Assembly: GCA_004348925.1 (NCBI GenBank)
Contig: RCMX01000006.1
Location: forward strand, 730,919 to 794,918
Reading direction: 5' to 3'
Origin: Actinomycetota bacterium
GTDB taxonomy: Bacteria > Actinomycetota > Coriobacteriia > Anaerosomatales > Anaerosomataceae
DNA: 64,000 bases
A program made the translations under genes and the position numbers. Positions 1-64,000 of this stretch are shown piece after piece. The notes under the pieces are model-generated. The model was not told the DNA's origin and did no database searches. It saw only the letters and a list, made by a program, of their open reading frames with translations. Positions within the stretch are counted from its first letter, which is position 1. Each line of letters opens with the position of its first letter.

Positions 1-1
1 C

Positions 2-58
2 GTCGTCGGCCCGGATCTGGCGGTTGCCGCCGCGCAGCGTGTCCGGGAGTTGGCGTAG
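2..58 (+). CDS. 3' end of an unidentified coding region (partial)
   Basis: The second reading frame is open from the window edge to a TAG at 56-58 and reads VVGPDLAVAAAQRVRELA, an alanine-rich, helix-like tail with codon use typical of this genome. Only 18 codons are visible, so no family can be named. It converges on the zinc-ribbon gene on the opposite strand. It could also be a chance open stretch. Confidence 0.35.
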   Translation, partial: VVGPDLAVAAAQRVRELA

Positions 59-133
59 CCGTTCGGCCGGACGGACTGCCGTTTTGGAGCCGGCTATGCG
101 TCGATTCTTGCGGAGGCGTAGCGTCTCGGACCG

Positions 134-769
134 CTAGATCAACCCGGCGCGGATGAGCGCCTCCTTCGCGTGCGCGAACGAGCCGCTCAGCAAGATCTTG
201 TACTTGGTCCCACCGGCTTTGAGGGTGATGTAGTCGGGGTCATCGGGAGCGTCCTCTCGAGCCATGCCGGTATGCAGCTTCATCTTCTCGATCGTTCGGC
301 GGTCGATCATGAAGTTGCCCGGAGTCTCGGCAAGCGCCGCATCGGGCGGCAGCTGCCAGTAGCGCTCGGCAAAGGCGAACGATGCGGAGATCTGAGCGCC
401 CCACTGCTTGAAGAACCCGCCGCCTTGCGCCTTTGTGTCCGAGCGAGCCTGCTCGATAGCGGTCTTCAGCATCTCCGCGGTGAGTTCGGCGAAGATGAGC
501 CTCGTTTGCGTGACGACAAGCGTGTACGAAGTGCGCTTGAGGCCCATGAAGCCGCTGCCGATCGAGAGGCCGCCGAGGACGGAGACGACCTGCTCGGTAG
601 AGGCGGGGGGAGCGGGAGTGGACGGCGTGGGAGCGACGGGCTGCGGGGGAGCCGGGGGCGCGGCGGCCTGCGGTGCCGGCGCCGGTGAGCCGCAGGTGGT
701 GCAGAACGCGTTACCGACCGTAAGCGGTGTGCCGCAGGTGGTGCAGAATCCGGCGGTCTCGGCAGTCAT
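134..769 (-). CDS. zinc-ribbon protein with proline/alanine linker
   Basis: A protein of 211 residues. The N-terminus carries two CxxC pairs (CTTCG at about residue 8 and again at about residue 23), a classic double zinc ribbon, followed by a proline/alanine-rich linker of about 35 residues and then a globular region with a glycine-rich start (LGGLSIGSGFMG) that resembles small PH-like or lipid-facing domains. The start at 769 is preferred because GGAGG lies 6 nt upstream; an in-frame codon further up would add only 11 residues and has no such site. The substrate is unknown. Such zinc-ribbon/linker proteins are common in actinobacteria and probably act as cytoplasmic sensors or adaptors. It reads away from the following tRNA gene. 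Confidence 0.75.
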   Translation of the reverse strand: MTAETAGFCTTCGTPLTVGNAFCTTCGSPAPAPQAAAPPAPPQPVAPTPSTPAPPASTEQVVSVLGGLSIGSGFMGLKRTSYTLVVTQTRLIFAELTAEMLKTAIEQARSDTKAQGGGFFKQWGAQISASFAFAERYWQLPPDAALAETPGNFMIDRRTIEKMKLHTGMAREDAPDDPDYITLKAGGTKYKILLSGSFAHAKEALIRAGLI

Positions 770-819
770 AGCGAACCTCCCCGTTAGCGGACTACGGTCC
801 AACTGTATCGTTCTGACGT

Positions 820-848
820 TTGCCCGACCAGGGGTTCCTCGCTATACT
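820..848 (+). promoter_or_regulatory. promoter of tRNA-Ser(GGA)
   Basis: TTGCCC at 820-825 and TATACT at 843-848 are separated by exactly 17 bp and lie 38 bp before the tRNA 5' end. The same arrangement, with the same CCTCGCTATACT context, precedes the second serine tRNA of this window. Confidence 0.7.
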
Positions 849-886
849 CGCGTTTGCGCTCCACGCCCTTTCCAGGACGCGCGCGC

Positions 887-979
887 GGAGAGTTGTCCGA
901 GTGGTTGAAGGAGCACGACTGGAAATCGTGTATGCGGTGTTGAACCGTATCCAGGGTTCGAATCCCTGACTCTCCGCCA
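887..979 (+). tRNA. tRNA-Ser(GGA)
   Basis: Cloverleaf with acceptor GGAGAGT pairing ACTCTCC, discriminator G and an encoded CCA end at 977-979. The anticodon stem is CACGA/TCGTG with loop CTGGAAA, giving anticodon GGA (reads UCC/UCU). The long variable arm typical of serine tRNAs is present, as is the T loop GGTTCGAATCC. Length is 93 nt including CCA. Confidence 0.97.
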
Positions 980-1333
980 GTTGATCTTTCCGACCGTCAC
1001 GGTCGTTCTCATGTCCTCGGTGGAGGCACAAGATGATGCACCCGAATCCCACTGGCGTGGTGCAGGTGGCTTGGCTGTTTCGAGGGGGCAGTCCTCGTTG
1101 CTCTGTACGTCGGATACCCGGCCGTGCTCTTCTTGGGCCTAGCCGTGCGCAGGGCACAAAGGGGACCTGGCGCGCGAACACCCGTCTCGGCCGCCCTTGT
1201 GCTGCTGCCATCCTCAGGGGATATGCTCGGTCCGTCACCCATGCTGAAATGGTCTAGAGTAGAACTACGGTCGTAGTCTCGAGAGCCAAAGATCGCGTAT
1301 ATGCGACGCAGACCTCAATGATGAGAGAGGACA
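980..1333. other. intergenic stretch without a recognisable gene
   Basis: About 350 bp between tRNA-Ser and the glycosyltransferase. Several short open frames exist on both strands but none has a ribosome site or a recognisable product. I looked for a signal-recognition-particle RNA, which sometimes follows serine tRNAs, but its conserved GGAAGGAAGCAGC-type loop is absent. The last 80 bp presumably hold the promoter of the next gene. Confidence 0.5.
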
Positions 1334-2296
1334 ATGCGAGGGAATTCGATCGACATCGCAGTACTGATTCCCTGTCATGACGAGGCCGCGACCATCACCA
1401 AGGTGGTCGGTGATTACAGGCGTTTGCTGCCCGATGCTCGTATCTATGTCTTCGACAACAACTCGACGGATGCAACAGCGAGCCTCGCGGCTGAGGCGGG
1501 GGCTGTCGTCATCCCCGAGCCTCGGCAGGGTAAGGGGTTCGTTGTTCGGTCCATGTTCCGCTCGGTTGACGCCGACGTCTACTTGATGGTGGACGGCGAC
1601 GACACCTACGAAGCTGAAGACATCGTGTCGCTCGCGGCTCCGATTATGGCGGGGCAGGCCGATATGGTGATCGGTGATCGACTGTCATCCACGTACTTCC
1701 AAGAAAACCGGCGCCCCCTTCACGGCGCCGGTAACCGGCTCGTGCGTTGGCTGATCAACACCCTGTTTCGGGCAAACGTCCACGACATAATGACCGGTGG
1801 ACGCGCTTTCTCAAGGGTCTTTGTCCAGACATATCCGGTCATGAGTGGCGGATTCGAGATCGAGACGGAGATGACCTTGCACGCGCTCGACAGGGGGTTC
1901 TTGATGGACGAGATCCCCGTGCGATACCGAGAACGCTCCGGGGGAAGCGTCTCGAAGCTGAGGACGATCCCTGACGGAATCCGGGTACTGGGGACCGTCT
2001 TCGAGCTGTTCAAGGACTTCCGACCGCTGCTGTTCTTCAGTATCGTCGCCGCGCTGTTGCTTGCTGGCGGCGTGACTCTGTTTGCCGCACCCCTCGGCGA
2101 GTACCTCGAGACCGGCTTCGTGAAGAAGGTTCCCTCACTCGTCGTCGCGGCCGGTCTCGGGATGGGGAGTCTGTTGGCCATTTCCGCCGGGGCGATCATG
2201 GACTCACTGCGCAAGCAGTCGCGGATGCTCTATGAGCTTGAGCTGCACAGGTGGGCGAGGGAGTACGGACGGCGTTTGGCGCGCGGGTCCGAATGA
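1334..2296 (+). CDS. family 2 glycosyltransferase with C-terminal membrane anchor
   Basis: A 320-residue GT2 enzyme of the dolichyl-phosphate mannose synthase-like type, expected to move a sugar from a nucleotide donor to a polyprenyl-phosphate lipid at the inner face of the membrane. The GT-A fold starts at once (IAVLIPCHDEAATI, residues 9-22), with the DNNSTD motif near 43 and the metal-binding VDGDDTY near 86. Two hydrophobic segments (about 228-250 and 265-285) form a C-terminal anchor. The start follows GAGAGAGG. Its stop overlaps the start of the next gene (ATGATGA), so the two are translationally coupled and probably work on the same glycolipid. The donor and acceptor cannot be deduced. 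Confidence 0.9.
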   Translation: MRGNSIDIAVLIPCHDEAATITKVVGDYRRLLPDARIYVFDNNSTDATASLAAEAGAVVIPEPRQGKGFVVRSMFRSVDADVYLMVDGDDTYEAEDIVSLAAPIMAGQADMVIGDRLSSTYFQENRRPLHGAGNRLVRWLINTLFRANVHDIMTGGRAFSRVFVQTYPVMSGGFEIETEMTLHALDRGFLMDEIPVRYRERSGGSVSKLRTIPDGIRVLGTVFELFKDFRPLLFFSIVAALLLAGGVTLFAAPLGEYLETGFVKKVPSLVVAAGLGMGSLLAISAGAIMDSLRKQSRMLYELELHRWAREYGRRLARGSE

Positions 2297-3645
2297 TGCA
2301 GCGAATCGGCAGGCTCGCACTTCTCTGGTTGACGCTCTTTGCCGTATTCGCGGCGCTGATGGTTCTGGTGTACGCCGTGCCGAACAGTTGGATCAAGTCG
2401 CACGTTCGCGCGTCAGCCGAGCAAATCCGGCTTGAGGGCCACCCGTATACCCCGCTCGTCGGGCTCTCATCGCTTATGCCCGACAATTTCACGGATGCTC
2501 TCATGCTGAATCAGGCGTTGAACTCGCACGATGCGGGGCCGGTCCAGGCGGCATTCGGCAGCTACATGCAGACGGTAGGGCCGGAGGCTGATGATGCGAT
2601 CGCTGACCTGGAGGTCGCAGTGGCAGGCGAGGGGGCGCCCACTTCGTATGCGCGCTACTGGCACGGGTACCAGGTGTGGCTGAGACCCCTGCTGGTGCTG
2701 TTCGACCTTAGGGCGATACGGTTCCTGAACGCGATCGTGATGACGATCTGCGTTGGAGTTGTGTCAGCGCTGATGGCGTATCGCCTCGGCGCGAAAGCGA
2801 TGGTAGCGTTCGTCGCCGCGCTGTTGTCGGCGGGAATAGTCATCGTGCCCGTCTCTCTCCAGTTCACCAGCGTCTTCTATGTGATGCTCCTGGGCGTTGC
2901 CATGGTCACCCTTGGGATGGATGGCGAAGGCACGTTGCGCCTCGACTTGGAGACCTTCCTCGTGCTCGGGGCGTTGACCGCATTCCTCGACCTGCTGACG
3001 GCGCCTGTGCTTACACTCGGCCTGCCCTTGGTGGTGCTGCTCGTGGGGCGCATGAGGTCCGAGCGTGAGTCGCGAGCTCTCCGTCAATTGCGGGAGTCGG
3101 CGCGAGTCTCGGCCGCCTGGGCGCTCGCATACGGCGGCACCTGGGCTGCGAAGTGGGCTCTCTCTTCGGTTGTGCTGGGCAGGAATGTCCTCGTCGAGGC
3201 TATGAGCGTGATCGCTCACCGCCTGGATGGGGCTGAAGCGGGCGTGATTCCCCAAAGGGTAGAGACGATCGTTCGCAACGTGGCGATGCTCTTCCCGCTG
3301 TTCGGTTTCAACCAAACCGTCGGGCTGCAGTGGGGAGTAGTAGCCGCGACGCTGGCCGTGCCCACGATAGTGGTCATTCTCGTGGTCTTCACGTTGCGTC
3401 GGCATCTTCGTACCGACAAACGGCTGAGCAGACTCACCGGTCTGCTCATCGCCCTTGCGCTGCCGTTCGGGTGGTACCTCGTGCTCAATGACCATTCATG
3501 GGTTCACTTCTGGATGACGTATCGCAATCTCGCAATCGCTGTGTTCGTTGTCGTGTACGGCGTCTTGTACGCGTACGAACCGGGGTACCTCAGCACCTTG
3601 AAGGCTCGGCTCGAAGGTCACCTTCGCGGCGAGACCAACGTGTGA
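2293..3645 (+). CDS. polytopic membrane protein, partner of the GT2 enzyme
   Basis: A protein of 450 residues with about 8-10 hydrophobic segments: one at the N-terminus (LALLWLTLFAVFAALMVLVY), a large outward-facing loop of about 100 residues, then clusters across the rest. No catalytic motif that I recognise is visible. The ATG at 2293 overlaps the stop of the glycosyltransferase, which argues for co-expression. The layout (short N-terminal anchor, large external loop, many further helices) recalls GT-C-like transferases or flippases that use polyprenyl-phosphate sugars, but this is inference from neighbours. A Lys/Arg-rich C-terminus faces the cytoplasm. tRNA-Ser(CGA) follows. Confidence 0.75.
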   Translation: MMQRIGRLALLWLTLFAVFAALMVLVYAVPNSWIKSHVRASAEQIRLEGHPYTPLVGLSSLMPDNFTDALMLNQALNSHDAGPVQAAFGSYMQTVGPEADDAIADLEVAVAGEGAPTSYARYWHGYQVWLRPLLVLFDLRAIRFLNAIVMTICVGVVSALMAYRLGAKAMVAFVAALLSAGIVIVPVSLQFTSVFYVMLLGVAMVTLGMDGEGTLRLDLETFLVLGALTAFLDLLTAPVLTLGLPLVVLLVGRMRSERESRALRQLRESARVSAAWALAYGGTWAAKWALSSVVLGRNVLVEAMSVIAHRLDGAEAGVIPQRVETIVRNVAMLFPLFGFNQTVGLQWGVVAATLAVPTIVVILVVFTLRRHLRTDKRLSRLTGLLIALALPFGWYLVLNDHSWVHFWMTYRNLAIAVFVVVYGVLYAYEPGYLSTLKARLEGHLRGETNV

Positions 3646-3724
3646 CGCTGAAATGCGTGGTCGATGCCGACCCCGCCCCGCGTTGCGCGGCACGCTTCCC
3701 TGTGCTCATGACGCCGAGGGTGAG

Positions 3725-3753
3725 TTGTCCGAGCAGGGCTACCTCGCTATACT
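3725..3753 (+). promoter_or_regulatory. promoter of tRNA-Ser(CGA)
   Basis: TTGTCC at 3725-3730 and TATACT at 3748-3753 with 17 bp between them, 40 bp before the tRNA. The same CCTCGCTATACT context precedes tRNA-Ser(GGA), so both serine tRNAs use near-identical promoters. It lies outside the island and survives integration. Confidence 0.7.
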
Positions 3754-3793
3754 GCGGAACGCCGCTCTTTCGGTGAGAGCGCTGCGCCCTTGC

Positions 3794-3886
3794 GGAGGGG
3801 TGGCAGAGTGGTTGAATGCGGCAGTCTCGAAAACTGTTTAGGAGGTATCCCCTCCTACGAGGGTTCGAATCCCTCCCCCTCCGCCA
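3794..3886 (+). tRNA. tRNA-Ser(CGA), integration target of the island
   Basis: Acceptor GGAGGGG pairs with CCCCTCC, followed by G and an encoded CCA (3884-3886). The anticodon loop is CTCGAAA, so the anticodon is CGA (reads UCG). A long variable arm and the GGTTCGAATCC T loop are present. The segment from the first base of the anticodon loop (3826) to 11 bp past the CCA end recurs exactly at 29053-29124. In the present state the 3' part of the tRNA is therefore the copy supplied by the element. The gene remains intact. Confidence 0.97.
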
Positions 3887-3897
3887 GCACGATGTGA
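3826..3897 (+). repeat. left attachment-site copy (72-bp direct repeat)
   Basis: Identical over 72 bp to 29053-29124. It begins with CTCGAAA, the anticodon loop of tRNA-Ser(CGA), and ends with CACGATGTGA just beyond the tRNA. The flanking bases differ at both ends (T versus C before, C versus T after), which fixes the repeat borders. Confidence 0.95.
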
Positions 3898-3899
3898 CG

Positions 3900-3931
3900 A
3901 CGCCCGCTCCTCGAACGCGAGGGGCGGGCGT
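3900..3931 (+). terminator. intrinsic terminator after tRNA-Ser(CGA)
   Basis: A 14-bp stem (ACGCCCGCTCCTCG with CGAGGGGCGGGCGT, one T-G pair) around an AACG loop, followed by TTGTGTGTG. It lies 3 bp inside the island, so the element brings its own terminator for the tRNA it occupies. The 30-bp core of the hairpin is almost identical to one at 38232-38263 in the host chromosome. Confidence 0.8.
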
Positions 3932-3948
3932 TTGTGTGTGCTCACACC

Positions 3949-6636
3949 CTACTGCAGGTCCACCCTCGTATGCTCCTTGGCCCAATGGATCCTCGCGAGA
4001 TCATCAGCAAGCCACTGGTAGCAGATTTCGGTCATGGGCCGCTTCCCGAACACGTCGAGTACTGTGCCGGTGATTGTCCCGACGGGAACCCCGGAGAGAT
4101 CAGGGCGCTCGGCTGCTGCGCTGCGAGCCTCCGCGGACAGGGTCTTCCAATCGGGCTTCTCCTCGACGAGGTCGACGATTACTTGATTCTCGCTTCCTAG
4201 CGGGAGAGGTACCAGGTGCCACGTGCCGGTTGGACCATGCCATCCACCTTCCCCCAGCTCGAGAAAGAACCTGAGACTGACGGGAAAGAGGCGGCCCCTG
4301 TCCAGATGATGGGCCAGTGGCGCGAGGACGCCCCGGCTCATTTGCTCATACGCCGCCAGCGCACCCGCATACACAGCCTCTGTGCGCAGTCTGAGTTGTT
4401 CCGTCGTGAAGAAATCCCAGACCCATGCCGACCCTGACTGACTGGACGGCCAGACATCTGACTGCGGCCATGGGGCCCGGATCTCGTCAATCCCTTGTTC
4501 GCCAAGTTGGTCGAGATACGGTCGCAGAAAGCGCAGTGGCTCTTTGAGCCCCGTCGGAAAGCCAACGAAGTGGCAGTCATCAGCCAGGTCCTGATAGAGG
4601 TCGCCGAGGGCGCCGCGGACGTCATCCACCTTGATTACTTTCTCGAATGGACTCGTACGCAGCAACTTGAGTGCGATGGCCCAGGCCGCCTCATCGGCAA
4701 TCGGCCCGTCTTGGGCAAGCGGGTACCCGGACTTAAGCAGCTCGGTCAACGAATCCCGTATCGCCTCGTGCGCCCAAACCCACGGCCAAGCGGGACTTGA
4801 GCTAGGCGCGGCTGTGACCATCTGGGTCCACGGGACGCGTGGGCCATCGCGAAGATCCTGCCTGTCTAGTGCGATGACCGGCTGGCTGCTCGGCGTATGG
4901 CGCAACCACGCGATTGTCAGTATTTGGCCATCCGCGAGCGCACCGACGGGGGAAACCTCACCAGGAGGATCGACTGGCATGACTCGGTCGGCCAGTGTTC
5001 CGAGCGACTGATGGAAGGCCATCATCGATTCGCGCACGAGCGTACCTGCGCGAATCGATTCAGGTAGCCCGGGCGGCTCTGTGACACGGGCAATCCTGGG
5101 CGCTCCCGATTCCAGAATGTCGCCGATGAGCCCTGGGTCCACGCCGACGGCTCTAGCCAGCAATCCATGGATGAAGTCGGTGGAGGCAATGCCGAGCAAT
5201 GCCCTGAGCGATTCCTTCCACCGAGTCAGCACCTCTGGGCTGCTGACCACGGCACCTACCGTCACGATCCCCTTCAGCACGGCCTGCGCAGCAAACCACT
5301 CGCGAAGCAACGCGAGCACGAACTCGGCCTGTCCGGCGACGACCTGGATCAAGCCTGACTCAGCAAGCTGATCAAGATCTCCAGTGTGTGGCAGGTCGCG
5401 CAACGCCACCGGTCCACTGCGCGTCGTTGATTCACTCGCGAGCACCATCAGCCAACGCTCACGCTCGTCGTGCTTCCCGCCAAGCCGATTCAGGGCGCCA
5501 CTGATTAGATGCTCGACAAGCTCGCTAGTGGTTGCCGGGACGGAAGGATGTGCCTTGAGCCAAGCCCCGGTCAGGAGCGCGAATAGGGGCAGTGAAGCGG
5601 CCTCCCGGATGCTCGCAGGCCACTTGGCCACATCCCAGTCGCGAAGGTCCCGGTCCGCAGCGAGCGAGGCGAGGGACAGCGTCTCGGCCTTGCTCAGGGG
5701 TGGCACCTGGATCTGCTCGCCGGGCAGCATTTCCAGGGGGAGCGGTCTTGTCGTCAGTAGCACTGCCGCATTCTGCGTCGCGGCCAGCGCCCGCGCGTCA
5801 TCAAGCGTTCTCGTAGCAAGGTCGAAATCAAGCTCGTCCAAGCCATCAATGATTACAGTGAGCGGGCATGGGGGCCGACAGCCCAAGGCGATTGCCTGCT
5901 CTCCAACCTGGTCGAACAGAGAACCATTCGCGATAGTCCGAGAGTCAAGCCAGACGACAGCCTCTGCTGGTTCTTCGCCGGCTGCGTGAACCGCTTCTTG
6001 GAACGCCAGCTCGGCAAGCACGGACTTCCCTGCGCCCACTGGAGCAGCTAGGACCTTTGTCGACCCTGGAGCAAGCGCATCATCGGGTAACGATCGGTGA
6101 ACTGGGAGTTCCAGTGCCAGCACAGAAGCGTGGCCGGGAGAAATTCCAGCCGCAATCAAGCGTCTTGTCACGCGGTGACGCGAGCCGAGCATCAGCCCGT
6201 CGAGAAGCTCCCGTCTCGTCGGCACTCTTCCGAGAGTGCGCTCCACTGTCGCGGCAGTCTGCTTGACAGTCACCAGGGTGCTTATGGGTGCGTCCCGCGA
6301 GACGGCATGCGAGAACTCATCAAGGAAGACGCGCGCGAGAGCAGGATCGTCTGGATCGCCCGCGTCAAATCGTGATAGGTCGAAGTCCTCTGGATTGAGA
6401 GTCCGAATACCCAGGGCGCTTTCGATGATGAGCTGCCAATTCGATTCTCTGGCGAGGAACGACTCATCAACAGGCTTGATGCGGTCCCATTCGGTGTTGG
6501 CTCTCAGCCGCTCGACCGCGAGGTCATATGCGGCGACAATCCGCTTCCGCGTTTCCTCGCTGGGACTCGCACCGCCGATGGGACTGATTGCCTGGACGAC
6601 CGAAAAGGCAAGTCCGATTGCCTCGACAACGGTCAT
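3949..6636 (-). CDS. NACHT-type STAND NTPase, probable antiphage sensor
   Basis: An 895-residue protein. The P-loop APVGAGKSVLAEL lies at about residues 198-210 and the Walker B stretch LTVIIDGLDELDF at about 259-271; the acidic DGLDELD run is typical of NACHT rather than AAA proteins. The N-terminal 20 residues are hydrophobic (VVEAIGLAFSVVQAI) and could touch a membrane; the next 170 residues are helical without a nuclease, TIR or protease motif that I recognise. The C-terminal 550 residues would be the sensor. The start at 6636 is chosen because GGAGGGGGAC precedes it. Bacterial NACHT proteins often abort infection after sensing phage products; that role is inferred from fold and from the island setting. 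It is the leftmost gene, reading toward the left junction. Confidence 0.8.
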   Translation of the reverse strand: MTVVEAIGLAFSVVQAISPIGGASPSEETRKRIVAAYDLAVERLRANTEWDRIKPVDESFLARESNWQLIIESALGIRTLNPEDFDLSRFDAGDPDDPALARVFLDEFSHAVSRDAPISTLVTVKQTAATVERTLGRVPTRRELLDGLMLGSRHRVTRRLIAAGISPGHASVLALELPVHRSLPDDALAPGSTKVLAAPVGAGKSVLAELAFQEAVHAAGEEPAEAVVWLDSRTIANGSLFDQVGEQAIALGCRPPCPLTVIIDGLDELDFDLATRTLDDARALAATQNAAVLLTTRPLPLEMLPGEQIQVPPLSKAETLSLASLAADRDLRDWDVAKWPASIREAASLPLFALLTGAWLKAHPSVPATTSELVEHLISGALNRLGGKHDERERWLMVLASESTTRSGPVALRDLPHTGDLDQLAESGLIQVVAGQAEFVLALLREWFAAQAVLKGIVTVGAVVSSPEVLTRWKESLRALLGIASTDFIHGLLARAVGVDPGLIGDILESGAPRIARVTEPPGLPESIRAGTLVRESMMAFHQSLGTLADRVMPVDPPGEVSPVGALADGQILTIAWLRHTPSSQPVIALDRQDLRDGPRVPWTQMVTAAPSSSPAWPWVWAHEAIRDSLTELLKSGYPLAQDGPIADEAAWAIALKLLRTSPFEKVIKVDDVRGALGDLYQDLADDCHFVGFPTGLKEPLRFLRPYLDQLGEQGIDEIRAPWPQSDVWPSSQSGSAWVWDFFTTEQLRLRTEAVYAGALAAYEQMSRGVLAPLAHHLDRGRLFPVSLRFFLELGEGGWHGPTGTWHLVPLPLGSENQVIVDLVEEKPDWKTLSAEARSAAAERPDLSGVPVGTITGTVLDVFGKRPMTEICYQWLADDLARIHWAKEHTRVDLQ

Positions 6637-6730
6637 TGGCGTCCCCCTCCGTGGCCGGCGACCGAATTGCTGCACGCGTCTGAAGGCAGCTAGTCGATTG
6701 TAGCTGGAGACAGCGCGTGGCTCGCGTCAC

Positions 6731-6817
6731 TCAGCGTCCTCGCGTGATTTCGCTCATCGGCGGCATCAGCTCGGTTGCTTCGGCCCCGAGCACCTCAGCC
6801 AGCGAGTAGATCGTCGA
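6731..6817 (-). pseudogene. remnant of an Xre-type HTH regulator
   Basis: On the minus strand, codons from 6817 to a TGA at 6731-6733 read STIYSLAEVLGAEATELMPP and a few further residues, which is the usual C-terminal helix of Xre/Cro HTH domains. The same frame meets a stop about 10 bp upstream, and the rest of the HTH is not in any frame nearby, so this is a broken relic, perhaps a former regulator of the NACHT gene. It is short, and identification rests on this one motif. Confidence 0.5.
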
Positions 6818-6947
6818 CCGCGTGCATCAACGGCACGTCCGGGCGGTGTTTTGTAGAATCGCGCCTCGTACGCGCGAGCGCGAAACTCGTGTCCCTCGCA
6901 TGGCATGAAGGCGCTACCCTAGTGGAGTGACCGACGAGGGAGGGTAA

Positions 6948-7226
6948 ATGGGCGCGCTTCCGTCAATTGACGAGGTTTGGCGACGAATCGAAGTAGAAGC
7001 AGGCGGGACCTTCCACACGAAGACTGGTGTGCCCCTGACATACTCCGTTGCCGGGGCCCGACTTGTCACGGACCGCTCCGACTACCCGCTTCATATTTCT
7101 GACTTCGCCAAAGCGCTCGAACTAGTACCTATCGAGCGTCCGGGCATGATCAACACACTCGTGCGTGGCCCCGGCTATATCTGGGCCATCCTTCACGATG
7201 CCCGAATCCGACAGGCGGACTGGTAG
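6948..7226 (+). CDS. hypothetical protein, 92 residues
   Basis: The ATG follows GAGGGAGGG at a good distance. The product is soluble, starting with a short helix (IDEVWRRIEVEAG) followed by beta-rich sequence (TYSVAGARLVTDRSDYPLHIS) and a C-terminal helix. It looks like a small alpha/beta domain that might bind a ligand or partner, but I recognise no family. Its stop is 2 nt before the TTG start of the membrane protein that follows, so the two form a tight pair. The pair sits back-to-back with the NACHT gene across a 310-bp spacer holding the Xre relic. Confidence 0.7.
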   Translation: MGALPSIDEVWRRIEVEAGGTFHTKTGVPLTYSVAGARLVTDRSDYPLHISDFAKALELVPIERPGMINTLVRGPGYIWAILHDARIRQADW

Positions 7227-7228
7227 GG

Positions 7229-8086
7229 TTGGCCACAGGCGCAGTAATCGCGACAGCGACCACAATCGCGTCCTCGGTCGCGGCAGCGGCCAGCCTCGCT
7301 ACCAGCCCGGTGCCCTCACACACTGTTGCGACGCTCGCGAGTGAGTCGGTTACGGCATCGGGTGCCGCGGGAGCCGGACCGTGGGCCGGCTTCGTCCATG
7401 CCACAGCAGGGATTTGGAGCGGTGGCCTCTCGACGGCTCTTACGAACCTCCTGATCTCAGGGTGGATTGTCGTCCTCGTGGTCGAGTGGGTGGTACGCAA
7501 CCGCGAGGCCAAGCGCGAACGCGACGCTAGAAACGAACTGTTGGTTGAAGTAGTCATGAACATCCGAATCATGCTCGAGGACGTCCAGGACTGCCCGAAT
7601 TGGCTGGCTGACGCCCTGGTCAGGGACTACTTGCTGTTGCCAGAGCTACGAGAGTTGGTCTTGGGTTCGAGAGCGCTCGGACTACAAGTGGACACCCGCA
7701 TGCGACTCCTCTCACTCATGAAAGCAGTGGATCTCGTAGATGGGGTCTACAGGGCCCAACGCGATCTGGCAATCCGCATGGCTACCGGCGAACAGCTCGT
7801 TGACGGTCTCTGGGAGCAGATGGAGGAAGCGTTCCGCAGGTCGACTGTCCAGGCGCTTGTGCTAACGCGCGATTGTGAATCCAGACTGACGAAGAACCCG
7901 AGTGGACCGATTCAAGCCACGATTCCACTGCTGGAATGCGGATCGTGCGGCACGGAACAGCAGGTTGACCCGTCCGTAATCCAAGGGGAGACGCCCTTCC
8001 AGTGCCTCAACTGCGGGGCCGAAGGCTGGTATGAAGGCCCCGCAGAAGACGATCACGCTGAGTCGGAGGAGTCGGCCGTCGGCTGA
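7229..8086 (+). CDS. membrane protein with C-terminal zinc ribbon
   Basis: A protein of 285 residues beginning with TTG, 2 nt after the previous stop. Residues 1-60 are Ala/Ser/Thr-rich and hydrophobic, a strong helix follows (LLISGWIVVLVVEWVV, about 72-87), then a basic stretch (RNREAKRERDAR) places the remainder in the cytoplasm. That part is helical. Near the C-terminus CGSC (about 243) and CLNC (about 262) form a zinc ribbon. No enzyme motif is visible. Together with the preceding 92-residue protein it could be a two-gene membrane module, possibly a defence effector pair; this is a guess from position in the island. It converges on the integrase, 2 nt between the stops. Confidence 0.7.
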   Translation: MATGAVIATATTIASSVAAAASLATSPVPSHTVATLASESVTASGAAGAGPWAGFVHATAGIWSGGLSTALTNLLISGWIVVLVVEWVVRNREAKRERDARNELLVEVVMNIRIMLEDVQDCPNWLADALVRDYLLLPELRELVLGSRALGLQVDTRMRLLSLMKAVDLVDGVYRAQRDLAIRMATGEQLVDGLWEQMEEAFRRSTVQALVLTRDCESRLTKNPSGPIQATIPLLECGSCGTEQQVDPSVIQGETPFQCLNCGAEGWYEGPAEDDHAESEESAVG

Positions 8087-8088
8087 GT

Positions 8089-9033
8089 CTAGCTCGCCAG
8101 CACCTCGGCCATCATCTCGTCGACCTTGGCCGCAGCCTCTTCCTGCATTCCGGGCAGCACGTGGCTGTAGACATTCAAGGTTATCGCCGGCTCTGCGTGA
8201 CCGAGCCGCTGCGAGACCACGTTGACTGGCACTCCGTCGCGTAGCAGGTTGCTCGCATGCGTGTGCCTCAAGTCATGAAATCGAATCGCGAAGCCGGTGC
8301 GCTTGATGAACACGTGGAACTCGACCGAGAGCTGATCGGGCGGCCACGGCGTCCCATCAGGCCGGCAGACGACGAGGTCATCCGGCTTGGGGTGCCGTGC
8401 ATCCTTGAGTGCTTTGAGTTCGGCCACGGTCACCTGGGCAAGCGCGATGGAACGCCGGCCCCGCAGACTCTTGGGCTCCTTGAACTCCAGCCCCGTGCTG
8501 ATCTGCTGCAGGGAGCGCGCAACGCGAAGCGACTTGGCGTCAATTTCAACGTCACGCCAGCGCAACGCCAGAATCTCCCCGCGACGCATTCCGGTGGTCG
8601 CTGCTACAAGCACCGGCAGGTAGAGTTTGTTGCCGCGAAGAGCCGCGAGCAGACGAGAGAGCCCATCACGGTCGAGCGCGTGCATCTCTTTGCGCGGCAC
8701 CCTCGGCGCGTCGGCACCGTCAGCAGGGTTGCGGTCGAGGATCTCCCAGCGCACCGCCTGATGCAGCGCCTTCCGAAGCAATCGGTGCACGTGCTGGACG
8801 GTCAACGGGGACAGCCCGCCGCCCTTCTTGCGACCCGAGCGCATCAACTCTGAGTAGAACGTCTGGATCTGGAGAGGACGAAGTTCGGCAAGCTTCACCT
8901 GTCCTAGGTTCGGCGTGATGTTGAGGTCAACGATGCGCTTGTAGCTTTCATACGTCTTGTTGCCGACGTTGGGCTTCGCGTAGTTCTCGAGCCACGTCTG
9001 CAGATATTCAGCGAGCGTCTGGTCGGGGTGCAC
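8089..9033 (-). CDS. int: tyrosine integrase of the island
   Basis: A 314-residue phage-type integrase, the best candidate for moving the element into tRNA-Ser. The N-terminal SAM-like core-binding domain spans about 5-105. The catalytic set is complete: R150 (TGMRRGE), H253 and R256 (HDLRH), H279 (RLGH) and nucleophile Y289 (NVYSH). The usual arm-type DNA-binding domain of about 60 residues is missing. The GTG start at 9033 is supported by GAGGAG 8-9 nt upstream, so the short N-terminus is probably genuine and not a misjudged start. It points toward the left end of the island. No excisionase is evident, although the small Xre protein upstream could serve. Confidence 0.9.
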   Translation of the reverse strand: MHPDQTLAEYLQTWLENYAKPNVGNKTYESYKRIVDLNITPNLGQVKLAELRPLQIQTFYSELMRSGRKKGGGLSPLTVQHVHRLLRKALHQAVRWEILDRNPADGADAPRVPRKEMHALDRDGLSRLLAALRGNKLYLPVLVAATTGMRRGEILALRWRDVEIDAKSLRVARSLQQISTGLEFKEPKSLRGRRSIALAQVTVAELKALKDARHPKPDDLVVCRPDGTPWPPDQLSVEFHVFIKRTGFAIRFHDLRHTHASNLLRDGVPVNVVSQRLGHAEPAITLNVYSHVLPGMQEEAAAKVDEMMAEVLAS

Positions 9034-9397
9034 GGGGTTTGCTCCTCAGCGTCGGGGACGACCCGATCATTGAGGTCGCGCGCTTGAGGAGAAATCAGTC
9101 CCGCAGAGAGTTTCAGACGTCGGCAACCCTCAACTGCGACTTGATGGCACTCAGTTGGGCGACGCGCTGAGAGGCGTTCTGCGCCGCGCTTCGCTGCGGC
9201 AGGCACTGGTCACCGTCAATTCATGCGCCGTACAGCCGCTCTCAGGGGCAAGTTGAGGAATCCGGCCTAGTGCCCTGTCACGTGCGGTTCGCGTTTCGGC
9301 ATACTTCGTCGGTCAGTTGCCCGGCCTGCTTACTCCCGCGGTAAGTCGGCTCAAGATTGGCCCAAGACCAAGGGCAGAAGACCGAGTGGAGGTGCGT
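9034..9397. other. divergent spacer between integrase and Xre regulator
   Basis: Contains the back-to-back promoters of the integrase and of the regulator/replication operon. An inverted repeat CAACTG at 9134-9139 and CAGTTG at 9152-9157 is visible and could bind the regulator. No convincing small gene is present; open frames here lack ribosome sites. Confidence 0.4.
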
Positions 9398-9601
9398 GTG
9401 AACAAGATTCAGGAGTTGCGGGAGGCGCGGGGCTGGAGCCGGTCAGAGCTGGCTCGTCAGGCACGGATGGACGCAGGCGACATCGGCAAGATCGAGCGGT
9501 GCATCTTGCGGCCCTATCCGGGCCAGGTCATGAAGATCGCGAAGGCACTGGGCGTGCGGGCGACCGAGATCGCCAATGAACTCAAGGAGGAAATCGAGTA
9601 G
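9398..9601 (+). CDS. small Xre-family transcription regulator
   Basis: A 67-residue protein that is essentially one HTH_3 domain (KIQELREARGWSRSELARQA, then DIGKIERCILRPYPGQVMKIAKALGV). The GTG start at 9398 is chosen because GGAGG lies 5 nt upstream; an upstream in-frame start would add 27 unconserved residues. The stop is 12 nt before the primase-polymerase gene, so it heads a replication operon and probably represses it and/or the divergent integrase, as Cro/CI-like proteins do in satellites and plasmids. Confidence 0.85.
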   Translation: MNKIQELREARGWSRSELARQARMDAGDIGKIERCILRPYPGQVMKIAKALGVRATEIANELKEEIE

Positions 9602-9613
9602 TGAGGAATTGTG

Positions 9614-12100
9614 ATGAATAGCGAGGAAGACGCAAGAAACGGCGTGGACGCTTCCCCGGGCGACAACCACGAGAAGGTAGACCCCGCCGTTTCTGACGAG
9701 AACATTACCATCGGAACTATCGACGACGTTATGCGGCGGGGAAACCCGGGCAACCGGGCTCCCCGTCAGACTGCGGCTTGCCGCACCGCAGAACTCGCTG
9801 AGGCGGCGGGTCGCTATCACCGGCTCGGATTGAACGTCGTGACCGTTGGCGGCAGCAAGCGCCCGAACGTCCCGTCATGGGAGCAGTATCAGCGCACCCG
9901 CCAGTCAGGCGAGACTATCGGCGGGTTGCCCTACGAGACGGCATACGGCCTCGCCGTGGTCTGCGGACTGGTTTCAGGTGGCGTGTGTTGTCTCGACTAC
10001 GACAAGATTGAGGGCGACCGTGCGGCGTTCCTCTCGTGTCAGCTCGAGGCCCTCGGGCTGCCTCCCGTATACCCTTGGGCCGTCGAGACGCCCAGCGGTG
10101 GCCATATCTGGATTCGTCTTCTCGGAGACCTGAACGCGCTCGATGGTTGCGGGAAGCTCACTGGCCAGGTCCAGGGCTGCCATCACGTAGAGCTGCGTTT
10201 CGACGGCCACTACGCGATTGTGCCGCCCAGCCGTCGCCAGGACGGCGGCTCCTACCGGTTCCTGAGTGTCGATGGCATTCCGAGTGTCCGGCCGGCTGAA
10301 GTCGCGTTCGATCAGGTGCTCACTGCGGCGGAATGGAACGAGCCTAGGTTCACCGAGCGCCGTGCTCCTTCCAAGGGTGCACTGGCACTCGCGAGCAAGA
10401 CCGTGACTTCGGAGTACGTGGAGGCCGCGATTCAGGGTGAGCTCGACGAGGTCCGGTCGGCAGTGGAGGGCCACCGTAACGACACTGTGTTCAAGGCAGC
10501 CGCCGCTATCGGGTCCATGCTTCATCTTGGCATCGACGAAGGCGAGGTTGTTGGGCGCTTGCTTGTTGCCGGCCAGACGTCTGGTCTGCCTCATGAGGAG
10601 ATTGTCAGTGCTGTTCGCAGCGGTCTGAAGAAGGGCGCCGAGAATCCGCGTGGACTGGTGCTCAGCGAGCCGGAGGCGGCTCAGGTCGAGGTCTCCCGGC
10701 CCCCGTATCCGTTGCATGTACTGCCGCCCGCCGTCCGCGACTTCGTCGTCGAGGCGGCAGCCTGCGTTGGGTGTCCGCCCGACATGGTCGCCGTGCCGCT
10801 GCTTGCCTACGCGGGCGTGACGATCGGTCGGACGCGTTCGATTCAGATCAAGCCGCGCTACATCAAGCACCCCGCGTTCTGGTTCGCAGTAGTCGGCGCC
10901 CCGGGCTCGGGCAAGAGCCCCGCGGATGGGTTGGCACGTTCGTTCGTAGAAGCGCTGCAGGCCAAGGCACATGCCGATTGGCACACCGCGCATCAGGAGT
11001 GGCGCATCGAGCACGAGCTGTGGAAGCAGCGCATCAAGGGCAAGGGCAGCGGGAAGGCGTCTACCGGTGGCAAGCCCTTCCACGTCGACCCTGAACCCGA
11101 AGAGCCGGGCCTCGAGCACTACTACACCACCGATTCGACCATCGAGGCGCTCGCCCCCATGCTGAGTAGGTCAGCTGGCGTGGCCATCGCGCATGACGAG
11201 ATCGTCGGTTGGGTCAAGGGTATGGGTGCCTACAACGGCGCTTCGGCCCGCGACCGCGCCGAGTTCTTGTCATTGTGGGCCGAGCGGTCGCTCAAGTCCG
11301 ACCGCCGCGGGCGTGCCCCCATCCTCATCGAGAATCCCGTTGCGGTCATCATCGGTGGCGTACAGCCGGACGTTCTCTCGGACCTCGCCGGTGAGGCTGG
11401 AAAGCGCGATGGCTTCATCGACCGCTTCCTGTGGTCGTGGCCTGAGCAGCGTCCTGCGCCCTGGACTGAGAAGACGGTCAGCCCGTCGACCGCGGCTGCC
11501 GTGGAGGCCATCTTCAATCGGCTTCGCGCGACTAGCGGTGACGTTGCCCCCGTCACCCTCTCTGGCGACGCCAGGTCGTTTTGGCGGGATTGGTACAACG
11601 AGAACGGGGCGGTAGTCGAGGCCGAGCACGGCCTCATGGCCGGCATTCATGCCAAGGGCGATGTCCAGCTTGCACGTCTCGCACTGGTGCTGCATGTGCT
11701 GGCGCACGATGACCCCAATGCGTCCGCGGTCTCTGTAGACACCATGTTCGGCGCGGCGGAGCTCGTCGAATACCACTTCGCGCACGCAAGGGCAGTTGTG
11801 CAGCGGCTCGGGGTAGCGGTCAACACCGCGCACACCGGGCGCGGCTCCACGTTGCGGCAGCGCGTCATCGCTCGGCTTCAGAAGCACGGCGGCTGGATGT
11901 CTGCGACCGACATAGCCAAGGGCCTCGGAGGACACATCCCGGCGGCCGTGCGCGACCAGGAGCTCGCCCGGATGGAAGCCGAGGGGCACGTTCGGCGGCG
12001 GGTTCGCCCGTCTGGCGACCTTGGTGGTCGCCCGGCAGTTCAGTGGGCCCTCACGGGTAGCGCCGACGAATTCGACAACACTGGAAAGGTCGTGGCCTAG
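9614..12100 (+). CDS. primase-polymerase / DUF3987 helicase-like replication protein
   Basis: An 828-residue fusion. Residues about 55-230 form a bifunctional primase-polymerase (PF09250-like) domain: YHRLGLNVVTVG at the start, CLDYDK as the first acidic metal-binding motif, TPSGGHIW, and a VELRFDGHYAIVPPS core. The second half is a DUF3987-type ATPase with P-loop VVGAPGSGKSPADGL and the acidic AIAHDEIVGW motif. A winged-helix-like tail (GGWMSATDIAKGLGG) closes the protein. Such proteins start replication of satellites, plasmids and integrative elements, so the island can probably replicate after excision. It lies 12 nt behind the Xre gene, and its stop abuts the next ATG. Confidence 0.88.
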   Translation: MNSEEDARNGVDASPGDNHEKVDPAVSDENITIGTIDDVMRRGNPGNRAPRQTAACRTAELAEAAGRYHRLGLNVVTVGGSKRPNVPSWEQYQRTRQSGETIGGLPYETAYGLAVVCGLVSGGVCCLDYDKIEGDRAAFLSCQLEALGLPPVYPWAVETPSGGHIWIRLLGDLNALDGCGKLTGQVQGCHHVELRFDGHYAIVPPSRRQDGGSYRFLSVDGIPSVRPAEVAFDQVLTAAEWNEPRFTERRAPSKGALALASKTVTSEYVEAAIQGELDEVRSAVEGHRNDTVFKAAAAIGSMLHLGIDEGEVVGRLLVAGQTSGLPHEEIVSAVRSGLKKGAENPRGLVLSEPEAAQVEVSRPPYPLHVLPPAVRDFVVEAAACVGCPPDMVAVPLLAYAGVTIGRTRSIQIKPRYIKHPAFWFAVVGAPGSGKSPADGLARSFVEALQAKAHADWHTAHQEWRIEHELWKQRIKGKGSGKASTGGKPFHVDPEPEEPGLEHYYTTDSTIEALAPMLSRSAGVAIAHDEIVGWVKGMGAYNGASARDRAEFLSLWAERSLKSDRRGRAPILIENPVAVIIGGVQPDVLSDLAGEAGKRDGFIDRFLWSWPEQRPAPWTEKTVSPSTAAAVEAIFNRLRATSGDVAPVTLSGDARSFWRDWYNENGAVVEAEHGLMAGIHAKGDVQLARLALVLHVLAHDDPNASAVSVDTMFGAAELVEYHFAHARAVVQRLGVAVNTAHTGRGSTLRQRVIARLQKHGGWMSATDIAKGLGGHIPAAVRDQELARMEAEGHVRRRVRPSGDLGGRPAVQWALTGSADEFDNTGKVVA

Positions 12101-12307
12101 ATGAGCTGCCCCTTCAATCGAAGTGCCGTCATCAATGGCCTGCTGGCAGCTGGCAGGAGCGTCACCGACGCTGAGAAGGCGGCCGACGAGACCGCGCTGA
12201 CCGCGTGTCTCGAGGATCGCTGCCGCTGGTGGGGCGATGACACCCACCCCTGGTGCTGCATCCAGCTCATCCCCGCCGCCATCGAGAGCGCCTCGTACGG
12301 CGGATAG
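12101..12307 (+). CDS. small cysteine-rich protein
   Basis: A 68-residue protein whose ATG directly follows the stop of the replication protein. It has five cysteines (CPF near the N-terminus, CLEDRC, CC) plus a histidine, spaced irregularly, which could hold one zinc or an iron-sulphur site. The middle is helical (VTDAEKAADETALTACLED). I recognise no family. Its coupling to the primase-polymerase suggests an accessory replication role. Confidence 0.6.
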   Translation: MSCPFNRSAVINGLLAAGRSVTDAEKAADETALTACLEDRCRWWGDDTHPWCCIQLIPAAIESASYGG

Positions 12308-12336
12308 TCGGTTGCTGTCGTATGAAGTCTACGGAC

Positions 12337-12472
12337 GTACGTGCGAACTCAGGGACCGGGCTGCGCGAGCATAGTCTCGGGGTAGTAACGGCAACATAGA
12401 CGGCGCAGAAGGGCCCGGGCAACCGGGCTCTTCTTGTACCCGGGCGTTCGCAGTATCCACGTTCGTACGTAG
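12337..12472. repeat. imperfect inverted repeat in front of the short recombinase
   Basis: GTACGTGCGAAC at 12337-12348 and GTTCGTACGTAG at 12461-12472 are inverted with 10 of 12 positions matching. The right arm matches 13 of 14 bases (ACGTTCGTACGTAG against ACGTTCGTGCGTAG) with the right arm of the perfect inverted repeat at 20838-20879. The two sites flank the short recombinase, methylase and helicase genes. Function unknown; recombination site or regulator operator are both possible. Confidence 0.5.
12410..12431 (+). terminator. intrinsic terminator of the replication operon
   Basis: AGGGCCCGG (12410-12418) pairs with CCGGGCTCT (12423-12431), one G-T pair, loop GCAA, followed by TCTTGT. 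It lies between the arms of the larger inverted repeat in the 306-bp gap after the small cysteine-rich gene. Confidence 0.65.
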
Positions 12473-12613
12473 AAGCTCGTTTGGGGCTCTGGCGCGTTCA
12501 TCGATACCGCTTGCACCTATGTCCTGAAGTAGGCCGCTACGGGTTTGCTGTGGCGTACCGGGTCTCTCCCATTCCGGTACTGACAACGCTGTATTACCCG
12601 AGGAGTCCCTAAC

Positions 12614-13183
12614 ATGGCCCGTCCGAAGAAGCTGCCGAAGGTCCTGACCACCGAAGAGCAATGCGCCCTGGTCGCCCAGCCGAACCCGCGTTACACGTCG
12701 GGCCTACGAAACCGGTGTCTCATCAGGGTCGCGCTTGAGGCAGGCCTGCGCGCTGGCGAGCTGGTGGCCCTGAAGCCCGACCACCTCGATATGCTGACGT
12801 GCCGGCTCGTGGTCCGTGAAGGCAAGGGAGCGAAGGACCGGGTGCTGTGGATATCCGACAACCTACGCGACCTGGTCGGGCGCTGGCTCGAGCGCCGCCC
12901 GGTATCCGCCTGGCTGTTTCCTACTCGAGACGGTGGGCAGCTCGACACTAGGTATCTGCGGACAATGGTCAAGCACTACGCGGTGAAGGCCGGCGTCTCC
13001 GAATCCGAGCGCGTGACCCCCCACGTTCTTCGGCACACCTTCGCGACGGACCTATTGCGCGAGACGAAGAACATCATCCTCGTACAGAAGGCGCTCGGTC
13101 ATAGCGACGTGAGTACGACGATGATCTATACGCACGTCCAGGATGACGAGCCGAAGGCTGCGCTCCGCCGTCGAGAAACCTAA
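12614..13183 (+). CDS. short tyrosine recombinase (catalytic domain only)
   Basis: A 189-residue XerC/D-like protein holding only the catalytic domain, with R46 (AGLRAGE), H137 and R140 (HVLRH), H163 (LGH) and Y172 (MIYTHV). A basic N-terminus (ARPKKLPK) replaces the core-binding domain present in normal integrases of about 300 residues. The ATG follows GAGGAG (12599-12604) at a usable distance, so it is probably a real short protein rather than a fragment. It is a second recombinase in the island and lies directly before the methylase gene, with which it may move. Such short recombinases occur in other defence islands, but their sites are poorly known. Confidence 0.85.
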   Translation: MARPKKLPKVLTTEEQCALVAQPNPRYTSGLRNRCLIRVALEAGLRAGELVALKPDHLDMLTCRLVVREGKGAKDRVLWISDNLRDLVGRWLERRPVSAWLFPTRDGGQLDTRYLRTMVKHYAVKAGVSESERVTPHVLRHTFATDLLRETKNIILVQKALGHSDVSTTMIYTHVQDDEPKAALRRRET

Positions 13184-13285
13184 GCGCGCGTCACCCCCCT
13201 TCAGTAAGATGTAGGTGAGGTTTCGGCAAGACCGGATTCGCGGTGCGCCAGGGGTGTACCGCGGTCTTTGCTGCAAGGGGGAGCG

Positions 13286-16200
13286 GTGCCTGACGACTCA
13301 CGGCTAGGTGGTACCGGCGAGTTCTTGAGCTCGTCAACTGCACGCTCGATCGATTGGCCCAAGCCCGCGGGATCACCCGTCGCCATCGACACGGTCGAAG
13401 TCCTGTTCGGCGAAGGCGACCGTCCGCTCGAAGTGGCCGTTGCTGCTTCTGTCTGTGCGCCGCGAGCAGATGACGTCCGCAAGCTCTGGAAACTGCGGGC
13501 GAACCGTGGTGCGCCGGTCCTGCTCGTCGTGCTGCACCCGGCCGGCGGCGATGTGCAGGCGAGTGTGATTGGCACTGAAGGCGATCCTTCGCCGATACAA
13601 GGACTCACGCGTGCGCGGGTCGAGCGCATTGCAGCAGCAGCCCTTGATGAACCGAACCGTCACCAGGCAATTCGCACCCTCGATCGTCTGTTGGGCACGG
13701 TTAGCCGAGAGGGACTCACCGCCGGCGTCATCAATGCGGGGCTCTTTGCTGCGCACGAACTCAGGGACGGTGTTCCGCGTCGATCGGACTGGGAGGCCGC
13801 GCGCGGGCGCTCGTTCCCGCTCCTGAACACGACGGGGCGGAATCTCCTTGACGCGCTCGGTTACCGCATTGAGCCCAAGGGAGCGAATCTGCTGGCTCTC
13901 TCCGACGCTGACACGCGGCAGGCGATCGCGGTCGTACTTGAAGAGGTGGAGAGCTTCGATCGCACTTCGTCGCGCTTCGGCGGCGTGTCGCCGGTGTCGC
14001 GGGCTCTGGCGCAAGCCCAGCATGAGCGTCTCCCATGGGTGATTGCCCTGCGCCGCAACCAAGTTCGCCTCTACCCGGCGGACCCGGATGTGGGCGTTGG
14101 ACGAAGGGGCCTGACTGAGACCTACATTGAGCTCGACTTGACGCTCCTGGACGACTCGGACGCGGGCTACCTCGCCCTGCTGTTTTCGCCCGAGGCGCTC
14201 GCCAAAGGCGGTAGCGTCGATGAGATCTTGCACAACTCGGGAGTCTACGCGACCGACCTTGGTGCACGCCTTAGAGGTCGTATCTACGAGGACGTGGTGC
14301 CCGACCTCGCGGTTGCAGTCGCCAGGCGGATGGGTGCTACGACTGAGGCGGAGTTGGGCTCTGCCTACCACCGCACACTGATCATCCTGTTCCGCTTGTT
14401 GTTTGTGGCGTACGCCGAGGACCGCGGGCTACTGCCATTCGAGCGAAACCCCCGTTACACACGTAACGCGCTCAAGACCTACGCCAAGGACTTCGCTGAG
14501 GACCCGGCTCAGGTGTTCTCGGCCGACTCGACGAGCATCTGGGAGGATCTGGTCCAAGTCTGGAACGCCATCGATTCCGGCGAGCCGCGCTGGGACGTGC
14601 CCGCCTACAATGGCGGGCTGTTCGCGACGGACGCGACACACCCGGATGGTGCCGCGGTCTCAGCGCTTGGGCTCAACAACCTCGAAATCGGTCCGGCACT
14701 CATGGCGATGCTCGTGGATGCCGACGCTCAAGCCGAGCGCGGACCGGTGGACTTTCGCTCGCTCTCGGTTCGCGAGTTTGGCACCATCTATGAGGGCCTA
14801 CTCGAGTCTAGCCTTTCCTTTGCTCGGGCCGACCTGACACTGGACCGCGAGCGGACCTACGTGCCCGCCAAGGATGGCGACACTGTGGTCGTCGAGGTTG
14901 GCGGCGTCTACTTCCACAACGCCTCGGGTCAGCGGAAGAGCACCGGCTCGTACTTCACTAAGTCGTTCGCGGTCGAGCATCTGCTCGATACGGCGCTTGA
15001 GCCCGCTATCGCTCAGCATCTTGCACAGGTGGAGGTGCTCATCGATGCTGACGAAACTCGTACGAAGGCCGCCGAGAAATTCTTCGACTTTCGCGTGGCT
15101 GACCTCGCGATGGGTTCCGGACACTTCCTCGTCGCGGCCATCGACCGGATTGAAGCGCGGTTCTCTGCGTTCATCTCTGAGAATCCGCTCCCCGCGGTCG
15201 CAGATGAGCTGGCACGCCTGGAATCTGTAGCGCGCGAGGCGCTCGGTGAGGAGCAAGGCCTGCTCGCTGAGATCGAGCCGTCATTGCTCCTACGCCGACA
15301 GATCGCTCGCAGATGCATCTACGGACTCGACATCAATCTCATCGCGGTCGAGCTCGCTAGACTGGCGATCTGGATTCACACGTTTGTGCCCGGGCTGCCG
15401 ATGTCGTCGCTGGATCACGGGCTCGTTCACGCGAACTCCCTCACGGGCATGGGCACCATCGAAGAAACGCTGGCCGCGCTCGACCCGCAGGCGCAACCCG
15501 GGCAGTTCTCGCTCTTCTCCGCGTCCGTCCAAGACGCCCTTGAGCGCTCCCGCGACACACTGCAGAAGGTCGCCAGAGCATCAGAGGCGACCAAGCAAGA
15601 GGTTCGCGACGCGGATCAGGAGCGGCTTCGCGCCTTGGCTGACGCCGAGGACGCGCGGCTACTCATGGATGCGGCCGTTGCTGCTCGATTGGGGCTGGTA
15701 CCCATCCCAGTTGGCCCTGAAGAAGCCATCGAATCCATCTCCGCCGACACCGATGCCGCAATCGGCGCCAGGGACACGCTTGCGGTGCTCAGGCCCGCCC
15801 ACTTCCCATTTCTCTTTCCCGAGGTGTTCCTTCGCGAGGAGCCGGGATTCGACGTGATCCTTGGGAATCCACCGTGGGAGGAACTCGTCTACGAGGAGAT
15901 CAAGTTCTGGGTGCTAAGGAACCCCGGGCTTCGTTCCCTTGCGGCCGCGGAACGGGATGCCCGCATCGAGCAGCTGCGCAAGACCCAGCCAGACGACTAC
16001 GCCGAGATGTTGTCTGAACAAGCGCAGGCGAATGCCCTCCGTGGGGCACTTGCCCGGGGCCCGTTCCCTGGGCTTGAGAGCGGGCATGCAGATCTCTACA
16101 AGGCCTTCTGTTGGCGGTTCCTCCATCTACTGTCGCGGAAGGGCGTCGCGGGCGTCGTGCTGCCCCGCGGGGCGCTCTCGGCAGCAGGCTCATCACTCTG

Positions 16201-17362
16201 GCGGCACGAAGTGCTGCACGAAGGAACGTTCGGGAACATCGCATTCCTCACCAACAACGGAGGATGGGTGTTCGAGGACGTTCACCCCCAATACACCGTG
16301 GCGCTGACCGCCTTCGCTCGCACGTCGGAGGACCGATCCGTGAGTGTGTACGGGCCGTATTCATCGCGGGGGGCCTACTCTGTCGCACAAGAGGAGCCGT
16401 CGCTGTACGTTGCGGCCGACGTACTTGCCTCTTGGACTGACACGGCCGCAGTGCCCGCACTACCGGATTCCGGTTCCGGAGACATATTCCTGCGTATGCG
16501 AGAAGCACCCCGTCTGGACCATGATGATCCTGCAAGCTGGCGCTTTGTCCCTCTCCAGGGGGATTTCAACCAGACCACCGACAAGGCTCTGTGGATTCAC
16601 GACGAAGACAGTCGAGGAGACCTCACTGTCTACAAGGGCGGTTCCTTTGACCTGTGGCAACCGGACCTCGGACGTCCGTTCGCGAGTGCCACGTCGGAAG
16701 ATGTGCGTGCAGCGCTGATGTCTCGACGTGGACGTCAGGTGAGGCGGGCGGACTCCCCGTTCTTCGGCTTGCCCACTTCGGACTGGAAGGACCTGCCGGT
16801 CTACTCTCCGAGGATTGCATTCCGTGACGTTTCAAGGGCAACGGACACCCGGACTGTGCGTGCTGCCCTCGTGCCACCCAAGACGGTGCTGACCAACAAG
16901 GCCCCCTACCTGGTGCGGCTGAGGGGAAGCGAGAAGGACGAGGCATACCTGTTGGGCGTCATGTGCAGCATCCCGTTCGACTGGTACGCGCGGACCTTGG
17001 TCGAGATCTCTCTGAACTTCCACATCCTGAACGCGTTGCCGGTGCCCAGGCCGAGCGCCGGCGATTCCCTGTACGAGCGAGTTGCCACGATTGCGGGGCG
17101 TTTGTCATGCGTCGATAGGCGATACGAAGCTTGGGCATCGAAAGTCGGCGTTCCCGTGGGCGGGGTTTCTGAGGAGTCAAAGCCTCAACTGCTCGCCGAG
17201 TTGGACGCCTGCGTGGCTCTCCTCTATGGGCTCGCCATGCCACAGGTTGAGCACTTGGTGCGCACATTCCATCCGACCTGGGACTGCGCCGAACGGCTTG
17301 AAGGAATCACCGCATTCTACGACTTGTGGGCGCGAACGACCGGTCCAACAGGTGGTGCGTGA
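13286..17362 (+). CDS. Eco57I-type N6-adenine DNA methyltransferase (restriction-like)
   Basis: About 1,358 residues. SAM-binding motif I is ADLAMGSGHFLVAAID (around 604) and the catalytic motif IV is GNPPWEE (around 860), giving a gamma-class adenine methylase of the Eco57I/type IIG layout. The N-terminal 250 residues include a beta-strand-rich region starting DTVEVLFGEGDRPLEV, with no convincing nuclease motif. The C-terminal 350 residues (after about 1000) resemble the target-recognition part of type IIG enzymes (FHILNALPVPRP near 1245). GTG at 13286 is preferred over a TTG six codons earlier because AAGGGGGAG precedes it. The stop overlaps the ATG of the helicase (TGATG). It should mark host DNA for the associated helicase/nuclease pair; size and type recall drmMI of class 1 DISARM or PglX of BREX. 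Confidence 0.85.
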   Translation: MPDDSRLGGTGEFLSSSTARSIDWPKPAGSPVAIDTVEVLFGEGDRPLEVAVAASVCAPRADDVRKLWKLRANRGAPVLLVVLHPAGGDVQASVIGTEGDPSPIQGLTRARVERIAAAALDEPNRHQAIRTLDRLLGTVSREGLTAGVINAGLFAAHELRDGVPRRSDWEAARGRSFPLLNTTGRNLLDALGYRIEPKGANLLALSDADTRQAIAVVLEEVESFDRTSSRFGGVSPVSRALAQAQHERLPWVIALRRNQVRLYPADPDVGVGRRGLTETYIELDLTLLDDSDAGYLALLFSPEALAKGGSVDEILHNSGVYATDLGARLRGRIYEDVVPDLAVAVARRMGATTEAELGSAYHRTLIILFRLLFVAYAEDRGLLPFERNPRYTRNALKTYAKDFAEDPAQVFSADSTSIWEDLVQVWNAIDSGEPRWDVPAYNGGLFATDATHPDGAAVSALGLNNLEIGPALMAMLVDADAQAERGPVDFRSLSVREFGTIYEGLLESSLSFARADLTLDRERTYVPAKDGDTVVVEVGGVYFHNASGQRKSTGSYFTKSFAVEHLLDTALEPAIAQHLAQVEVLIDADETRTKAAEKFFDFRVADLAMGSGHFLVAAIDRIEARFSAFISENPLPAVADELARLESVAREALGEEQGLLAEIEPSLLLRRQIARRCIYGLDINLIAVELARLAIWIHTFVPGLPMSSLDHGLVHANSLTGMGTIEETLAALDPQAQPGQFSLFSASVQDALERSRDTLQKVARASEATKQEVRDADQERLRALADAEDARLLMDAAVAARLGLVPIPVGPEEAIESISADTDAAIGARDTLAVLRPAHFPFLFPEVFLREEPGFDVILGNPPWEELVYEEIKFWVLRNPGLRSLAAAERDARIEQLRKTQPDDYAEMLSEQAQANALRGALARGPFPGLESGHADLYKAFCWRFLHLLSRKGVAGVVLPRGALSAAGSSLWRHEVLHEGTFGNIAFLTNNGGWVFEDVHPQYTVALTAFARTSEDRSVSVYGPYSSRGAYSVAQEEPSLYVAADVLASWTDTAAVPALPDSGSGDIFLRMREAPRLDHDDPASWRFVPLQGDFNQTTDKALWIHDEDSRGDLTVYKGGSFDLWQPDLGRPFASATSEDVRAALMSRRGRQVRRADSPFFGLPTSDWKDLPVYSPRIAFRDVSRATDTRTVRAALVPPKTVLTNKAPYLVRLRGSEKDEAYLLGVMCSIPFDWYARTLVEISLNFHILNALPVPRPSAGDSLYERVATIAGRLSCVDRRYEAWASKVGVPVGGVSEESKPQLLAELDACVALLYGLAMPQVEHLVRTFHPTWDCAERLEGITAFYDLWARTTGPTGGA

Positions 17363-20300
17363 TGAGCGATCGAACGCGCAACGGACAGCCCAGGTTCGCG
17401 ACCAATCGTCCCGCGGATGACGCTCACGCTGCGGAGCGAGTTGCCGACGCGGTGAAGGCGCTCGTCGGCGAGGCATGCTTGCACCTTGTGGAGCCGCCGG
17501 CGCTCGCGATCTCGACTGCCTACTTCAACCCAAGCGGGTTCTCGCTGGTGGCTCGGGCGCTCCGAGGGGCCGGCCCCACGCGTCTCCTGCTCGGAGCTGA
17601 GCCGACGCTTGAGGCGACTCGGGTGAAGCGATTGGCAACGCGTCGGGCGCGCGCGAGGATGCACCCCGCGCTGCAATCGGCTTTGGAAGGCCACGTCCGG
17701 GCGATTGAAGCCGATCGCAACTTGCTGGGCTTCGACGCGCCGTCTGACGGGGCCGCACGCGACCTTGTCGACTGGCTTAGGTCAACGGACTCCGAAGGAG
17801 TCCCTCGAGTGGAGGTCCGTCGGTTCACCAACGGCTTCATGCATGGCAAGTGCTTCCTCATTGACGCGCCCGTGGGCAAGGGAGTCCTGGCGGGCTCTTC
17901 CAATTTCACCCATGCAGGGCTTTCGGAGAACCGCGAGCTCAATCTCGGCCAATACGAGCCCGACACAGTTGAGATGGTTCTCGACTGGTTCAACGAGCTG
18001 TGGGATGAGTCAGAACCTTACGACCTCGCTGCGTTGTACGAGGCCCGCTGGGAGCCCCACGACACGCGGCTCATCTTCTACAAGATGCTGTGGGCGCTGT
18101 ATGGCGCCGATATTCAGCGCGAGATGGAGGAACGCGACCTGTCCGACCTCGGGTTGACCGACTTCCAGCGAGACGGAGCGTGGCGGGCGAAGCGGATCCT
18201 GGCGGCGCTCTCTGGCGTCGTCGTGGCCGACGAAGTGGGCCTCGGCAAGACCTTCATCGCCGCCGAGATCATCCACGAGGCGGCAATCAAGAATCGGCAG
18301 AAGGTGCTCGTCGTCGTTCCGGCAGCGTTGCGGAAGACGTGGAAGGACTTTCTGGCGCTGCCCAAGATCAACCTGCCGGCAGATGTGGTCTCCTACGATG
18401 AGCTGGTCTCCGACCAGGAGATCGCCGGCACCGCTCGCGCGCGTCTTCAAGACCTAGACGCGTACGCCGTGGTGATCGTGGACGAGGCACACGCGCTTCG
18501 GAACGCATCTACGGCGCGCGCGGACGCGATGCGCGCCCTGCTCGAAGGCGAGTCGCCGAAGAAGCTCGTTCTCATGACGGCGACTCCGGTGAACAACTCC
18601 CTCTCGGACATATACACGCTCATTAGCTACTTCGTCACGAACGATGCGGCCTTCGCGAACGCCGGCATCCTCTCACTGAAGGGCTACTTCGACGCCGCCC
18701 AGGCCACCAACCCCGACGACCTGTCGCCTGAGCACCTGTTTGACGTCATGGATAAGGTCGCGGTGCGCAGGACGCGGGAGTTCATCAAGGAGCACTACCA
18801 AGGTGAGCGCATCACGATGGCGGACGGCGTGTCGCGCGAGATCCGCTTCCCCAAGCCGCGAGTGCGACGAGTTGACTACAGCCTGGAGGGCGTACTGCCC
18901 GGCTTCTTTGCGGACCTGGCGTGCGCTTTGGGCGCGAAGTCCGATTCGCTCGACACGGTCATTCTCGATGAGCCCGGCGAGGTTCTCACGTTCGCGCGCT
19001 ATGTGCCCTCACGGTTCCTTAAGCGCTCGGTCGTGCAGACACGGCTCGAAATTGAGGAGCTCGGAGGCGAGGACTGGCAGGGCGAGCAGTACGAGCGCCA
19101 GAACGCTGGCCTGCTGCGTTCGATGCTACTCAAACGATTCGAGTCGAGCGGGTACGCGTTCCAGCGGACCGTCGACACCATGATCCGTTCGCACGAGATC
19201 TTCTTGGCCGCGCTGGATGAGGGCTGGGTGATCACCGGTGACGCACTGCGCCAGTGGATGGCCACTGACAGCGACGAGATGGACGAGTTCATTGGTGGTC
19301 TCGACGACGAGACTGCGGATCGGCGCGTCGGGCCGGTGTCTGACTACGATCTCGTTGCTCTGCGATCTGCGGTCGAGGCGGACGCACAGCGCCTTGCAGA
19401 GCTGCGGGATGCGGCGAAGGCGGCTGATGGTGCCTCGGACCCGAAGGTCGAGGCGCTGATAGAGCACCTCGCGGCCATCGCAGATGAGGCGGAACGTGAC
19501 GGGGCAACAGAGCACCAGCGCCGCGACAACCGCAAGGTGCTCGTGTTCAGCTACTTCGCTGACACAGTCGAGTATCTTCACGGTGTCCTGCAACTCGCCA
19601 TTCAGCACGACGACCGCCTAGCAGCCTATCGCGGTCGCATTGCCACCGCCACGGGTTCGGACAAGGCCCATCAAGCCACCGTCATCGCGGGTTTCGCCCC
19701 GCGCACCGCCGGAGGAGAGAACGACGATGACCTGTTCGACCTCGTCATTACCACCGACGTGCTCGCGGAAGGCGTGAACCTACAGCAGGCGCGACATCTC
19801 ATCAACTACGACCTACCGTGGAACCCGATGCGACTGGTTCAGCGCTATGGCCGTATCGACCGCATCGGCTCCGACCATTCCGAGGTCTTCATCCGCGTGT
19901 TCTTCCCGGCGAGCGAGCTCGATGGCATGCTTGCGCTTGAGGAACGACTTCAGCGCAAGATCAAGCGGGCGGCGGCTGCGGTTGGGGTTCGTGAGGTGCT
20001 GCCAGGGGTTAAGGAGGTTCAGGTCAACCTCACCGAGTCGCGCGACGAGATCGCCCGGCTCCAGGCCGAGGACGCCTCCCTCTTCGAGACTGGTGGAGCC
20101 TCGGCTCTCTCCGGTGAGGCGTATCGCCGCCGACTCATGGACTTCATCAAGCAGACCGCCAACCGGGAGGCGCTCGACGCGCTGCCATGGGGGTCTGGGG
20201 CAGCATTCGCCAAACGAGGCATGGACGAGCCAGCAATCGTCTTCTGCGCAAATATCGCCGGCTCGGCTGAGCCATGGTTCCGTTACGTCGCTCTCGACGA

Positions 20301-20829
20301 TGCGTACGGTGTTCAGCGCTACTTCGATGCAGAGACTGGTGTGTCGCGGGTGCGCATGTCATCCGAGACGCTGACCTGTCTGAGTCGTGCAGACACGGGC
20401 GATGCGCTGCCGTCCCCCGAGAACGTCATCACGGACGAAATCTACGCTGCTGCTTTCGCCGCGTGGGAGCACGCGCAGGGCGACATAGTTGAGAGGTGGA
20501 ACTACCTCACCGATCCGGCAAATCTGCGGCCCGTCATCCCCAAGGCCATGCGAGATGCGGTGGCAGTGGTTCGGGCGCACGGTGCGCATCTGGAGAGGGC
20601 TGATCGCCTGGTCGAGATGCTGGAGGCGCCGCACAGCCCGCGCATCCAGCGACTCGTGCGTGCCATCGTCGACGATGACGGCGCGAGCGGTCGTTCGAAG
20701 GTCGATGCCCTGGATGAACTAGCCAGGCGCATGAACTTGCAGCCGTACGTGGAGCCGGAGCCCCGCACACCCATCACGGAGGATGATGTGCACGTGGTGG
20801 CATGGTGCGCGGTGCTGCCGGAGGCGTGA
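17362..20829 (+). CDS. PLD-nuclease / SNF2-type helicase fusion
   Basis: A 1,155-residue protein. An N-terminal phospholipase-D-like domain has the HKD-type motif HGKCFLID near residue 160 followed by GSSNFTHAGL (GSxN) about 18 residues on. A superfamily 2 helicase follows: motif I DEVGLGKTF (about 290), motif II VDEAH (about 373), motif III LMTATPVNN (about 412), and motifs V/VI AEGVNLQQARHLINYDLPWN and QRYGRIDRIG (about 800-835). One HKD copy implies that the nuclease works as a dimer. The gene overlaps the methylase stop by 1 nt. In DISARM the SNF2 helicase (drmD) and PLD protein (drmC) are separate; here they are fused. It probably tracks along unmethylated or invading DNA and cuts it. 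Confidence 0.85.
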   Translation: MSDRTRNGQPRFATNRPADDAHAAERVADAVKALVGEACLHLVEPPALAISTAYFNPSGFSLVARALRGAGPTRLLLGAEPTLEATRVKRLATRRARARMHPALQSALEGHVRAIEADRNLLGFDAPSDGAARDLVDWLRSTDSEGVPRVEVRRFTNGFMHGKCFLIDAPVGKGVLAGSSNFTHAGLSENRELNLGQYEPDTVEMVLDWFNELWDESEPYDLAALYEARWEPHDTRLIFYKMLWALYGADIQREMEERDLSDLGLTDFQRDGAWRAKRILAALSGVVVADEVGLGKTFIAAEIIHEAAIKNRQKVLVVVPAALRKTWKDFLALPKINLPADVVSYDELVSDQEIAGTARARLQDLDAYAVVIVDEAHALRNASTARADAMRALLEGESPKKLVLMTATPVNNSLSDIYTLISYFVTNDAAFANAGILSLKGYFDAAQATNPDDLSPEHLFDVMDKVAVRRTREFIKEHYQGERITMADGVSREIRFPKPRVRRVDYSLEGVLPGFFADLACALGAKSDSLDTVILDEPGEVLTFARYVPSRFLKRSVVQTRLEIEELGGEDWQGEQYERQNAGLLRSMLLKRFESSGYAFQRTVDTMIRSHEIFLAALDEGWVITGDALRQWMATDSDEMDEFIGGLDDETADRRVGPVSDYDLVALRSAVEADAQRLAELRDAAKAADGASDPKVEALIEHLAAIADEAERDGATEHQRRDNRKVLVFSYFADTVEYLHGVLQLAIQHDDRLAAYRGRIATATGSDKAHQATVIAGFAPRTAGGENDDDLFDLVITTDVLAEGVNLQQARHLINYDLPWNPMRLVQRYGRIDRIGSDHSEVFIRVFFPASELDGMLALEERLQRKIKRAAAAVGVREVLPGVKEVQVNLTESRDEIARLQAEDASLFETGGASALSGEAYRRRLMDFIKQTANREALDALPWGSGAAFAKRGMDEPAIVFCANIAGSAEPWFRYVALDDAYGVQRYFDAETGVSRVRMSSETLTCLSRADTGDALPSPENVITDEIYAAAFAAWEHAQGDIVERWNYLTDPANLRPVIPKAMRDAVAVVRAHGAHLERADRLVEMLEAPHSPRIQRLVRAIVDDDGASGRSKVDALDELARRMNLQPYVEPEPRTPITEDDVHVVAWCAVLPEA

Positions 20830-20837
20830 AGGTGCTG

Positions 20838-20879
20838 CTACGCACGAACGGGACAACCGGTTTCGACGTTCGTGCGTAG
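20838..20879. repeat. perfect inverted repeat between helicase and endonuclease genes
   Basis: CTACGCACGAAC (20838-20849) and GTTCGTGCGTAG (20868-20879) are perfect complements, extended inward by one G-C pair, with a 16-nt interior. It starts 8 bp after the helicase stop. It has no T-run and is not an obvious terminator. Its arms resemble those at 12337-12472, so it may be a protein-binding or recombination site. Confidence 0.6.
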
Positions 20880-20993
20880 TACCGAATTGGGGGAGAGCCG
20901 GAACTCATCCACGCAATTGCGCTGGTCGCCCGGCCAGACCGGTGTGGAGGCGAGACGAACGGAATCGATACACGTCGGTGATGGGGGAGCGAG

Positions 20994-22670
20994 ATGGCGT
21001 ATCAGTTGAGACCACACGGACCCAAGTCAGTCGCCATGGTGCGCGCCGGCGAAGAAGCGCATCTGTACGAGTGGTGTCGCGATAACGGCTTCATCACCAT
21101 CGGCTGGTTCGGGCACCCCCCAGCATCGATGGAGGGCTGGTCGCTCGGGCGGCTGGAATCCGAGTTCCGAGCGAAGTACCCATACGACGACGAGCACGGA
21201 GAGCCGGGCGCGTATCGGACCAAGAGCTCGCAGACCCGTGGCCTCACGAACGTGGCTGACTTTCTTTTCAACATCCCGATCGGCCGCCGAGTGATGATCG
21301 CCTCGCCCGCCGGTGGCGCGACCGTGCTCCTAGGTACCGTCGTTGGCGGCTATGAGTACCACGACGACTGGGACATCTCCCAGCGGGCCGAACCCTACTG
21401 CCACTTCAAAGCTGTCGAGTGGCTCGGCGAATTCAAACGTGCGGATCTCCTAGAGGCCGCCGCTTTGCCTTGGACGGACCAGCAGACTGTCTGGTGGGTT
21501 GAGGATCTCGCGGCAATCCGCGACCTTGAGGTGGCGGCCGGTGGCGAGAACGGCGAAGCGCCTGGCGCCGCGGGGGGCTTCGAGGCCGAGAAGGCCGGGG
21601 CGTCCGCCTCGTCGCCGACGTCAGTAGAGGCGCTTGCCGTTCTGACCCCGCTGACCGACAAGGCCGAGGTTGAAGACGCTTATGCCCAGTTCGTTGGGCG
21701 GCTTACGTCGGGGGTAGACCCCATCCGAAAGGGGCTCGGGTGGCCTGGGGGATGGGGCGAGTTCGACGTCTACTGGCACTCGGCCGAACAGCTCTGGTGC
21801 GTCCTCGAGCCGGAGTTCGCGGGTAGCCGCTACTGGTGCTGCTTCGGACCCGATGACCCCGCCACTCCGAACGACCTCAGCATCGGCTGCGAGATCAACT
21901 TCGCCTACGAGGGGGTCAATCGTCGCATCGCCGGTGCCTTCCTGCGGGATGCCGAAGGCCGAGTGTACGTCGCGCACAGCGGCAAGGTCGGCGGCGGACA
22001 CGAAGGCGTCGGCAAGAGCGCATTCCTGAAGTACATCGACTCACCGGTAAGGGTGGCCGTGGCGTGGCCTGACGGGCAGACGACCGAAATGCTCATCATC
22101 GGGATGCTGGACGCGGACGGCTTCGTGGGCAATGTGGCGACCTTCGTCTCGGAGGTCGCGTCGTTCAAGAGGGACGTGCGCGATGGCACGACAACAGAAA
22201 GAGACCTGCCGCAGGCCCCCGGCGAGGACCATGATGCGGATCTCGACGACTACTTCCCGGAGTCGCTTCTCGGCACCGCGAGCTTTGAGCAGAAGACACG
22301 CAAGATAGCGATACGACTTGCGCACGGACCGGTGGTGCATGCACTGCGAGACGCGGTTGAGGCCGCCGGGCTGGTTGCGAAGAAGAACAACCGGATTGAC
22401 CTTGCTGCTGTGACGTCGGCGGGTGAGCTGATTACCGTCTTTGAGGTGAAGACCGGTGTCGACTGGGGGTCGGTCTACGGGGCCATCGGGCAGTTGATGT
22501 ACTACGGCAAGACCGGAGCACACAACCCAGAGCGCCTTGTGGCGGTACTTCCCGACGGGGGACCGGCTGACCTGGACGCACGTCTTGGGGCAATCGGACT
22601 CGGGGTGGTTCGGTACGAGTACGCAGACGGGAAGCCGGTGTTTACGGGGCTGGATGCGGTCCTGGGCTAA
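20994..22670 (+). CDS. PUA-like / PD-(D/E)XK restriction endonuclease-like protein
   Basis: A 558-residue protein behind a clean GGGGGAG site. The first 160 residues (AYQLRPHGP, then ITIGWFG, and RRVMIASPAGGATVLLGTVVGGYEY) look like a PUA/EVE-type domain of the kind that reads modified bases. A charged Ala/Gly-rich linker (about 180-205) leads to a middle domain. The C-terminus holds a PD-(D/E)XK core: IDLAA near 468, EVK at about 484-486 after a hydrophobic strand, and QLMYYG at about 500. That combination fits Mrr/McrBC-like enzymes that sense modified DNA. It follows the helicase gene by 164 bp containing the inverted repeat, so it may belong to the same system or be a separate cassette. 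Confidence 0.75.
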   Translation: MAYQLRPHGPKSVAMVRAGEEAHLYEWCRDNGFITIGWFGHPPASMEGWSLGRLESEFRAKYPYDDEHGEPGAYRTKSSQTRGLTNVADFLFNIPIGRRVMIASPAGGATVLLGTVVGGYEYHDDWDISQRAEPYCHFKAVEWLGEFKRADLLEAAALPWTDQQTVWWVEDLAAIRDLEVAAGGENGEAPGAAGGFEAEKAGASASSPTSVEALAVLTPLTDKAEVEDAYAQFVGRLTSGVDPIRKGLGWPGGWGEFDVYWHSAEQLWCVLEPEFAGSRYWCCFGPDDPATPNDLSIGCEINFAYEGVNRRIAGAFLRDAEGRVYVAHSGKVGGGHEGVGKSAFLKYIDSPVRVAVAWPDGQTTEMLIIGMLDADGFVGNVATFVSEVASFKRDVRDGTTTERDLPQAPGEDHDADLDDYFPESLLGTASFEQKTRKIAIRLAHGPVVHALRDAVEAAGLVAKKNNRIDLAAVTSAGELITVFEVKTGVDWGSVYGAIGQLMYYGKTGAHNPERLVAVLPDGGPADLDARLGAIGLGVVRYEYADGKPVFTGLDAVLG

Positions 22671-22700
22671 CTGGCGCGAGCAGGATGCAAGGCGCCGGTG

Positions 22701-23600
22701 CTAGTGGGCGCTCAGCAGCACAGCGCGAGACGGCGCGAACAGAACGAAGATGTGATACGTGTTCGTAAAGACCTCGATCCGCATCGCACGGATTTCGCCG
22801 TTCAGGTCCGGCCATGGAATCCGCGTGCGTATCGGGTCCTTGTACGAACCGGACTCCAGCAGGGTGCTGACCGCCGCGACGTGGGGCACGACTGCTTCGA
22901 ATGGCCCGGAGTCAAACCACTGAGGCCAGTTGTGAGGGTCGTGGTATCGCGAGCGCCACAAGACAGAGCTGAACGCCTCCCTTCGCTCGAAACTCAGGGG
23001 GGCAATGCACGAGGGCTGACGATTCAAAACGACTCCCGCGACGGGCTTGGCGTTTGTCTCGACCAGCCGTCGGAAGGTCGAGTGAATTGTTGCGCCGAAG
23101 GTCGCGGACAGCTCGAGCACCGACTTGGCGCGCAGCCGGCGGGACGCGGCCTGTTCCTGTAGCAGGGTCCCTTGGAAGAGAAGCTCTGCAGCCACGTGGT
23201 TCGCTTGAAGTTCGAAAAGGGCGCTCGTCTCGGGGGACAGGGTGAAGTAGTCATCCGCGTAGGCCAAGTCCGATTGGCACGGGATGATGTGATGCCCGAC
23301 CTCATGTAGGCGCTTGAACGCACCGTTTGATGCGTGTTCAGGACGGATGTGCACTTCCTTCTCGCGTCTGTCCAACAACGCCAGAACCTTGCCGGAAATG
23401 CCTCGCATCACATCCATGAGGTGGCTCGGGGCCTGGTCGATACACTCGTCGGACAGAAGCGACTCGGCGGGTTCGCTTAGACCAGCGGCCGTGATGAGAC
23501 GAGCGATCGGCGTGGGAAGCTCGTCTTGGACATCAGCGAGCAGGAGCAGCTTCTTGGCTGCCCCTGCAAGCTCCGGATCATTTCTGACCTCATCCAGCAA
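22701..23600 (-). CDS. ImmA/IrrE-type zinc metalloprotease (CapP-like)
   Basis: A 299-residue protein with the zincin motif H99-E-V-G-H103 and a third ligand at E129 in ELQANHVAAELL, the pattern of the ImmA/IrrE family. A C-terminal domain of about 110 residues (from VVLNRQPSC) could be a GAF-like sensor, as in CapP. It begins with TTG directly after the stop of the upstream Xre gene, so the two are coupled. In CapH/CapP pairs the protease cleaves the repressor when activated by DNA-damage signals, switching on a nearby defence operon. Here the pair is divergent from the ubiquitin-like operon, so the same logic is likely. A phage-repressor-inactivating ImmA role is the alternative. Confidence 0.82.
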   Translation of the reverse strand: MLDEVRNDPELAGAAKKLLLLADVQDELPTPIARLITAAGLSEPAESLLSDECIDQAPSHLMDVMRGISGKVLALLDRREKEVHIRPEHASNGAFKRLHEVGHHIIPCQSDLAYADDYFTLSPETSALFELQANHVAAELLFQGTLLQEQAASRRLRAKSVLELSATFGATIHSTFRRLVETNAKPVAGVVLNRQPSCIAPLSFERREAFSSVLWRSRYHDPHNWPQWFDSGPFEAVVPHVAAVSTLLESGSYKDPIRTRIPWPDLNGEIRAMRIEVFTNTYHIFVLFAPSRAVLLSAH

Positions 23601-23966
23601 TCAGTCGCCTCCCGACTTCTTGCGGCTTCGATGGAACGCGAGGTACTCGGTGAGTGCTGCGACCTCCTCGTCGGTCAGCTCCTCAGAGAGCAGCGCGTGC
23701 GCCAGCGGCCCCCGCGAAATGGGCTCGCTGCTGGTCGGCTTGTCACGGGGTACTACGTAGCCCGCGAGCTTCATTAGCTCCACGTAGGGGACTTCGAGTG
23801 CCGAGGCAAGTGCGTGCAGCTTGTTCGGAGATGGACTCGCGATTTCGTCGCGCTCGAGTCGTTGCAGGTAGGTCGGGGACATGCCCGCTGCGTCGCTCAC
23901 CACCTTCAGAGATGCGCCGCGCAGGTGGCGGATGCGGGCGAGCTCACTTCCCAGCGATTTGGGCAA
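23601..23966 (-). CDS. Xre-family repressor (CapH-like)
   Basis: A 121-residue protein with an N-terminal HTH_3 domain (LARIRHLRGASLKVVSDAAGMSPTYLQRLERDE, in two motifs) and a C-terminal helical extension rich in Glu (LSEELTDEEVAALTEYLAFH), which could be the dimerisation and cleavage region. The TTG start at 23966 has a near-perfect AAGGAGG site 6 nt upstream. Its stop is immediately followed by the protease start. It probably binds the repeated sites at 23982-24043 and represses both its own gene and the ubiquitin-like operon that diverges from it. Confidence 0.85.
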   Translation of the reverse strand: MPKSLGSELARIRHLRGASLKVVSDAAGMSPTYLQRLERDEIASPSPNKLHALASALEVPYVELMKLAGYVVPRDKPTSSEPISRGPLAHALLSEELTDEEVAALTEYLAFHRSRKKSGGD

Positions 23967-23981
23967 GACGGCCTCCTTTCG

Positions 23982-24043
23982 TCACCTTTAGTGAACATTG
24001 TATACCGCAGTTGACGGCGGCGAAAGCATCACTTATAGTTTAC
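23982..24043 (+). promoter_or_regulatory. promoter of the ubiquitin-like operon with two operator-like repeats
   Basis: TTGACG (24011-24016) and TATAGT (24034-24039) are 17 bp apart, a near-consensus promoter toward the ubiquitin-like gene. Two related 15-mers, TCACCTTTAGTGAAC at 23982-23996 and TCACTTATAGTTTAC at 24029-24043 (11 of 15 identical), lie in direct orientation. The second covers the -10 box, so a protein bound there would block transcription; the first lies close to the start of the divergent Xre gene. The Xre protein encoded next door is the obvious ligand. Confidence 0.65.
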
Positions 24044-24126
24044 GCCATGACTTACATGCAACGTCCGGCGATGCCGGACGGGCGACCTGCCTGGGTCGCA
24101 GCCGATGAACTAGGAGTGATGCAGTT

Positions 24127-24375
24127 GTGAACGCAAGAGACGAGCGCCACGAGTTCGAGATCTCCATCGACGGGGAGGAGTACACCCTCACCCAGAAGGA
24201 GATGCCCGCGACGGAGATTCTGTCGCTTGCGGGCAAGTCCTACGATGCCTTCTATCTTGTCGAGATGAGGGCGGATCACACCCGCGCGGAATACAAGGAT
24301 GGCAGCGCGGTGGTCAAGCTGCACAACGGGCTGAAGTTCATCACGGTCCACGTCGGTCCGACGCCGGTGTCGTGA
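24127..24375 (+). CDS. ubiquitin-like modifier (single multi-ubiquitin-type domain)
   Basis: An 82-residue beta-grasp protein matching the pattern of the multi-ubiquitin family (PF14452-like): a first strand pair HEFEISIDGEEYTLTQKEM, a helix ATEILSLAGK, then AFYLVEMRAD and a closing LKFITV. Only one domain is present. There is no C-terminal di-glycine; the chain ends HVGPTPVS, so conjugation would need trimming after G77 or a different chemistry. The GTG start has AGGAG 10 nt upstream. It is the first gene of a four-gene operon, its stop overlapping the next start, and probably serves as the protein tag attached by the E1/E2 encoded downstream. Confidence 0.75.
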   Translation: MNARDERHEFEISIDGEEYTLTQKEMPATEILSLAGKSYDAFYLVEMRADHTRAEYKDGSAVVKLHNGLKFITVHVGPTPVS

Positions 24376-24764
24376 CAGCCATGTCAACCGTGGACCTCAT
24401 GAACCAGCTCAGGGAACTCGGCTACGAGCCGGAGTTGGGTCCAGAGGGATTCGTCGCATTCGACTACACAATCCTGATTGGGCCGCTTTCGGGCCGGCAG
24501 ATTCGGCTGGGGTTTCAGAACCCCGACCAGTTTCCCCTGAACCCGCCCGGCGGACCGTGTGTATCCCCGCGTCTGCTACCACTCAAGACAGGCAACACAC
24601 CACCGCTGGAAGGCATCCACGCCATCTCGCCCGAAATCGATCCCGGCGGTGTATGGGAGTACTGGAGCAGGCCGTTCCAGGGTTGGGAGTCGACTTCGCG
24701 GAAGGCTACCGACTACTTGGCCCACGTGAACGCTCTGTTCGATGGACTTCCCGCCGATGTTTAG
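24372..24764 (+). CDS. E2-like ubiquitin-conjugating enzyme (prokaryotic family E)
   Basis: A 130-residue protein of the Prok-E2_E kind. It has an alpha/beta start (VDLMNQLRELGYEPELG), a strand pair (FVAFDYTILIGP, QIRLGFQ), the flap PDQFPLNPPGGP, and a single cysteine, C63 in PCVSPRLL, which is the only possible thioester nucleophile. A C-terminal helix with W and R residues closes the fold. The GTG start at 24372 overlaps the upstream stop (GTGA); an ATG three codons later is also possible. It overlaps the E1 gene at its 3' end. It would take the activated modifier from the E1 and pass it to a target. Confidence 0.78.
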   Translation: MTAMSTVDLMNQLRELGYEPELGPEGFVAFDYTILIGPLSGRQIRLGFQNPDQFPLNPPGGPCVSPRLLPLKTGNTPPLEGIHAISPEIDPGGVWEYWSRPFQGWESTSRKATDYLAHVNALFDGLPADV

Positions 24765-26340
24765 CGTCGCGTTCACGGAGGCGATCCACGCGCAGTTTGT
24801 CGAACACTTGATCAGGAGTGATCGACAGGAGGATCTCTGCTTCGCGTTGTACTGGCCCAGCCAGGGCAGAGATCGGCAGACCGCTCTCATCGGCGCAATC
24901 GTGCTCCCGGGATCGGGTGACAGGGCTGTTCACGGCAACGCGAGCTTCACCTCCGGCTACTTCCTGCGGGCTCTGGAGATGGCCGAGCAGCGCGGAGCGG
25001 GGCTGGCGCTTGCGCACAGTCATCCTCTGGGCAGCGGCTGGCAGGGGATGAGCACTGACGACGTGTCGGCCGAGCTGTCACACGCCGCTCAAGCTCTTGC
25101 GGTCACGGGCCTCCCCCTAGTCGGTGTCACTCTCGGCGGTCACGGCAACTGGAGCTGTCGCGAGTGGGTTCGCGTGAGTCGGGGCGAGTATCAACGTGTA
25201 GATGGCGAGTCAGTCCGAGTGGTCGGGGAGCGCCTCGCCCTAGCTCACAATCCCTCTCTGCGCCCGGTTCCAGCGCTTGATGGCCGGCTTCATCGCACCG
25301 TGTCGGCCTGGGGCCCCGAGACGCAGGCGGGACTGGGTCGTTTGCGGGTTGGGGTAATCGGCGTGGGGAGTGTCGGCTCTCTGGTCGCCGAAAGCCTTGC
25401 CCGTACGGGCATCGGCGAAATCCGCCTGATTGACTTCGACACCGTTGAGCTGGGCAATCTCGATCGGCTGCTGCACGCCTCGCGCGTGGACGTTGCTCTC
25501 GCGCGATCCAAGGTTGAAGTGCTGGCCGAGGCCCTCCGAAGGTCCGCGACGTCTCGGCCGTTCCGCGCGGAGCCGCTGGAGCTGAGCATCTGCGAGGAGG
25601 ACGGCTTTCGCGCGGCGCTCGATTGCGACGTCTTGTTCTGTTGCGTGGATAGACCTTGGCCGCGCTTCGTGCTCAACGTGATTGCCTACGCACACTTGAT
25701 CCCAGTCGTCGACGGCGGCGTTCACGTCGAGGCTCGCAAGGACCCTGTGCGGCTGGTTTCGGCCGACTGGAGAGCGTACGTGGCTGGCCCGGGTCGCCGG
25801 TGCCTCGAGTGCGCCGGGCAGTACTCGCCAGGTCTCGTAGACACGGACCGACGGGGTGATTTCGACAACCCACACTACATTGCGGCGCTCGCCGACGACC
25901 ACCCAGCGCGGCATGGAGAGAACGTCTTCGCATTCAGCGCTGCGTGCGCATCCTTGGAGGTCTTGCAGGCGCTCATCATGCTTGTCGCGCCCTGCGGGGT
26001 CGGGGATATCGGAGGACAGCACTATCACCTGCTGCCTGGCACAGTCGATATCGAGGGACCCGCGTGCAGACCAACGTGTCCGTTCTCCGAGAGCCTGCTC
26101 GGGCTAGGCGACAGCTACCCCGCACACTGCACGGGCGAGCATGAAGTGGCTCAAGCTCAGATTGCGAGGCGCCAGACGGCACGGCGCACCGCGCGCGTTC
26201 GTCTTGGTCGTGCCCTCGTTGGGCTGTTGCGTCGACTCGGGGCTGTTGTCGAGAAATGGCTGCTCGGCGCGGATCAGGACCTAATAGAGCGACCCGTGGA
26301 GGGAGGTGATACACATGGCACGTCAACACGTCGGACGTGA
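24742..26340 (+). CDS. JAB peptidase / ThiF-type E1 fusion
   Basis: A 532-residue fusion of the two activities that bracket a ubiquitin cycle. Residues 1-165 form a JAB/MPN isopeptidase with the JAMM signature H92-S-H94-P followed by S104 and D107. Residues 200-450 form an E1/ThiF adenylating domain with nucleotide loop GVGSVG (207-212), acidic DFDTVE (231-236) and N-L-D-R (239-242). CLEC (354-357) and CRPTC (442-446) form the structural zinc site. A basic C-terminal tail of about 80 residues follows. The JAB part could trim the modifier tail or remove it from targets; the E1 part would activate it with ATP. A start at 24757 is possible. Fused JAB-E1 proteins are known from multi-ubiquitin operons. 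Confidence 0.88.
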   Translation: MDFPPMFSVAFTEAIHAQFVEHLIRSDRQEDLCFALYWPSQGRDRQTALIGAIVLPGSGDRAVHGNASFTSGYFLRALEMAEQRGAGLALAHSHPLGSGWQGMSTDDVSAELSHAAQALAVTGLPLVGVTLGGHGNWSCREWVRVSRGEYQRVDGESVRVVGERLALAHNPSLRPVPALDGRLHRTVSAWGPETQAGLGRLRVGVIGVGSVGSLVAESLARTGIGEIRLIDFDTVELGNLDRLLHASRVDVALARSKVEVLAEALRRSATSRPFRAEPLELSICEEDGFRAALDCDVLFCCVDRPWPRFVLNVIAYAHLIPVVDGGVHVEARKDPVRLVSADWRAYVAGPGRRCLECAGQYSPGLVDTDRRGDFDNPHYIAALADDHPARHGENVFAFSAACASLEVLQALIMLVAPCGVGDIGGQHYHLLPGTVDIEGPACRPTCPFSESLLGLGDSYPAHCTGEHEVAQAQIARRQTARRTARVRLGRALVGLLRRLGAVVEKWLLGADQDLIERPVEGGDTHGTSTRRT

Positions 26341-26491
26341 CGGCGGTCTTGGCTCGCTCGTGTTCGGGCTTGCGTTGATGGCCTTCGCGGTCTATCGACC
26401 CGGGTGGGTCTCCGCGGGCGTCACTGCCTATGCGCACTTCTGGGACAGAGTTGTCTCACCCGCGCTCCTCAGCATCCTCTTCAAGAGCTGA
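26315..26491 (+). CDS. small membrane protein of the ubiquitin-like operon
   Basis: A 58-residue protein overlapping the end of the E1 gene by 26 nt. ATG at 26315 has GGGAGG 8 nt upstream, an excellent site for so small a gene. One strong hydrophobic segment (LGSLVFGLALMAFAVY, about 12-27) is followed by a second amphipathic one near the C-terminus (VVSPALLSILF). The N-terminus is basic. I recognise no family. Related operons usually have a metal-binding DUF6527 protein; none is visible here, so this small membrane protein may be the target, anchor or effector of conjugation. Confidence 0.6.
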   Translation: MARQHVGRDGGLGSLVFGLALMAFAVYRPGWVSAGVTAYAHFWDRVVSPALLSILFKS

Positions 26492-26715
26492 GCCAAGCGT
26501 GCAGGGCAAACGAGCGGCCGTCGCTGGAGTGAGTTCCAGGGCGGCTAGCTCATTCCTCGGAGATCGTGTGCATAAGTACCATTAAGTACCTACTCTCCAT
26601 CGTGTAGGTACGTATTCACGTATCTGCGTAGTGCCTACCCGGCACGTCGGAACAAACGGCCCGCATTCACCTTCTCGCGGCTACGCTAGGGAGTAGTCGA
26701 TTCGAGGAGGCTCCT
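26492..26715. other. repeat-rich spacer after the ubiquitin-like operon
   Basis: No gene is visible in these 224 bp. AAGTACC occurs twice in tandem (26574-26580 and 26584-26590), followed by the perfect inverted pair GTACCTAC (26586-26593) and GTAGGTAC (26604-26611). TGCGTAGTGCC at 26625-26635 resembles TGCGTAGTACC beside the inverted repeat at 20838-20879. The end of the stretch holds the ribosome site GAGGAGG of the next gene. Confidence 0.5.
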
Positions 26716-27972
26716 ATGACGCGCAAGCCATTGAACCCGCGGCAGGTCGAAGTGCTGCAGTGGATCGCTGACGGCTGCCCCGACCGAGCGTGGCCGGATT
26801 TCACCTACAAACACACTGCTGTGGCCTTGCAGGGTAGGCGGCTCGTGAAGGTGTCCAAGCGCGGTGGATGGTATGCCGAGATCACTGAAGACGGACGCTT
26901 CTACCTTCTCCACAAAGCCTATCCGGGTGAGCCCGTGCCGGCGAAGCGACCCGTGGTGCATCGCGAACGAGTGCGCCCCAAGTCGACGCCCCAGGCGGCA
27001 CCCGTGAAGAGCGAGCCACAAGAAGAGCCTCTCCATGAGCAGAAGTCGAGCCTGGACGAGACCCACGCCGAGGAACCGGTCGTGAGTGTCGACGATCGTC
27101 CGACGATCGCCGTGCCCGCCGCTCTTCGGAATCCACACCCCGCAGTTGCCGCGCTTCGCGACGCTAAGGGTCGCTTGGATATGACCTCGGCAGTACAGGG
27201 CAGGGCACTTCGTGTGCTCCAGGCACTCGCGCTCGCCGCCGAACGAGAGGGATACCGCGTCGAGGCAGTCAAGCCGCAACGAAACGGTTACGGGCGCGTG
27301 TGGTACGACTCGAAGGACCACATCGTGATCGATACCGGCGAGACCCGCGAGGGTGTCCGCATCTTCCAGCAGACCAACAGGGCGGCACACGCGCTCACTG
27401 CCGCCGAGGCCAGGGAGGCTGGCGATCGCTGGGCCCGCAAGCCGCCGAAGTACGACTACACGCCCAATGAGTACCTGCGCATCGAGCTTGAGCGGACCTG
27501 GGGTGGGACTCAGCGCTCGTGGAGCGAGGGGACGCGTGGCCCAATCGACCGCAAGTTGCCTGCGGTCCTGGAGGAGATCACCCGCCGACACCAACAAGCC
27601 AAGGCGCGGCGGCTCCAGGCCGAAGCCGAGCGCCTGGAGCGGGAGCGCCAGTGGCACGTCGTCCACGAGCGCGCCAAGGTGTTGCTGCAAGAGCATCACC
27701 GGGCCGAGGTGCTGTGCAATCAGGCCGATGACTGGCGGCGGGCGGGCGAACTACGTGCGTACGTGGAAGCCATGCGACAGAAGGCGGACGCGCTCACGGC
27801 GGATGATGAGCGGGAGGTGGCGCTCAAGTGGGTCGAATGGTCTGGCGCATTCGCCGAGCGGCTGGATCCGCTCAGTCGCCCCGTCGTCATGCCCGCGGAG
27901 GTCGAACCGAAGCCCGATGCCCTGCAGCCCTTCATGGGTGGATGGAGCCCCTACGGGCCACGAGGTTGGTGA
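26716..27972 (+). CDS. hypothetical protein with long charged coiled coil
   Basis: A 418-residue protein. The N-terminal 80 residues look like a winged-helix domain (LNPRQVEVLQWIADG, then AVALQGRRLVKVSKRGGWYAEITEDG). A Pro/Glu-rich linker follows (about 85-135), then a helical domain and a beta-containing stretch (YGRVWYDSKDHIVIDTGE, about 195-212). Residues 285-390 are a highly charged coiled coil rich in Arg, Glu and Ala, ending in W(S)PYGPRGW. No enzyme motif. A DNA-binding role for the N-terminus is plausible. It stands alone between the ubiquitin-like operon and the Abi gene with its own GAGGAGG site, so it may be a separate cargo gene. Confidence 0.65.
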   Translation: MTRKPLNPRQVEVLQWIADGCPDRAWPDFTYKHTAVALQGRRLVKVSKRGGWYAEITEDGRFYLLHKAYPGEPVPAKRPVVHRERVRPKSTPQAAPVKSEPQEEPLHEQKSSLDETHAEEPVVSVDDRPTIAVPAALRNPHPAVAALRDAKGRLDMTSAVQGRALRVLQALALAAEREGYRVEAVKPQRNGYGRVWYDSKDHIVIDTGETREGVRIFQQTNRAAHALTAAEAREAGDRWARKPPKYDYTPNEYLRIELERTWGGTQRSWSEGTRGPIDRKLPAVLEEITRRHQQAKARRLQAEAERLERERQWHVVHERAKVLLQEHHRAEVLCNQADDWRRAGELRAYVEAMRQKADALTADDEREVALKWVEWSGAFAERLDPLSRPVVMPAEVEPKPDALQPFMGGWSPYGPRGW

Positions 27973-28034
27973 CGCCTGTACCAGCAGTGATGGTAGTCTG
28001 TCGTAGTGCGCATCACAGTGGTTCAGAGTCGTTG

Positions 28035-28063
28035 TTGCGCCGGTCGACCGGCGTGGGTAGAAT
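28035..28063 (+). promoter_or_regulatory. promoter of the Abi gene with a palindromic operator
   Basis: TTGCGC (28035-28040) and TAGAAT (28058-28063) are 17 bp apart. The perfect 16-bp palindrome CGCCGGTCGACCGGCG (28038-28053) fills the spacer and overlaps the -35 box, the usual place for a repressor. No regulator gene is adjacent, so the binding protein would act from elsewhere. Confidence 0.5.
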
Positions 28064-28074
28064 CTACTCAGCAA

Positions 28075-28111
28075 ACGCGCCAAGCCTCTCAACGATGCTC
28101 ACTCGGCGCGT
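28075..28111 (+). ncRNA. structured leader before the Abi gene (candidate small RNA)
   Basis: ACGCGCC (28075-28081) pairs with GGCGCGT (28105-28111) and is followed by CTTTCCTTTTC, like a weak terminator, 22 bp before the ATG. It would begin about 12 nt after the -10 box proposed here. A conserved non-coding RNA has been reported upstream of AbiF-type genes, so this may be a short version, or an attenuator. Sequence support is limited to the hairpin and T-rich tail. Confidence 0.35.
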
Positions 28112-28132
28112 CTTTCCTTTTCTGGGGGCTCA

Positions 28133-29017
28133 ATGCAGTACACCAAGCCTGCTCTGACGCACGAGCAGCAGGCAGACCAGCTCATCGACCGCGGCATGGA
28201 GTGCGATCGGGACGAGCTGATTCGCTGTCTGAAGAGCGTTAACTACTACCGACTCAGTGGCTATTGGTTCCCGTTCCGCAACGAGGACAGTTCGTTCAAG
28301 GACGGGACCACGCTGAACAAGGTGTGGCGACGCTATGCATTTGACCGACGCTTGCGGCTGCAGGTGCTCGACGCTATCGAGCGTGTTGAAATCTGTGTGC
28401 GCTCCGAACTCGTGTATCGACTCGCGCACGAACAAGGTGCGTTCGGGTACCTCGACAAGGCGAACATGCCCGGGCTCGGCGCCGATGAGTACGCCACGTT
28501 CATCAAGCGTCTGACCGAGGAGTACGAGGGGAGCCACGAGCAGTTCATCGATCACTTCAGAGCGACCTATGCGGATAGCCACCCGTTGCCGCCGTACTGG
28601 ATGATCACGGAGCTCATGGCCTTCGGCTCCCTGCTGCGGCTATTCAGGGGATCGCCGCAACCGGTGAAGCGAGAAATTGCAGATCGTTTCGGAGTGAACG
28701 CCAAGGTCATGGAGTCGTGGCTGAAGACGCTCAACATCATCCGCAACATCTGCGCGCATCACGGCCGTCTCTGGAATCGCGAGCTTGGGTTCAAGCCCAT
28801 GATTCCGAACAAGGACGCCAAGTGGCACGAGCCTGTCGCCGTAACGAACAACCGCATCTTCGGAGTGCTCACTATCCTGAAATGCATGCTCGACGACGTG
28901 GCACCGCAGAGTGGCTGGACCGAAAGGCTGCTCACGCTGCTGGACGACTATTCCGACTTGCCGCGTGACCGCATGGGCTTTCCGGACGACTGGCGCGAGT
29001 GTCCGATCTGGAAGTAG
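28133..29017 (+). CDS. Abi_2 family (AbiD/AbiF-type) HEPN protein
   Basis: A 294-residue abortive-infection protein of PF07751. The family signature YYRLSGYWFPF is at about 37-47, followed by the aromatic, basic core VWRRYAFDRRLRLQVLDAIERVE. The HEPN ribonuclease motif Rx4H is R204-N-I-C-A-H209, in RNICAHHGRLWNR. Length is normal for the family. These proteins limit phage growth, probably by RNA cleavage, and resemble the HEPN domains of Cas13. The ATG at 28133 is preceded by GGGGG. It is the last gene of the island, ending 35 bp before the right attachment-site copy. Confidence 0.9.
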   Translation: MQYTKPALTHEQQADQLIDRGMECDRDELIRCLKSVNYYRLSGYWFPFRNEDSSFKDGTTLNKVWRRYAFDRRLRLQVLDAIERVEICVRSELVYRLAHEQGAFGYLDKANMPGLGADEYATFIKRLTEEYEGSHEQFIDHFRATYADSHPLPPYWMITELMAFGSLLRLFRGSPQPVKREIADRFGVNAKVMESWLKTLNIIRNICAHHGRLWNRELGFKPMIPNKDAKWHEPVAVTNNRIFGVLTILKCMLDDVAPQSGWTERLLTLLDDYSDLPRDRMGFPDDWRECPIWK

Positions 29018-29052
29018 CCTCTGACCTGCGTGAATCCGTACCGATAATCCCC

Positions 29053-29124
29053 CTCGAAAACTGTTTAGGAGGTATCCCCTCCTACGAGGGTTCGAATCCC
29101 TCCCCCTCCGCCAGCACGATGTGA
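29053..29124 (+). repeat. right attachment-site copy (72-bp direct repeat)
   Basis: Identical to 3826-3897. It represents the 3' half of tRNA-Ser(CGA), from the anticodon loop through CCA plus 11 bp, with no 5' half attached, so it is not a tRNA gene. The following DNA (29125 on) is the original chromosome downstream of the tRNA. Confidence 0.95.
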
Positions 29125-29127
29125 TAA

Positions 29128-29164
29128 GCAGCCCCCGAATCCCGAGCAGGGAAGCGGGGGCTGC
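29128..29164 (+). terminator. original host terminator of tRNA-Ser(CGA), now displaced
   Basis: GCAGCCCCCG (29128-29137) pairs perfectly with CGGGGGCTGC (29155-29164), followed by ATTCCTT. In the uninterrupted chromosome it would lie 15 bp after the tRNA CCA end; the island now separates them and supplies a replacement hairpin at 3900-3931. It also lies beyond the stop of the convergent MFS gene. Confidence 0.7.
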
Positions 29165-29195
29165 ATTCCTTCGGGACCCATGAAGACCGTCGGCG

Positions 29196-30497
29196 TTACG
29201 CGGTCGCTGGCGTGATCTCCGGGAGGAGAGACTCCGCAGGCTCCATCCCTACGTCGCCGAATCGACGTATCTCCGGTCGCGACAGCGAGATCGCGCAGAG
29301 CGTGAACATCCCGGCCGCAACGCCCAGATACAGAGCCTCGAAGTCGAGGTTGATCACGAAGCCCGAGAGCGCCTGTGAAGCCGGCACGAGTGCATACATC
29401 GCAAGCATGAGCAGCGACATGACGCGTCCCAGCATCGCGGGGGGAGTCCGCCGCTGGAGTGTCGTGATCAGCGTAACGCCAAGGAACCCGTTTCCCACCC
29501 CCATCACTACCATCACGGGTGCGGCGATCCACGTGCGCTCCACAAAAGCGAACAGAGACATCCCGACTCCGAACAACGCGAATAGCCCGACGACGAGTCT
29601 CCCTATCGAGCGACCCGAAGGATTCTTGAGCGAACCCGCAGCGACGAGGCCGCCCAGGTTCCCAAGTGCGTAGGCAGAGAGCACGATACCGAGAGCGGAG
29701 GCGCCCTCGGGTAGGCGCTCCTGCGCAAGCACAGGGATGCCGACCAGTAGGGGACCGGTCATGAGGAAGTTCGCCGCCGCGACGATTAGCAGCATCCAGC
29801 GGAACGCCGAGCGACCCCACATGAAGCGCATCCCTTCGGCTATGTCCTGAATCGGGCGGCTCTTCTCGGCATGCAAGGCTGCGGGAAGCATCGCCATGAG
29901 CCCGAGCGTCAGTATCGACACGGCGAATGTCGCAGTGTCGAATGCGAATGCAAGTCCGACACCCGTCAGCGATGCGGGCTGCTCGCCTGCGATGGTCTGC
30001 GTGCCGAGAAGGCCGATCAGCGTACCCGCAGCGGCAGGGCCGATGAACGAAGCGAACCAGTCACCCATCTGTACGAGCGCGTTGCCGCCCTCAAGTTCAT
30101 CCCCGTCCACGATCCGCGGAACGGCTGCCGAGGACGCTGGTTCGAACAGCCCCGTGGCCCCTCCGAGCACCAAGGCAGAGAGGTACACCATCCACATCTC
30201 GATCCAGCCGCCGAGTACCGACCATGCGAGTGCGCCGGTCCACAGAAGACGGAACACATTGACGCCGAGCATGATCGTGCGGGGAGAGTGCCGATCGGCG
30301 AATGCACCACCCGGCAGCATGAACGCGCCACGCGAGAGGCCTGCGACTCCCAGTACGAGTCCGAGCGTCACCGGATCGCCGGTGAGCTGAAGCACGAGCC
30401 AGGGCAACGCGATCAAGTGGAACTGGTCTCCCACCAACGAAACCGTTTGCCCGATCCAGAGCAGGCGGTAGTCGCGTTTCTTCAACACCGAAAGCAT
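29196..30497 (-). CDS. MFS transporter (probable drug exporter)
   Basis: A 433-residue major facilitator protein with about 12 hydrophobic segments. It starts with the KKRDYRLLWIGQTVSLVGDQF motif common to MFS_3/enterobactin-exporter-like pumps, and has the inter-helix 2-3 loop GAFADRHSPR. Expected to expel a hydrophobic compound or siderophore with proton exchange. ATG at 30497 is chosen over a GTG two codons earlier because GGAG lies 5 nt upstream. It begins 2 nt after the stop of the TetR gene, so both are one transcript, and the TetR protein is its likely repressor. The substrate cannot be inferred. Confidence 0.9.
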   Translation of the reverse strand: MLSVLKKRDYRLLWIGQTVSLVGDQFHLIALPWLVLQLTGDPVTLGLVLGVAGLSRGAFMLPGGAFADRHSPRTIMLGVNVFRLLWTGALAWSVLGGWIEMWMVYLSALVLGGATGLFEPASSAAVPRIVDGDELEGGNALVQMGDWFASFIGPAAAGTLIGLLGTQTIAGEQPASLTGVGLAFAFDTATFAVSILTLGLMAMLPAALHAEKSRPIQDIAEGMRFMWGRSAFRWMLLIVAAANFLMTGPLLVGIPVLAQERLPEGASALGIVLSAYALGNLGGLVAAGSLKNPSGRSIGRLVVGLFALFGVGMSLFAFVERTWIAAPVMVVMGVGNGFLGVTLITTLQRRTPPAMLGRVMSLLMLAMYALVPASQALSGFVINLDFEALYLGVAAGMFTLCAISLSRPEIRRFGDVGMEPAESLLPEITPATA

Positions 30498-30499
30498 GG

Positions 30500-31153
30500 T
30501 CACTCCTTCGCGAACAAGCCACGCGCCAGCGCGTCAAGGCCGACTTCGAACTGACGTGTGTGGTACTCGGCGAGGTCGATGCCGACGACCTCGGTCATCA
30601 TGCGGCGGGTGTTGGGGAACTCCTCGGCGGGGAGTAGTGCGAGCGGTTCGAGGCCCTCTTCGGACGTCGGGTCGGACTGCAGGCCGGTCTGCCCGGCGAC
30701 GCAACCCAGAACGTAGGCCGCCAGCGAGTCCAGGGCGAGCAATGCGTAGGCCGCCTCGAAGCCGGCGTCGAAGAAGATGCCAAGGATGTGTTCGACCGGG
30801 CGCACCTGAGCCGGACTGCGCATCGGCTTGCCGATGATCAGCGGGAGAGCATTGGGATGTCGCAGGAGAGCGTCGCGGAAGCCGTGGCCTGCCCGTCGGA
30901 AGCGATCGATCGGCGCGATGTCAGGGTCCGGCTCGTCGAGCTCAGGGTCTTCCATGACGGCGTCGGCCACGAGCTCGTAGAGCGCGGCTTTGTTCGGCAC
31001 GTGGTAGTAGAGCGTGGAGACGTCGACACCGAGGGCGAGGGCGAGGTCGCGCATCGAGTGGCCTTCGAGGCCGCGCTCGTCGACGAGCGCTAGTGCAGTC
31101 TTCACGATTCGCTCGCGGGTCAGTGTTTCCTGCCCTTGTTTGCGAGGAGTCAC
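30500..31153 (-). CDS. TetR/AcrR-family repressor of the MFS gene
   Basis: 217 residues with the TetR HTH at about 11-57 (ERIVKTALALVDERGLEGHSMRDLALALGV in two parts, then STLYYHVPNKAALY) and a TetR_C-like ligand domain in which DIDLAEYH-type acidic stretches close the C-terminus. GTG at 31153 has GGAGG 6-7 nt upstream; in-frame codons further up would add 13 basic residues without a ribosome site. It precedes and is co-transcribed with the MFS transporter. Two palindromic sites in its promoter region fit autoregulation, relieved when the exported compound binds. Confidence 0.9.
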   Translation of the reverse strand: MTPRKQGQETLTRERIVKTALALVDERGLEGHSMRDLALALGVDVSTLYYHVPNKAALYELVADAVMEDPELDEPDPDIAPIDRFRRAGHGFRDALLRHPNALPLIIGKPMRSPAQVRPVEHILGIFFDAGFEAAYALLALDSLAAYVLGCVAGQTGLQSDPTSEEGLEPLALLPAEEFPNTRRMMTEVVGIDLAEYHTRQFEVGLDALARGLFAKE

Positions 31154-31183
31154 GGTGGACCTCCTTCGAGGTGAAGTCGCTTT

Positions 31184-31222
31184 ATCCAACAACGTTGGTT
31201 ACATTATCCCACAGTGTTGGAT
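31184..31222. promoter_or_regulatory. two TetR-type operator sites, 22 bp apart
   Basis: ATCCAAC-AAC-GTTGGTT (31184-31200) and ATCCCAC-AGT-GTTGGAT (31206-31222) share the pattern ATCCnAC-N3-GTTGGnT. Their starts are exactly 22 bp apart, two helical turns, placing both on one DNA face. They lie 31-69 bp upstream of the TetR start codon. Confidence 0.65.
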
Positions 31223-31350
31223 ACGTCAACCCTCCGTGTACGAGACCACCGACGAGAAGGAGGTGTGAGACGTGTAGGTTCATGAACAAGAGACACCCTT
31301 ATGTTAGGCTCGGATGGAAGAAAGGATCACTCGGCACGCTTGGGGGTGTC

Positions 31351-31581
31351 ATGGGCGACGACAACGACGTTCAGCACGATGGGTCTGGCGGATCCTACCG
31401 CCCCGGTTTGGCCATCGGAGCCGGTTTGGCCATCGGAGCCGGCCTTGGGATCTCGCTGGGATCGGCCTACGGCGATGTCGCCATGGGGATGGTGTACGGC
31501 GCTGCGCCCGGTCTCGTAGCGGGTGCCATCATCGATGGCTTCATCAGGCGATCCCGGCGACGCAGCGGTGCCGAGGAGTAA
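31351..31581 (+). CDS. small glycine-zipper protein
   Basis: 76 residues: a charged N-terminus (GDDNDVQHDGSGGSYRP), then a Gly/Ala-rich membrane-like segment with GxxxG repeats (GLAIGAGLAIGAGLGISLG) and a basic tail (RRSRRRSGAEE). The DNA holds a perfect 18-bp tandem duplication at 31406-31441 that encodes the repeated GLAIGA. Such proteins insert into or span membranes; the role is unknown. ATG at 31351 follows GGGGG by 4 nt; an upstream ATG at 31282 would add 23 residues but has a poor site. The CPBP protease gene follows by 26 bp. Confidence 0.6.
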   Translation: MGDDNDVQHDGSGGSYRPGLAIGAGLAIGAGLGISLGSAYGDVAMGMVYGAAPGLVAGAIIDGFIRRSRRRSGAEE

Positions 31582-31607
31582 CGAAGGTTGCCCTACCGAG
31601 GAGCTCG

Positions 31608-32468
31608 ATGCGTGCAGCAGGCGGGCAGGTGCGCAACGTGAGCCGCAGCGATGGACTCGGCTATCCGATCGCGACAGGCAGAATGGCGACGTTCGTCGCA
31701 TGTGTCTTCCTGTTGAGTTGGGCCGTGTGGGTTCCGATGGCGCTCATTGACGCAGGCGTGATCGATTTGGGATTTCGTATCCCTCTGCTCGCTAAGGATA
31801 TTGCCTCATGGGCACCCTCGCTTGCGGCCCTCGGGCTGGCCGCCCTCGGATCCGTTCCGTCTCCGCGCGAGCTTGGCCGGGCACTGCTGCGGTGGCGTGT
31901 GCGTCTCGCTTGGTACTTCGTGGTTCTCCTCGGCCCAGCAATGCTGGCTCTTCTGGCGCTTGCCGCCTGGAACGCGATCTCACCGGATGCTGTTCCGCCA
32001 CTCCCGGGCCTGTTCGACTTTGTGTACTTTCCCCTGGTCTTTGCGTACGTTCTCGTGCTCGGAGGGCCGCTCGGCGAGGAGTCGGGTTGGCGTGGCTACC
32101 TGCTGCCCGGCCTGCTCGGACGCATGAGCGCCGCTTCGGCTGCTCTCGTCGTGGGCATCGTCTGGGCACTCTGGCACACACCGCTCTTCTGGATCGAAGG
32201 CACCGTACAGGCAGACCTGCCAATCGGCTGGTACATGACGATGACGGTCGGCCTCTCCTTCATCTACACGTGGGTCTTCCTGCGAACCCAGGGGAGCGTG
32301 CTGATCGCCGTGCTCCTGCACACCGCATCCAACGCCTGGATGGGGTTCCTGCCGATCCTCCCGGCCAGCGTGCAGCCAGGGCCGATAGGTCTCTTTCCGG
32401 TCCTGGCTGCAGTTGTGTTGTTCTTAGGGGCCTTGGCGGCTACGAGCCTGGCTCGACGCAAGGACTAG
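31608..32468 (+). CDS. CPBP-family intramembrane metalloprotease
   Basis: A 286-residue polytopic protein (Abi/CAAX-type protease, PF02517). The catalytic motifs are present: EESGWR (EExxxR) in LGEESGWRGYLLPGLLGR, WHTPLFW, and HTASN near the C-terminus. About eight membrane segments. Bacterial members process prenylated or small membrane peptides, often for self-immunity to bacteriocins; substrate unknown here. ATG at 31608 is supported by GAGGAG 4-5 nt upstream. It may be co-transcribed with the small glycine-zipper protein just before it, which might be a substrate or partner (inference from position only). Confidence 0.88.
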   Translation: MRAAGGQVRNVSRSDGLGYPIATGRMATFVACVFLLSWAVWVPMALIDAGVIDLGFRIPLLAKDIASWAPSLAALGLAALGSVPSPRELGRALLRWRVRLAWYFVVLLGPAMLALLALAAWNAISPDAVPPLPGLFDFVYFPLVFAYVLVLGGPLGEESGWRGYLLPGLLGRMSAASAALVVGIVWALWHTPLFWIEGTVQADLPIGWYMTMTVGLSFIYTWVFLRTQGSVLIAVLLHTASNAWMGFLPILPASVQPGPIGLFPVLAAVVLFLGALAATSLARRKD

Positions 32469-32507
32469 GCGGCCAGCTTCGCCTCGGTCGTTGGATCGCG
32501 GGAGGTT

Positions 32508-33236
32508 CTAGAGCACCTGGCTGAGAAACATCCGTGTGCGTTCCTCTTGCGGGTCGCCGAAGAGCTGCTCCGGCGTGCCCTCCTCGATGATCCGTCCATC
32601 GTCCATCATGATCACCCTGCTGGCCACCTCACGGGCGAAGCCCATCTCATGCGTGACGACCACCATCGTCATCCCGCCAGCGGCCAGGTCCTGCATGACC
32701 TGCAGCACCTCATTGACGAGCTCCGGATCGAGCGCCGAGGTGACCTCGTCGAACAGCATGATGTCGGGATCCATTGCTAGAGCCCTGGCGATCGCAACGC
32801 GTTGCTTCTGCCCGCCGGAGAGCTGCGACGGCCACGCCTTCTCCTTGTCTGGAAGGCCTACCTTCTGGAGCAGGTCGCGCGCAACCATGTTCGCCGCCTT
32901 GCGGGTGGCGTTCTTCACGTTCATAGGCGCGATCGTGATGTTGTGCAGGACGTTCTTGTGAGGGAATAGCTGGAAGTGCTGGAAGACCATCCCCATGTGC
33001 TGGCGAACCTTGTCGAGATCGGTCTTCTTGGGATCGATGAGCTCCCCGTTGACGCGGATCTCGCCCTCTGTCGGGTACTCAAGGAAGTTGAGGCACCGCA
33101 GGAGCGTGCTCTTCCCGGATCCTGACGGGCCGATGATGACGACCACCTCGCCAGTTTCGATCGCAAGGTCGATTCCCTTGAGCACCTCGAGGTCACCGAA
33201 GCTCTTGTGCAGTCCCTTGATGTCGATGACGCTCAT
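32508..33236 (-). CDS. polar amino-acid ABC transporter, ATPase
   Basis: 242 residues of the GlnQ/HisP class. Walker [10 protein letters not shown] at about 34-42, signature [15 protein letters not shown], Walker [17 protein letters not shown], and the switch histidine in VVTHEMGF. It powers uptake of a polar amino acid through the permease encoded just upstream; the two genes overlap by 4 nt. ATG at 33236 follows GGAGG at 11 nt. Third gene of a three-gene transcript (binding protein, permease, ATPase). Confidence 0.95.
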
Positions 33237-33898
33237 CGGGTGGCCTCCTGACGATACGGCGTGAGCCTGGTCTCGAGCTTGTGAACCAGCCACGTGAAGA
33301 TGATCACCAGCACGAGGTAATACGTGCCCGCCACGAGGTACGTGTTGAACGGCGAGTAGTTGGCTGCGGCCGCGGTCATCGCCTTGCTGAAGAGCTCCGG
33401 CACACCGAGGAATGCGACGAGCGAGCTGTCTTTCAAGCCGATGATGAATTGGTTGCCGAGCGGGGGTATGGCCCGACGAACCGCCTGTGGAAGCACGATG
33501 AGGCGCATCGACATGCCGTGCGACATGCCGAGGGACCGCGCGGCCTCCGTCTGTCCCCGATCGACGTTCTGAATGGCGCCGCGGAGTATCTCGGCGACAT
33601 AACCGCCCGCATGGAGCGCAAGGGCGAATGAACCCGCCCAGAATGCGGTGAGGGTGACAATGGAACTGATGCCGAAGTACAGGAACATCAGCTGCACGAT
33701 CAGCGGCATGCCCCTCGTGATTCCGATGTAGGCGTCGGCGATGATGTTCGCGACACGGTACTTCGAGATCTTCAGGAAAGCGAACAGAAGGCCTATCACA
33801 ACCGCAAGTACGAGCGACACAGCGGTCAAGCGGAGTGTCATGCCGGTTGCGATCAAGAAGCCCCAGAAGTAGTCCTGTACGACGTTGAGAAGCGTCAC
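33233..33898 (-). CDS. polar amino-acid ABC transporter, permease
   Basis: 221 residues, HisM/GlnP family, with five hydrophobic segments and the EAA loop [30 protein letters not shown] that docks the ATPase (in two stretches around residue 120). GTG at 33898 has GGAG close upstream. Only one permease gene is present, so it probably forms a homodimer, as GlnP does. Its 3' end overlaps the ATPase gene by 4 nt; a strong stem-loop separates it from the binding-protein gene. Confidence 0.95.
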
Positions 33899-33919
33899 GT
33901 CAGTCTCCTTGCGTTATGT

Positions 33920-33945
33920 GGGGGTCGGCCCGGTGGCCGACCCCC
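33920..33945. terminator. intercistronic stem-loop of the ABC transporter operon
   Basis: GGGGGTCGGCC (33920-33930) pairs perfectly over 11 bp with GGCCGACCCCC (33935-33945), loop CGGT, no T-run on the coding strand. It sits between the binding-protein gene and the permease gene. Such hairpins protect or partly terminate the message so that the binding protein is made in excess. Confidence 0.65.
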
Positions 33946-33996
33946 AGGACCACGCTCTGCCCACGGGCGCTAGCGCGTCGGTGGCTTGGCTGCGGT

Positions 33997-34776
33997 CTAT
34001 TCGCCGAGGATGTTCTCGCCGAACCAGCGCATGCTGATCTCCTCGTAGGTGCCGTCGGCGATCATGTCGTCGAGCGCCTTGTTGATGTCGTTCAACAACT
34101 GGGTGTCGCCCTTCTGCACGATGACGCCCATCTCATCCTGCTGGAGGGGGTCACCGACGGCGTTGATCTTCAGGCCTGCCTCGTTGCGAGCCACCAGACC
34201 TACAAGCTTGTCCGTGATGACCGCGTCGATGCGACCGGTGGTAAGGTCCTGCAGCGCGATGACATCGCTGTCGTAGGTGGTGACCTTGTCGCTGTCAGTA
34301 AGCGACTCCGCGAGGTCCAGGTAGGTGGATGCCTTGACGACGCCGATCTTCTTGCCCTTAAGGTCGGCCGAACCACCGATATCGGTCGTGTCCTCGCCGA
34401 CGAAGATCTGCGCGCCCGAGCGATAGTACGGACGGCTGAAGTCGACGACCTTGGCACGTTCGTCGGTGATTCCGTGCGACGCCACGAGGGCATCGTACTT
34501 GCCCGCCTTCAGGCCCTGAATGAGGGAGTCGAACGGTACGGGCGAGTTCATGACAGGTTCGCGGTCGAGGCGCTTGGCGATCTCGTTCGCGATGTCCACG
34601 TCGAATCCGACGATCTGTCCACCTTCGTCAAAGCTGAAGGGCTTGTACGCCCCTGAGTTCGCGAATACGAACTTCTCCCGGGATCCTGTCTCTGCAGCAT
34701 CCTTGCTGCAGCCTGCAGTTGTGGCGAGGGATCCGAGCATCACCACTGCGAGTAGAACCGTCCAGATCTTCTTCAT
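33997..34776 (-). CDS. amino-acid ABC transporter, substrate-binding lipoprotein
   Basis: 259 residues of the SBP_bac_3 family. The signal peptide MKKIWTVLLAVVMLGSLATTAGC ends (in two parts) in lipobox TTAGC, so the protein is lipid-anchored outside the membrane. The mature part starts KFVFANSGAYKPFSF, with the family motif GFDVDIANEIAKRL and ligand-contact stretches around DALVASHGITDERAKVVDFSRPYY. The R/D pair at DFSRPYY fits alpha-amino-acid binding. ATG at 34776 has GGAGG 8 nt upstream. First gene of the operon. Confidence 0.95.
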   Translation of the reverse strand: MKKIWTVLLAVVMLGSLATTAGCSKDAAETGSREKFVFANSGAYKPFSFDEGGQIVGFDVDIANEIAKRLDREPVMNSPVPFDSLIQGLKAGKYDALVASHGITDERAKVVDFSRPYYRSGAQIFVGEDTTDIGGSADLKGKKIGVVKASTYLDLAESLTDSDKVTTYDSDVIALQDLTTGRIDAVITDKLVGLVARNEAGLKINAVGDPLQQDEMGVIVQKGDTQLLNDINKALDDMIADGTYEEISMRWFGENILGE

Positions 34777-34911
34777 GCCGTTGGCCTCCATAAGTAGGGG
34801 GTTCGGTCACTCGGAATCGTTTCGCCGGCATCTCCGGGACTCTCCGGGAATGACGAAATAAGCCGCCGATCCGCGGGCGAAATGGTACCGAGATACGTAT
34901 GAGTATACCAT

Positions 34912-34920
34912 ATTCCAGAG
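34912..34920 (-). promoter_or_regulatory. extended -10 element upstream of the ABC transporter operon
   Basis: On the minus strand TGGTATACT at 34920-34912 matches an extended -10 (TGnTATAnT), about 135 bp before the binding-protein start. No good -35 is visible, as expected for an extended -10. The long 5' leader contains the tandem CTCCGGGA repeats at 34831-34838 and 34841-34848. Confidence 0.4.
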
Positions 34921-35065
34921 AATGACGGAAAACCGCAGGTCAATCTATGCAAATTGGTGTTACAAGTATGCATTTAGGCCGGCGATTATGCGTCGATGAG
35001 CGTGAGCCGGTCTGTGGCGACATCTGGCCATGGACTGGCGCGTTGCGGCCTTCCTGATTGCCGCA

Positions 35066-35707
35066 CTACCCACCCAGCGAAGCGAATGCGCTCTGCGCTC
35101 CATTGAGCAACAGCTGGACGCCGACGACAGCCAGGACCAGTCCCATCAGGCGGTTGAGTGCGCGGATGCCCGTTCGCCCTAGGTAGCGCACAAGCGGTCT
35201 TCCGAAGATGAACAGCAGATAGGTCACCAGACACAGCGCGGCGAACGCCGTGATCGTGATGGCTATCTCGGCAGGGCCGCCATGACCCGCGTAACTGAGC
35301 GCCGTGGCGATAGTCCCGGGTCCGACAAGAATGGGAACAGCGAGTGGGGAGATCGCCATATCCAGACTGCTGGAGAAATCCTGTGTCTGCACGATGCTCG
35401 GTTTGGGGCTCTGGACGTTCGAAGCATCGCCCTGGAGCATGCGGTAGCCGATGATGAACGCGATCGCTCCGCCGGTAAGCTGCAGGGCTCCCAAGGTGAT
35501 GCCCAGGACCGAGAAGAGCGTCTTGCCGACGATGCATAGCACGGCGACGATCGCGAAGGCGACGAATACCGCTCTACGGGCGATGGCTTTGCGAATCTCA
35601 TCGGTCTCGCCCTCGGTGATACTCAGGAAGACCGGCGTGCTCGCAATAGGGTTGGATATGGCCAGGAACCCTGCGAAGACCGTCACCGCGAACCCGAGGT
35701 AGTTCAC
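35066..35707 (-). CDS. MarC-family integral membrane protein
   Basis: 213 residues with six hydrophobic segments, typical for MarC/UPF0056. Family hallmarks are FLAISNPIASTPVFL near the N-terminus and the mirrored SPLAVPILVGPGTIAT in the middle, the inverted repeat of the fold. Members were once linked to multidrug resistance but their substrate is not settled. The GTG start follows GGGAG at a loose distance. It is a single gene between the ABC transporter and the rsgA region. Confidence 0.9.
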   Translation of the reverse strand: MNYLGFAVTVFAGFLAISNPIASTPVFLSITEGETDEIRKAIARRAVFVAFAIVAVLCIVGKTLFSVLGITLGALQLTGGAIAFIIGYRMLQGDASNVQSPKPSIVQTQDFSSSLDMAISPLAVPILVGPGTIATALSYAGHGGPAEIAITITAFAALCLVTYLLFIFGRPLVRYLGRTGIRALNRLMGLVLAVVGVQLLLNGAQSAFASLGG

Positions 35708-35929
35708 TACACTCAGCGCTCCCTTCTGGATTGCCGGATCTGGGGTACCAGACCCAACTCTACTCCTTCATACAATTCCACGGCCTCGGCTCCGACCTCG
35801 CTCAGGTAGGCCTCCCCGCGGAGGATCAGTGGGTGAGTAAGCATCCGTTCGTCCGGGAGACGGCCGCCGTCAAACGTGCTAGCATGGCCGACGGATATTT
35901 GCGCGGACCACCGGAAGGAGGTGGCATCG

Positions 35930-36004
35930 ATGACTGTCATAGCGACGTGGGCGCTTGAGGCGCTCAAGGATTCGTATGCCCCCATTCCGGTGCACCGCGT
36001 CTAA
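35930..36004 (+). CDS. candidate small protein of 24 residues upstream of rsgA
   Basis: ATG at 35930 is preceded at 7 nt by AAGGAGGT (35915-35922), one of the strongest ribosome sites in the window, and opens a 24-codon frame ending TAA: a short helix-like product (IATWALEALKDSYAPIPVH). It ends 44 bp before rsgA. It could be a leader peptide or a small protein. The antisense open frame here has no ribosome site. Confidence 0.45.
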   Translation: MTVIATWALEALKDSYAPIPVHRV

Positions 36005-36048
36005 GCGCATTCCTCTAGCGCGGGCACCCTTTCTCGAAAGGAACCGCG

Positions 36049-37164
36049 TTGAACGAAATCCCTGCGGAGACGAACGTCTCCGACCCTCTGGATGCCTACG
36101 GTTGGTCCGACCGATGGTCAGCGTTGTTCGATGCCGTCGAAAGCGACGACCCGGCCCGGTATCCCGGCCGCGTCGTGCGTGCGGATCGAGGCAGCGTACT
36201 GGCCGTGACCCGCCAGGGCGTCGAACGAGCCCAGCTCTCCACGAGCCTGCGAAAGCGGGCCTCTTCGCTCGACATGCCCGCCACCGGCGACTGGCTGTCG
36301 CTTACCCGACCCAGTGGACATGAGTCCGCCCTGATCGATGCAGTGCTTCCCCGTGCGTCGGCATTCACGCGCGGTGACCCCGGCGACTCTTCAGCGGCAC
36401 AGGTGCTTGCAGCCAATGTCGATGTCGTCTTCGTGGTTCACCCGCTCGACGGCGACCCCAATCTGAGGCGCATCGAACGCGAACTCGCACTTGCCTGGGA
36501 GAGCGGCGCCACGCCGGTCGTCGTATTGACGAAAGCCGACCTCTCGGCCGATCCGGAGGCCGCCCGCTCGGCCGTGGAGCAGGTTGCCCTCGGGGTCGAT
36601 GTCGTGCTCACCAGTGCGGTGTCCGATGGTGGCGCCGAGGTCGTGAGGTCGTACGCGCGCACGGGTGTGACCGTCGCGCTCATCGGTCCTTCGGGTGCCG
36701 GCAAGTCGACGCTCGTGAACGCGCTACTCGGAGAGGTGCGTCAGGCGACCCGCGAGGTCCGTCTCGGCGACGGTAAAGGTCGTCACACCACGGTGACGCG
36801 CGAGCTCATCCTCCTGCCGGGCGGCGGCGTGTTGATGGACACGCCGGGATTGCGCGCCGTTGCGGTCCACGACCTTGCCAGTGGGCTCGATGCGGCATTT
36901 CCCGATATCGCCGAACTCGCGTTGCTGTGCCGGTTCCGCGACTGTACGCACACAGACGAGCCCGGATGTGGCGTGACGGCGGCGGTAGCGGCGGAGACCT
37001 TGTCGGCAGAGCGCCTCGCGAGCTACCACAAGCTGCAGCGCGAGGCGGTAGTGGCCGCGATGAAGACCGACGCACGACTCAGGGCCGAGGAGGTCCGCAA
37101 ATGGAAGATCATCTACAAGAGCGTTCGCGGCCATGACAAGCGCACCGGTTTCAGGGGTGCCTAG
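36049..37164 (+). CDS. rsgA: ribosome small-subunit-dependent GTPase A
   Basis: 371 residues. A circularly permuted GTPase that checks late 30S subunit assembly. In order: OB-fold domain (about 38-105), G4 TKAD (161-164), G1 GPSGAGKST (213-221), G3 DTPG (264-267), and the zinc-binding C-terminal domain with C294, C299, H301 and C307. This permuted order is diagnostic. Slightly longer than many homologues because of a 35-residue N-terminal extension. TTG start with AAAGGAA upstream. A GNAT acetyltransferase follows by 30 bp. Confidence 0.95.
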   Translation: MNEIPAETNVSDPLDAYGWSDRWSALFDAVESDDPARYPGRVVRADRGSVLAVTRQGVERAQLSTSLRKRASSLDMPATGDWLSLTRPSGHESALIDAVLPRASAFTRGDPGDSSAAQVLAANVDVVFVVHPLDGDPNLRRIERELALAWESGATPVVVLTKADLSADPEAARSAVEQVALGVDVVLTSAVSDGGAEVVRSYARTGVTVALIGPSGAGKSTLVNALLGEVRQATREVRLGDGKGRHTTVTRELILLPGGGVLMDTPGLRAVAVHDLASGLDAAFPDIAELALLCRFRDCTHTDEPGCGVTAAVAAETLSAERLASYHKLQREAVVAAMKTDARLRAEEVRKWKIIYKSVRGHDKRTGFRGA

Positions 37165-37194
37165 CCGACCGCGGAAGCATCTACAGGAGGAACG

Positions 37195-37725
37195 ATGAGC
37201 AAGCTACTGATACGCGCGGAATCGGATAGCGACATCCTGGGCATCCGGGAGGTCAATATCGAAGCGTTCAGCGATCATCCGATCAGCCAGCACACCGAGC
37301 ACCTGATCGTGGATGCGCTGCGTGCGGAGGGCGCTTTGGCAGTGTCGCTGGTGGCCATCGACGATGGCAGGGTGCTCGGCCACGTGGCGTTTTCGCGGGC
37401 CGTGGTCGGGAACGCCGGGAACGGCTGGTACCTGCTGGGCCCACTTGCCGTGTCGCCGGCCTGCCAGGGTCGGGGGATCGGCTCGGCATTGGTGGAAGCC
37501 GGGTTGTCTGAGATTCGATCGCACGGAGCAGCGGGGTGTGTGTTGGTCGGTGACCCCGGGTACTACGGTCGCTTCGGCTTTGCCACGTTCTCTCACCTGG
37601 AGTACGAGGGCGTCCCGCATGAGTACGTGCTGGGCTTGCGGTTCGCAGATGCCGAGCCGACCGGATGCATTCGCGCACACGATGCCTTCCTGGTTGGGCC
37701 CGAGTCGGACGGGGGGAACGTCTAG
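37195..37725 (+). CDS. GNAT N-acetyltransferase (YhbS-like)
   Basis: 176 residues. The acetyl-CoA loop reads QGRGIGSALVEAGL, preceded by the strand YLLGPLAVSPACQ, and followed by GDPGYYGRFGF, the stretch that marks the YhbS-like branch. AGGAGG lies 4 nt before the ATG. The acceptor is unknown; YhbS relatives act on small amines or protein termini. Close behind rsgA and probably co-transcribed. Confidence 0.9.
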   Translation: MSKLLIRAESDSDILGIREVNIEAFSDHPISQHTEHLIVDALRAEGALAVSLVAIDDGRVLGHVAFSRAVVGNAGNGWYLLGPLAVSPACQGRGIGSALVEAGLSEIRSHGAAGCVLVGDPGYYGRFGFATFSHLEYEGVPHEYVLGLRFADAEPTGCIRAHDAFLVGPESDGGNV

Positions 37726-37832
37726 CAGGTATCCGTTGACGGCCACCATCCTCTGCCACTGGACACCCGTGCGGAGTTCGGCACGCTTGTTGCAAAAGGT
37801 GTGCACCGAGTGTCAACGTCAAAGGAGTTCGC

Positions 37833-38180
37833 ATGCAGAGTCGTCTGGTGGTTCTAGTCGTGTCGGTGTTGGCCATACTCTCGGTCGCTGGATGTGCGCA
37901 GACCGCGACAGGTTCCGCGGATGCGGACGGACGACAGGTAATCGAGGTGTCGTCACAAGGCACATTCGAACCAGCTGCCACCGCCAAGGCCGGACAGCCG
38001 ATTCGGCTCGAGTTCGGCCCGGGTGGGGGATGCACTGCTGCAATCAAGTTCGACCAACTGGGCATCTATGAGGATCTCACCGACGGTGGCGGCACGGTTG
38101 AGTTGCCCGCACTTGATCCGGGACAGTATTCGCTCATCTGCCAGAGCGATATGGTGATGGGCGTGCTGGTCGTCGAGTGA
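37833..38180 (+). CDS. cupredoxin-like lipoprotein
   Basis: 115 residues. Signal peptide with lipobox LSVAGC (about residue 21) gives a lipid-anchored extracellular protein. The remaining 90 residues form a cupredoxin-type beta sandwich: VIEVSSQGTFEPAATAKAGQPIRLEF (in two strands), then CTAAIKF, ALDPGQYSLICQSDMVMGVLVV. C and M residues in ICQSDMVMG, with an earlier C, could bind copper, but the usual histidines are missing, so an electron-transfer role is uncertain; such domains also stabilise CuA sites or carry metal. ATG with AAAGGAG upstream. Confidence 0.75.
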   Translation: MQSRLVVLVVSVLAILSVAGCAQTATGSADADGRQVIEVSSQGTFEPAATAKAGQPIRLEFGPGGGCTAAIKFDQLGIYEDLTDGGGTVELPALDPGQYSLICQSDMVMGVLVVE

Positions 38181-38231
38181 CCGTTTGATCTGCCTGTAGC
38201 GTGGCGATCTCGCTACCAACGTTGAAGCACG

Positions 38232-38263
38232 GCGCCCGCTCCTCGAATGCGAGGGGCGGGCGC
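38232..38263 (+). terminator. intrinsic terminator after the cupredoxin-like gene
   Basis: GCGCCCGCTCCTCG pairs with CGAGGGGCGGGCGC (one T-G pair), loop AATG, followed by TGTTCATC. The central 30 bp differ at only one position, in the loop, from the hairpin after tRNA-Ser(CGA) at 3900-3931. Confidence 0.75.
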
Positions 38264-38296
38264 TGTTCATCCCGGATCAAGGAAGCAGTAGCGGTT

Positions 38297-38339
38297 GACG
38301 ATATAACGTTGGACGATAGAGCGTGTGACGGTGTAACGT
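38297..38339 (+). repeat. three direct repeats in the padR promoter region
   Basis: GACGATATAACGT (38297-38309), GACGATAGAGCGT (38312-38324) and GACGGTGTAACGT (38327-38339) recur at an exact 15-bp spacing. TTGGAC (38309-38314) and TGTAAC (38332-38337), 17 bp apart, are a possible promoter lying inside the array, so the repeats are likely operator sites. Confidence 0.55.
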
Positions 38340-38372
38340 GATGCGAGCGTTCACCAACCAAGGAGAGCTTCC

Positions 38373-38696
38373 GTGTCTGAGGATACGAGACCGCTTACAG
38401 AGACCGTGTATTACGTGCTGCTCTCGCTCGTGGAGCAGAGGCACGGCTACGGGATCATGCAGTACGTTCGGGAGATGACCGAGGGTCGGGTCGTTCTCGG
38501 CGCGGGCACGCTGTACGGCGCGCTCTCCACGTTGCAGGAAAAGGGATGGATTCAGCCCCTGGTCGGCGACGCAGGCGAACGCAAGAAGGAGTATCAAGTG
38601 ACCGCCAAGGGACGCAGCGTGCTTGCCCTCGAGGTCGGTCGACTTGAGCGGCTGATTCGCGATGGCAACGCCGTACTTGAAGGGGGCGCATCGTGA
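38373..38696 (+). CDS. PadR-family transcription regulator
   Basis: 107 residues, one winged-helix domain of the short PadR type: TETVYYVLLSLVEQRHGYGIMQYV, GAGTLYGALSTLQEKGWI and the wing EYQVTAKGRSVL. The GTG start follows AAGGAGAG. Its stop overlaps the GTG of the DUF2812 gene by 4 nt. PadR/DUF2812 pairs are common in Gram-positive genomes; the regulator usually represses its own operon, and the repeats just upstream are the likely target. Confidence 0.92.
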   Translation: MSEDTRPLTETVYYVLLSLVEQRHGYGIMQYVREMTEGRVVLGAGTLYGALSTLQEKGWIQPLVGDAGERKKEYQVTAKGRSVLALEVGRLERLIRDGNAVLEGGAS

Positions 38697-39241
38697 GCGA
38701 GCGTGTTGTATGGAAGGCATACTACGACTTCGAGAACGAGGAGCGCTGGCTGAACGAGATGGCCGCGAACGGGTGGGAGATGATCGACTACTCCTGGTGC
38801 CGCTACACCTTCGCGGAGGGCTTGCCGAAGCGCTACACCTATAGGATCCAGTTGCTTGAGGACGCTGCCTCGTCACCCAAAAGCCGCGAGTATCTCGACT
38901 TCCTGGAAGACGCCGGTATGGAAGTCGTCGCCACGTACAGGCGCTGGATCTACATCAGGAAGATAGCGGACGGTCAACCTTTCGATCTGTTCAGTGATCG
39001 CGATTCGAGGGTCGCTCACCATAGACGAGTGGCCGCGCTTTTCGGAGTGTTCTTTGCGGCCCAGATTCCTCTGGTGGTAGTGAGCATCAAGAACGTGATC
39101 ACGCAGATTCAGGAGCGTGTCTTCTTCAGCGTGCCGCTTTCGGTTGCGCACATCGCCCTTGTCGGACTGCTGGGAGGCGTTGCGCTCAGGCAGTACCTAT
39201 CGGTGCGCTGGCTGGAGAAGGACGCGCTCGTTCACGAGTAG
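38693..39241 (+). CDS. DUF2812 membrane protein
   Basis: 182 residues. The soluble N-terminal half has the DUF2812 pattern (AYYDFENEERWLNEMAANGW, then YTFAEGLPKRYTYRIQLLE and a tail WIYIRK). Two hydrophobic segments follow (FGVFFAAQIPLVVV, VPLSVAHIALVGLLGGV). The family accompanies PadR regulators and may sense envelope stress, but no activity is known. The GTG start overlaps the padR stop. Its end overlaps the end of the convergent glucosidase gene by 10 bp. Confidence 0.88.
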   Translation: MSERVVWKAYYDFENEERWLNEMAANGWEMIDYSWCRYTFAEGLPKRYTYRIQLLEDAASSPKSREYLDFLEDAGMEVVATYRRWIYIRKIADGQPFDLFSDRDSRVAHHRRVAALFGVFFAAQIPLVVVSIKNVITQIQERVFFSVPLSVAHIALVGLLGGVALRQYLSVRWLEKDALVHE

Positions 39242-40854
39242 GTCGCCTCAAGCAGCAGGGCCTCATGTGCAGCAAGCTGGATGCGGGGGAGGTCTCGTCC
39301 GTCCTCCGTGCCGTGCGTGGAGAGAAGCACCCGCCAGGTTGTCCCCGGCGGTGCCTTGGGCGGCGGACACTCGGTGTTCCGTGCTGCGAAGTTCAGGTAG
39401 ACGGCCACGGTCTTGGAGCCTGCACGCCGCGTGTATGCGAAGACTCCCTTCGGAACCCCGCCGATTTCCCGGTAGTCGCCGCTGTGCAGCGCGGGGTGCG
39501 CCCTGCGCGTCGAGAGAAGCCGGCGATACCAGTTGAGGATCGAGTCCGCGCGCACGGCCTCCTGCTCGACATTACGCGTGCGATAGGACGAGTCGACCGG
39601 CAGCCACGACTCCCACGCGCTGAAGCCCGCGTTCTCGGCCGCGTTCCAGTGCATCGGCGTGCGCGAACCGTCTCGGCCCACCCGCAGCGGCCAGAACTTC
39701 AGGCCAACCGGGTCGTCCAGCAGTCCACGGGGGACCCTGCTCGACGGCATACCGATCTCCTCGCCGTAGTACAGGATGGGCGTCCCGCGCAGTGTGAGTA
39801 GCATGGCGGCGGCCACCTTGGCGCGTTCGCGTGCGTGCCTACCGCCGAGCCGCGTGAACGAGCGCTTCAGATCATGGTTGTTGAGGTAATAGCAGGGCCA
39901 TCCCCCAGGCGGGACGTGCTCTTCCAGCCACCTCACGGAATGACGGAATGCCTCGGCGTTCCATTTGGTGCGGACGAACTCCATGTAAAACGAGAGATGC
40001 AGGCGGTCGGTCCCATCGCCGAGGTAGTCGATGCAGACATCCGGCGTCAGTGTGAGCACCTCGCCCATGAGCACGCAGTCTCCGAAGTCCTCGACGAGTT
40101 GCCGTAGTTCGCCTGCGACTTCCAGGTTCTCCGGCTGAGAGAGGTCGTGGATATGCTTCTGGGCCAGATATGGCCGAGGACCGAGCTTGGGCGGGTTGTT
40201 TCGCAGTCCTTCATCCTCGTAGAGGCAGTTCACGAGGTCGAGTCGGAATCCGTCGACCCCTTTGGCGAGCCAGAAGCGGGCGACACCGAACATCTCCTCG
40301 CGCACCTCAGGATTGCGCCAGTTGAGATCGGGCTGGAAGGGGAGGAACGCGTGGTAGTAGTACTGCCCCGTGGTGTCGTCGTACTCCCACGCGCTGCCCT
40401 CGACGACCGCCACCCAGCTGTTCGGCGGTTTGCCGGGCGCCCGGCCATCGCGCCAGATGTACCAGTCGCGCCTGGGGTTGTCGCGAGAGGAGCGGGACTC
40501 GACGAACCAGGGATGGTGTATCGACGTGTGGTTGAGGACGAGGTCCATCACCACGCGGATTCCGCGGCGGTGGCACTCTTCGACCAGCTCGTCGAAATCC
40601 TCCATGGTGCCGAAGCGTGGGTCGATCGAGCGGTAGTCGCTGACGTCGTAGCCGAAATCGGACAGTGGGGACGTGTAGATGGGCGTGAGCCAGACGGCGT
40701 CCACACCGAGTGACCCGTCTGTGCCGTCGTTCAAGTAGTCGAGTCGATCGATGATGCCGCGCAGGTCGCCCCTGCCGTCGCCGTTCGCGTCCGCGAAACT
40801 GGACACGGCGATCTGGTAGACGACTCCGCGCTTCCACCATGGTGCCTCAGGCAT
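39232..40854 (-). CDS. GH13 alpha-glucosidase / oligo-1,6-glucosidase
   Basis: 540 residues. The conserved GH13 regions appear in order: DAVWLTPIYTSP, DLVLNHTS (region I), GFRLDLVNCL with the nucleophile Asp (region II), LMGEVL with the acid/base Glu (region III) and YYLNNHD (region IV). Layout and length match the oligo-1,6-glucosidase / trehalose-6-phosphate hydrolase group, which release glucose from short alpha-glucosides in the cytoplasm. ATG at 40854 starts the canonical WWKRGVVYQI segment at residue 6; the open frame extends much further upstream, but that part is not protein-like. No sugar transporter is adjacent. Confidence 0.9.
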   Translation of the reverse strand: MPEAPWWKRGVVYQIAVSSFADANGDGRGDLRGIIDRLDYLNDGTDGSLGVDAVWLTPIYTSPLSDFGYDVSDYRSIDPRFGTMEDFDELVEECHRRGIRVVMDLVLNHTSIHHPWFVESRSSRDNPRRDWYIWRDGRAPGKPPNSWVAVVEGSAWEYDDTTGQYYYHAFLPFQPDLNWRNPEVREEMFGVARFWLAKGVDGFRLDLVNCLYEDEGLRNNPPKLGPRPYLAQKHIHDLSQPENLEVAGELRQLVEDFGDCVLMGEVLTLTPDVCIDYLGDGTDRLHLSFYMEFVRTKWNAEAFRHSVRWLEEHVPPGGWPCYYLNNHDLKRSFTRLGGRHARERAKVAAAMLLTLRGTPILYYGEEIGMPSSRVPRGLLDDPVGLKFWPLRVGRDGSRTPMHWNAAENAGFSAWESWLPVDSSYRTRNVEQEAVRADSILNWYRRLLSTRRAHPALHSGDYREIGGVPKGVFAYTRRAGSKTVAVYLNFAARNTECPPPKAPPGTTWRVLLSTHGTEDGRDLPRIQLAAHEALLLEATYS

Positions 40855-41037
40855 GTGGCTGACCTCGTTCAGCGAGATTCCTGACACACAGTCTACTCGC
40901 AGGCACTGACGCGCGCCCGTTCGTTCAAGAATCACGTAATATCGCTTGTCGTGATGCAAACTATCAAATACCCTTACTCCTGCAGGGATTCGATCGCGCG
41001 ACCATACTTCGCGCGCAGCTACCACGGGAGGCGGCAC

Positions 41038-41505
41038 GTGACAGCATCTATCGATGTTCAGAAGGTCAAAGAAGACGCCGAGGCGTACTTCCGGCAGGGC
41101 AACTACTACTGCTCCGAGGCGATCGTCGCGTCGATTCGCGACAACGTTGCTCCGGAGATGCCGGAAGCACTCATCTCTGCGGCATCGGGCTTCCCGATCG
41201 GCGTCGGCCGCTCGAAGTGCATGTGCGGTGCCGTCTCGGGCGGCGTCATCAGTCTCGGCTACGTGTTCGGGCGAACAGGTCCAAGCACGCCCGCTGACCC
41301 GAAGTCCGTCAAGACCTTGGCGCTCGCGAACGAGCTTCAGCAGGCATTCCGCGACAGCCATCGCGTGCTGTGCTGTAGCGTGCATACAAAAGGAATGGAC
41401 ATGGCAAGCGGCGAGCACAAGGCGCAGTGCATCGCATTCACCGGTGAGATGGCCGAGAAGACCGCGCAGATCATCGCGCGCGAGTCGTCCGAGCTGGAGG
41501 GCTGA
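41038..41505 (+). CDS. C_GCAxxG_C_C-family redox-active protein
   Basis: 155 residues. The family signature is visible: CSEAI near the start (YYCSEAIVASI), CMCGAVSGGVISLGYVFG in the middle, and paired cysteines LCCSVHT plus C near the end, giving six conserved cysteines that may hold a metal or disulfide pair. The family is typical of anaerobes. The GTG start at 41038 has GGGAGG 5 nt upstream. It lies 3 bp before the TDT transporter gene, so the two form an operon; a link to redox-sensitive transport is only a guess. Confidence 0.88.
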   Translation: MTASIDVQKVKEDAEAYFRQGNYYCSEAIVASIRDNVAPEMPEALISAASGFPIGVGRSKCMCGAVSGGVISLGYVFGRTGPSTPADPKSVKTLALANELQQAFRDSHRVLCCSVHTKGMDMASGEHKAQCIAFTGEMAEKTAQIIARESSELEG

Positions 41506-41508
41506 GCG

Positions 41509-42459
41509 ATGTCGTTCATCCGGAGGATCCCGATTCCGATGTCCGCCCTCGCACTTGGTGTTGCGGGTCTCGGCAACCTGCTGCTGCCGTACTCGCCGGT
41601 CGTTCGCGCGGCGTGTGGAGTTGTAGCGGCGTCGATCGTGCTGCTCGTTCTGGCGCGCATCGTGTTCGACTTCGCCGGCGTACGTGCGGAGCTCGGAAAA
41701 CCGGGCGTGCTCGCCGTATTCCCGACGCTGTTCATGGCGACGATGCTGCTCGCGGCATATCTCAAGCCGTACGCACCGACGTTTGCGACGGGAATGTGGG
41801 TTGTCGCGCTCACGCTCCAACTTATCGTCGCCGTGGTGTGCGCCGTGCGGTTCTTCCGGTCGTTTGCGCTTTCTCAGGTGCTCCCCGCGTGGTTCCTCGT
41901 GTTCGTCGGCTTCGTAGTTGGCAGCGTCACGAGCCCGGCATTCGGTGCTCTGCTCGTTGGTCGCATGCTGTTGTACGTTGGGCTGGCCGGGTACCTGGGC
42001 ATTCTACCGGTGGTCATCTACCGCATGGTCAAAGTCGGAGGACTTCCCGAACCCGCACTGCCGACGATGGCGATCTTCGCCGCGCCGCCCAGCCTGTGCC
42101 TTGCGGGCTACCTCGCGGTCACGTCCGCGAAGCAGCCAGTCGTCGTGTACGCGCTTCTGGCGATGGCCGCTGCGAGCCTGGTGTATGTGTTCACCCACCT
42201 GCCCCGGATCCTCAAGTCGCCCTTCCATCCCAGCTACAGTGCACTCACGTTTCCTTTCGTGATCTCGGGGATCGCGCTCAAGCAAGCGAACCTCTTCCTT
42301 GCGAAGACGCCCGCCGGCTCCTTCATTCCCAACGCCGCCGTCCTCGCGATGGACGTGTTCGTGACGCTGATGGTGTTCTACGTCTTGGTCCGCTACGCGC
42401 TCTTCGTGGCGCTTCCCGCCGAGAAGCCAGCTGCGGCAGCGGCACCCGCCGGGGCCTGA
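41509..42459 (+). CDS. TDT-family transporter (TehA/C4-dicarboxylate-like)
   Basis: 316 residues with ten hydrophobic segments, the usual number for tellurite-resistance/dicarboxylate transporters (SLAC1-like fold). The start RIPIPMSALALGVAGLGNLL and the loop RILKSPFHPSYSALTFPFVISGIAL are typical. The natural substrate is an anion, perhaps nitrite, sulfite or a dicarboxylate. It follows the redox protein by 3 bp and is closed by a strong terminator. The C-terminus is an Ala/Pro tail. Confidence 0.9.
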   Translation: MSFIRRIPIPMSALALGVAGLGNLLLPYSPVVRAACGVVAASIVLLVLARIVFDFAGVRAELGKPGVLAVFPTLFMATMLLAAYLKPYAPTFATGMWVVALTLQLIVAVVCAVRFFRSFALSQVLPAWFLVFVGFVVGSVTSPAFGALLVGRMLLYVGLAGYLGILPVVIYRMVKVGGLPEPALPTMAIFAAPPSLCLAGYLAVTSAKQPVVVYALLAMAAASLVYVFTHLPRILKSPFHPSYSALTFPFVISGIALKQANLFLAKTPAGSFIPNAAVLAMDVFVTLMVFYVLVRYALFVALPAEKPAAAAAPAGA

Positions 42460-42474
42460 GCTGGACGATGTACG

Positions 42475-42502
42475 AAAGGGCGGGCCATCGGGCCCGCCCT
42501 TT
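42475..42502 (+). terminator. intrinsic terminator after the TDT gene
   Basis: AAAGGGCGGGCC (42475-42486) and GGCCCGCCCTTT (42491-42502) form a perfect 12-bp stem with an ATCG loop and a T-run in the 3' arm. Because the arms are A- and T-flanked it could work in both directions. Confidence 0.85.
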
Positions 42503-42581
42503 TCGCGCGTGATGTGGGAGGAGGCGGGTCGGTCGTGGTACGTTCTCTTGAGCACAGCGGGTTCGAAGGACGGAGCACATC

Positions 42582-43025
42582 ATGGACAAGGCCCTCATCA
42601 CGAGCGAGATCACCAAAGCGATGCGCGAGCACGACAAGATCCGCATCGGCATTCTGCGACTCGTGAAGAACGAGATCGACACCCGCGAGAAGGAGTCGCA
42701 CCAGGAGCTCTCGGACGAAGAGGTCGTCTCGGCATTCAAGAAGGTGCTGAAGCAGACCGGCGAGACGCTCGAGGGCTCGATCAAGGCCGGCACGAACGCC
42801 GAGCGGACGGAACTCCTGCAGCAGCAGGTCGACATCCTTGAGGGGTACCTGCCCAAGCAGGTCGCCGGCGACGAACTCGTCGCGCTGGTCGACCGCGTGC
42901 TGGCAGCAGGCGAGTTCGCGGGCAAGCGCGACATGGGCAAAGTCATCGGCCTGGTCGTTTCCGAGACCGGCGGCAACTGCGATAAGGCCGAGGTCGCGAA
43001 GATCGTCGGCTCGAAGCTCAACTGA
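42582..43025 (+). CDS. GatB/YqeY-domain protein
   Basis: 147 residues, the normal size of the stand-alone YqeY family. It resembles the tail domain of GatB that grips tRNA during amidation of Glu-tRNA. Motifs: ITSEITKAMREHDKIRIGILRLVKNEI at the start, LEGYLPKQ in the middle, and DMGKVIGLV near the end. The precise role of free YqeY proteins is unknown. ATG follows GGAGC. The next gene starts 4 bp after its stop. Confidence 0.92.
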   Translation: MDKALITSEITKAMREHDKIRIGILRLVKNEIDTREKESHQELSDEEVVSAFKKVLKQTGETLEGSIKAGTNAERTELLQQQVDILEGYLPKQVAGDELVALVDRVLAAGEFAGKRDMGKVIGLVVSETGGNCDKAEVAKIVGSKLN

Positions 43026-43029
43026 CCCG

Positions 43030-44178
43030 ATGGGCACATCAGCGGAAATGGAACGCCTGCGGGCGCTCTCCGGCATCAAGTGGCAGCGCTGGGGCGCCGA
43101 TGTGATTCCGGCATGGGTCGCGGACATGGACTTCCCGACGGCACCCGCAATCATCGATGCGCTTCGGCCGATGGTCGAGGCTGGGGACTTCGGCTACAAC
43201 ATGGCGGCCTTTGACGACAGCATCCCGAAGGCGTGGGTCGCGTGGTCCGAGCGCCGTTTCGGTTGGCGACCCGACGTGGAGCGCACGAAGGTGTTCACCA
43301 GCACGCTGCAGCCCATCTCGGCAGCGCTCATGGTGGCCACGGAGCCTGGCGATGGCGTGCTGCTCCTCACACCCGTCTACGCGCCGTTTTTCGGCATCGT
43401 GAAGAAGTCGGGACGTCGCCTCGTGGAGTATCGCCTGAACGAGACGGAGTGGCGCATCGACGCCGACGCGCTGCGCTCCGCCATCGATCAGGGCACGCGC
43501 GCCGTCATCCTGTGCAACCCGCACAACCCGAGCGGTCGTGCCTTCACGATGGGCGAACTGCGCATCGTCGCGGAGGTTGCCGAGGAGCGCGACCTGCTCG
43601 TGATCAGCGACGAGATCTGGCAGGACTTCGTCTATCCCGGCTCCACGCACATTCCGTTCGCGTCGCTCGGCCCGGATGTGGCGGCGCGGTGCGTGACGGT
43701 GACTGCGGCCAGCAAGAGCTTCAGCCTGGGCGGCCTGAGCTGTGCCGTGGGCTACCTCGGTGCCGAGAAGGTTGCCGAAGGGATCGCCGCGCTTGCGCCG
43801 CACATGCTGGGGGGCGTGAACGCGCTGGGCGCGCACGCGACGCTCGCGGCATGGGCGAGCGGGGAGGAGTGGCTGCTTCGCACGGTGGAGACGCTGCGCG
43901 CCAACCGCGACCACCTGCTCGAGCGCCTCTCGGCCGAACTCCCTGAGGTGATCGTCGGGCGACCAGAGGCCACGTACCTTGCGTGGCTCGACTTCCGGGC
44001 GACAGGCATCGCCGACGACCCGGCAAAGCATCTGCTTGAGCGCGGGCTGGTGGGCCTCTCGGCGGGACCCGAATTCGGCTCGGCGGGGAAGGGCTTCGCG
44101 CGTCTCAACTTCGCGACGCATGCGGAGATCCTCGACGAGATCCTCGACCGCGTGGTGCAGACGGTCCGCGGAGCGTAG
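43030..44178 (+). CDS. PatB/MalY-type aminotransferase (probable cystathionine beta-lyase)
   Basis: 382 residues of PLP-dependent fold type I. Family marks are IPAWVADMDFPTAPAI near the N-terminus, LLLTPVYAPF, CNPHNPSGRAF, ISDEIWQDFVY with the PLP-stacking Asp, and the Schiff-base lysine in TAASKSFSLGGL. PatB-like enzymes split cystathionine or cysteine, releasing pyruvate, ammonia and thiol. Start at 43030, 4 bp after the YqeY stop, so probably co-translated; an ATG six codons later is also possible. No methionine-pathway genes are near. Confidence 0.9.
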   Translation: MGTSAEMERLRALSGIKWQRWGADVIPAWVADMDFPTAPAIIDALRPMVEAGDFGYNMAAFDDSIPKAWVAWSERRFGWRPDVERTKVFTSTLQPISAALMVATEPGDGVLLLTPVYAPFFGIVKKSGRRLVEYRLNETEWRIDADALRSAIDQGTRAVILCNPHNPSGRAFTMGELRIVAEVAEERDLLVISDEIWQDFVYPGSTHIPFASLGPDVAARCVTVTAASKSFSLGGLSCAVGYLGAEKVAEGIAALAPHMLGGVNALGAHATLAAWASGEEWLLRTVETLRANRDHLLERLSAELPEVIVGRPEATYLAWLDFRATGIADDPAKHLLERGLVGLSAGPEFGSAGKGFARLNFATHAEILDEILDRVVQTVRGA

Positions 44179-44253
44179 CTGAGCGTGCATTTGCGTGGAC
44201 GCCGAGGTCGTTGAGCAGCCTATACTCGATTCACCCGGTCGATTGGAATCGTC

Positions 44254-45024
44254 ATGAACCCCACGCTGGACCTGCTCAACGCACGTTTCTCGACGCGCAC
44301 TTACGCCGAGGCCCCCGTCACCGATGCCGAGAAGGCCGCCATTCTCCACAGCGCCATGCGTGCGCCGACGGCGGGCAACATGATGCTGTACTCGATCATC
44401 GAAGTGACCGATCAGGCGCTCAAAGACCGCCTCGCCGTGACCTGCGACGAGCAGCCGTTCATTGCGAGGGCGCCGTGGGTGCTTGTCTTCGTGGCCGACA
44501 TGCAGAAGTGGATCGACCTGTTCCGTTTCTCGCATGCTGAGGAGGTCGAGGGCGTCGACCATCGTGCCGCGCCCGACGTCGGTGATCTCATGATGGCGTG
44601 CTCGGACGCGCTTGTCGCGGCGCAGAATGCGGTTGTGGCCGCCGAGTCGCTCGGCATCGGCTCGTGCTACGTCGGCGACGTGCTCGAGAACGGTGAGATC
44701 CACGCGGAGCTGCTCGGCCTGCCGCAGCACACGCTGCCGATCGCGATGCTGTGTTTCGGGCATCCTGCCGCGAAGCGCGAGCCGACCCCGCACTACACGA
44801 GGCATGTGGTGCATGAGAATCGCTACCACCGGCTCACCGACGCCGAGCTGGCCGAGGTATCGATGGACCAGGGCGAGATGCACTCGCCGCACGGCTTCGG
44901 TCCCGGAGTCGCCAACTTCGGACAACAGGTCTACAAACAGAAGTTCACCCCGGCCTATATGGCCGAGATGAACCGCTCAGTCCGATGGTGGCTCGATCGC
45001 TGGTGCACGACGGAGCCGAGGTAG
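44254..45024 (+). CDS. nitroreductase-family FMN protein
   Basis: 256 residues. N-terminal NARFSTRTYAEAPV and the FMN contact SAMRAPTAGN are typical of the nitroreductase superfamily; further contacts are AAESLGIGSCYVGD and FGHPAAKR. A C-terminal extension of about 50 residues (GFGPGVANFGQQVYKQKFTPAYM) is longer than in NfsB. It should reduce nitro compounds, quinones or flavin with NAD(P)H in the cytoplasm. Single gene. Confidence 0.9.
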   Translation: MNPTLDLLNARFSTRTYAEAPVTDAEKAAILHSAMRAPTAGNMMLYSIIEVTDQALKDRLAVTCDEQPFIARAPWVLVFVADMQKWIDLFRFSHAEEVEGVDHRAAPDVGDLMMACSDALVAAQNAVVAAESLGIGSCYVGDVLENGEIHAELLGLPQHTLPIAMLCFGHPAAKREPTPHYTRHVVHENRYHRLTDAELAEVSMDQGEMHSPHGFGPGVANFGQQVYKQKFTPAYMAEMNRSVRWWLDRWCTTEPR

Positions 45025-45129
45025 ACGCACCGAGCGTCCGCTCATCGCCGAATCCTTGCCGCATGTCCGGAACACGCCTACATTATGTGTACGAGCACGC
45101 AGCTCCTGGCATTGACGATGGGTATTGAG

Positions 45130-46260
45130 ATGCGACAGTCATGGCGCGCGCGAGTCTTGTTGACGACCACGCTTGCAGTGCTTGCGTGCGTCGTCCTCTC
45201 CGGATGCGCCTCCGTCCGTGGGCCGATCGTCATCGGCTACCTTGGCGGATTGTCTGGCCGAACCTCCGATCTTGGCGACGCGGGTCGCGATGGTGCTCTG
45301 CTTGCGGTGGAGGAAGCCAATCTTGCTGGCGGCGTCGACGGTCGAGAACTGGAGCTGCTCCCGGCGGATGATGCTCAGGATGTCACGAAGGCCGCAAGTG
45401 CCTTCCGTGAACTCGAGGCCGCCGATGCCGTTGCTGTCATCGGGCCGATGACAAGCGCCATAGCTGTGACCGTGACGCCGATCGCCGACGAGCTTGAAGT
45501 GCCGCTTGTCAGTCCAACGACAAGTACTGATGAGCTCACCGGTCGGGCGGACTGGTTTTACCGCCTCTATCCCGACAACTCGAGCGCGGCACGGAAGCTG
45601 GCTGCAGTCGTTCATGATCGACTCGGTCACACGAGGGTTGCGATGATCTACGATCTGGCCAACCGGGCGCATACCGAGACCTGGGCCCGCAACTTCACTG
45701 ACGAACTCACGCTTCTCGGTGGCAGCGTGACGTCATCAGAAACCATCACTTCAGGAGAGTTGGGCACGTACGATATCGCTGTCGATCGCGCGCTTTCGTC
45801 CGAGCCGCAGTGCGTGTTCGTTCTGGCGAATGCGCTCGACACCGCACGGCTTGCGACGCTGCTGCGCGGAGCCGGGTTCGAGGGTCATGTGATCACAAGT
45901 GAGTGGTCTGCCACGGAGGTCGTGATTGGCTACGGAGGGCGTGCTGTGGAGGGCATGATGTTCCTCAACACGTTCGACCGAGAGTCGACCACTTCGGGGT
46001 ATCAGGGTTTCGCGAAGCGATTCCGAGAGCGCTTCGGGTATGAGGCGGGCTTCGCTTCGGTTCACGCCTATGACGCGACTCGTCTCGTGATCTCCCAGCT
46101 CGACAGCGATCCAACGCGGGCCGCCCTGAGGGGCAGACTCGACGGGCTCCGCTCATTCGATGCCATCCAGGGTGGCTTGAAGTTAGACGCGACAGGCGAT
46201 GTCGAGCGTGACTACTTCCTCATGACCATTCGCGACGGCGTGTTCGTTAGGGTTGAGTAG
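45130..46260 (+). CDS. branched-chain-amino-acid-type binding lipoprotein
   Basis: About 376 residues. A signal peptide with lipobox LSGC (about 21) anchors a type I periplasmic-binding-protein fold of the LivJ kind: IVIGYLGGLSGRTSDLG, then DDAQDVTKAASAFREL, IGPMTSAIAVTVTPIADEL and the second-lobe start RLYPDNSSAARKLA. No permease or ATPase gene is near. The histidine kinase starts 2 bp after its stop, so the likely role is to present a ligand to the kinase sensor domain, not to feed a transporter. ATG at 45130 is preferred; an ATG at 45118 is possible. Confidence 0.88.
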   Translation: MRQSWRARVLLTTTLAVLACVVLSGCASVRGPIVIGYLGGLSGRTSDLGDAGRDGALLAVEEANLAGGVDGRELELLPADDAQDVTKAASAFRELEAADAVAVIGPMTSAIAVTVTPIADELEVPLVSPTTSTDELTGRADWFYRLYPDNSSAARKLAAVVHDRLGHTRVAMIYDLANRAHTETWARNFTDELTLLGGSVTSSETITSGELGTYDIAVDRALSSEPQCVFVLANALDTARLATLLRGAGFEGHVITSEWSATEVVIGYGGRAVEGMMFLNTFDRESTTSGYQGFAKRFRERFGYEAGFASVHAYDATRLVISQLDSDPTRAALRGRLDGLRSFDAIQGGLKLDATGDVERDYFLMTIRDGVFVRVE

Positions 46261-46262
46261 GC

Positions 46263-48464
46263 ATGTGGAGGTCCCACTCATTCCGCTCGGCCCTTACGCG
46301 GCGGCTGCTGTTGGCCGCGCTGCTGCCACTCGTCGTCGTCGGTGTTGTATCGGTCATCTTCGTGCGCGGGCTACTGGCCGAGCAGATCGCCAGGTCCAAC
46401 GATCTGAATGCGAGAGCGCTTGTCGCACAGATCGGCCAGTCGCTTGAAGTGCCCAAGGCTGTCGCTGCGCCGTACCTCAGCCAGAGTTATCAGGAAGTCC
46501 TCGCCACTGAAGACCCTGCAGCCCACTGGCGCGATCTCATCGACAGGCTTCCGGAAGTTGAATCGATACTCCTCCTTGACGATGCCGGCATAGTCCGGGC
46601 GGCAGCCCTCGAGTCCAGCACCGGCATGAAGGGTGCCGATTTCATTGGCCTTGACCGATCAAGAGATGTATCGGTGGCCGAGGCCAATGCAACCGGCGAG
46701 GCCGTATGGTCGAACGTGTACCGGTCTCCGATCACCGGCGAGGCGTCCCTCTCGTATGTGGTGCCGCTTCGAGAAGGAGCGATCGTCGTCAACGTGATGC
46801 TTGCCAGGATGCTTGACTTCACGGCGCTGGACGATTCGACGGTGCTGCCGATCGTGATCGACGGCAACGGCGTTCCGATCTCCTACCCGGATGAAGAGGT
46901 CATTACCCAGCGTCTGAACATGCGTAGCATCGGCATTGTCGACGACGTGCTCTCTGGCACCCCGGAGGCGCAGGGTCGATACTCCTGGCAGGGCGAGGAG
47001 TACCTCGGCATTGCGCGCAGGATCGGACAGGTGGGATGGGTGGCGCTCGCCACGCAACCGTGGGAGCAGGTGCAGCGGGCGATCTTCGGCACGCAGTACA
47101 TCGTGACGCTGCTGCTTGTGCTTGCGGCAGTGTTCGCGCTGGCGCTTGCGGCGGCGCTCTCGCAACGCCTGGCCGAACCCATCAGCGAACTCGCCCGTCA
47201 CGCCGATAGGGTTGCCCACGGCGAGTACGGCGAGGCTTCCGCGGATTATCAGCAGATCGAGCTCAGTAAACTCGGGTCTGCTTTGAACGACATGACCAGC
47301 GCGGTGAAGCGGCGCGAGCATGATCTTGCGACCTCAGCGAGGCAGTACCGCTACCTGATCGAGTCGCTGCGGGCCGTTCCGTGGGAGTACGACATGGACT
47401 CGGACTGCTTCGTGTACGTTGGCCCACAAGCCGAGCGGTTGTTCGGGTACCCGCCGGGAACATGGACCACGCTTGATTCGTGGGTTCAGTCGCTGCATCC
47501 GGACGACCGCGACGGGGCGGTGACCGCATGCATGACCGCGACGTCGCTCGGGTTGGATCACAACCTCGAGTACCGGGCGATCCGTCCGGATGGCGAGATC
47601 GTTTGGATCGAAGACGTGGTCTCGGTGCACGCGGACGAGTCTGGGAGCATTCGGCTCGTGGGTGTCATGATCGACATCTCTGAGTCGAAGGAGGCGGCGA
47701 GTCTGCGTGTGGCCGCCGAGGCCGCGGAGGCTGCGAGCCACGCGAAGTCGAGCTTCCTGGCGAACATGAGTCATGAGCTGCGTACGCCGTTGAACTCGAT
47801 ACTCGGTTTCGGGAATATCATGCTCTCCAGACTCGCCGGCCCGATCAACGATGAGCAGGAGCGACAGCTTGGCATGATCGTGCGTTCCGGGAATCACCTG
47901 TTGGCTCTCGTGAACGACGTGCTCGACCTTGAGAAGATCGAGGCAGGCGCGATGCCTATCGAGGCCGATGAGTTCGACGTGGCCGAGCTCGTTCGGTCGG
48001 CCGCCGAGATCATGACTCCGATGGCCAAGAGCCAGGGACTCGCCCTGGACGTTCGCGTTCCGGATGGTGGGTTGATGGTGAGCACGGACGAGGATCGCGT
48101 GCAGCAGGTCCTGCTCAACCTCTTCAGCAATGCGGTGAAGTTCACCGAGGCTGGCGGTGTGACGATCTCGCTCGATTCTGTTGATAATCAAGCGCGTGTG
48201 ACGGTGGAAGACACTGGCATAGGCATCCCGAAAGGCCGGCTCGAGGAAGTCTTCGACGAGTTCAAGAGCATGGGTCGCCCCGGCGACAACCCGCTCGGCG
48301 GGACGGGGTTGGGACTCCCGATTTCGCGCAGGTTAGCTCGACTCCTGGGTGGCGACGTCACACTCTCGAGCACGAAAGGCACAGGCTCCACCTTCGTGTT
48401 CACCTTCACGCTAACCGCGCCGAGGTCGGATGATGACGGCGACCCCATCGCCTCGGAGCGCTAG
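46263..48464 (+). CDS. membrane sensor histidine kinase with HAMP and PAS domains
   Basis: 733 residues. First membrane helix about 15-38, an extracellular double-PAS (dCACHE-like) sensor of about 230 residues, second helix about 280-300, HAMP to about 345, PAS/PAC about 358-475, then the kinase core: phospho-acceptor H504 in FLANMSHELRTPLNSI, N-box LFSNAVKFTEAGG, G1 VEDTGIGIP and G2 GGTGLGLPISRRLA. No receiver domain is fused and no response regulator gene is adjacent. It starts 2 bp after the binding-lipoprotein stop, suggesting that both sense one solute. Confidence 0.93.
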   Translation: MWRSHSFRSALTRRLLLAALLPLVVVGVVSVIFVRGLLAEQIARSNDLNARALVAQIGQSLEVPKAVAAPYLSQSYQEVLATEDPAAHWRDLIDRLPEVESILLLDDAGIVRAAALESSTGMKGADFIGLDRSRDVSVAEANATGEAVWSNVYRSPITGEASLSYVVPLREGAIVVNVMLARMLDFTALDDSTVLPIVIDGNGVPISYPDEEVITQRLNMRSIGIVDDVLSGTPEAQGRYSWQGEEYLGIARRIGQVGWVALATQPWEQVQRAIFGTQYIVTLLLVLAAVFALALAAALSQRLAEPISELARHADRVAHGEYGEASADYQQIELSKLGSALNDMTSAVKRREHDLATSARQYRYLIESLRAVPWEYDMDSDCFVYVGPQAERLFGYPPGTWTTLDSWVQSLHPDDRDGAVTACMTATSLGLDHNLEYRAIRPDGEIVWIEDVVSVHADESGSIRLVGVMIDISESKEAASLRVAAEAAEAASHAKSSFLANMSHELRTPLNSILGFGNIMLSRLAGPINDEQERQLGMIVRSGNHLLALVNDVLDLEKIEAGAMPIEADEFDVAELVRSAAEIMTPMAKSQGLALDVRVPDGGLMVSTDEDRVQQVLLNLFSNAVKFTEAGGVTISLDSVDNQARVTVEDTGIGIPKGRLEEVFDEFKSMGRPGDNPLGGTGLGLPISRRLARLLGGDVTLSSTKGTGSTFVFTFTLTAPRSDDDGDPIASER

Positions 48465-48468
48465 AGCA

Positions 48469-50004
48469 TCAGCCGTCGAGCCTGCGCAGATACATCGCGT
48501 ACTCTGCGTCGTGGAGGAAGGCCGCAACACGCTCGCGCCCCACGCGCAGCACTGCCCACGGCGCGAACTTGAACTCTAGGTGCAGCCACGCCCATTCTCG
48601 TACGCGACGTCGAAGCGGGAGCGTGCTGAGGTACCGGCGGAGGCCCCGCCCCAGGCGGCGATGACGGACGAATAACCCGCTGATGAATGCCCGCACGATG
48701 CGCACCCGGGAGTAGAACCTGCGGTACTCGGTGGTGACGATCTCCTGCATCTGACGTGCGGACATCTGCTCTGGGCGAAGTGCGACGTGCATCCCATCCA
48801 CGAACTTCAGGTCCGCGACGTCGTGGAAGAGCACGCGACCGGCGTCCTCGTGACGCGCGGTGCTCTTGGTGCCAGGAAGCGGGGCCTCGAAGAGGTACTG
48901 AAGAGATGTCACGTACTTGCGGGCGAACTCCCCATTGCGCCTGAGGGTCTCCGCGGTGTCGTTGCCGAACGCGATGAACATGCCGTGCACGAGCAGGCCG
49001 TATCGTCGCACGGCGGCGAGCGCACGGGCGGTCAGTTCGGTTGTGGTTCGCTTTCCGATTGCGGCAAGGTCGGTGTCCTCGGCGGACTCGATGCCGACGC
49101 ACACTGTTGTGACGGGAGCGATGTCGCGAAGGAGTCGCAGCAGCTCTTTGTCGAGGCGTCCGTGCTTGTCGAAGAACGCGTCGGCCCTGAGCTGCAGCGT
49201 GAGTGGCCGAGCGGCCCCGCGGGCGATCGCGCCCTCAAGGAAGCGTTTGAACGACGGCTTGTTCGCAGCGGAGTTGTCATCGATGAGGAAGCTTCCGCCA
49301 ACACCCTCTTCCTGACAGCGGAGGAGTTCCTCGACGCTCGTCTGTTCGTCTCGCAGCGTGTACCGCGGCCAGATTTCATGCACCTCGCAGAACTCGCAGC
49401 GCTCGGGGCAGCCGCGTGAACGCCAGACCAGGCCAACGGTGCGCTTCTCGGCCTGATGCACGAGCGTCATGTCGATGAGCGGCAGCGCCGAGATTTCATC
49501 GGCCGTGAGCTGTCGGGGCGGTGGTCCGAAGCGCAGCTCGCTCCCCCGGCGCCAGACGATCCCGGGGACTTCTTGTATGGCGGCGGAGTCGTCGCGCAGC
49601 ACGTGCAGGAACTCCGGCAGCGAGAACTCAGCCTCGCCGAGGATCACGTAGTCGGCTCCGGCCTCGAATGCGCGCTGGGGCGCGCACGTCGGCTCCGGTC
49701 CGCCCATCACGATCGTTGCCCCGGGGTTGTGGCGACGCGTCTCGCGTACAAGCTCCGCGGTGCGCGTGAGCGTGCATGTGATCGCCGAGAAGCCGATGAC
49801 GTTGGCTGAGGCTACGGTGTCCCACGCGATCGAATCTCGGCCGGAGATATCCTCGACGAAGGCGGCGACCTCGAATCCTTGATTGCGGAGGACGGTGGCG
49901 AGGAGCGGTACCCCGCGTCCCATCGCAACGTGAGAGTAGATGTTCAGACCCGGTGAGCCGGCTTCGATCAGCACGACACGCTGGGAGGTTGCTGTCTTCA
50001 TCAT
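48469..50004 (-). CDS. B12-binding radical SAM protein
   Basis: 511 residues. The N-terminal cobalamin-binding-like domain runs from about 8 to 150 (VVLIEAG, then AGADYVILGEAE). The radical SAM core begins with RGCPERCEFC, a CxxxCxxC iron-sulphur motif near residue 205, followed by FLIDDNSAANKPSF. A basic C-terminal tail ends in DAEYAMYLRRLDG. This architecture is shared by the BchE/HpnR/HpnP group that methylate or rearrange lipids and cofactors; the substrate is unknown. It is convergent with the kinase gene with 4 bp between stops. Two ATG codons at 50004 and 50001 are equivalent; GGGGG lies 8 nt upstream. Confidence 0.9.
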   Translation of the reverse strand: MMKTATSQRVVLIEAGSPGLNIYSHVAMGRGVPLLATVLRNQGFEVAAFVEDISGRDSIAWDTVASANVIGFSAITCTLTRTAELVRETRRHNPGATIVMGGPEPTCAPQRAFEAGADYVILGEAEFSLPEFLHVLRDDSAAIQEVPGIVWRRGSELRFGPPPRQLTADEISALPLIDMTLVHQAEKRTVGLVWRSRGCPERCEFCEVHEIWPRYTLRDEQTSVEELLRCQEEGVGGSFLIDDNSAANKPSFKRFLEGAIARGAARPLTLQLRADAFFDKHGRLDKELLRLLRDIAPVTTVCVGIESAEDTDLAAIGKRTTTELTARALAAVRRYGLLVHGMFIAFGNDTAETLRRNGEFARKYVTSLQYLFEAPLPGTKSTARHEDAGRVLFHDVADLKFVDGMHVALRPEQMSARQMQEIVTTEYRRFYSRVRIVRAFISGLFVRHRRLGRGLRRYLSTLPLRRRVREWAWLHLEFKFAPWAVLRVGRERVAAFLHDAEYAMYLRRLDG

Positions 50005-50140
50005 GAATTCGCCCCCGAGCAACATGGCTACATACCCACGGTGCCACACGATTCAACCAGTCCGTGAGCGCAAGGTGCCGACGAGCGCCCGACCGGATAG
50101 AATGGCGTGGCAGCGAAATCCGCGCAGAAGGTCGGGTCAT

Positions 50141-51409
50141 ATGACAACGCTCGGTGCATACTCCGAAGTCGGCAAGCTCAGAACGGTGCTGGTACATCGT
50201 CCGGGCCTCGCGCTTGAGCGGCTTACTCCGCATAATCGCGAGCGTTTTCTGTTTGACGACCTCGTGTGGGTGGAGCGCGCGCAGCGCGAGCACGACGCCT
50301 TCACGGCAGTCATGCGCGACCGCGGCGTGGAGGTGCTCTACCTCTTCGATCTGCTCGTCGAGACCCTCTCGGCATCTGCCGAGGCACGCGCCGATGTCGT
50401 GACGCGACTCGTGTCGTCGTACACCGTCGGCCCTTCGATGGTGCGCGACCTGCGGGCGTTCCTGCTCGGCATGCCGCCGCAGCAGTTGGCGGAGGCGCTC
50501 GTGAGCGGTCTGCTCATCGAGGAGCTGGAGGGCTTCGATCTGGATGCCCTCAACCGCCACTCGCTTGGCGCCGTTCTCGCCGAGCCGAACTCGTTCGTGC
50601 TGCCGCCGCTTCCGAACAGCCTGTTCACGCGCGACTCCAGCGCGTGGCTCTACGGCGGTGTGATCCTGCCGCCGCTCTTCTGGCACGCTCGGCGCCTGGA
50701 GGTCGTGAACGCCTCGATCATCTACCGCTACCACCCGCGCTTCGCCGGGGCGGACTTCCAGTTCTGGTATCCGCCGGAAGGCGATGCCGGCCGGTTTGGC
50801 GTGGAGGACCTCGGCCAGGGCAACTCGCTCGAGGGTGGCGACCTCATGCCGATCGGCAACAAGACCGTGCTCGTGGGCATGGGGGAGCGCTCCACCGGCC
50901 GCATGGTGGAGCATCTGGCGCGCTCGCTCTTCTCGGCAGGCGCTGCCGAGCGGATCATCGCGTGCCGCATGCCGGTCGATCGCGCGTACATGCACATCGA
51001 CACGGTCTTCGGCTTCATCGATCGCGACGCCGTGACGATGTACCCGCAGGTCATCGACGCGATGCAGGTGTACAGCATCCGGCCCGGCGACAAGAAAGAC
51101 TCCTTCGAGATCACTGCCGAGAAAGGCCTGCTTGAGGCCGTTGCCGACGCGCTGAAGGTGAAGAAGCTGCGCGTGGTGCCCACGGGCGGCGATGCATTCC
51201 AGTCGGCGCGCGAGCAGTGGGACGACGGGAACAATGTCGTCGCGCTTGAGCCGGGCGTGGTCATCGGGTATTCCAAGAACACGCACACGAACGCGGCGCT
51301 GCGCAACGCGGGCATCGAGGTCTTCGAGATCGAGGGCAGCGAGCTTGGCAAGGGTCGCGGCGGCTGCCACTGCATGACGTGCCCGATCTCCCGCGACTCG
51401 CTCGACTAG
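50141..51409 (+). CDS. arcA: arginine deiminase
   Basis: 422 residues, normal for the enzyme that turns arginine into citrulline and ammonia. Core motifs: VGKLRTVLVHRPG, FTRDSSAWLYGGV, EGGDLMPIGNKTVLVG, MHIDTVFGF with the catalytic His, and the C-terminal HCMTCPISRDSL containing nucleophile C411. With carbamate kinase encoded 2.7 kb downstream it would make ATP from arginine, but the connecting ornithine carbamoyltransferase is not in the window. Its last 4 bp are shared with the end of the convergent SGNH gene. Confidence 0.96.
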   Translation: MTTLGAYSEVGKLRTVLVHRPGLALERLTPHNRERFLFDDLVWVERAQREHDAFTAVMRDRGVEVLYLFDLLVETLSASAEARADVVTRLVSSYTVGPSMVRDLRAFLLGMPPQQLAEALVSGLLIEELEGFDLDALNRHSLGAVLAEPNSFVLPPLPNSLFTRDSSAWLYGGVILPPLFWHARRLEVVNASIIYRYHPRFAGADFQFWYPPEGDAGRFGVEDLGQGNSLEGGDLMPIGNKTVLVGMGERSTGRMVEHLARSLFSAGAAERIIACRMPVDRAYMHIDTVFGFIDRDAVTMYPQVIDAMQVYSIRPGDKKDSFEITAEKGLLEAVADALKVKKLRVVPTGGDAFQSAREQWDDGNNVVALEPGVVIGYSKNTHTNAALRNAGIEVFEIEGSELGKGRGGCHCMTCPISRDSLD

Positions 51410-52488
51410 TCGCCGGTCGCGCTGCCAAACGAGCGAAGGTAGGCGTCGTGCTTCGCAAGCACGCTCGTCCACCACGCCGTGCGGTCACCCGACTCGCTGC
51501 GCCGATCGGGGAGCGCGTATTCGTCGCCAAGTGCGGTCGCCAGCGCAGCTGACATCTTCGCAGCGCCTGTGTACGTGAGGTGACCGCCATCGATGAAGTC
51601 GGTCGTGAACGAGAGCCCCGGTACCGAGCCGGGCTCGCTCAGATCGAGCGTCCGCACGTTGTCGAATTCGCTGCCGAGAACCGCCTCGACCTTCTCGAGC
51701 TGGTAGCTGTACGCGTTTGGCGGGCCGGTGGGCGTGAGGAAGAGCAGCAGCTCAGCGTCCGCGTCTTCGCAGATGCCCGCGATCTCGCGTAGGTACGGCA
51801 GGTTGTACGTGAGTGCCGCATCCGCCCGTGCGCGCACGTCCTCGGGCATCGGCGATGCGGTGGGCGTGACCTCCACGGCGCCGCGCTTGGGCAGGAAACC
51901 GTTCAGGAACTCGCCGCCACGATTCTTGCCGAGCAGGTCGAAGTCGCGTTTCGTGAGGCTCGACCAACGGCCGTGGTACGTCCACAGGTCCACGAGCACG
52001 CCCGCCCGTTCGCTTGGCGGCGTAGAGAGGAACGCGGCCTTGAGCTTCTCGGCGGAAAGCGGCATGTAGCCCACGTTGATCTGCTGGAATTCGCGGTTGA
52101 AGTGCGTCTCGCCGTACGCGATCGACGAGAGTTCGAGAGCCACGACCTTCGGGCGCTGCGTCTTGAGCGCCTCGGCAAGGTAGAAGCGGGTGAGCTTGAG
52201 CTGCTGCGTGGGTCCGCCCAGCACGAAGGACGGAATCCCGCGCGTGCGCCACACCTCGGCAGGATCGACGCCCACGAACACGTGCGAGTTGCCGAGGAAG
52301 AGCACGTCGACCGAGCCCGACGGTAGCTCGCGGTACGTCGTCCAGGCGCTGCCGCCCTGGCCGTCGATGCCGTTGCGCCCCGGCTTCACGACCGCGCTCG
52401 CGAGTGTGAGGATGGCGATCAGCAGCATGCAGAAGGCGAGCGACGCCAGCAGGCGACGGGTTCGGCGGGTATCGGCTGATCGTGGCAT
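51406..52488 (-). CDS. SGNH-like acyl-transfer partner of the MBOAT protein
   Basis: 360 residues. One N-terminal membrane helix (LLASLAFCMLLIAILTLAS) is followed by an outward-facing SGNH-hydrolase-like domain: FLGNSHVFVGVDP as block I and DGGHLTYTGA as the late Asp/His block, reminiscent of AlgX/AlgJ. Such proteins take an acyl group from the neighbouring membrane-bound O-acyltransferase and place it on an extracellular polysaccharide. ATG at 52488 follows AGGA, 9 bp after the MBOAT stop; the pair is one transcript. Acceptor unknown. Confidence 0.85.
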   Translation of the reverse strand: MPRSADTRRTRRLLASLAFCMLLIAILTLASAVVKPGRNGIDGQGGSAWTTYRELPSGSVDVLFLGNSHVFVGVDPAEVWRTRGIPSFVLGGPTQQLKLTRFYLAEALKTQRPKVVALELSSIAYGETHFNREFQQINVGYMPLSAEKLKAAFLSTPPSERAGVLVDLWTYHGRWSSLTKRDFDLLGKNRGGEFLNGFLPKRGAVEVTPTASPMPEDVRARADAALTYNLPYLREIAGICEDADAELLLFLTPTGPPNAYSYQLEKVEAVLGSEFDNVRTLDLSEPGSVPGLSFTTDFIDGGHLTYTGAAKMSAALATALGDEYALPDRRSESGDRTAWWTSVLAKHDAYLRSFGSATGD

Positions 52489-52497
52489 CGGCACGTC

Positions 52498-53985
52498 CTA
52501 GAACTTGAAGTAGGCGAAATCGGCGGCGGTGGACATCGGCCCGTAGTAGCCGAAGATGAGGATCGCGAGTGCGGCGGCGTAGTACACGATCCAGCGCACC
52601 GCGACGTGCTGGCGATACAGCAGCGCCGTCAGGTCCCGTCTTGCCGAGAGGTACTCCAGCCCGAACACCACCACGACTGCAACTGCGGTCACCAGCAGCT
52701 GCGCCTTGGCGAGTCCGAGGTCGGGGATGCCGCCGGAGAGGAGCGGGCGCGGGTCGAGCCAGAACATCCTCGGCAGGATGTAGAGGGCGTCGGCGAGGGA
52801 TTCGGCGCGGAAGAACACCCACGCGATGGTGGCGAGCCCGAAGGTCGTGATCACCTGGAGCGCGTGGTGGAGCGCGCTATCGCGGGTGATGCGGACGAGT
52901 GCGAGCACGCGTGCGCGGGCTGGCGCGAGCAGCTCGCCGAGCACCTGGTAGAGGCCGTTTACGAGCCCCCACACGATGAACGTGAGCCCAGCGCCGTGCC
53001 AAAGTCCGCTGAACAGGAAGACTGCGAGGATGTTGCCGTAGCGCCGCCACTTCGAGACCCGGCTACCGCCGAGCGGGATGTAGACGTAATCCTTCAGCCA
53101 GCTCATGAGCGTCATGTGCCAGCGCCGCCAGAATTCCTTGATCGAGCGCGCGGCATACGGTCGTGCGAAGTTCGGCATGAGATCGATGCCGAGCAGGCGC
53201 GCGGCGCCGCGTGCGAGATCGGTGTATCCCGAGAAGTCGCAGTAGATTTGCACCGCGAACGCTACCGCCGCACCGGCCAGCACGATGCCGTTGTCGCCGA
53301 ACTCATGCGGCTTCGAGAAGACGGTGCGCACCACCACGCCGAGCGGATCGGCGACCACGAGCTTCTTGAAGAAGCCCCATGCCATCAGCACGAGCGCCGA
53401 GCGCATGCGCTCGAAGTCGAACGGGCGCTTCTCGGCAAGCTGGGGGAGGAGCTGTCCGGCGCGTGCGATCGGCCCCGCGGTGACCTGCGGGAAGAAGGCG
53501 ATGAAGAGCGCATAGCGGAGCGGGTTGCGCTCGGGCGGCACGGTGCCTTTCGCGACGTCGACCAGGTACGCGATCGACTGGAACGTCCAGAACGAGATGC
53601 CTACCGGCAGCGCGATCGCGAGCGCGGGGGAGCGCCAGCTCACGCCCGCAAGCGCGAGGCCGCTGTTGAGCAACCCCGCCGAGAAGGCGGCGTACTTGAA
53701 GTAGAAGAGCGCCCCGGCCACAAGCACGATGCCGAGAGCGAGCAGGCGCTTCGTCTTTCGGGGCACGGGCGCGCCGGCACCGGACGCGGCGATCGCCAGG
53801 CCGAATGCATAGCCGATCGCGGTGATCGAGATCAGTGCGAGCGTCCAGCGTGCCGATAACGAGAAGTAGAACGTGTAGCTTGCCGCCAGGAGCCCGAGCG
53901 TCCTCGTTCGCGGTCCCGGGAGCGCGAAATAGACGGCCACCGACAGGCCGAGGAAGAGCAGGTACTCAAGCGAGGTGAACTGCAC
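52498..53985 (-). CDS. MBOAT-family O-acyltransferase (AlgI-like)
   Basis: 495 residues with about eleven hydrophobic segments. Family marks: the start FTSLEYLLFLGLSVAVYFALP, FFPQVTAGPIARAGQLLPQL, then ARPYAARSIKEFWRRWHMTLMSWLKDYVYIPLGG (in parts), and the conserved LWHGAGLTFIVWGL containing the catalytic His. It moves acyl groups, usually acetyl, across the membrane to the SGNH partner. The GTG start at 53985 is supported by GGGAGG 5 nt upstream and yields the standard family N-terminus; an earlier start would add nine residues. The pair lies between arcA and arcC. Confidence 0.92.
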   Translation of the reverse strand: MQFTSLEYLLFLGLSVAVYFALPGPRTRTLGLLAASYTFYFSLSARWTLALISITAIGYAFGLAIAASGAGAPVPRKTKRLLALGIVLVAGALFYFKYAAFSAGLLNSGLALAGVSWRSPALAIALPVGISFWTFQSIAYLVDVAKGTVPPERNPLRYALFIAFFPQVTAGPIARAGQLLPQLAEKRPFDFERMRSALVLMAWGFFKKLVVADPLGVVVRTVFSKPHEFGDNGIVLAGAAVAFAVQIYCDFSGYTDLARGAARLLGIDLMPNFARPYAARSIKEFWRRWHMTLMSWLKDYVYIPLGGSRVSKWRRYGNILAVFLFSGLWHGAGLTFIVWGLVNGLYQVLGELLAPARARVLALVRITRDSALHHALQVITTFGLATIAWVFFRAESLADALYILPRMFWLDPRPLLSGGIPDLGLAKAQLLVTAVAVVVVFGLEYLSARRDLTALLYRQHVAVRWIVYYAAALAILIFGYYGPMSTAADFAYFKF

Positions 53986-54138
53986 GAACCCTCCCACGAG
54001 CAGTGCCGTCAATGTGTGCGGATTCTAGCATAGGGATTCTTGCCTGGCGCGTCGTCTGACAGGGTAGTATGTATCGGCATGCAATGTTTCTGCATACGAT
54101 CGTGCTGCAATGATTGGTGATGACGAAGGAGATCGTGG

Positions 54139-55080
54139 ATGGAGAAGCTGACCATCGTGGTGGCACTGGGCGGCAACGCGCTGTTGCGCCGCAGCGACCC
54201 GATGACTGCCGAGGCGCAGCGCGCGAACGTGCGCATCGCAGCGAAGGCGCTCGCCCCGCTTGCCGAGCAGCACAACCTCGTGATCGCCCACGGGAACGGT
54301 CCGCAGGTGGGGCTGCTCGCGCTGCAGGCTGCTGCATACACCGACGTCGAACCGTACCCGCTCGACGTGCTCGGCGCACAGACGCAGGGCATGATCGCGT
54401 ACATGGTCGAGCAGGAGCTTGGCAATGTCCTGCCGTTCGAGAAGCACCTCGCGACCCTGCTCACGATGGTGGAGGTCGACCCGCAGGATCCCGCGTTCCA
54501 GAACCCGACGAAGTTCGTGGGTCCCTGCTATACGAAAGAGGACGCTGACGCGCTTGCGGCCAAGAAGGGCTGGGTGTTCAAGGCCGACGGCCGTTCGTGG
54601 CGCCGCGTGGTCGCATCGCCCGAGCCCAAGCGAATCTTCGAGATCAACCCGGTTCGGTGGCTTGTGGAGAAGGGCGCGGTCGTCATCTGCGCGGGCGGCG
54701 GCGGCATCCCGACCGTCTACCTGCCGGACGGCACCCGCACGCTTGTGGGCATCGAAGCCGTCATCGACAAGGACTTCGCGGCAGAACTGCTCGCCCGCGA
54801 GCTTGGCGCCGATCTGTTCATCATGGCGACCGATGCGGAGGGCGTCTGCCTGAACTGGGATACGCCCGAGCAGCGCACCCTCGGCTGGACGACGCCCGAG
54901 GAGCTCGACAAGTACGAGTTCGCTGCCGGCTCGATGGGCCCGAAGGTGGAAGCGGCGAAACGGTTCGTGAAGGCGACCTGCAACCGCGCGGCCATCGGCC
55001 GTCTCGAGGACATCACGCTTATCGTTGCGGGAGAGGCCGGCACGAACGTGATGTGCGAGGTCCCGGAAGAGCGCCGCTAG
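54139..55080 (+). CDS. arcC: carbamate kinase
   Basis: 313 residues. Makes ATP and carbamate-derived ammonia and CO2 from carbamoyl phosphate. Motifs: [12 protein letters not shown] (2-13 region), [61 protein letters not shown] and [15 protein letters not shown] has AAGGAG 8 nt upstream. It completes the arginine deiminase route with arcA upstream. Its TAG shares CTAG with the stop of the convergent ureohydrolase gene. Confidence 0.96.
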
Positions 55081-55988
55081 CGAAGCGCGTACCCCGCCGC
55101 CGCTTCGAGCACCAGCAGCGCGGCAAGTCGTGCAGTGCGCCCGTCAGGTGCGTCGATGGTGGCGTCGACCTCCGTGATATCGATGCCCCGTACTCGCGGG
55201 TCGGCGGCGAGCAGTCGCGCGACCGTGCGCAGTTCGTCGGCGCTGATGCCGCCGGGCGCTGCCGAGGGACACCCGGGCACCTCGGCACGATCGCAGACGT
55301 CGACGTCGAGGTCGACGTAGACCGAGCGGCCACCGTGACCGGCGATCCGGAGCGCCTCGGCAATCGTCTCGGCAAGGTCGGCATGGCGGAGCGAGGCGCG
55401 TGTCATCACCGTGATGCCGAGTTCGTGAGCGCGTGCAGCGTACGCGGGGGAGTTGGAGAAGTCGGCGATGCCGATCTGCACGACATGCTCGCCGGGCAGG
55501 CCGGCTTCGATGAGGCGTCGCACCGGCGAGCCGTTGGAGATGCCGTTGCGAAGGTCGTGGTGTGCGTCGAGCGTGATGAGACCCCAACCTGTGAGGTCGC
55601 CGTGCGCGAGACCGCGCATGAGCGGGGAGGTGATGGAGTTGTCGCCGCCGATCGCGATGAGCAGCCTGAAGCCGTCACCCGCAGCTTCTGCCGCCGCCGA
55701 GACGCGCAGCTCGCCGTCGGGCCCGTCCGGCTCGCGGACGTCGCCGAGGTCGATCGCCGCAAGCGTCGCGATGTCGATGTCGGCGTTTGCCGAGTAGGTC
55801 GAGTACCGCGCGAGGGCTTCGCGGACAGCGGCAGGCGTGGCGTGCGCGCCCGTGGGCGTGATGGAGCTGACGTGCGCCGGCACGCCGAGGAGCGCGATGT
55901 CGCCTTCGGGTCGGCCATCGCCAACGGGCTTGATCCACGCGGAGGCTCTCGGCCAGAGCGGGTCGTCAGGAAGCTTCGCAGCGCTCAT
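55077..55988 (-). CDS. ureohydrolase family protein, probable formimidoylglutamase
   Basis: 303 residues of the arginase/agmatinase/HutG fold. Metal-site motifs: GGDN (114-117), DAHHD (141-145) and DLDVD-VCD (226-233). The His normal in GGDHS is Asn here. It is divergent from hutH, so the last step of histidine breakdown (formiminoglutamate to glutamate and formamide) is the best guess; agmatinase or arginase is possible because arcC is the other neighbour. ATG start at 55988 is followed by an N-terminus of 30 residues before the fold begins. Confidence 0.85.
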
Positions 55989-56006
55989 CTCGGCACCTCT
56001 GTCCGG

Positions 56007-56035
56007 TTGTCACTTGCAGACGATTCCATTAAACG
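56007..56035 (+). promoter_or_regulatory. candidate promoter of the hut operon
   Basis: TTGTCA (56007-56012) and TAAACG (56030-56035), 17 bp apart, about 50 bp before the hutH start codon and between the divergent ureohydrolase and hutH. The -10 match is weak. Confidence 0.35.
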
Positions 56036-56085
56036 CCAAGTTGGTACCTACAGAAGAGTGTCTCACAGTCGAAAGGCGCTGCCGC

Positions 56086-57621
56086 ATGGATGCAGTCGTT
56101 GTAGGCGCAGGACCCCTCACCGTCACCGACGTTGTCGCGGTTGCCCGCGATAGCGCGCGCATCGAGCTCGCCCCTCAAGCGATCGCCGCTCTCGAGACAG
56201 CCCGCGCGCGCATCGACGAGCTTGCAGCATCGGGCAAGCCCGTCTACGGCGTGAGCACCGGCTTCGGCGCGCTTGCCACCACGTACATCCCGCCCGAGAG
56301 ACGCCACCAGCTGCAGCGCTCCCTCGTGCGCTCGCACGCGGCCGGCAGCGGCGCCGAGGTGGAGACCGAGGTCATCCGCGCGATGATGCTCCTGCGCCTC
56401 GCGACGCTCGCGACAGGGCGCACCGGCGTTCGTCGCGTCACTGCCGAGACGTACGCCAGCATGCTGAATGCGAACATCACGCCGGTCGTCTTCGAGTATG
56501 GTTCGCTCGGGTGCTCGGGCGACCTCGCGCCGCTCGCGCACTGCGCGCTGGCGCTCATGGGAGGGGGCGTCGTGCGTGCGGCCGACGGTCGTCGCCTGTG
56601 CGCCGCCGAGGCGCTTGCCGCGGCCGGTCTCGCGCCGGTGGAGCTCGAGGAGAAGGAAGGCCTTGCGCTCATCAACGGCACCGACGGCATGCTCGGCATG
56701 CTTGTCCTTGCGCTCGCGGACCTGCGCGGGCTCGCGAAGCTCGCGGACGTCTCGGCGGCCATGAGCGTGGAGGCGCTGCTCGGCACGGACCGCGTGTTCG
56801 CCGCGGAGCTCTCGGCGCTACGGCCGCATCCCGGGCAGGCCGCCTCGGCGCGCAACATGACGCGCGTGCTGGCGGGCTCGGGCATCGTCGCCTCGCATGC
56901 CGAGGGGGACGTTCGCGTGCAGGACGCGTACTCGCTGCGCTGTGCGCCGCAGGTGGCGGGCGCGGTGCGCGATACGATCGCGCATGCCGAGACGGTCGCC
57001 GCGCGCGAGCTTGCCTCGGCCATCGACAACCCGGTGGTGCTGCCCGACGGGCGCGTTGAGAGCAACGGCAACTTCCACGGCGCCCCGGTCGCGTACGTGC
57101 TCGACTTCCTGGCGATCGCCGCAGCTGACCTCGCGTCCATGGCCGAGCGGCGCACGGATCGCATGCTGGACGTGGCCCGCAACCACGGGCTGCCGCCGTT
57201 TCTGGCGGGTGACCCGGGCGTGGATTCAGGTCACATGATCGCGCAGTACACATCCGCCGGGATTGTGAGCGAGATGAAGCGGCTGGCGGTGCCGGCGAGC
57301 GTGGACTCGATTCCGTCCTCGGCTATGCAGGAGGATCACGTCTCGATGGGGTGGAGCGCGGCGCGCAAGCTGCGTCGCAGCGTGGATGGGCTGTCGCGAG
57401 TGCTGGCAATCGAGGTGCTCACCGCTGCCCGCGCGCTCGACTTCCGGGCACCGCTCGCGCCTTCGCCCGCGACCGGCGCCGTGCGCGCGCTCGTGCGCGA
57501 GCACGTGGAGGGGCCGGGACCCGACAGGTTCCTCTCGGCAGAGATCGAAGCGGCGCACGGACTCGTCGTGACGGGCGCGCTTCTGGGCGCCGTTGAAGCT
57601 GCGATTGGAGAGTTGGAATGA
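56086..57621 (+). CDS. hutH: histidine ammonia-lyase
   Basis: 511 residues, typical length. Converts histidine to urocanate and ammonia. N-terminal [15 protein letters not shown] and the active-site loop [14 protein letters not shown] are present. The MIO cofactor forms from three residues, usually Ala-Ser-Gly; here they are C143-S144-G145. Other marks: [26 protein letters not shown], and [12 protein letters not shown] at 56086 has GAAAGG 9 nt upstream. Its end overlaps the hutU start (ATGA), so hutH-hutU-hutI is one coupled transcript. Confidence 0.95.
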
Positions 57622-59282
57622 GCGAGGGAGCACGCCCCGTCCGCGCGGCGCGCGGGCTGACGCTGAGCGCACAAGGCTGGCAGCAGGAGGCCGCGCTGCG
57701 CATGCTGCAGAACAACCTCGACCCCGAGGTGGCCGAGCGACCCGACGACCTCGTCGTCTACGGTGGCACCGGGCGCGCGGCCCGCAACTGGGCGAGCTTC
57801 GATGCGCTGCAGCGCACGCTGCGTAGCCTCAAGGCCGACGAGACCATGCTCGTGCAGTCGGGCAAGCCGGTCGGGGTGTTTCGAACGCACGAGTGGGCGC
57901 CGCGCGTGCTCATCGCCAACAGCAACCTCGTTGGCGATTGGGCCACGTGGGAGGAGTTTCGTCGACTCGACGCTCTCGGCCTCATGATGTACGGGCAGAT
58001 GACCGCCGGCAGCTGGATCTACATCGGCACGCAGGGCATCGTCCAGGGCACGTACGAGACGTTCGGCGCCATTGCCGAGAAGCGCTTCGGCGGCACGCTG
58101 CGTGGAACGCTCACACTCACCGGCGGCTGCGGTGGCATGGGTGGCGCGCAACCGCTCGCGGTCACCATGAACGAAGGCGTGCTGCTGGTGGTGGACGTCG
58201 ACCCGGCACGGCTCGCGCGCCGCGTGCACGAGCGGTACCTGGACGAGTGGACGAGCGACCTCGATGACGCCCTCGATCGCGTGCTGCGGGCGAAGGCCGA
58301 GGGCCGCGCGCTCTCGGTGGGCCTTGAGGGCAACTGCGCCGAGGTGCTCCCGGAGATCCTGCGTCGCGGCGTGGCGGTCGACATCGTGACCGACCAGACC
58401 TCGGCACACGACCCGCTCTCGTACCTGCCAATCGGCGTGAGCGTTGCCGACTGGCACGCCGAGGCGGAACGCGACCCGGCCGAGTTCACGCTCAGGGCCC
58501 GCGAGTCGATGGCGAAGCACGTCGAAGCCATGGTCGGCTTCATGGATGCAGGCGCCGAGGTCTTCGACTACGGCAACTCCATCCGCCGCGAGGCGGAGCT
58601 TGGCGGCTTCACCCGCGCCTGGGAGTTCCCCGGCTTCGTGCCGGCGTACATCCGGCCGCTCTTCTGCGAGGGCAAGGGCCCGTTCCGGTGGGCGGCCCTC
58701 TCGGGCGATCCGAAGGACATCGCGGCGACCGACGACGCGGTGCTCGAGCTCTTTCCCGAGAACGAAGGCCTGCGCCGCTGGATCACTTCTGCCCGCGAGA
58801 AGATCGCGTTCCAGGGTCTGCCCGCGCGCATCTGCTGGCTCGGCTATGGCGAGCGCGACCGCGCGGGACTGCGCTTCAACGAGATGGTTGCTGACGGGCG
58901 TATCTCGGCACCGATCGTCATCGGGCGCGACCACCTGGATTGCGGCAGCGTGGCAAGCCCGTATCGCGAGACCGAGGCGATGCTCGACACGAGCGACGCG
59001 GTCGCCGACTGGCCGGTCTTGAACGCGCTCGTGAACGTCGCGTCCGGCGCGTCGTGGGTGTCGTTCCACCACGGCGGGGGCGTTGGCATCGGGCGCTCGC
59101 TTCACGCCGGGCAGGTCTCGGTGGCCGACGGCACGCCGCTTGCCGCCGAGAAGCTCGCGCGAGTGCTCACGAACGACCCCGGCATGGGCGTCATCCGCCA
59201 CGTGGACGCGGGGTACGACCGGGCCGTCGAGGTGGCCGAGGAGCGCGGCGTGCGCATCCCGATGCGCGAGGGCGAGCTGTGA
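57618..59282 (+). CDS. hutU: urocanate hydratase
   Basis: 554 residues, full length. Adds water to urocanate to give imidazolonepropionate, using tightly bound NAD. Characteristic stretches: [25 protein letters not shown] (N-terminal, in parts), [51 protein letters not shown] and [17 protein letters not shown]. The ATG lies in the last codons of hutH and its stop overlaps the hutI GTG. Confidence 0.97.
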
Positions 59283-60472
59283 GCGCCACGCTGTTCTCGG
59301 GCATCGGCGAGCTTGCCACCTGCGAGCCGACGCTCGGCGACGAGAGCTCGCTGGGGCTCCTGCACGACGCCGCGCTCGTTGCCGAGGATGGCCGAGTCGC
59401 ATGGGTGGGTCGCGCGAGCGACGCGCCGGCATCCGATGAGCGTGTCGAGCTCGGCGGCCGCGCGGTGGTGCCGGGCTTCGTCGACAGCCACACACACCTG
59501 GTGTTCGCTGGCGAGCGGTCGGCCGAGTTCGAGGCGCGGATGGCGGGCGAGCCGTACACAGGCGGTGGCATCATGACGACGGTTGCGGCCACGCGCGCCG
59601 CGAGCAGCGGTGAGCTGCGTGCGAACGCCGGCCGCCTGCTTGCCGAGATGCACGCCTCGGGCACCACCACCGTCGAGATCAAGAGCGGCTACGGCCTGGA
59701 TGTCGCCACCGAGCGCCGCATCCTTGCGGTCGCACGCGAGCTCACGTCCGAGACAACCTTCCTCGGCGCGCACGTGGTGCCTGCCGAGTATGCGAACGAC
59801 CGCGAGGGCTACCTCGCGCTGGTGACCGGCGAGATGCTGGCCGCCTGCGCGCCCTTCGCGCGCTGGATCGACGTGTTCTGCGAGAGCGGCGCCTTCGATG
59901 AGGCCGAGAGCATCCGCGTACTGGCGGCGGGTGTCGCAGCCGGGCTGCTCCCGCGCGTGCACGGCAACCAGCTCGGCTACGGGCCCGGCGTGCAGCTGGC
60001 AGTGGAGTTCGACGCCGCGAGCGTGGATCACTGCACGCACCTCTCGGAGGAGGATCTGGATGCGCTTGCATACAGCGACACGGTCGCGACGCTCCTGCCC
60101 GTCGCTGAGTTCTCGACCCGTTCGCGCTACGCCGACGCCCGGGCGCTTCTTGATGCCGGCGTCACCGTTGCGCTCGCCACGGACTGCAACCCCGGTTCGG
60201 CGTTCACGACCTCGATGCCGTTTGTGATCGCGCTCGCGGTGCGCGAGTATCGCATGACGCCCGCCGAGGCGCTCGTTGCCGCCACGCTCGGCGGGGCCAC
60301 CGCACTCAGGCGCACCGACATCGGCCGCCTTGCCCCCGGCTTCTCCGCCGATTTCGCGGTGCTCGATGCGCCGTCGTACGTGCACCTGGCGTACCGGCCG
60401 GGCTCGCAGGTTATCGCGCAGACGTGGCGCGCGGGTGCGCGCCTGGTTGCACCGCGCGGTGAAGAGGAATAA
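59279..60472 (+). CDS. hutI: imidazolonepropionase
   Basis: 397 residues of the amidohydrolase superfamily. It opens imidazolonepropionate to formiminoglutamate. The metal-binding [11 protein letters not shown] starts the barrel, followed by [34 protein letters not shown] (third His) and ATDCNPGS with the catalytic Asp. GTG at 59279 overlaps the hutU stop (GTGA) and gives the right N-terminus; the longer open frame upstream is a shadow of hutU. Last gene of the hut operon. Confidence 0.96.
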
Positions 60473-60545
60473 CTTCGGGAGAAGGTTGGGTGGAGCCTGC
60501 CTGAGGGCGGGTGTGGGTTTGCTGATCAGGGAGGGGATGACGCTG

Positions 60546-62903
60546 ATGTTCGGTACTCCTCGGCGCACGTTCGGCCGAACGACCGCACGCGTTCTGCTGG
60601 CGGCGGTGTTCGCGTTAGGCGTCGTTGCCGGCCCTGCGGGAGCCGTCGCCGTCACACCGACGACGATGTACTCGCCGCTGGTCCCGGAGCGCGTGAGCGT
60701 CTCCAGCAACGGTGTGCAAGGGAATGACTGGTCGAGCACACCGGCGATCAGCGATGACGGACGGTACGTCGCCTTCGAGTCTCGCGCGACGAACCTCGCG
60801 GGTGACGATGTGAACCAGTACGGGATGGACATCTACTTGCGTGATCGGGTCTCGAACGAGACGACGATGGTCTCGTCGATCCGCGAGGATGCGTCAGAGT
60901 TTGATCGCGGCTCCAGGAGCCCGACCATCAGCGATGACGGACAGTACGTAGCTTTCATCTCAGGGAAGGATTTCGTCCCCGAGGACACGAACGGCAACGG
61001 TTCCGGTAGTGGCGACGGAATCGATGTCTACGTCCGCGACATGCAGACGGGTGACTTCATCTACTGCGATCTTGCGGGCGATGGATCGGACATCGGCGAC
61101 GGCGAGCTCAGCGCGATGATCAGCGGCAACGGCCAGTACGTTGTTGTTGGAACGCGCGCCGCCATCGCGCCCGAAGATGCAAACGGGTACCGCGATGTCT
61201 ACCGCTACGACCTCGAGTCGGGAGAGACGACGCTGGTGTCTCCGGCATCGACTGAGGTCACCTACTGGTACTACGGTGCCAAGCCGGTCGGCATCAGCGA
61301 TGACGGTCGCTACGTAGCGTTCATCACGCGGCGCAGCATCGATGCGGCCGATCAGAACGGCACCGGGTACGACTACTACCGCAAGGATATGCAGACAGGC
61401 GCGATCGACTTCGTGGCGCTCAACGGCGGAACCACCTCGGCGGACGCGAATTGGCCCGAGAGTGGCGAAGTGATGCTGAGCGGCGATGGTCAGACGCTCG
61501 CATTCGAGATCGACGCGGGCCTTGTGCCCGAGGACACCAACGGCGGCAGCGACGGCGAGAAGGACGTCTATCTGTACGATTTCGAGGCGGAGGAGTTCAC
61601 ACTCGTCTCGCCGGCTCTGGAAGGCATGCAAGAGCCGTATCGCGGTGCCCGTAGTGCAGCGATCAATGACGATGCGAGTCGCGTCGTGTTCTTCACGGGC
61701 CGCGACTACGTTCCAGAAGACACGAACTACGACCAGGATATGTACTGGTACGACGTTCAGGCGGACGTGTACCACTACATGGCGATGCCCCCGTATGCGT
61801 TGGTAGGCCCCAAGGGTGTCTCGCCAGCGTCTGCGTCTCCCGGCAGCAACATCCATTACATCTTCCTGAGCGGAGATGGCAGCACAGTAGCCTTCGAGTC
61901 GGGCGTCATGTTCTCGGCCGATGACACGAACTTCGAGGATGACGTGTTCGTTCGCATGCTTGAAGTAGACCTGACGGACGGTGACTTCCGACTTGCGGGT
62001 GATGATCGCTATGAGACATCGGTCCAGATCTCGAAGGAAGCGTTCCCCAATGGATCTGACGCGGTCATCATAGCCACCGGTGCGAATTGGCCGGATGCGC
62101 TCTGCGGTTCGGCACTTGCGGGCGCCGTGGATGCTCCTATCCTGCTGGCGGCTCCCGGTGGTTTGACCGCGGCGGTCAAGGCGGAGATCAAGCGACTTGG
62201 TGCCGTTGACGCTTACATCCTTGGGAGCGACGCTGTCGTCTCCGTGGCGATCGAGAAGCAGCTGGATGACATGCTTCCCGGCTACGTCGACCGCATCGCG
62301 GGCAAGGACCGGTACTGGACCGCGAAAGCGATCACCAACAAGGTGATCGAGCTGCGGCCGCAGGAGTATGACGGCACCGCCCTTGTGACGACCGGCGGCA
62401 ACTACGCCGACGCGATGGCTGCGGCTCCGCTGTCAGCCGCTTTGGCGTGGCCGATCCTTCTGGTCAACCCGCTGGATAACAGCGTGTACGCGCCTGCCGA
62501 CTTGAGCCATGCGGTGATCCTCGGCGGAAAGACCGCGGTTCCTGCGGCAGTAGAGACGCATCTTGGTGCGCTCATCGGAGCGGCGGACGTCGAGCGGCTG
62601 GACGGCGCGAATCGCTACGAGACCGCAGCGAAGATCGCACAGTACGGTGTGGACGCGGGGATGCACTGGAACGGTGTCGGTATCGCGTCCGGTATCAACT
62701 TCCCCGACGCACTGGCCGGCGGCGCGTCACTCGGCCGACTCGGTGCAGTGGTGCTTCTGACTCCGCCTGCCGCGCTCGCTCCGGCAGCGGCCGGGAAGCT
62801 TGAGGGCAATGCGGCCGACATCTCCACCGTCTACATCCTCGGTGGTCCCTCGGCAGTGACACCGGCCGTGAAGGCACAGGTGCTTGCGCTTCTCGGCATG
62901 TAG
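60546..62903 (+). CDS. secreted beta-propeller protein with three CWB2 repeats
   Basis: 785 residues. A signal peptide with basic start (TPRRTFGRTTARVLLAAVFAL) ends near AGAVA. Residues about 40-475 hold TolB/PD40-like propeller blades, each with ISDDGRYVAFES- or SGDGQTLAFE-like motifs and PEDTNG turns that look calcium-binding. Three cell-wall-binding type 2 repeats start near 481 (RLAGDDRYETSV), 582 (RIAGKDRYWTAK) and 683 (RLDGANRYETAA); each holds an ILGG or ILGS motif. CWB2 domains attach proteins to anionic wall polymers. GGGAGG favours ATG 60546 over the ATG at 60537. It is probably a surface-exposed binding protein. Confidence 0.92.
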   Translation: MFGTPRRTFGRTTARVLLAAVFALGVVAGPAGAVAVTPTTMYSPLVPERVSVSSNGVQGNDWSSTPAISDDGRYVAFESRATNLAGDDVNQYGMDIYLRDRVSNETTMVSSIREDASEFDRGSRSPTISDDGQYVAFISGKDFVPEDTNGNGSGSGDGIDVYVRDMQTGDFIYCDLAGDGSDIGDGELSAMISGNGQYVVVGTRAAIAPEDANGYRDVYRYDLESGETTLVSPASTEVTYWYYGAKPVGISDDGRYVAFITRRSIDAADQNGTGYDYYRKDMQTGAIDFVALNGGTTSADANWPESGEVMLSGDGQTLAFEIDAGLVPEDTNGGSDGEKDVYLYDFEAEEFTLVSPALEGMQEPYRGARSAAINDDASRVVFFTGRDYVPEDTNYDQDMYWYDVQADVYHYMAMPPYALVGPKGVSPASASPGSNIHYIFLSGDGSTVAFESGVMFSADDTNFEDDVFVRMLEVDLTDGDFRLAGDDRYETSVQISKEAFPNGSDAVIIATGANWPDALCGSALAGAVDAPILLAAPGGLTAAVKAEIKRLGAVDAYILGSDAVVSVAIEKQLDDMLPGYVDRIAGKDRYWTAKAITNKVIELRPQEYDGTALVTTGGNYADAMAAAPLSAALAWPILLVNPLDNSVYAPADLSHAVILGGKTAVPAAVETHLGALIGAADVERLDGANRYETAAKIAQYGVDAGMHWNGVGIASGINFPDALAGGASLGRLGAVVLLTPPAALAPAAAGKLEGNAADISTVYILGGPSAVTPAVKAQVLALLGM

Positions 62904-62935
62904 GATCCGGAGGCTCCAGAGCATCCGGTAGCGCG

Positions 62936-62962
62936 AACGGCCCCGTCTCGTGCGGGGCCGTT
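62936..62962 (+). terminator. intrinsic terminator after the CWB2 gene
   Basis: AACGGCCCCG (62936-62945) pairs with CGGGGCCGTT (62953-62962), loop TCTCGTG, followed by CTGCGTCT. It lies between convergent genes (CWB2 protein and LysR regulator) and can serve both. Confidence 0.8.
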
Positions 62963-62975
62963 CTGCGTCTGGCGC

Positions 62976-63902
62976 CTACGGTCGGAACTCCGGCAGACCT
63001 TCAGGGCCGAGCGAATCGGCGACCGCGATGAGGGTGTCGAGCACGGCGCGCATCGCGGGCGCCTCACCGGAGCCTCGACGCACGGCGGCGAAGATGCGCC
63101 GGCTCATCTCGGGCTCGATGAGGGGCTGGATCACGATATCGAGGGCTCGCAGGTCGGTCATGAGCGGAGCGACGCCAACGCCGAGTCCGGCTTCGACGGC
63201 AGAACCGATCGCGCGGAAGTAGTTGCTCTCGAGAATCACCTTCGGTACGAACCCTGCGGCCTGTGCGATGCGGACGACCGCCCGCCGACTGGAGGTCGTT
63301 TCCTGCGCCACGCACCACCGTTCGCCCGCCAGATCCTTCAGTCGCACTGGCCCCGAGGCGAGCGGATGAGTAGGCGGCAGTAGCACCACGATGGGCTCGC
63401 TCAGCAGGTTGTACCGGTCGATGCCCGGGTCCTTCGGACGGGGCACGAAGTCCCATTCGTGCGAGAGCGCGATGTCGATCTGGCCGGCCTTGAGCGCCGC
63501 CACCGCGCGTTCCGGTTCGAGTTCATCGACGATGACGTCGAGCGACGGGTAGCGCTTCAACACCTCGGCCACTGCGGGCAGCGCGAAACTCTGCGCCGCT
63601 GTTTGGAACGTGGAGAGCCGGAGGTGACCTGTCACTTCTCCGGAGAGCGCCACCACATCTGCGACCGCCATCTCACACTCGGCAAGGATCGTCTCGGCAT
63701 GTTCGACGAGTCGCACCCCGGCGTCAGTGAGGCGTATGGAGCGAGGGGTTCGCTCCAGCAGCGGAACGCCCACTTCGGCCTCCAGGACCTTGAGCTGGTG
63801 TGACACTGCCGGGGGAGTGAGGTAGAGCGCTTCGGCGGCCGCGATGATGGTGCCGCGGTCGGCAACTTCCCGAAGGATGCGCAGGCGATTGGTGTTCAAC
63901 AT
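62976..63902 (-). CDS. LysR-family transcription regulator
   Basis: 308 residues. N-terminal HTH (LRILREVADRGTIIAAAEAL, then PPAVSHQLKVLEAEVGVPLLERTPRSIRLTDAG in parts) and a C-terminal substrate-binding effector domain, full length. ATG at 63902 is followed at once by the HTH. It is convergent with the CWB2 gene and the hut operon, so a role in hut control is possible but not shown; LysR proteins more often act on a divergent gene, which would lie beyond the window. Confidence 0.92.
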   Translation of the reverse strand: MLNTNRLRILREVADRGTIIAAAEALYLTPPAVSHQLKVLEAEVGVPLLERTPRSIRLTDAGVRLVEHAETILAECEMAVADVVALSGEVTGHLRLSTFQTAAQSFALPAVAEVLKRYPSLDVIVDELEPERAVAALKAGQIDIALSHEWDFVPRPKDPGIDRYNLLSEPIVVLLPPTHPLASGPVRLKDLAGERWCVAQETTSSRRAVVRIAQAAGFVPKVILESNYFRAIGSAVEAGLGVGVAPLMTDLRALDIVIQPLIEPEMSRRIFAAVRRGSGEAPAMRAVLDTLIAVADSLGPEGLPEFRP

Positions 63903-64000
63903 GGCGGCTCCTGACGGGCGAAAAGAAATTCGATGCTATGCACAACTAAGAACAAATAGACTCTACGCTCATTCGCGCCGAAGATAAACAAGTCGTACAG

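Follow-up and report, generated by a model that had tools for sequence, protein, structure and literature searches.

A large Eco57I-type DNA methyltransferase (MTase) gene and a gene for an HKD(PLD)-SNF2 helicase form a conserved two-gene unit, found here in a stretch of 64,000 nucleotides of actinomycetotal DNA (the window) and elsewhere in Actinomycetota, haloarchaea, plasmids and viral contigs. We put it at a little better than even that such pairs are a mobile class of their own among ATP-dependent restriction-modification systems, made of two genes and spread across Actinomycetota and haloarchaea. In this reading, an MTase derived from a Type IIG enzyme with a dead nuclease would be the sole, exchangeable specificity subunit of a separate HKD-SNF2 translocase-nuclease lacking a recognition domain. 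The pair is probably a small mobile unit and an antivirus system, a role suggested by its protein families and its gene context; in the window it is flanked by an integrase/primase region on one side and by CapP/HTH, E1-E2 and AbiD genes on the other.

The host genome is 2.25 Mb long and 99% complete; the window and several of the relatives come from draft genomes. The three genes annotated initially were all confirmed at their positions (Table 1), with the high third-position GC typical of genes in all three frames, and chance frames are excluded for the MTase and the helicase because homologues run over the full length of both proteins. The MTase frame, open to position 17362, starts at a GTG codon preceded by GGGGGAG, with TTG at 13268 as a possible alternative. 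As had been annotated, the MTase stop and the helicase start overlap by a single base (TGATG). The third gene (gene 3) does follow on the same strand, as had also been proposed, but it starts 164 bp past the helicase stop and an inverted repeat lies in between, which may be either the boundary of the two-gene unit or a transcript hairpin. Promoter and terminator scans gave a yield no higher than that of shuffled sequences.

Table 1. Position of the genes, motifs and other features of the locus in the window.
Feature	Position	Strand	Remark
Eco57I-type (NPPW) DNA methyltransferase, 1358 aa	13286..17362	+	first subunit of the two-gene unit
Degenerate restriction-endonuclease-like region, MTase residues ~180-300	13823..14185	+	alignment of 15 homologues
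SAM-binding motif I region, DLAMGSGHFL, MTase residues 606-615	15101..15130	+	
Catalytic motif NPPW, MTase residues 861-864	15866..15877	+	
Exchangeable C-terminal half, MTase residues ~886-1320	15941..17245	+	putative target recognition domain
HKD(PLD)-SNF2 fusion protein, 1155 aa	17362..20829	+	putative translocase-nuclease subunit
HKD nuclease motif region HGK...GSSN...N.E, helicase residues 148-216	17803..18009	+	
Walker A of the SNF2 ATPase, DEVGLGKT, helicase residues 290-297	18229..18252	+	
Intergenic inverted repeat, helicase to gene 3	20838..20879	+	perfect 13-bp arms CTACGCACGAACG, 16-nt loop
Gene 3, PUA-like N-terminus and PD-(D/E)XK nuclease, 558 aa	20994..22670	+	accessory, outside the core
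PUA-like, PDC-S02-type N-terminal domain, gene 3 residues 1-178	20994..21527	+	
PD-(D/E)XK nuclease core D..EVK..Q, gene 3 residues ~440-505	22311..22508	+	

An MTase gene, or its remains, was present upstream of the helicase gene in all 19 of the core loci with readable upstream DNA. When alternative starts were allowed for, the two frames overlapped by 1 to 8 nucleotides in most core loci; about 0.9 to 1.2 kb separates them in L041, L096 and L112, and a trypsin-like gene occupies this space in L112. Six plasmids, with Rhodococcus erythropolis, Mycobacterium gallinarum, Euzebya pacifica, Paenarthrobacter aurescens, Halalkalicoccus and Halorubrum lacusprofundi as hosts, carry full-length relatives of the helicase (at least 38% identity), and the same six carry adjoining MTase relatives covering at least 91% of the length. 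More pairs were found in G062 (two copies), G058, G051, G109, G363, G306, G342, G259, G230 and others, and three IMG/VR contigs carrying the pair were recovered with alignments of the pair; the helicase or gene 3 as a single query found no relatives in viral contigs. The core helicase (at least 39% identity) occurs in about 10 of 396 Actinomycetota genomes.

Comparison of the MTase and helicase distance matrices showed that both proteins diverge in step (r = 0.907 over 15 pairs, a value reached by 0 of 5000 permutations; r = 0.80 within the 12 core pairs). The initial annotation was unaware that these two genes are a conserved unit. PADLOC catalogues the two proteins only separately, as 'Type IIG' and 'HKD+Snf2', and our searches of the open-access literature found no account of a two-gene MTase/HKD-SNF2 system, only of BR, BREX, ARMADA, CglI and Type ISP. 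HKD helicases that are more remote, with 25-30% identity, belong to other operons, likewise without DUF499. In L043 and L044 such a helicase again overlaps an MTase gene, so a two-gene arrangement may extend beyond the family analysed here.

The MTase matched the Pfam family Eco57I (46 bits, above the cut-off) and, over its full length, the PADLOC family PDLC03620 REase_MTase_IIG (869 bits). Both catalytic motifs are intact, and NPPW was found in 14 of 15 aligned MTases, the remaining one (L105) having NPPY. Eco57I/NPPW-type MTases methylate adenine, which is probably the target base here as well. Alignment of the restriction-endonuclease-like region showed that its PD and ExK residues are gone from every core MTase, while the distant relative L105 keeps PDY...EGK, and it is because of this loss in every core member that the Type IIG label on this family probably misleads. 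The structure of the MTase N-terminus was predicted with a pLDDT of 73. Foldseek gave no match under 0.001 for this model, and VIA gave a Z of about 7 to Hjc resolvases (residues 1-126) and a weak 7.0 between residues 180-314 and the N-terminal region of BpuSI, both values lying within the range of chance arrangements.

The C-terminal half of the MTase has been exchanged among relatives whose proteins are otherwise similar. Identity between L038 and L040 was 86% for the MTase body, 24% for the C-terminal half and 79% for the helicase (68% in its lowest 100-residue window), and the window compared with L040 gave 81%, 24% and 75% (lowest 61%), respectively. Two haloarchaeal plasmids, L056 and L057, gave 71%, 23% and 70% (lowest 55%), respectively; identities as low as those of the C-terminal halves may hide alignment errors, though the frames are continuous. 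No 100-residue window of the helicase drops in identity as the MTase C-terminal half does, and once overall divergence was removed, the partial correlation between helicase windows and the C-terminal half ranged from -0.15 to 0.13. These comparisons suggest that the C-terminal half acts as an exchanged target recognition domain (TRD). Because no part of the helicase changes alongside it, the MTase most likely serves both methylation and restriction specificity, as in Type I, Type ISP and BREX systems, but the missing specificity of the helicase could also mean that it senses DNA without any sequence.

The helicase matched PLDc_2, SNF2-rel_dom and Helicase_C in Pfam, all above the cut-off, in agreement with the initial view that PLD and helicase are a single chain, and C3a139 'HKD+Snf2' in PADLOC (167 bits). 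Residues H161, K163, N181 and E192 of the HKD region are conserved across 18 aligned helicases, and the Walker A, the DEAH-like box and motif VI are kept in all 18. Our literature search found no descriptive paper for PADLOC C3a139 or PDC-S02.

Gene 3 had been assigned a base-reading domain and a nuclease core. The nuclease core stood, the ExK and the following Q being invariant among the aligned relatives, whereas the PUA-like identity of the N-terminus is weakly suggested by motif resemblance and by a 23-bit match to PADLOC PDC-S02 that covers residues 13-170 rather than the full length. No Pfam family matched gene 3, its structure predicted alone by AlphaFold had a pLDDT of 37, and sequence searches of the PDB with gene 3 profiles returned nothing useful. 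The three-gene unit proposed initially did not survive comparison with other genomes, as gene 3 was not found in any other locus carrying the pair, and searches of 396 genomes from the phylum and 69 from the order gave only distant or partial matches to it; such a lack of co-occurrence had been named beforehand as refuting it.

The two halves of gene 3 have separate histories. Proteins consisting of the C-terminal half alone occur in Bosea, Hymenobacter, Azospirillum and Polaromonas. A domain resembling the N-terminal half takes part in two fusions: with an HNH nuclease in L104, of the same genus, where the gene immediately follows a different MTase that is Type IIG-like, and, as a PDC-S02 domain, with Mrr_cat in L039, 13 bp downstream of a distant pair. 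What follows the pair is variable. In Euzebya the slot is taken, with a 4-nt overlap, by an endonuclease whose annotation is phosphorothioated-DNA-binding; L041 and L055 have HEPN_Swt1-DUF3320 proteins there, the distant pair of L105 is followed by a CoiA-type nuclease, and several pair loci have no gene in this place. The slot seems to serve for back-up effectors, a theme already described for BREX (PMC12839542), and its genes would be interchangeable accessories. Gene 3 is probably one of them, a modification-dependent accessory nuclease, and would most likely read modified phage DNA that has got past the first line of defence.

We hold with moderate confidence that the pair is a two-subunit, ATP-dependent restriction-modification system, with its sole exchangeable recognition domain in the MTase and with a recruited translocase-nuclease. 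The MTase would methylate a base, probably an adenine, within a target read by its C-terminal half, which would be the only TRD of the system. On unmethylated foreign DNA it would mark the site for its HKD-SNF2 partner, which, having no recognition domain of its own, would be loaded at or next to the MTase, move along the DNA with ATP and cut both strands as a dimer. Other single-HKD nucleases cut as dimers. Translocation and dimeric cutting are suggested by analogy with these enzymes and with SauUSI, an HKD-helicase dimer that translocates and cuts (PMC7913695). The MTase may descend from a Type IIG-like enzyme whose PD-(D/E)XK nuclease died, and the pair would in effect amount to a Type ISP or Type I enzyme divided between two proteins, its PD-(D/E)XK nuclease replaced by an HKD one.

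Three other arrangements of the same two proteins were weighed against this two-subunit system. The MTase could mark self DNA in a DISARM- or BREX-like epigenetic defence while the HKD-helicase attacks DNA by its structure or its missing marks rather than at the MTase target site. The helicase is related to DrmD and has neither a recognition domain nor a co-varying region, and the DrmAB complex of DISARM works without sequence recognition (PMC9142583); however, the genome has neither the MZB proteins of DISARM and ARMADA nor the DUF499 of BR, the conserved carriers of that mode, and we consider this reading unlikely. It is a good deal less likely that the helicase reads its own site, with the MTase acting independently as a Type II-style protector. 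Such a design has models in SauUSI, a single HKD-helicase chain with its own TRD (PMC7913695), and in R.CglI, whose systems join an MTase, a PLD nuclease and an ATPase that are sometimes fused (PMC4267653), but it would call for a helicase region changing along with the MTase C-terminal half, and a Pfam scan of the helicase (E 0.01) found no Z1, B3 or DUF3427 domain. It also sits poorly with L096, a single draft-genome case, where the MTase gene is broken and its catalytic part gone while the helicase frame is intact with its motifs. This pattern is as expected if the helicase-nuclease is inert without the MTase; the locus may also simply have died recently. The full-length match to REase_MTase_IIG would fit a self-sufficient Type IIG enzyme beside an unrelated helicase, but we give this hardly any credence given the lost PD and ExK residues, the divergence in step and the helicase that adjoins the MTase, often with an overlap, in every readable locus.

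That all three genes make up one system, with gene 3 providing the cutting or the reading of modified DNA, could be argued from its place downstream in the same direction and from the other kind of PUA-like nuclease (PDC-S02, Mrr_cat) behind the distant pair of L039. We regard it as very improbable: gene 3 is missing from the other pairs, the 164-bp gap before it contains a hairpin, the PUA-like domain is joined in the same genus to an HNH nuclease that follows a different MTase, and the slot elsewhere holds HEPN_Swt1 proteins, the phosphorothioated-DNA-binding endonuclease or nothing.

If the two-subunit system is correct, the target of a restriction-modification system would be set by one swappable domain combined with a generic cutter, and exchanging that domain could change its specificity. 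The system would also suggest a path from single-chain Type IIG enzymes to the multi-subunit, ATP-dependent BREX, BR and DISARM systems, which use related MTase and SNF2 families. The Type IIG label given by PADLOC to this MTase is probably wrong for this family.

The initial annotation had found no named system matching this restriction-like set, and the markers of DISARM, ARMADA and BR/Hma are indeed missing from the genome. No MZB/DUF1998 (PF09369) gene was found in the whole host genome, the control being positive in 8 of 14 known genomes, and no DUF499 (PF04465) gene was found in the host genome or in 11 other pair carriers; in two DUF499-positive carriers the gene lies elsewhere in the genome or record. 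Neither gene was found near the pair in other carriers, by position or by contig. A search for DUF3780 gave no match, but its control was silent everywhere too. The missing MZB/DUF1998 gene rules out membership of DISARM and ARMADA, and the missing DUF499 gene that of BR/Hma.

As in class 1 DISARM, a large, probably adenine-specific MTase stands beside an SNF2 helicase, and the two may be of DrmMI and DrmD type, but the scores (202 bits to DrmMI, 137 bits to DrmD) were in both cases second to other families and the match to the NCBIfam DrmD was 168 bits for a cut-off of 610. PLD is here fused to the helicase and DrmB is absent, as annotated initially, with no DrmB/YprA-type gene in the entire genome, so the suggestion of a compact DISARM relative has to be given up. 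ARMADA (PMC12458937) similarly has a RapA/BrxHII-like SNF2 helicase and a PglX-like MTase, whereas its YprA-type helicase is missing here and the SNF2 protein here bears an HKD nuclease. The Type-2 BR/Hma systems (PMC12839542) share an HKD-endoDNase at the N-terminus of a Swi2/Snf2 helicase and an N6-MTase partner, but BR systems are built on a DUF499 ATPase, with DUF3780 in 98% of Type-2, and DUF499 is absent from this genome and from the surroundings of the other copies of the pair.

The N-terminal domain of PADLOC PDC-S02 resembles that of gene 3 ahead of a nuclease, but the nuclease half is different, that of gene 3 occurring alone in Bosea, Hymenobacter and Azospirillum. CglI, NgoAVII and BceSIV (PMC4267653, PMC5737866) also unite an MTase with a PLD nuclease and an ATPase, and some homologues have the nuclease and the ATPase fused, but theirs are a 5mC MTase, a Z1 helicase and a B3 recognition domain, none of which was found in the pair. 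SauUSI (PMC7913695) has the HKD nuclease and the SF2 translocase in a single chain; however, it is a Type IV enzyme with its own TRD and no MTase partner, while the pair has an MTase in all readable loci. The pair differs from Type IIG enzymes in that the MTase chain of the core family lacks the PD and ExK residues of an active PD-(D/E)XK nuclease, a fold that itself matched weakly.

Type ISP enzymes have a single TRD. The pair would share with them this one TRD for methylation and cutting, together with an ATP-dependent translocase, a nuclease and an N6-MTase (LlaGI/LlaBIII; PMC7049714), but Type ISP enzymes are one chain with an Mrr-like PD-(D/E)XK nuclease, while the pair has two chains with the HKD nuclease on the SNF2 subunit. 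Type ISP (PMC7049714) and PglX of BREX (PMC11842806) are precedents for shared specificity. We consider the pair a new variant of ATP-dependent restriction-modification rather than a new principle, composed of parts that have been catalogued singly.

Searching the whole 2.25 Mb genome for CTACGNACGAACG returned only four exact copies, all of them inside one 10-kb part of the window, and the table also lists a copy with one mismatch. The CTACGNACGAACG copies enclose the tyrosine recombinase and the pair formed by the Eco57I-type methylase and HKD-SNF2 helicase genes, while the PUA-like/PD-(D/E)XK nuclease gene falls outside. These copies are possible recombination or replication sites. The island, with its integrase, its Prim-Pol/DUF3987 primase-helicase and the tyrosine recombinase upstream of the pair, looks like a satellite-type integrative element carrying defence cargo.

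Repeats and genes around the methylase-helicase pair (window coordinates)
Feature	Position	Strand
CTACGNACGAACG, exact copies	10937, 12460, 20838, 20867	
CTACGNACGAACG, one mismatch	12329	
19-bp direct repeat, one mismatch	10934-10952 / 12457-12475	
Integrase	within 8089-13183	-
Prim-Pol/DUF3987 primase-helicase	within 8089-13183	+
Tyrosine recombinase, catalytic domain only	12614-13183	
Genes for a CapP-like metallopeptidase (match of 40 bits) and an HTH protein	22701-23966	-
ThiF/E1-E2 gene	24742-26340	
AbiD/Abi_2 gene	28133-29017	

Downstream of the nuclease gene, the CapP-like metallopeptidase and the HTH protein are a CapHP-type regulator pair, and their genes are oriented divergently to the E1-E2 operon. 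The ThiF/E1-E2 and AbiD/Abi_2 genes (24127-29017) are additional defence genes. An HTH gene and a hypothetical gene, both on the minus strand, likewise lie behind the methylase-helicase pair of Mycobacterium gallinarum (L053). At a locus from the same genus as the window (L104, 11203-16236, minus strand), an HNH nuclease with a fused PUA-like domain is encoded immediately behind a Type IIG-like methylase, which has a possibly active IEVK motif.

Overlapping methylase and HKD-SNF2 genes were also observed at L043 (2264-9254, minus strand) and L044 (5613-12723, minus strand), and these two loci are a second, distant two-gene clade. The HKD-SNF2 helicase of L045 and L046 adjoins apparent Type III mod and res genes, an assignment made from size and N-terminus only. 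Behind the pair of L038, on the opposite strand (8675-10629, minus), are encoded a small protein that is ASCH-like by eye, with no Pfam match, and a second protein with a PIN-domain-like beginning; these two genes are reminiscent of PIN-GNAT-EVE/ASCH modules.
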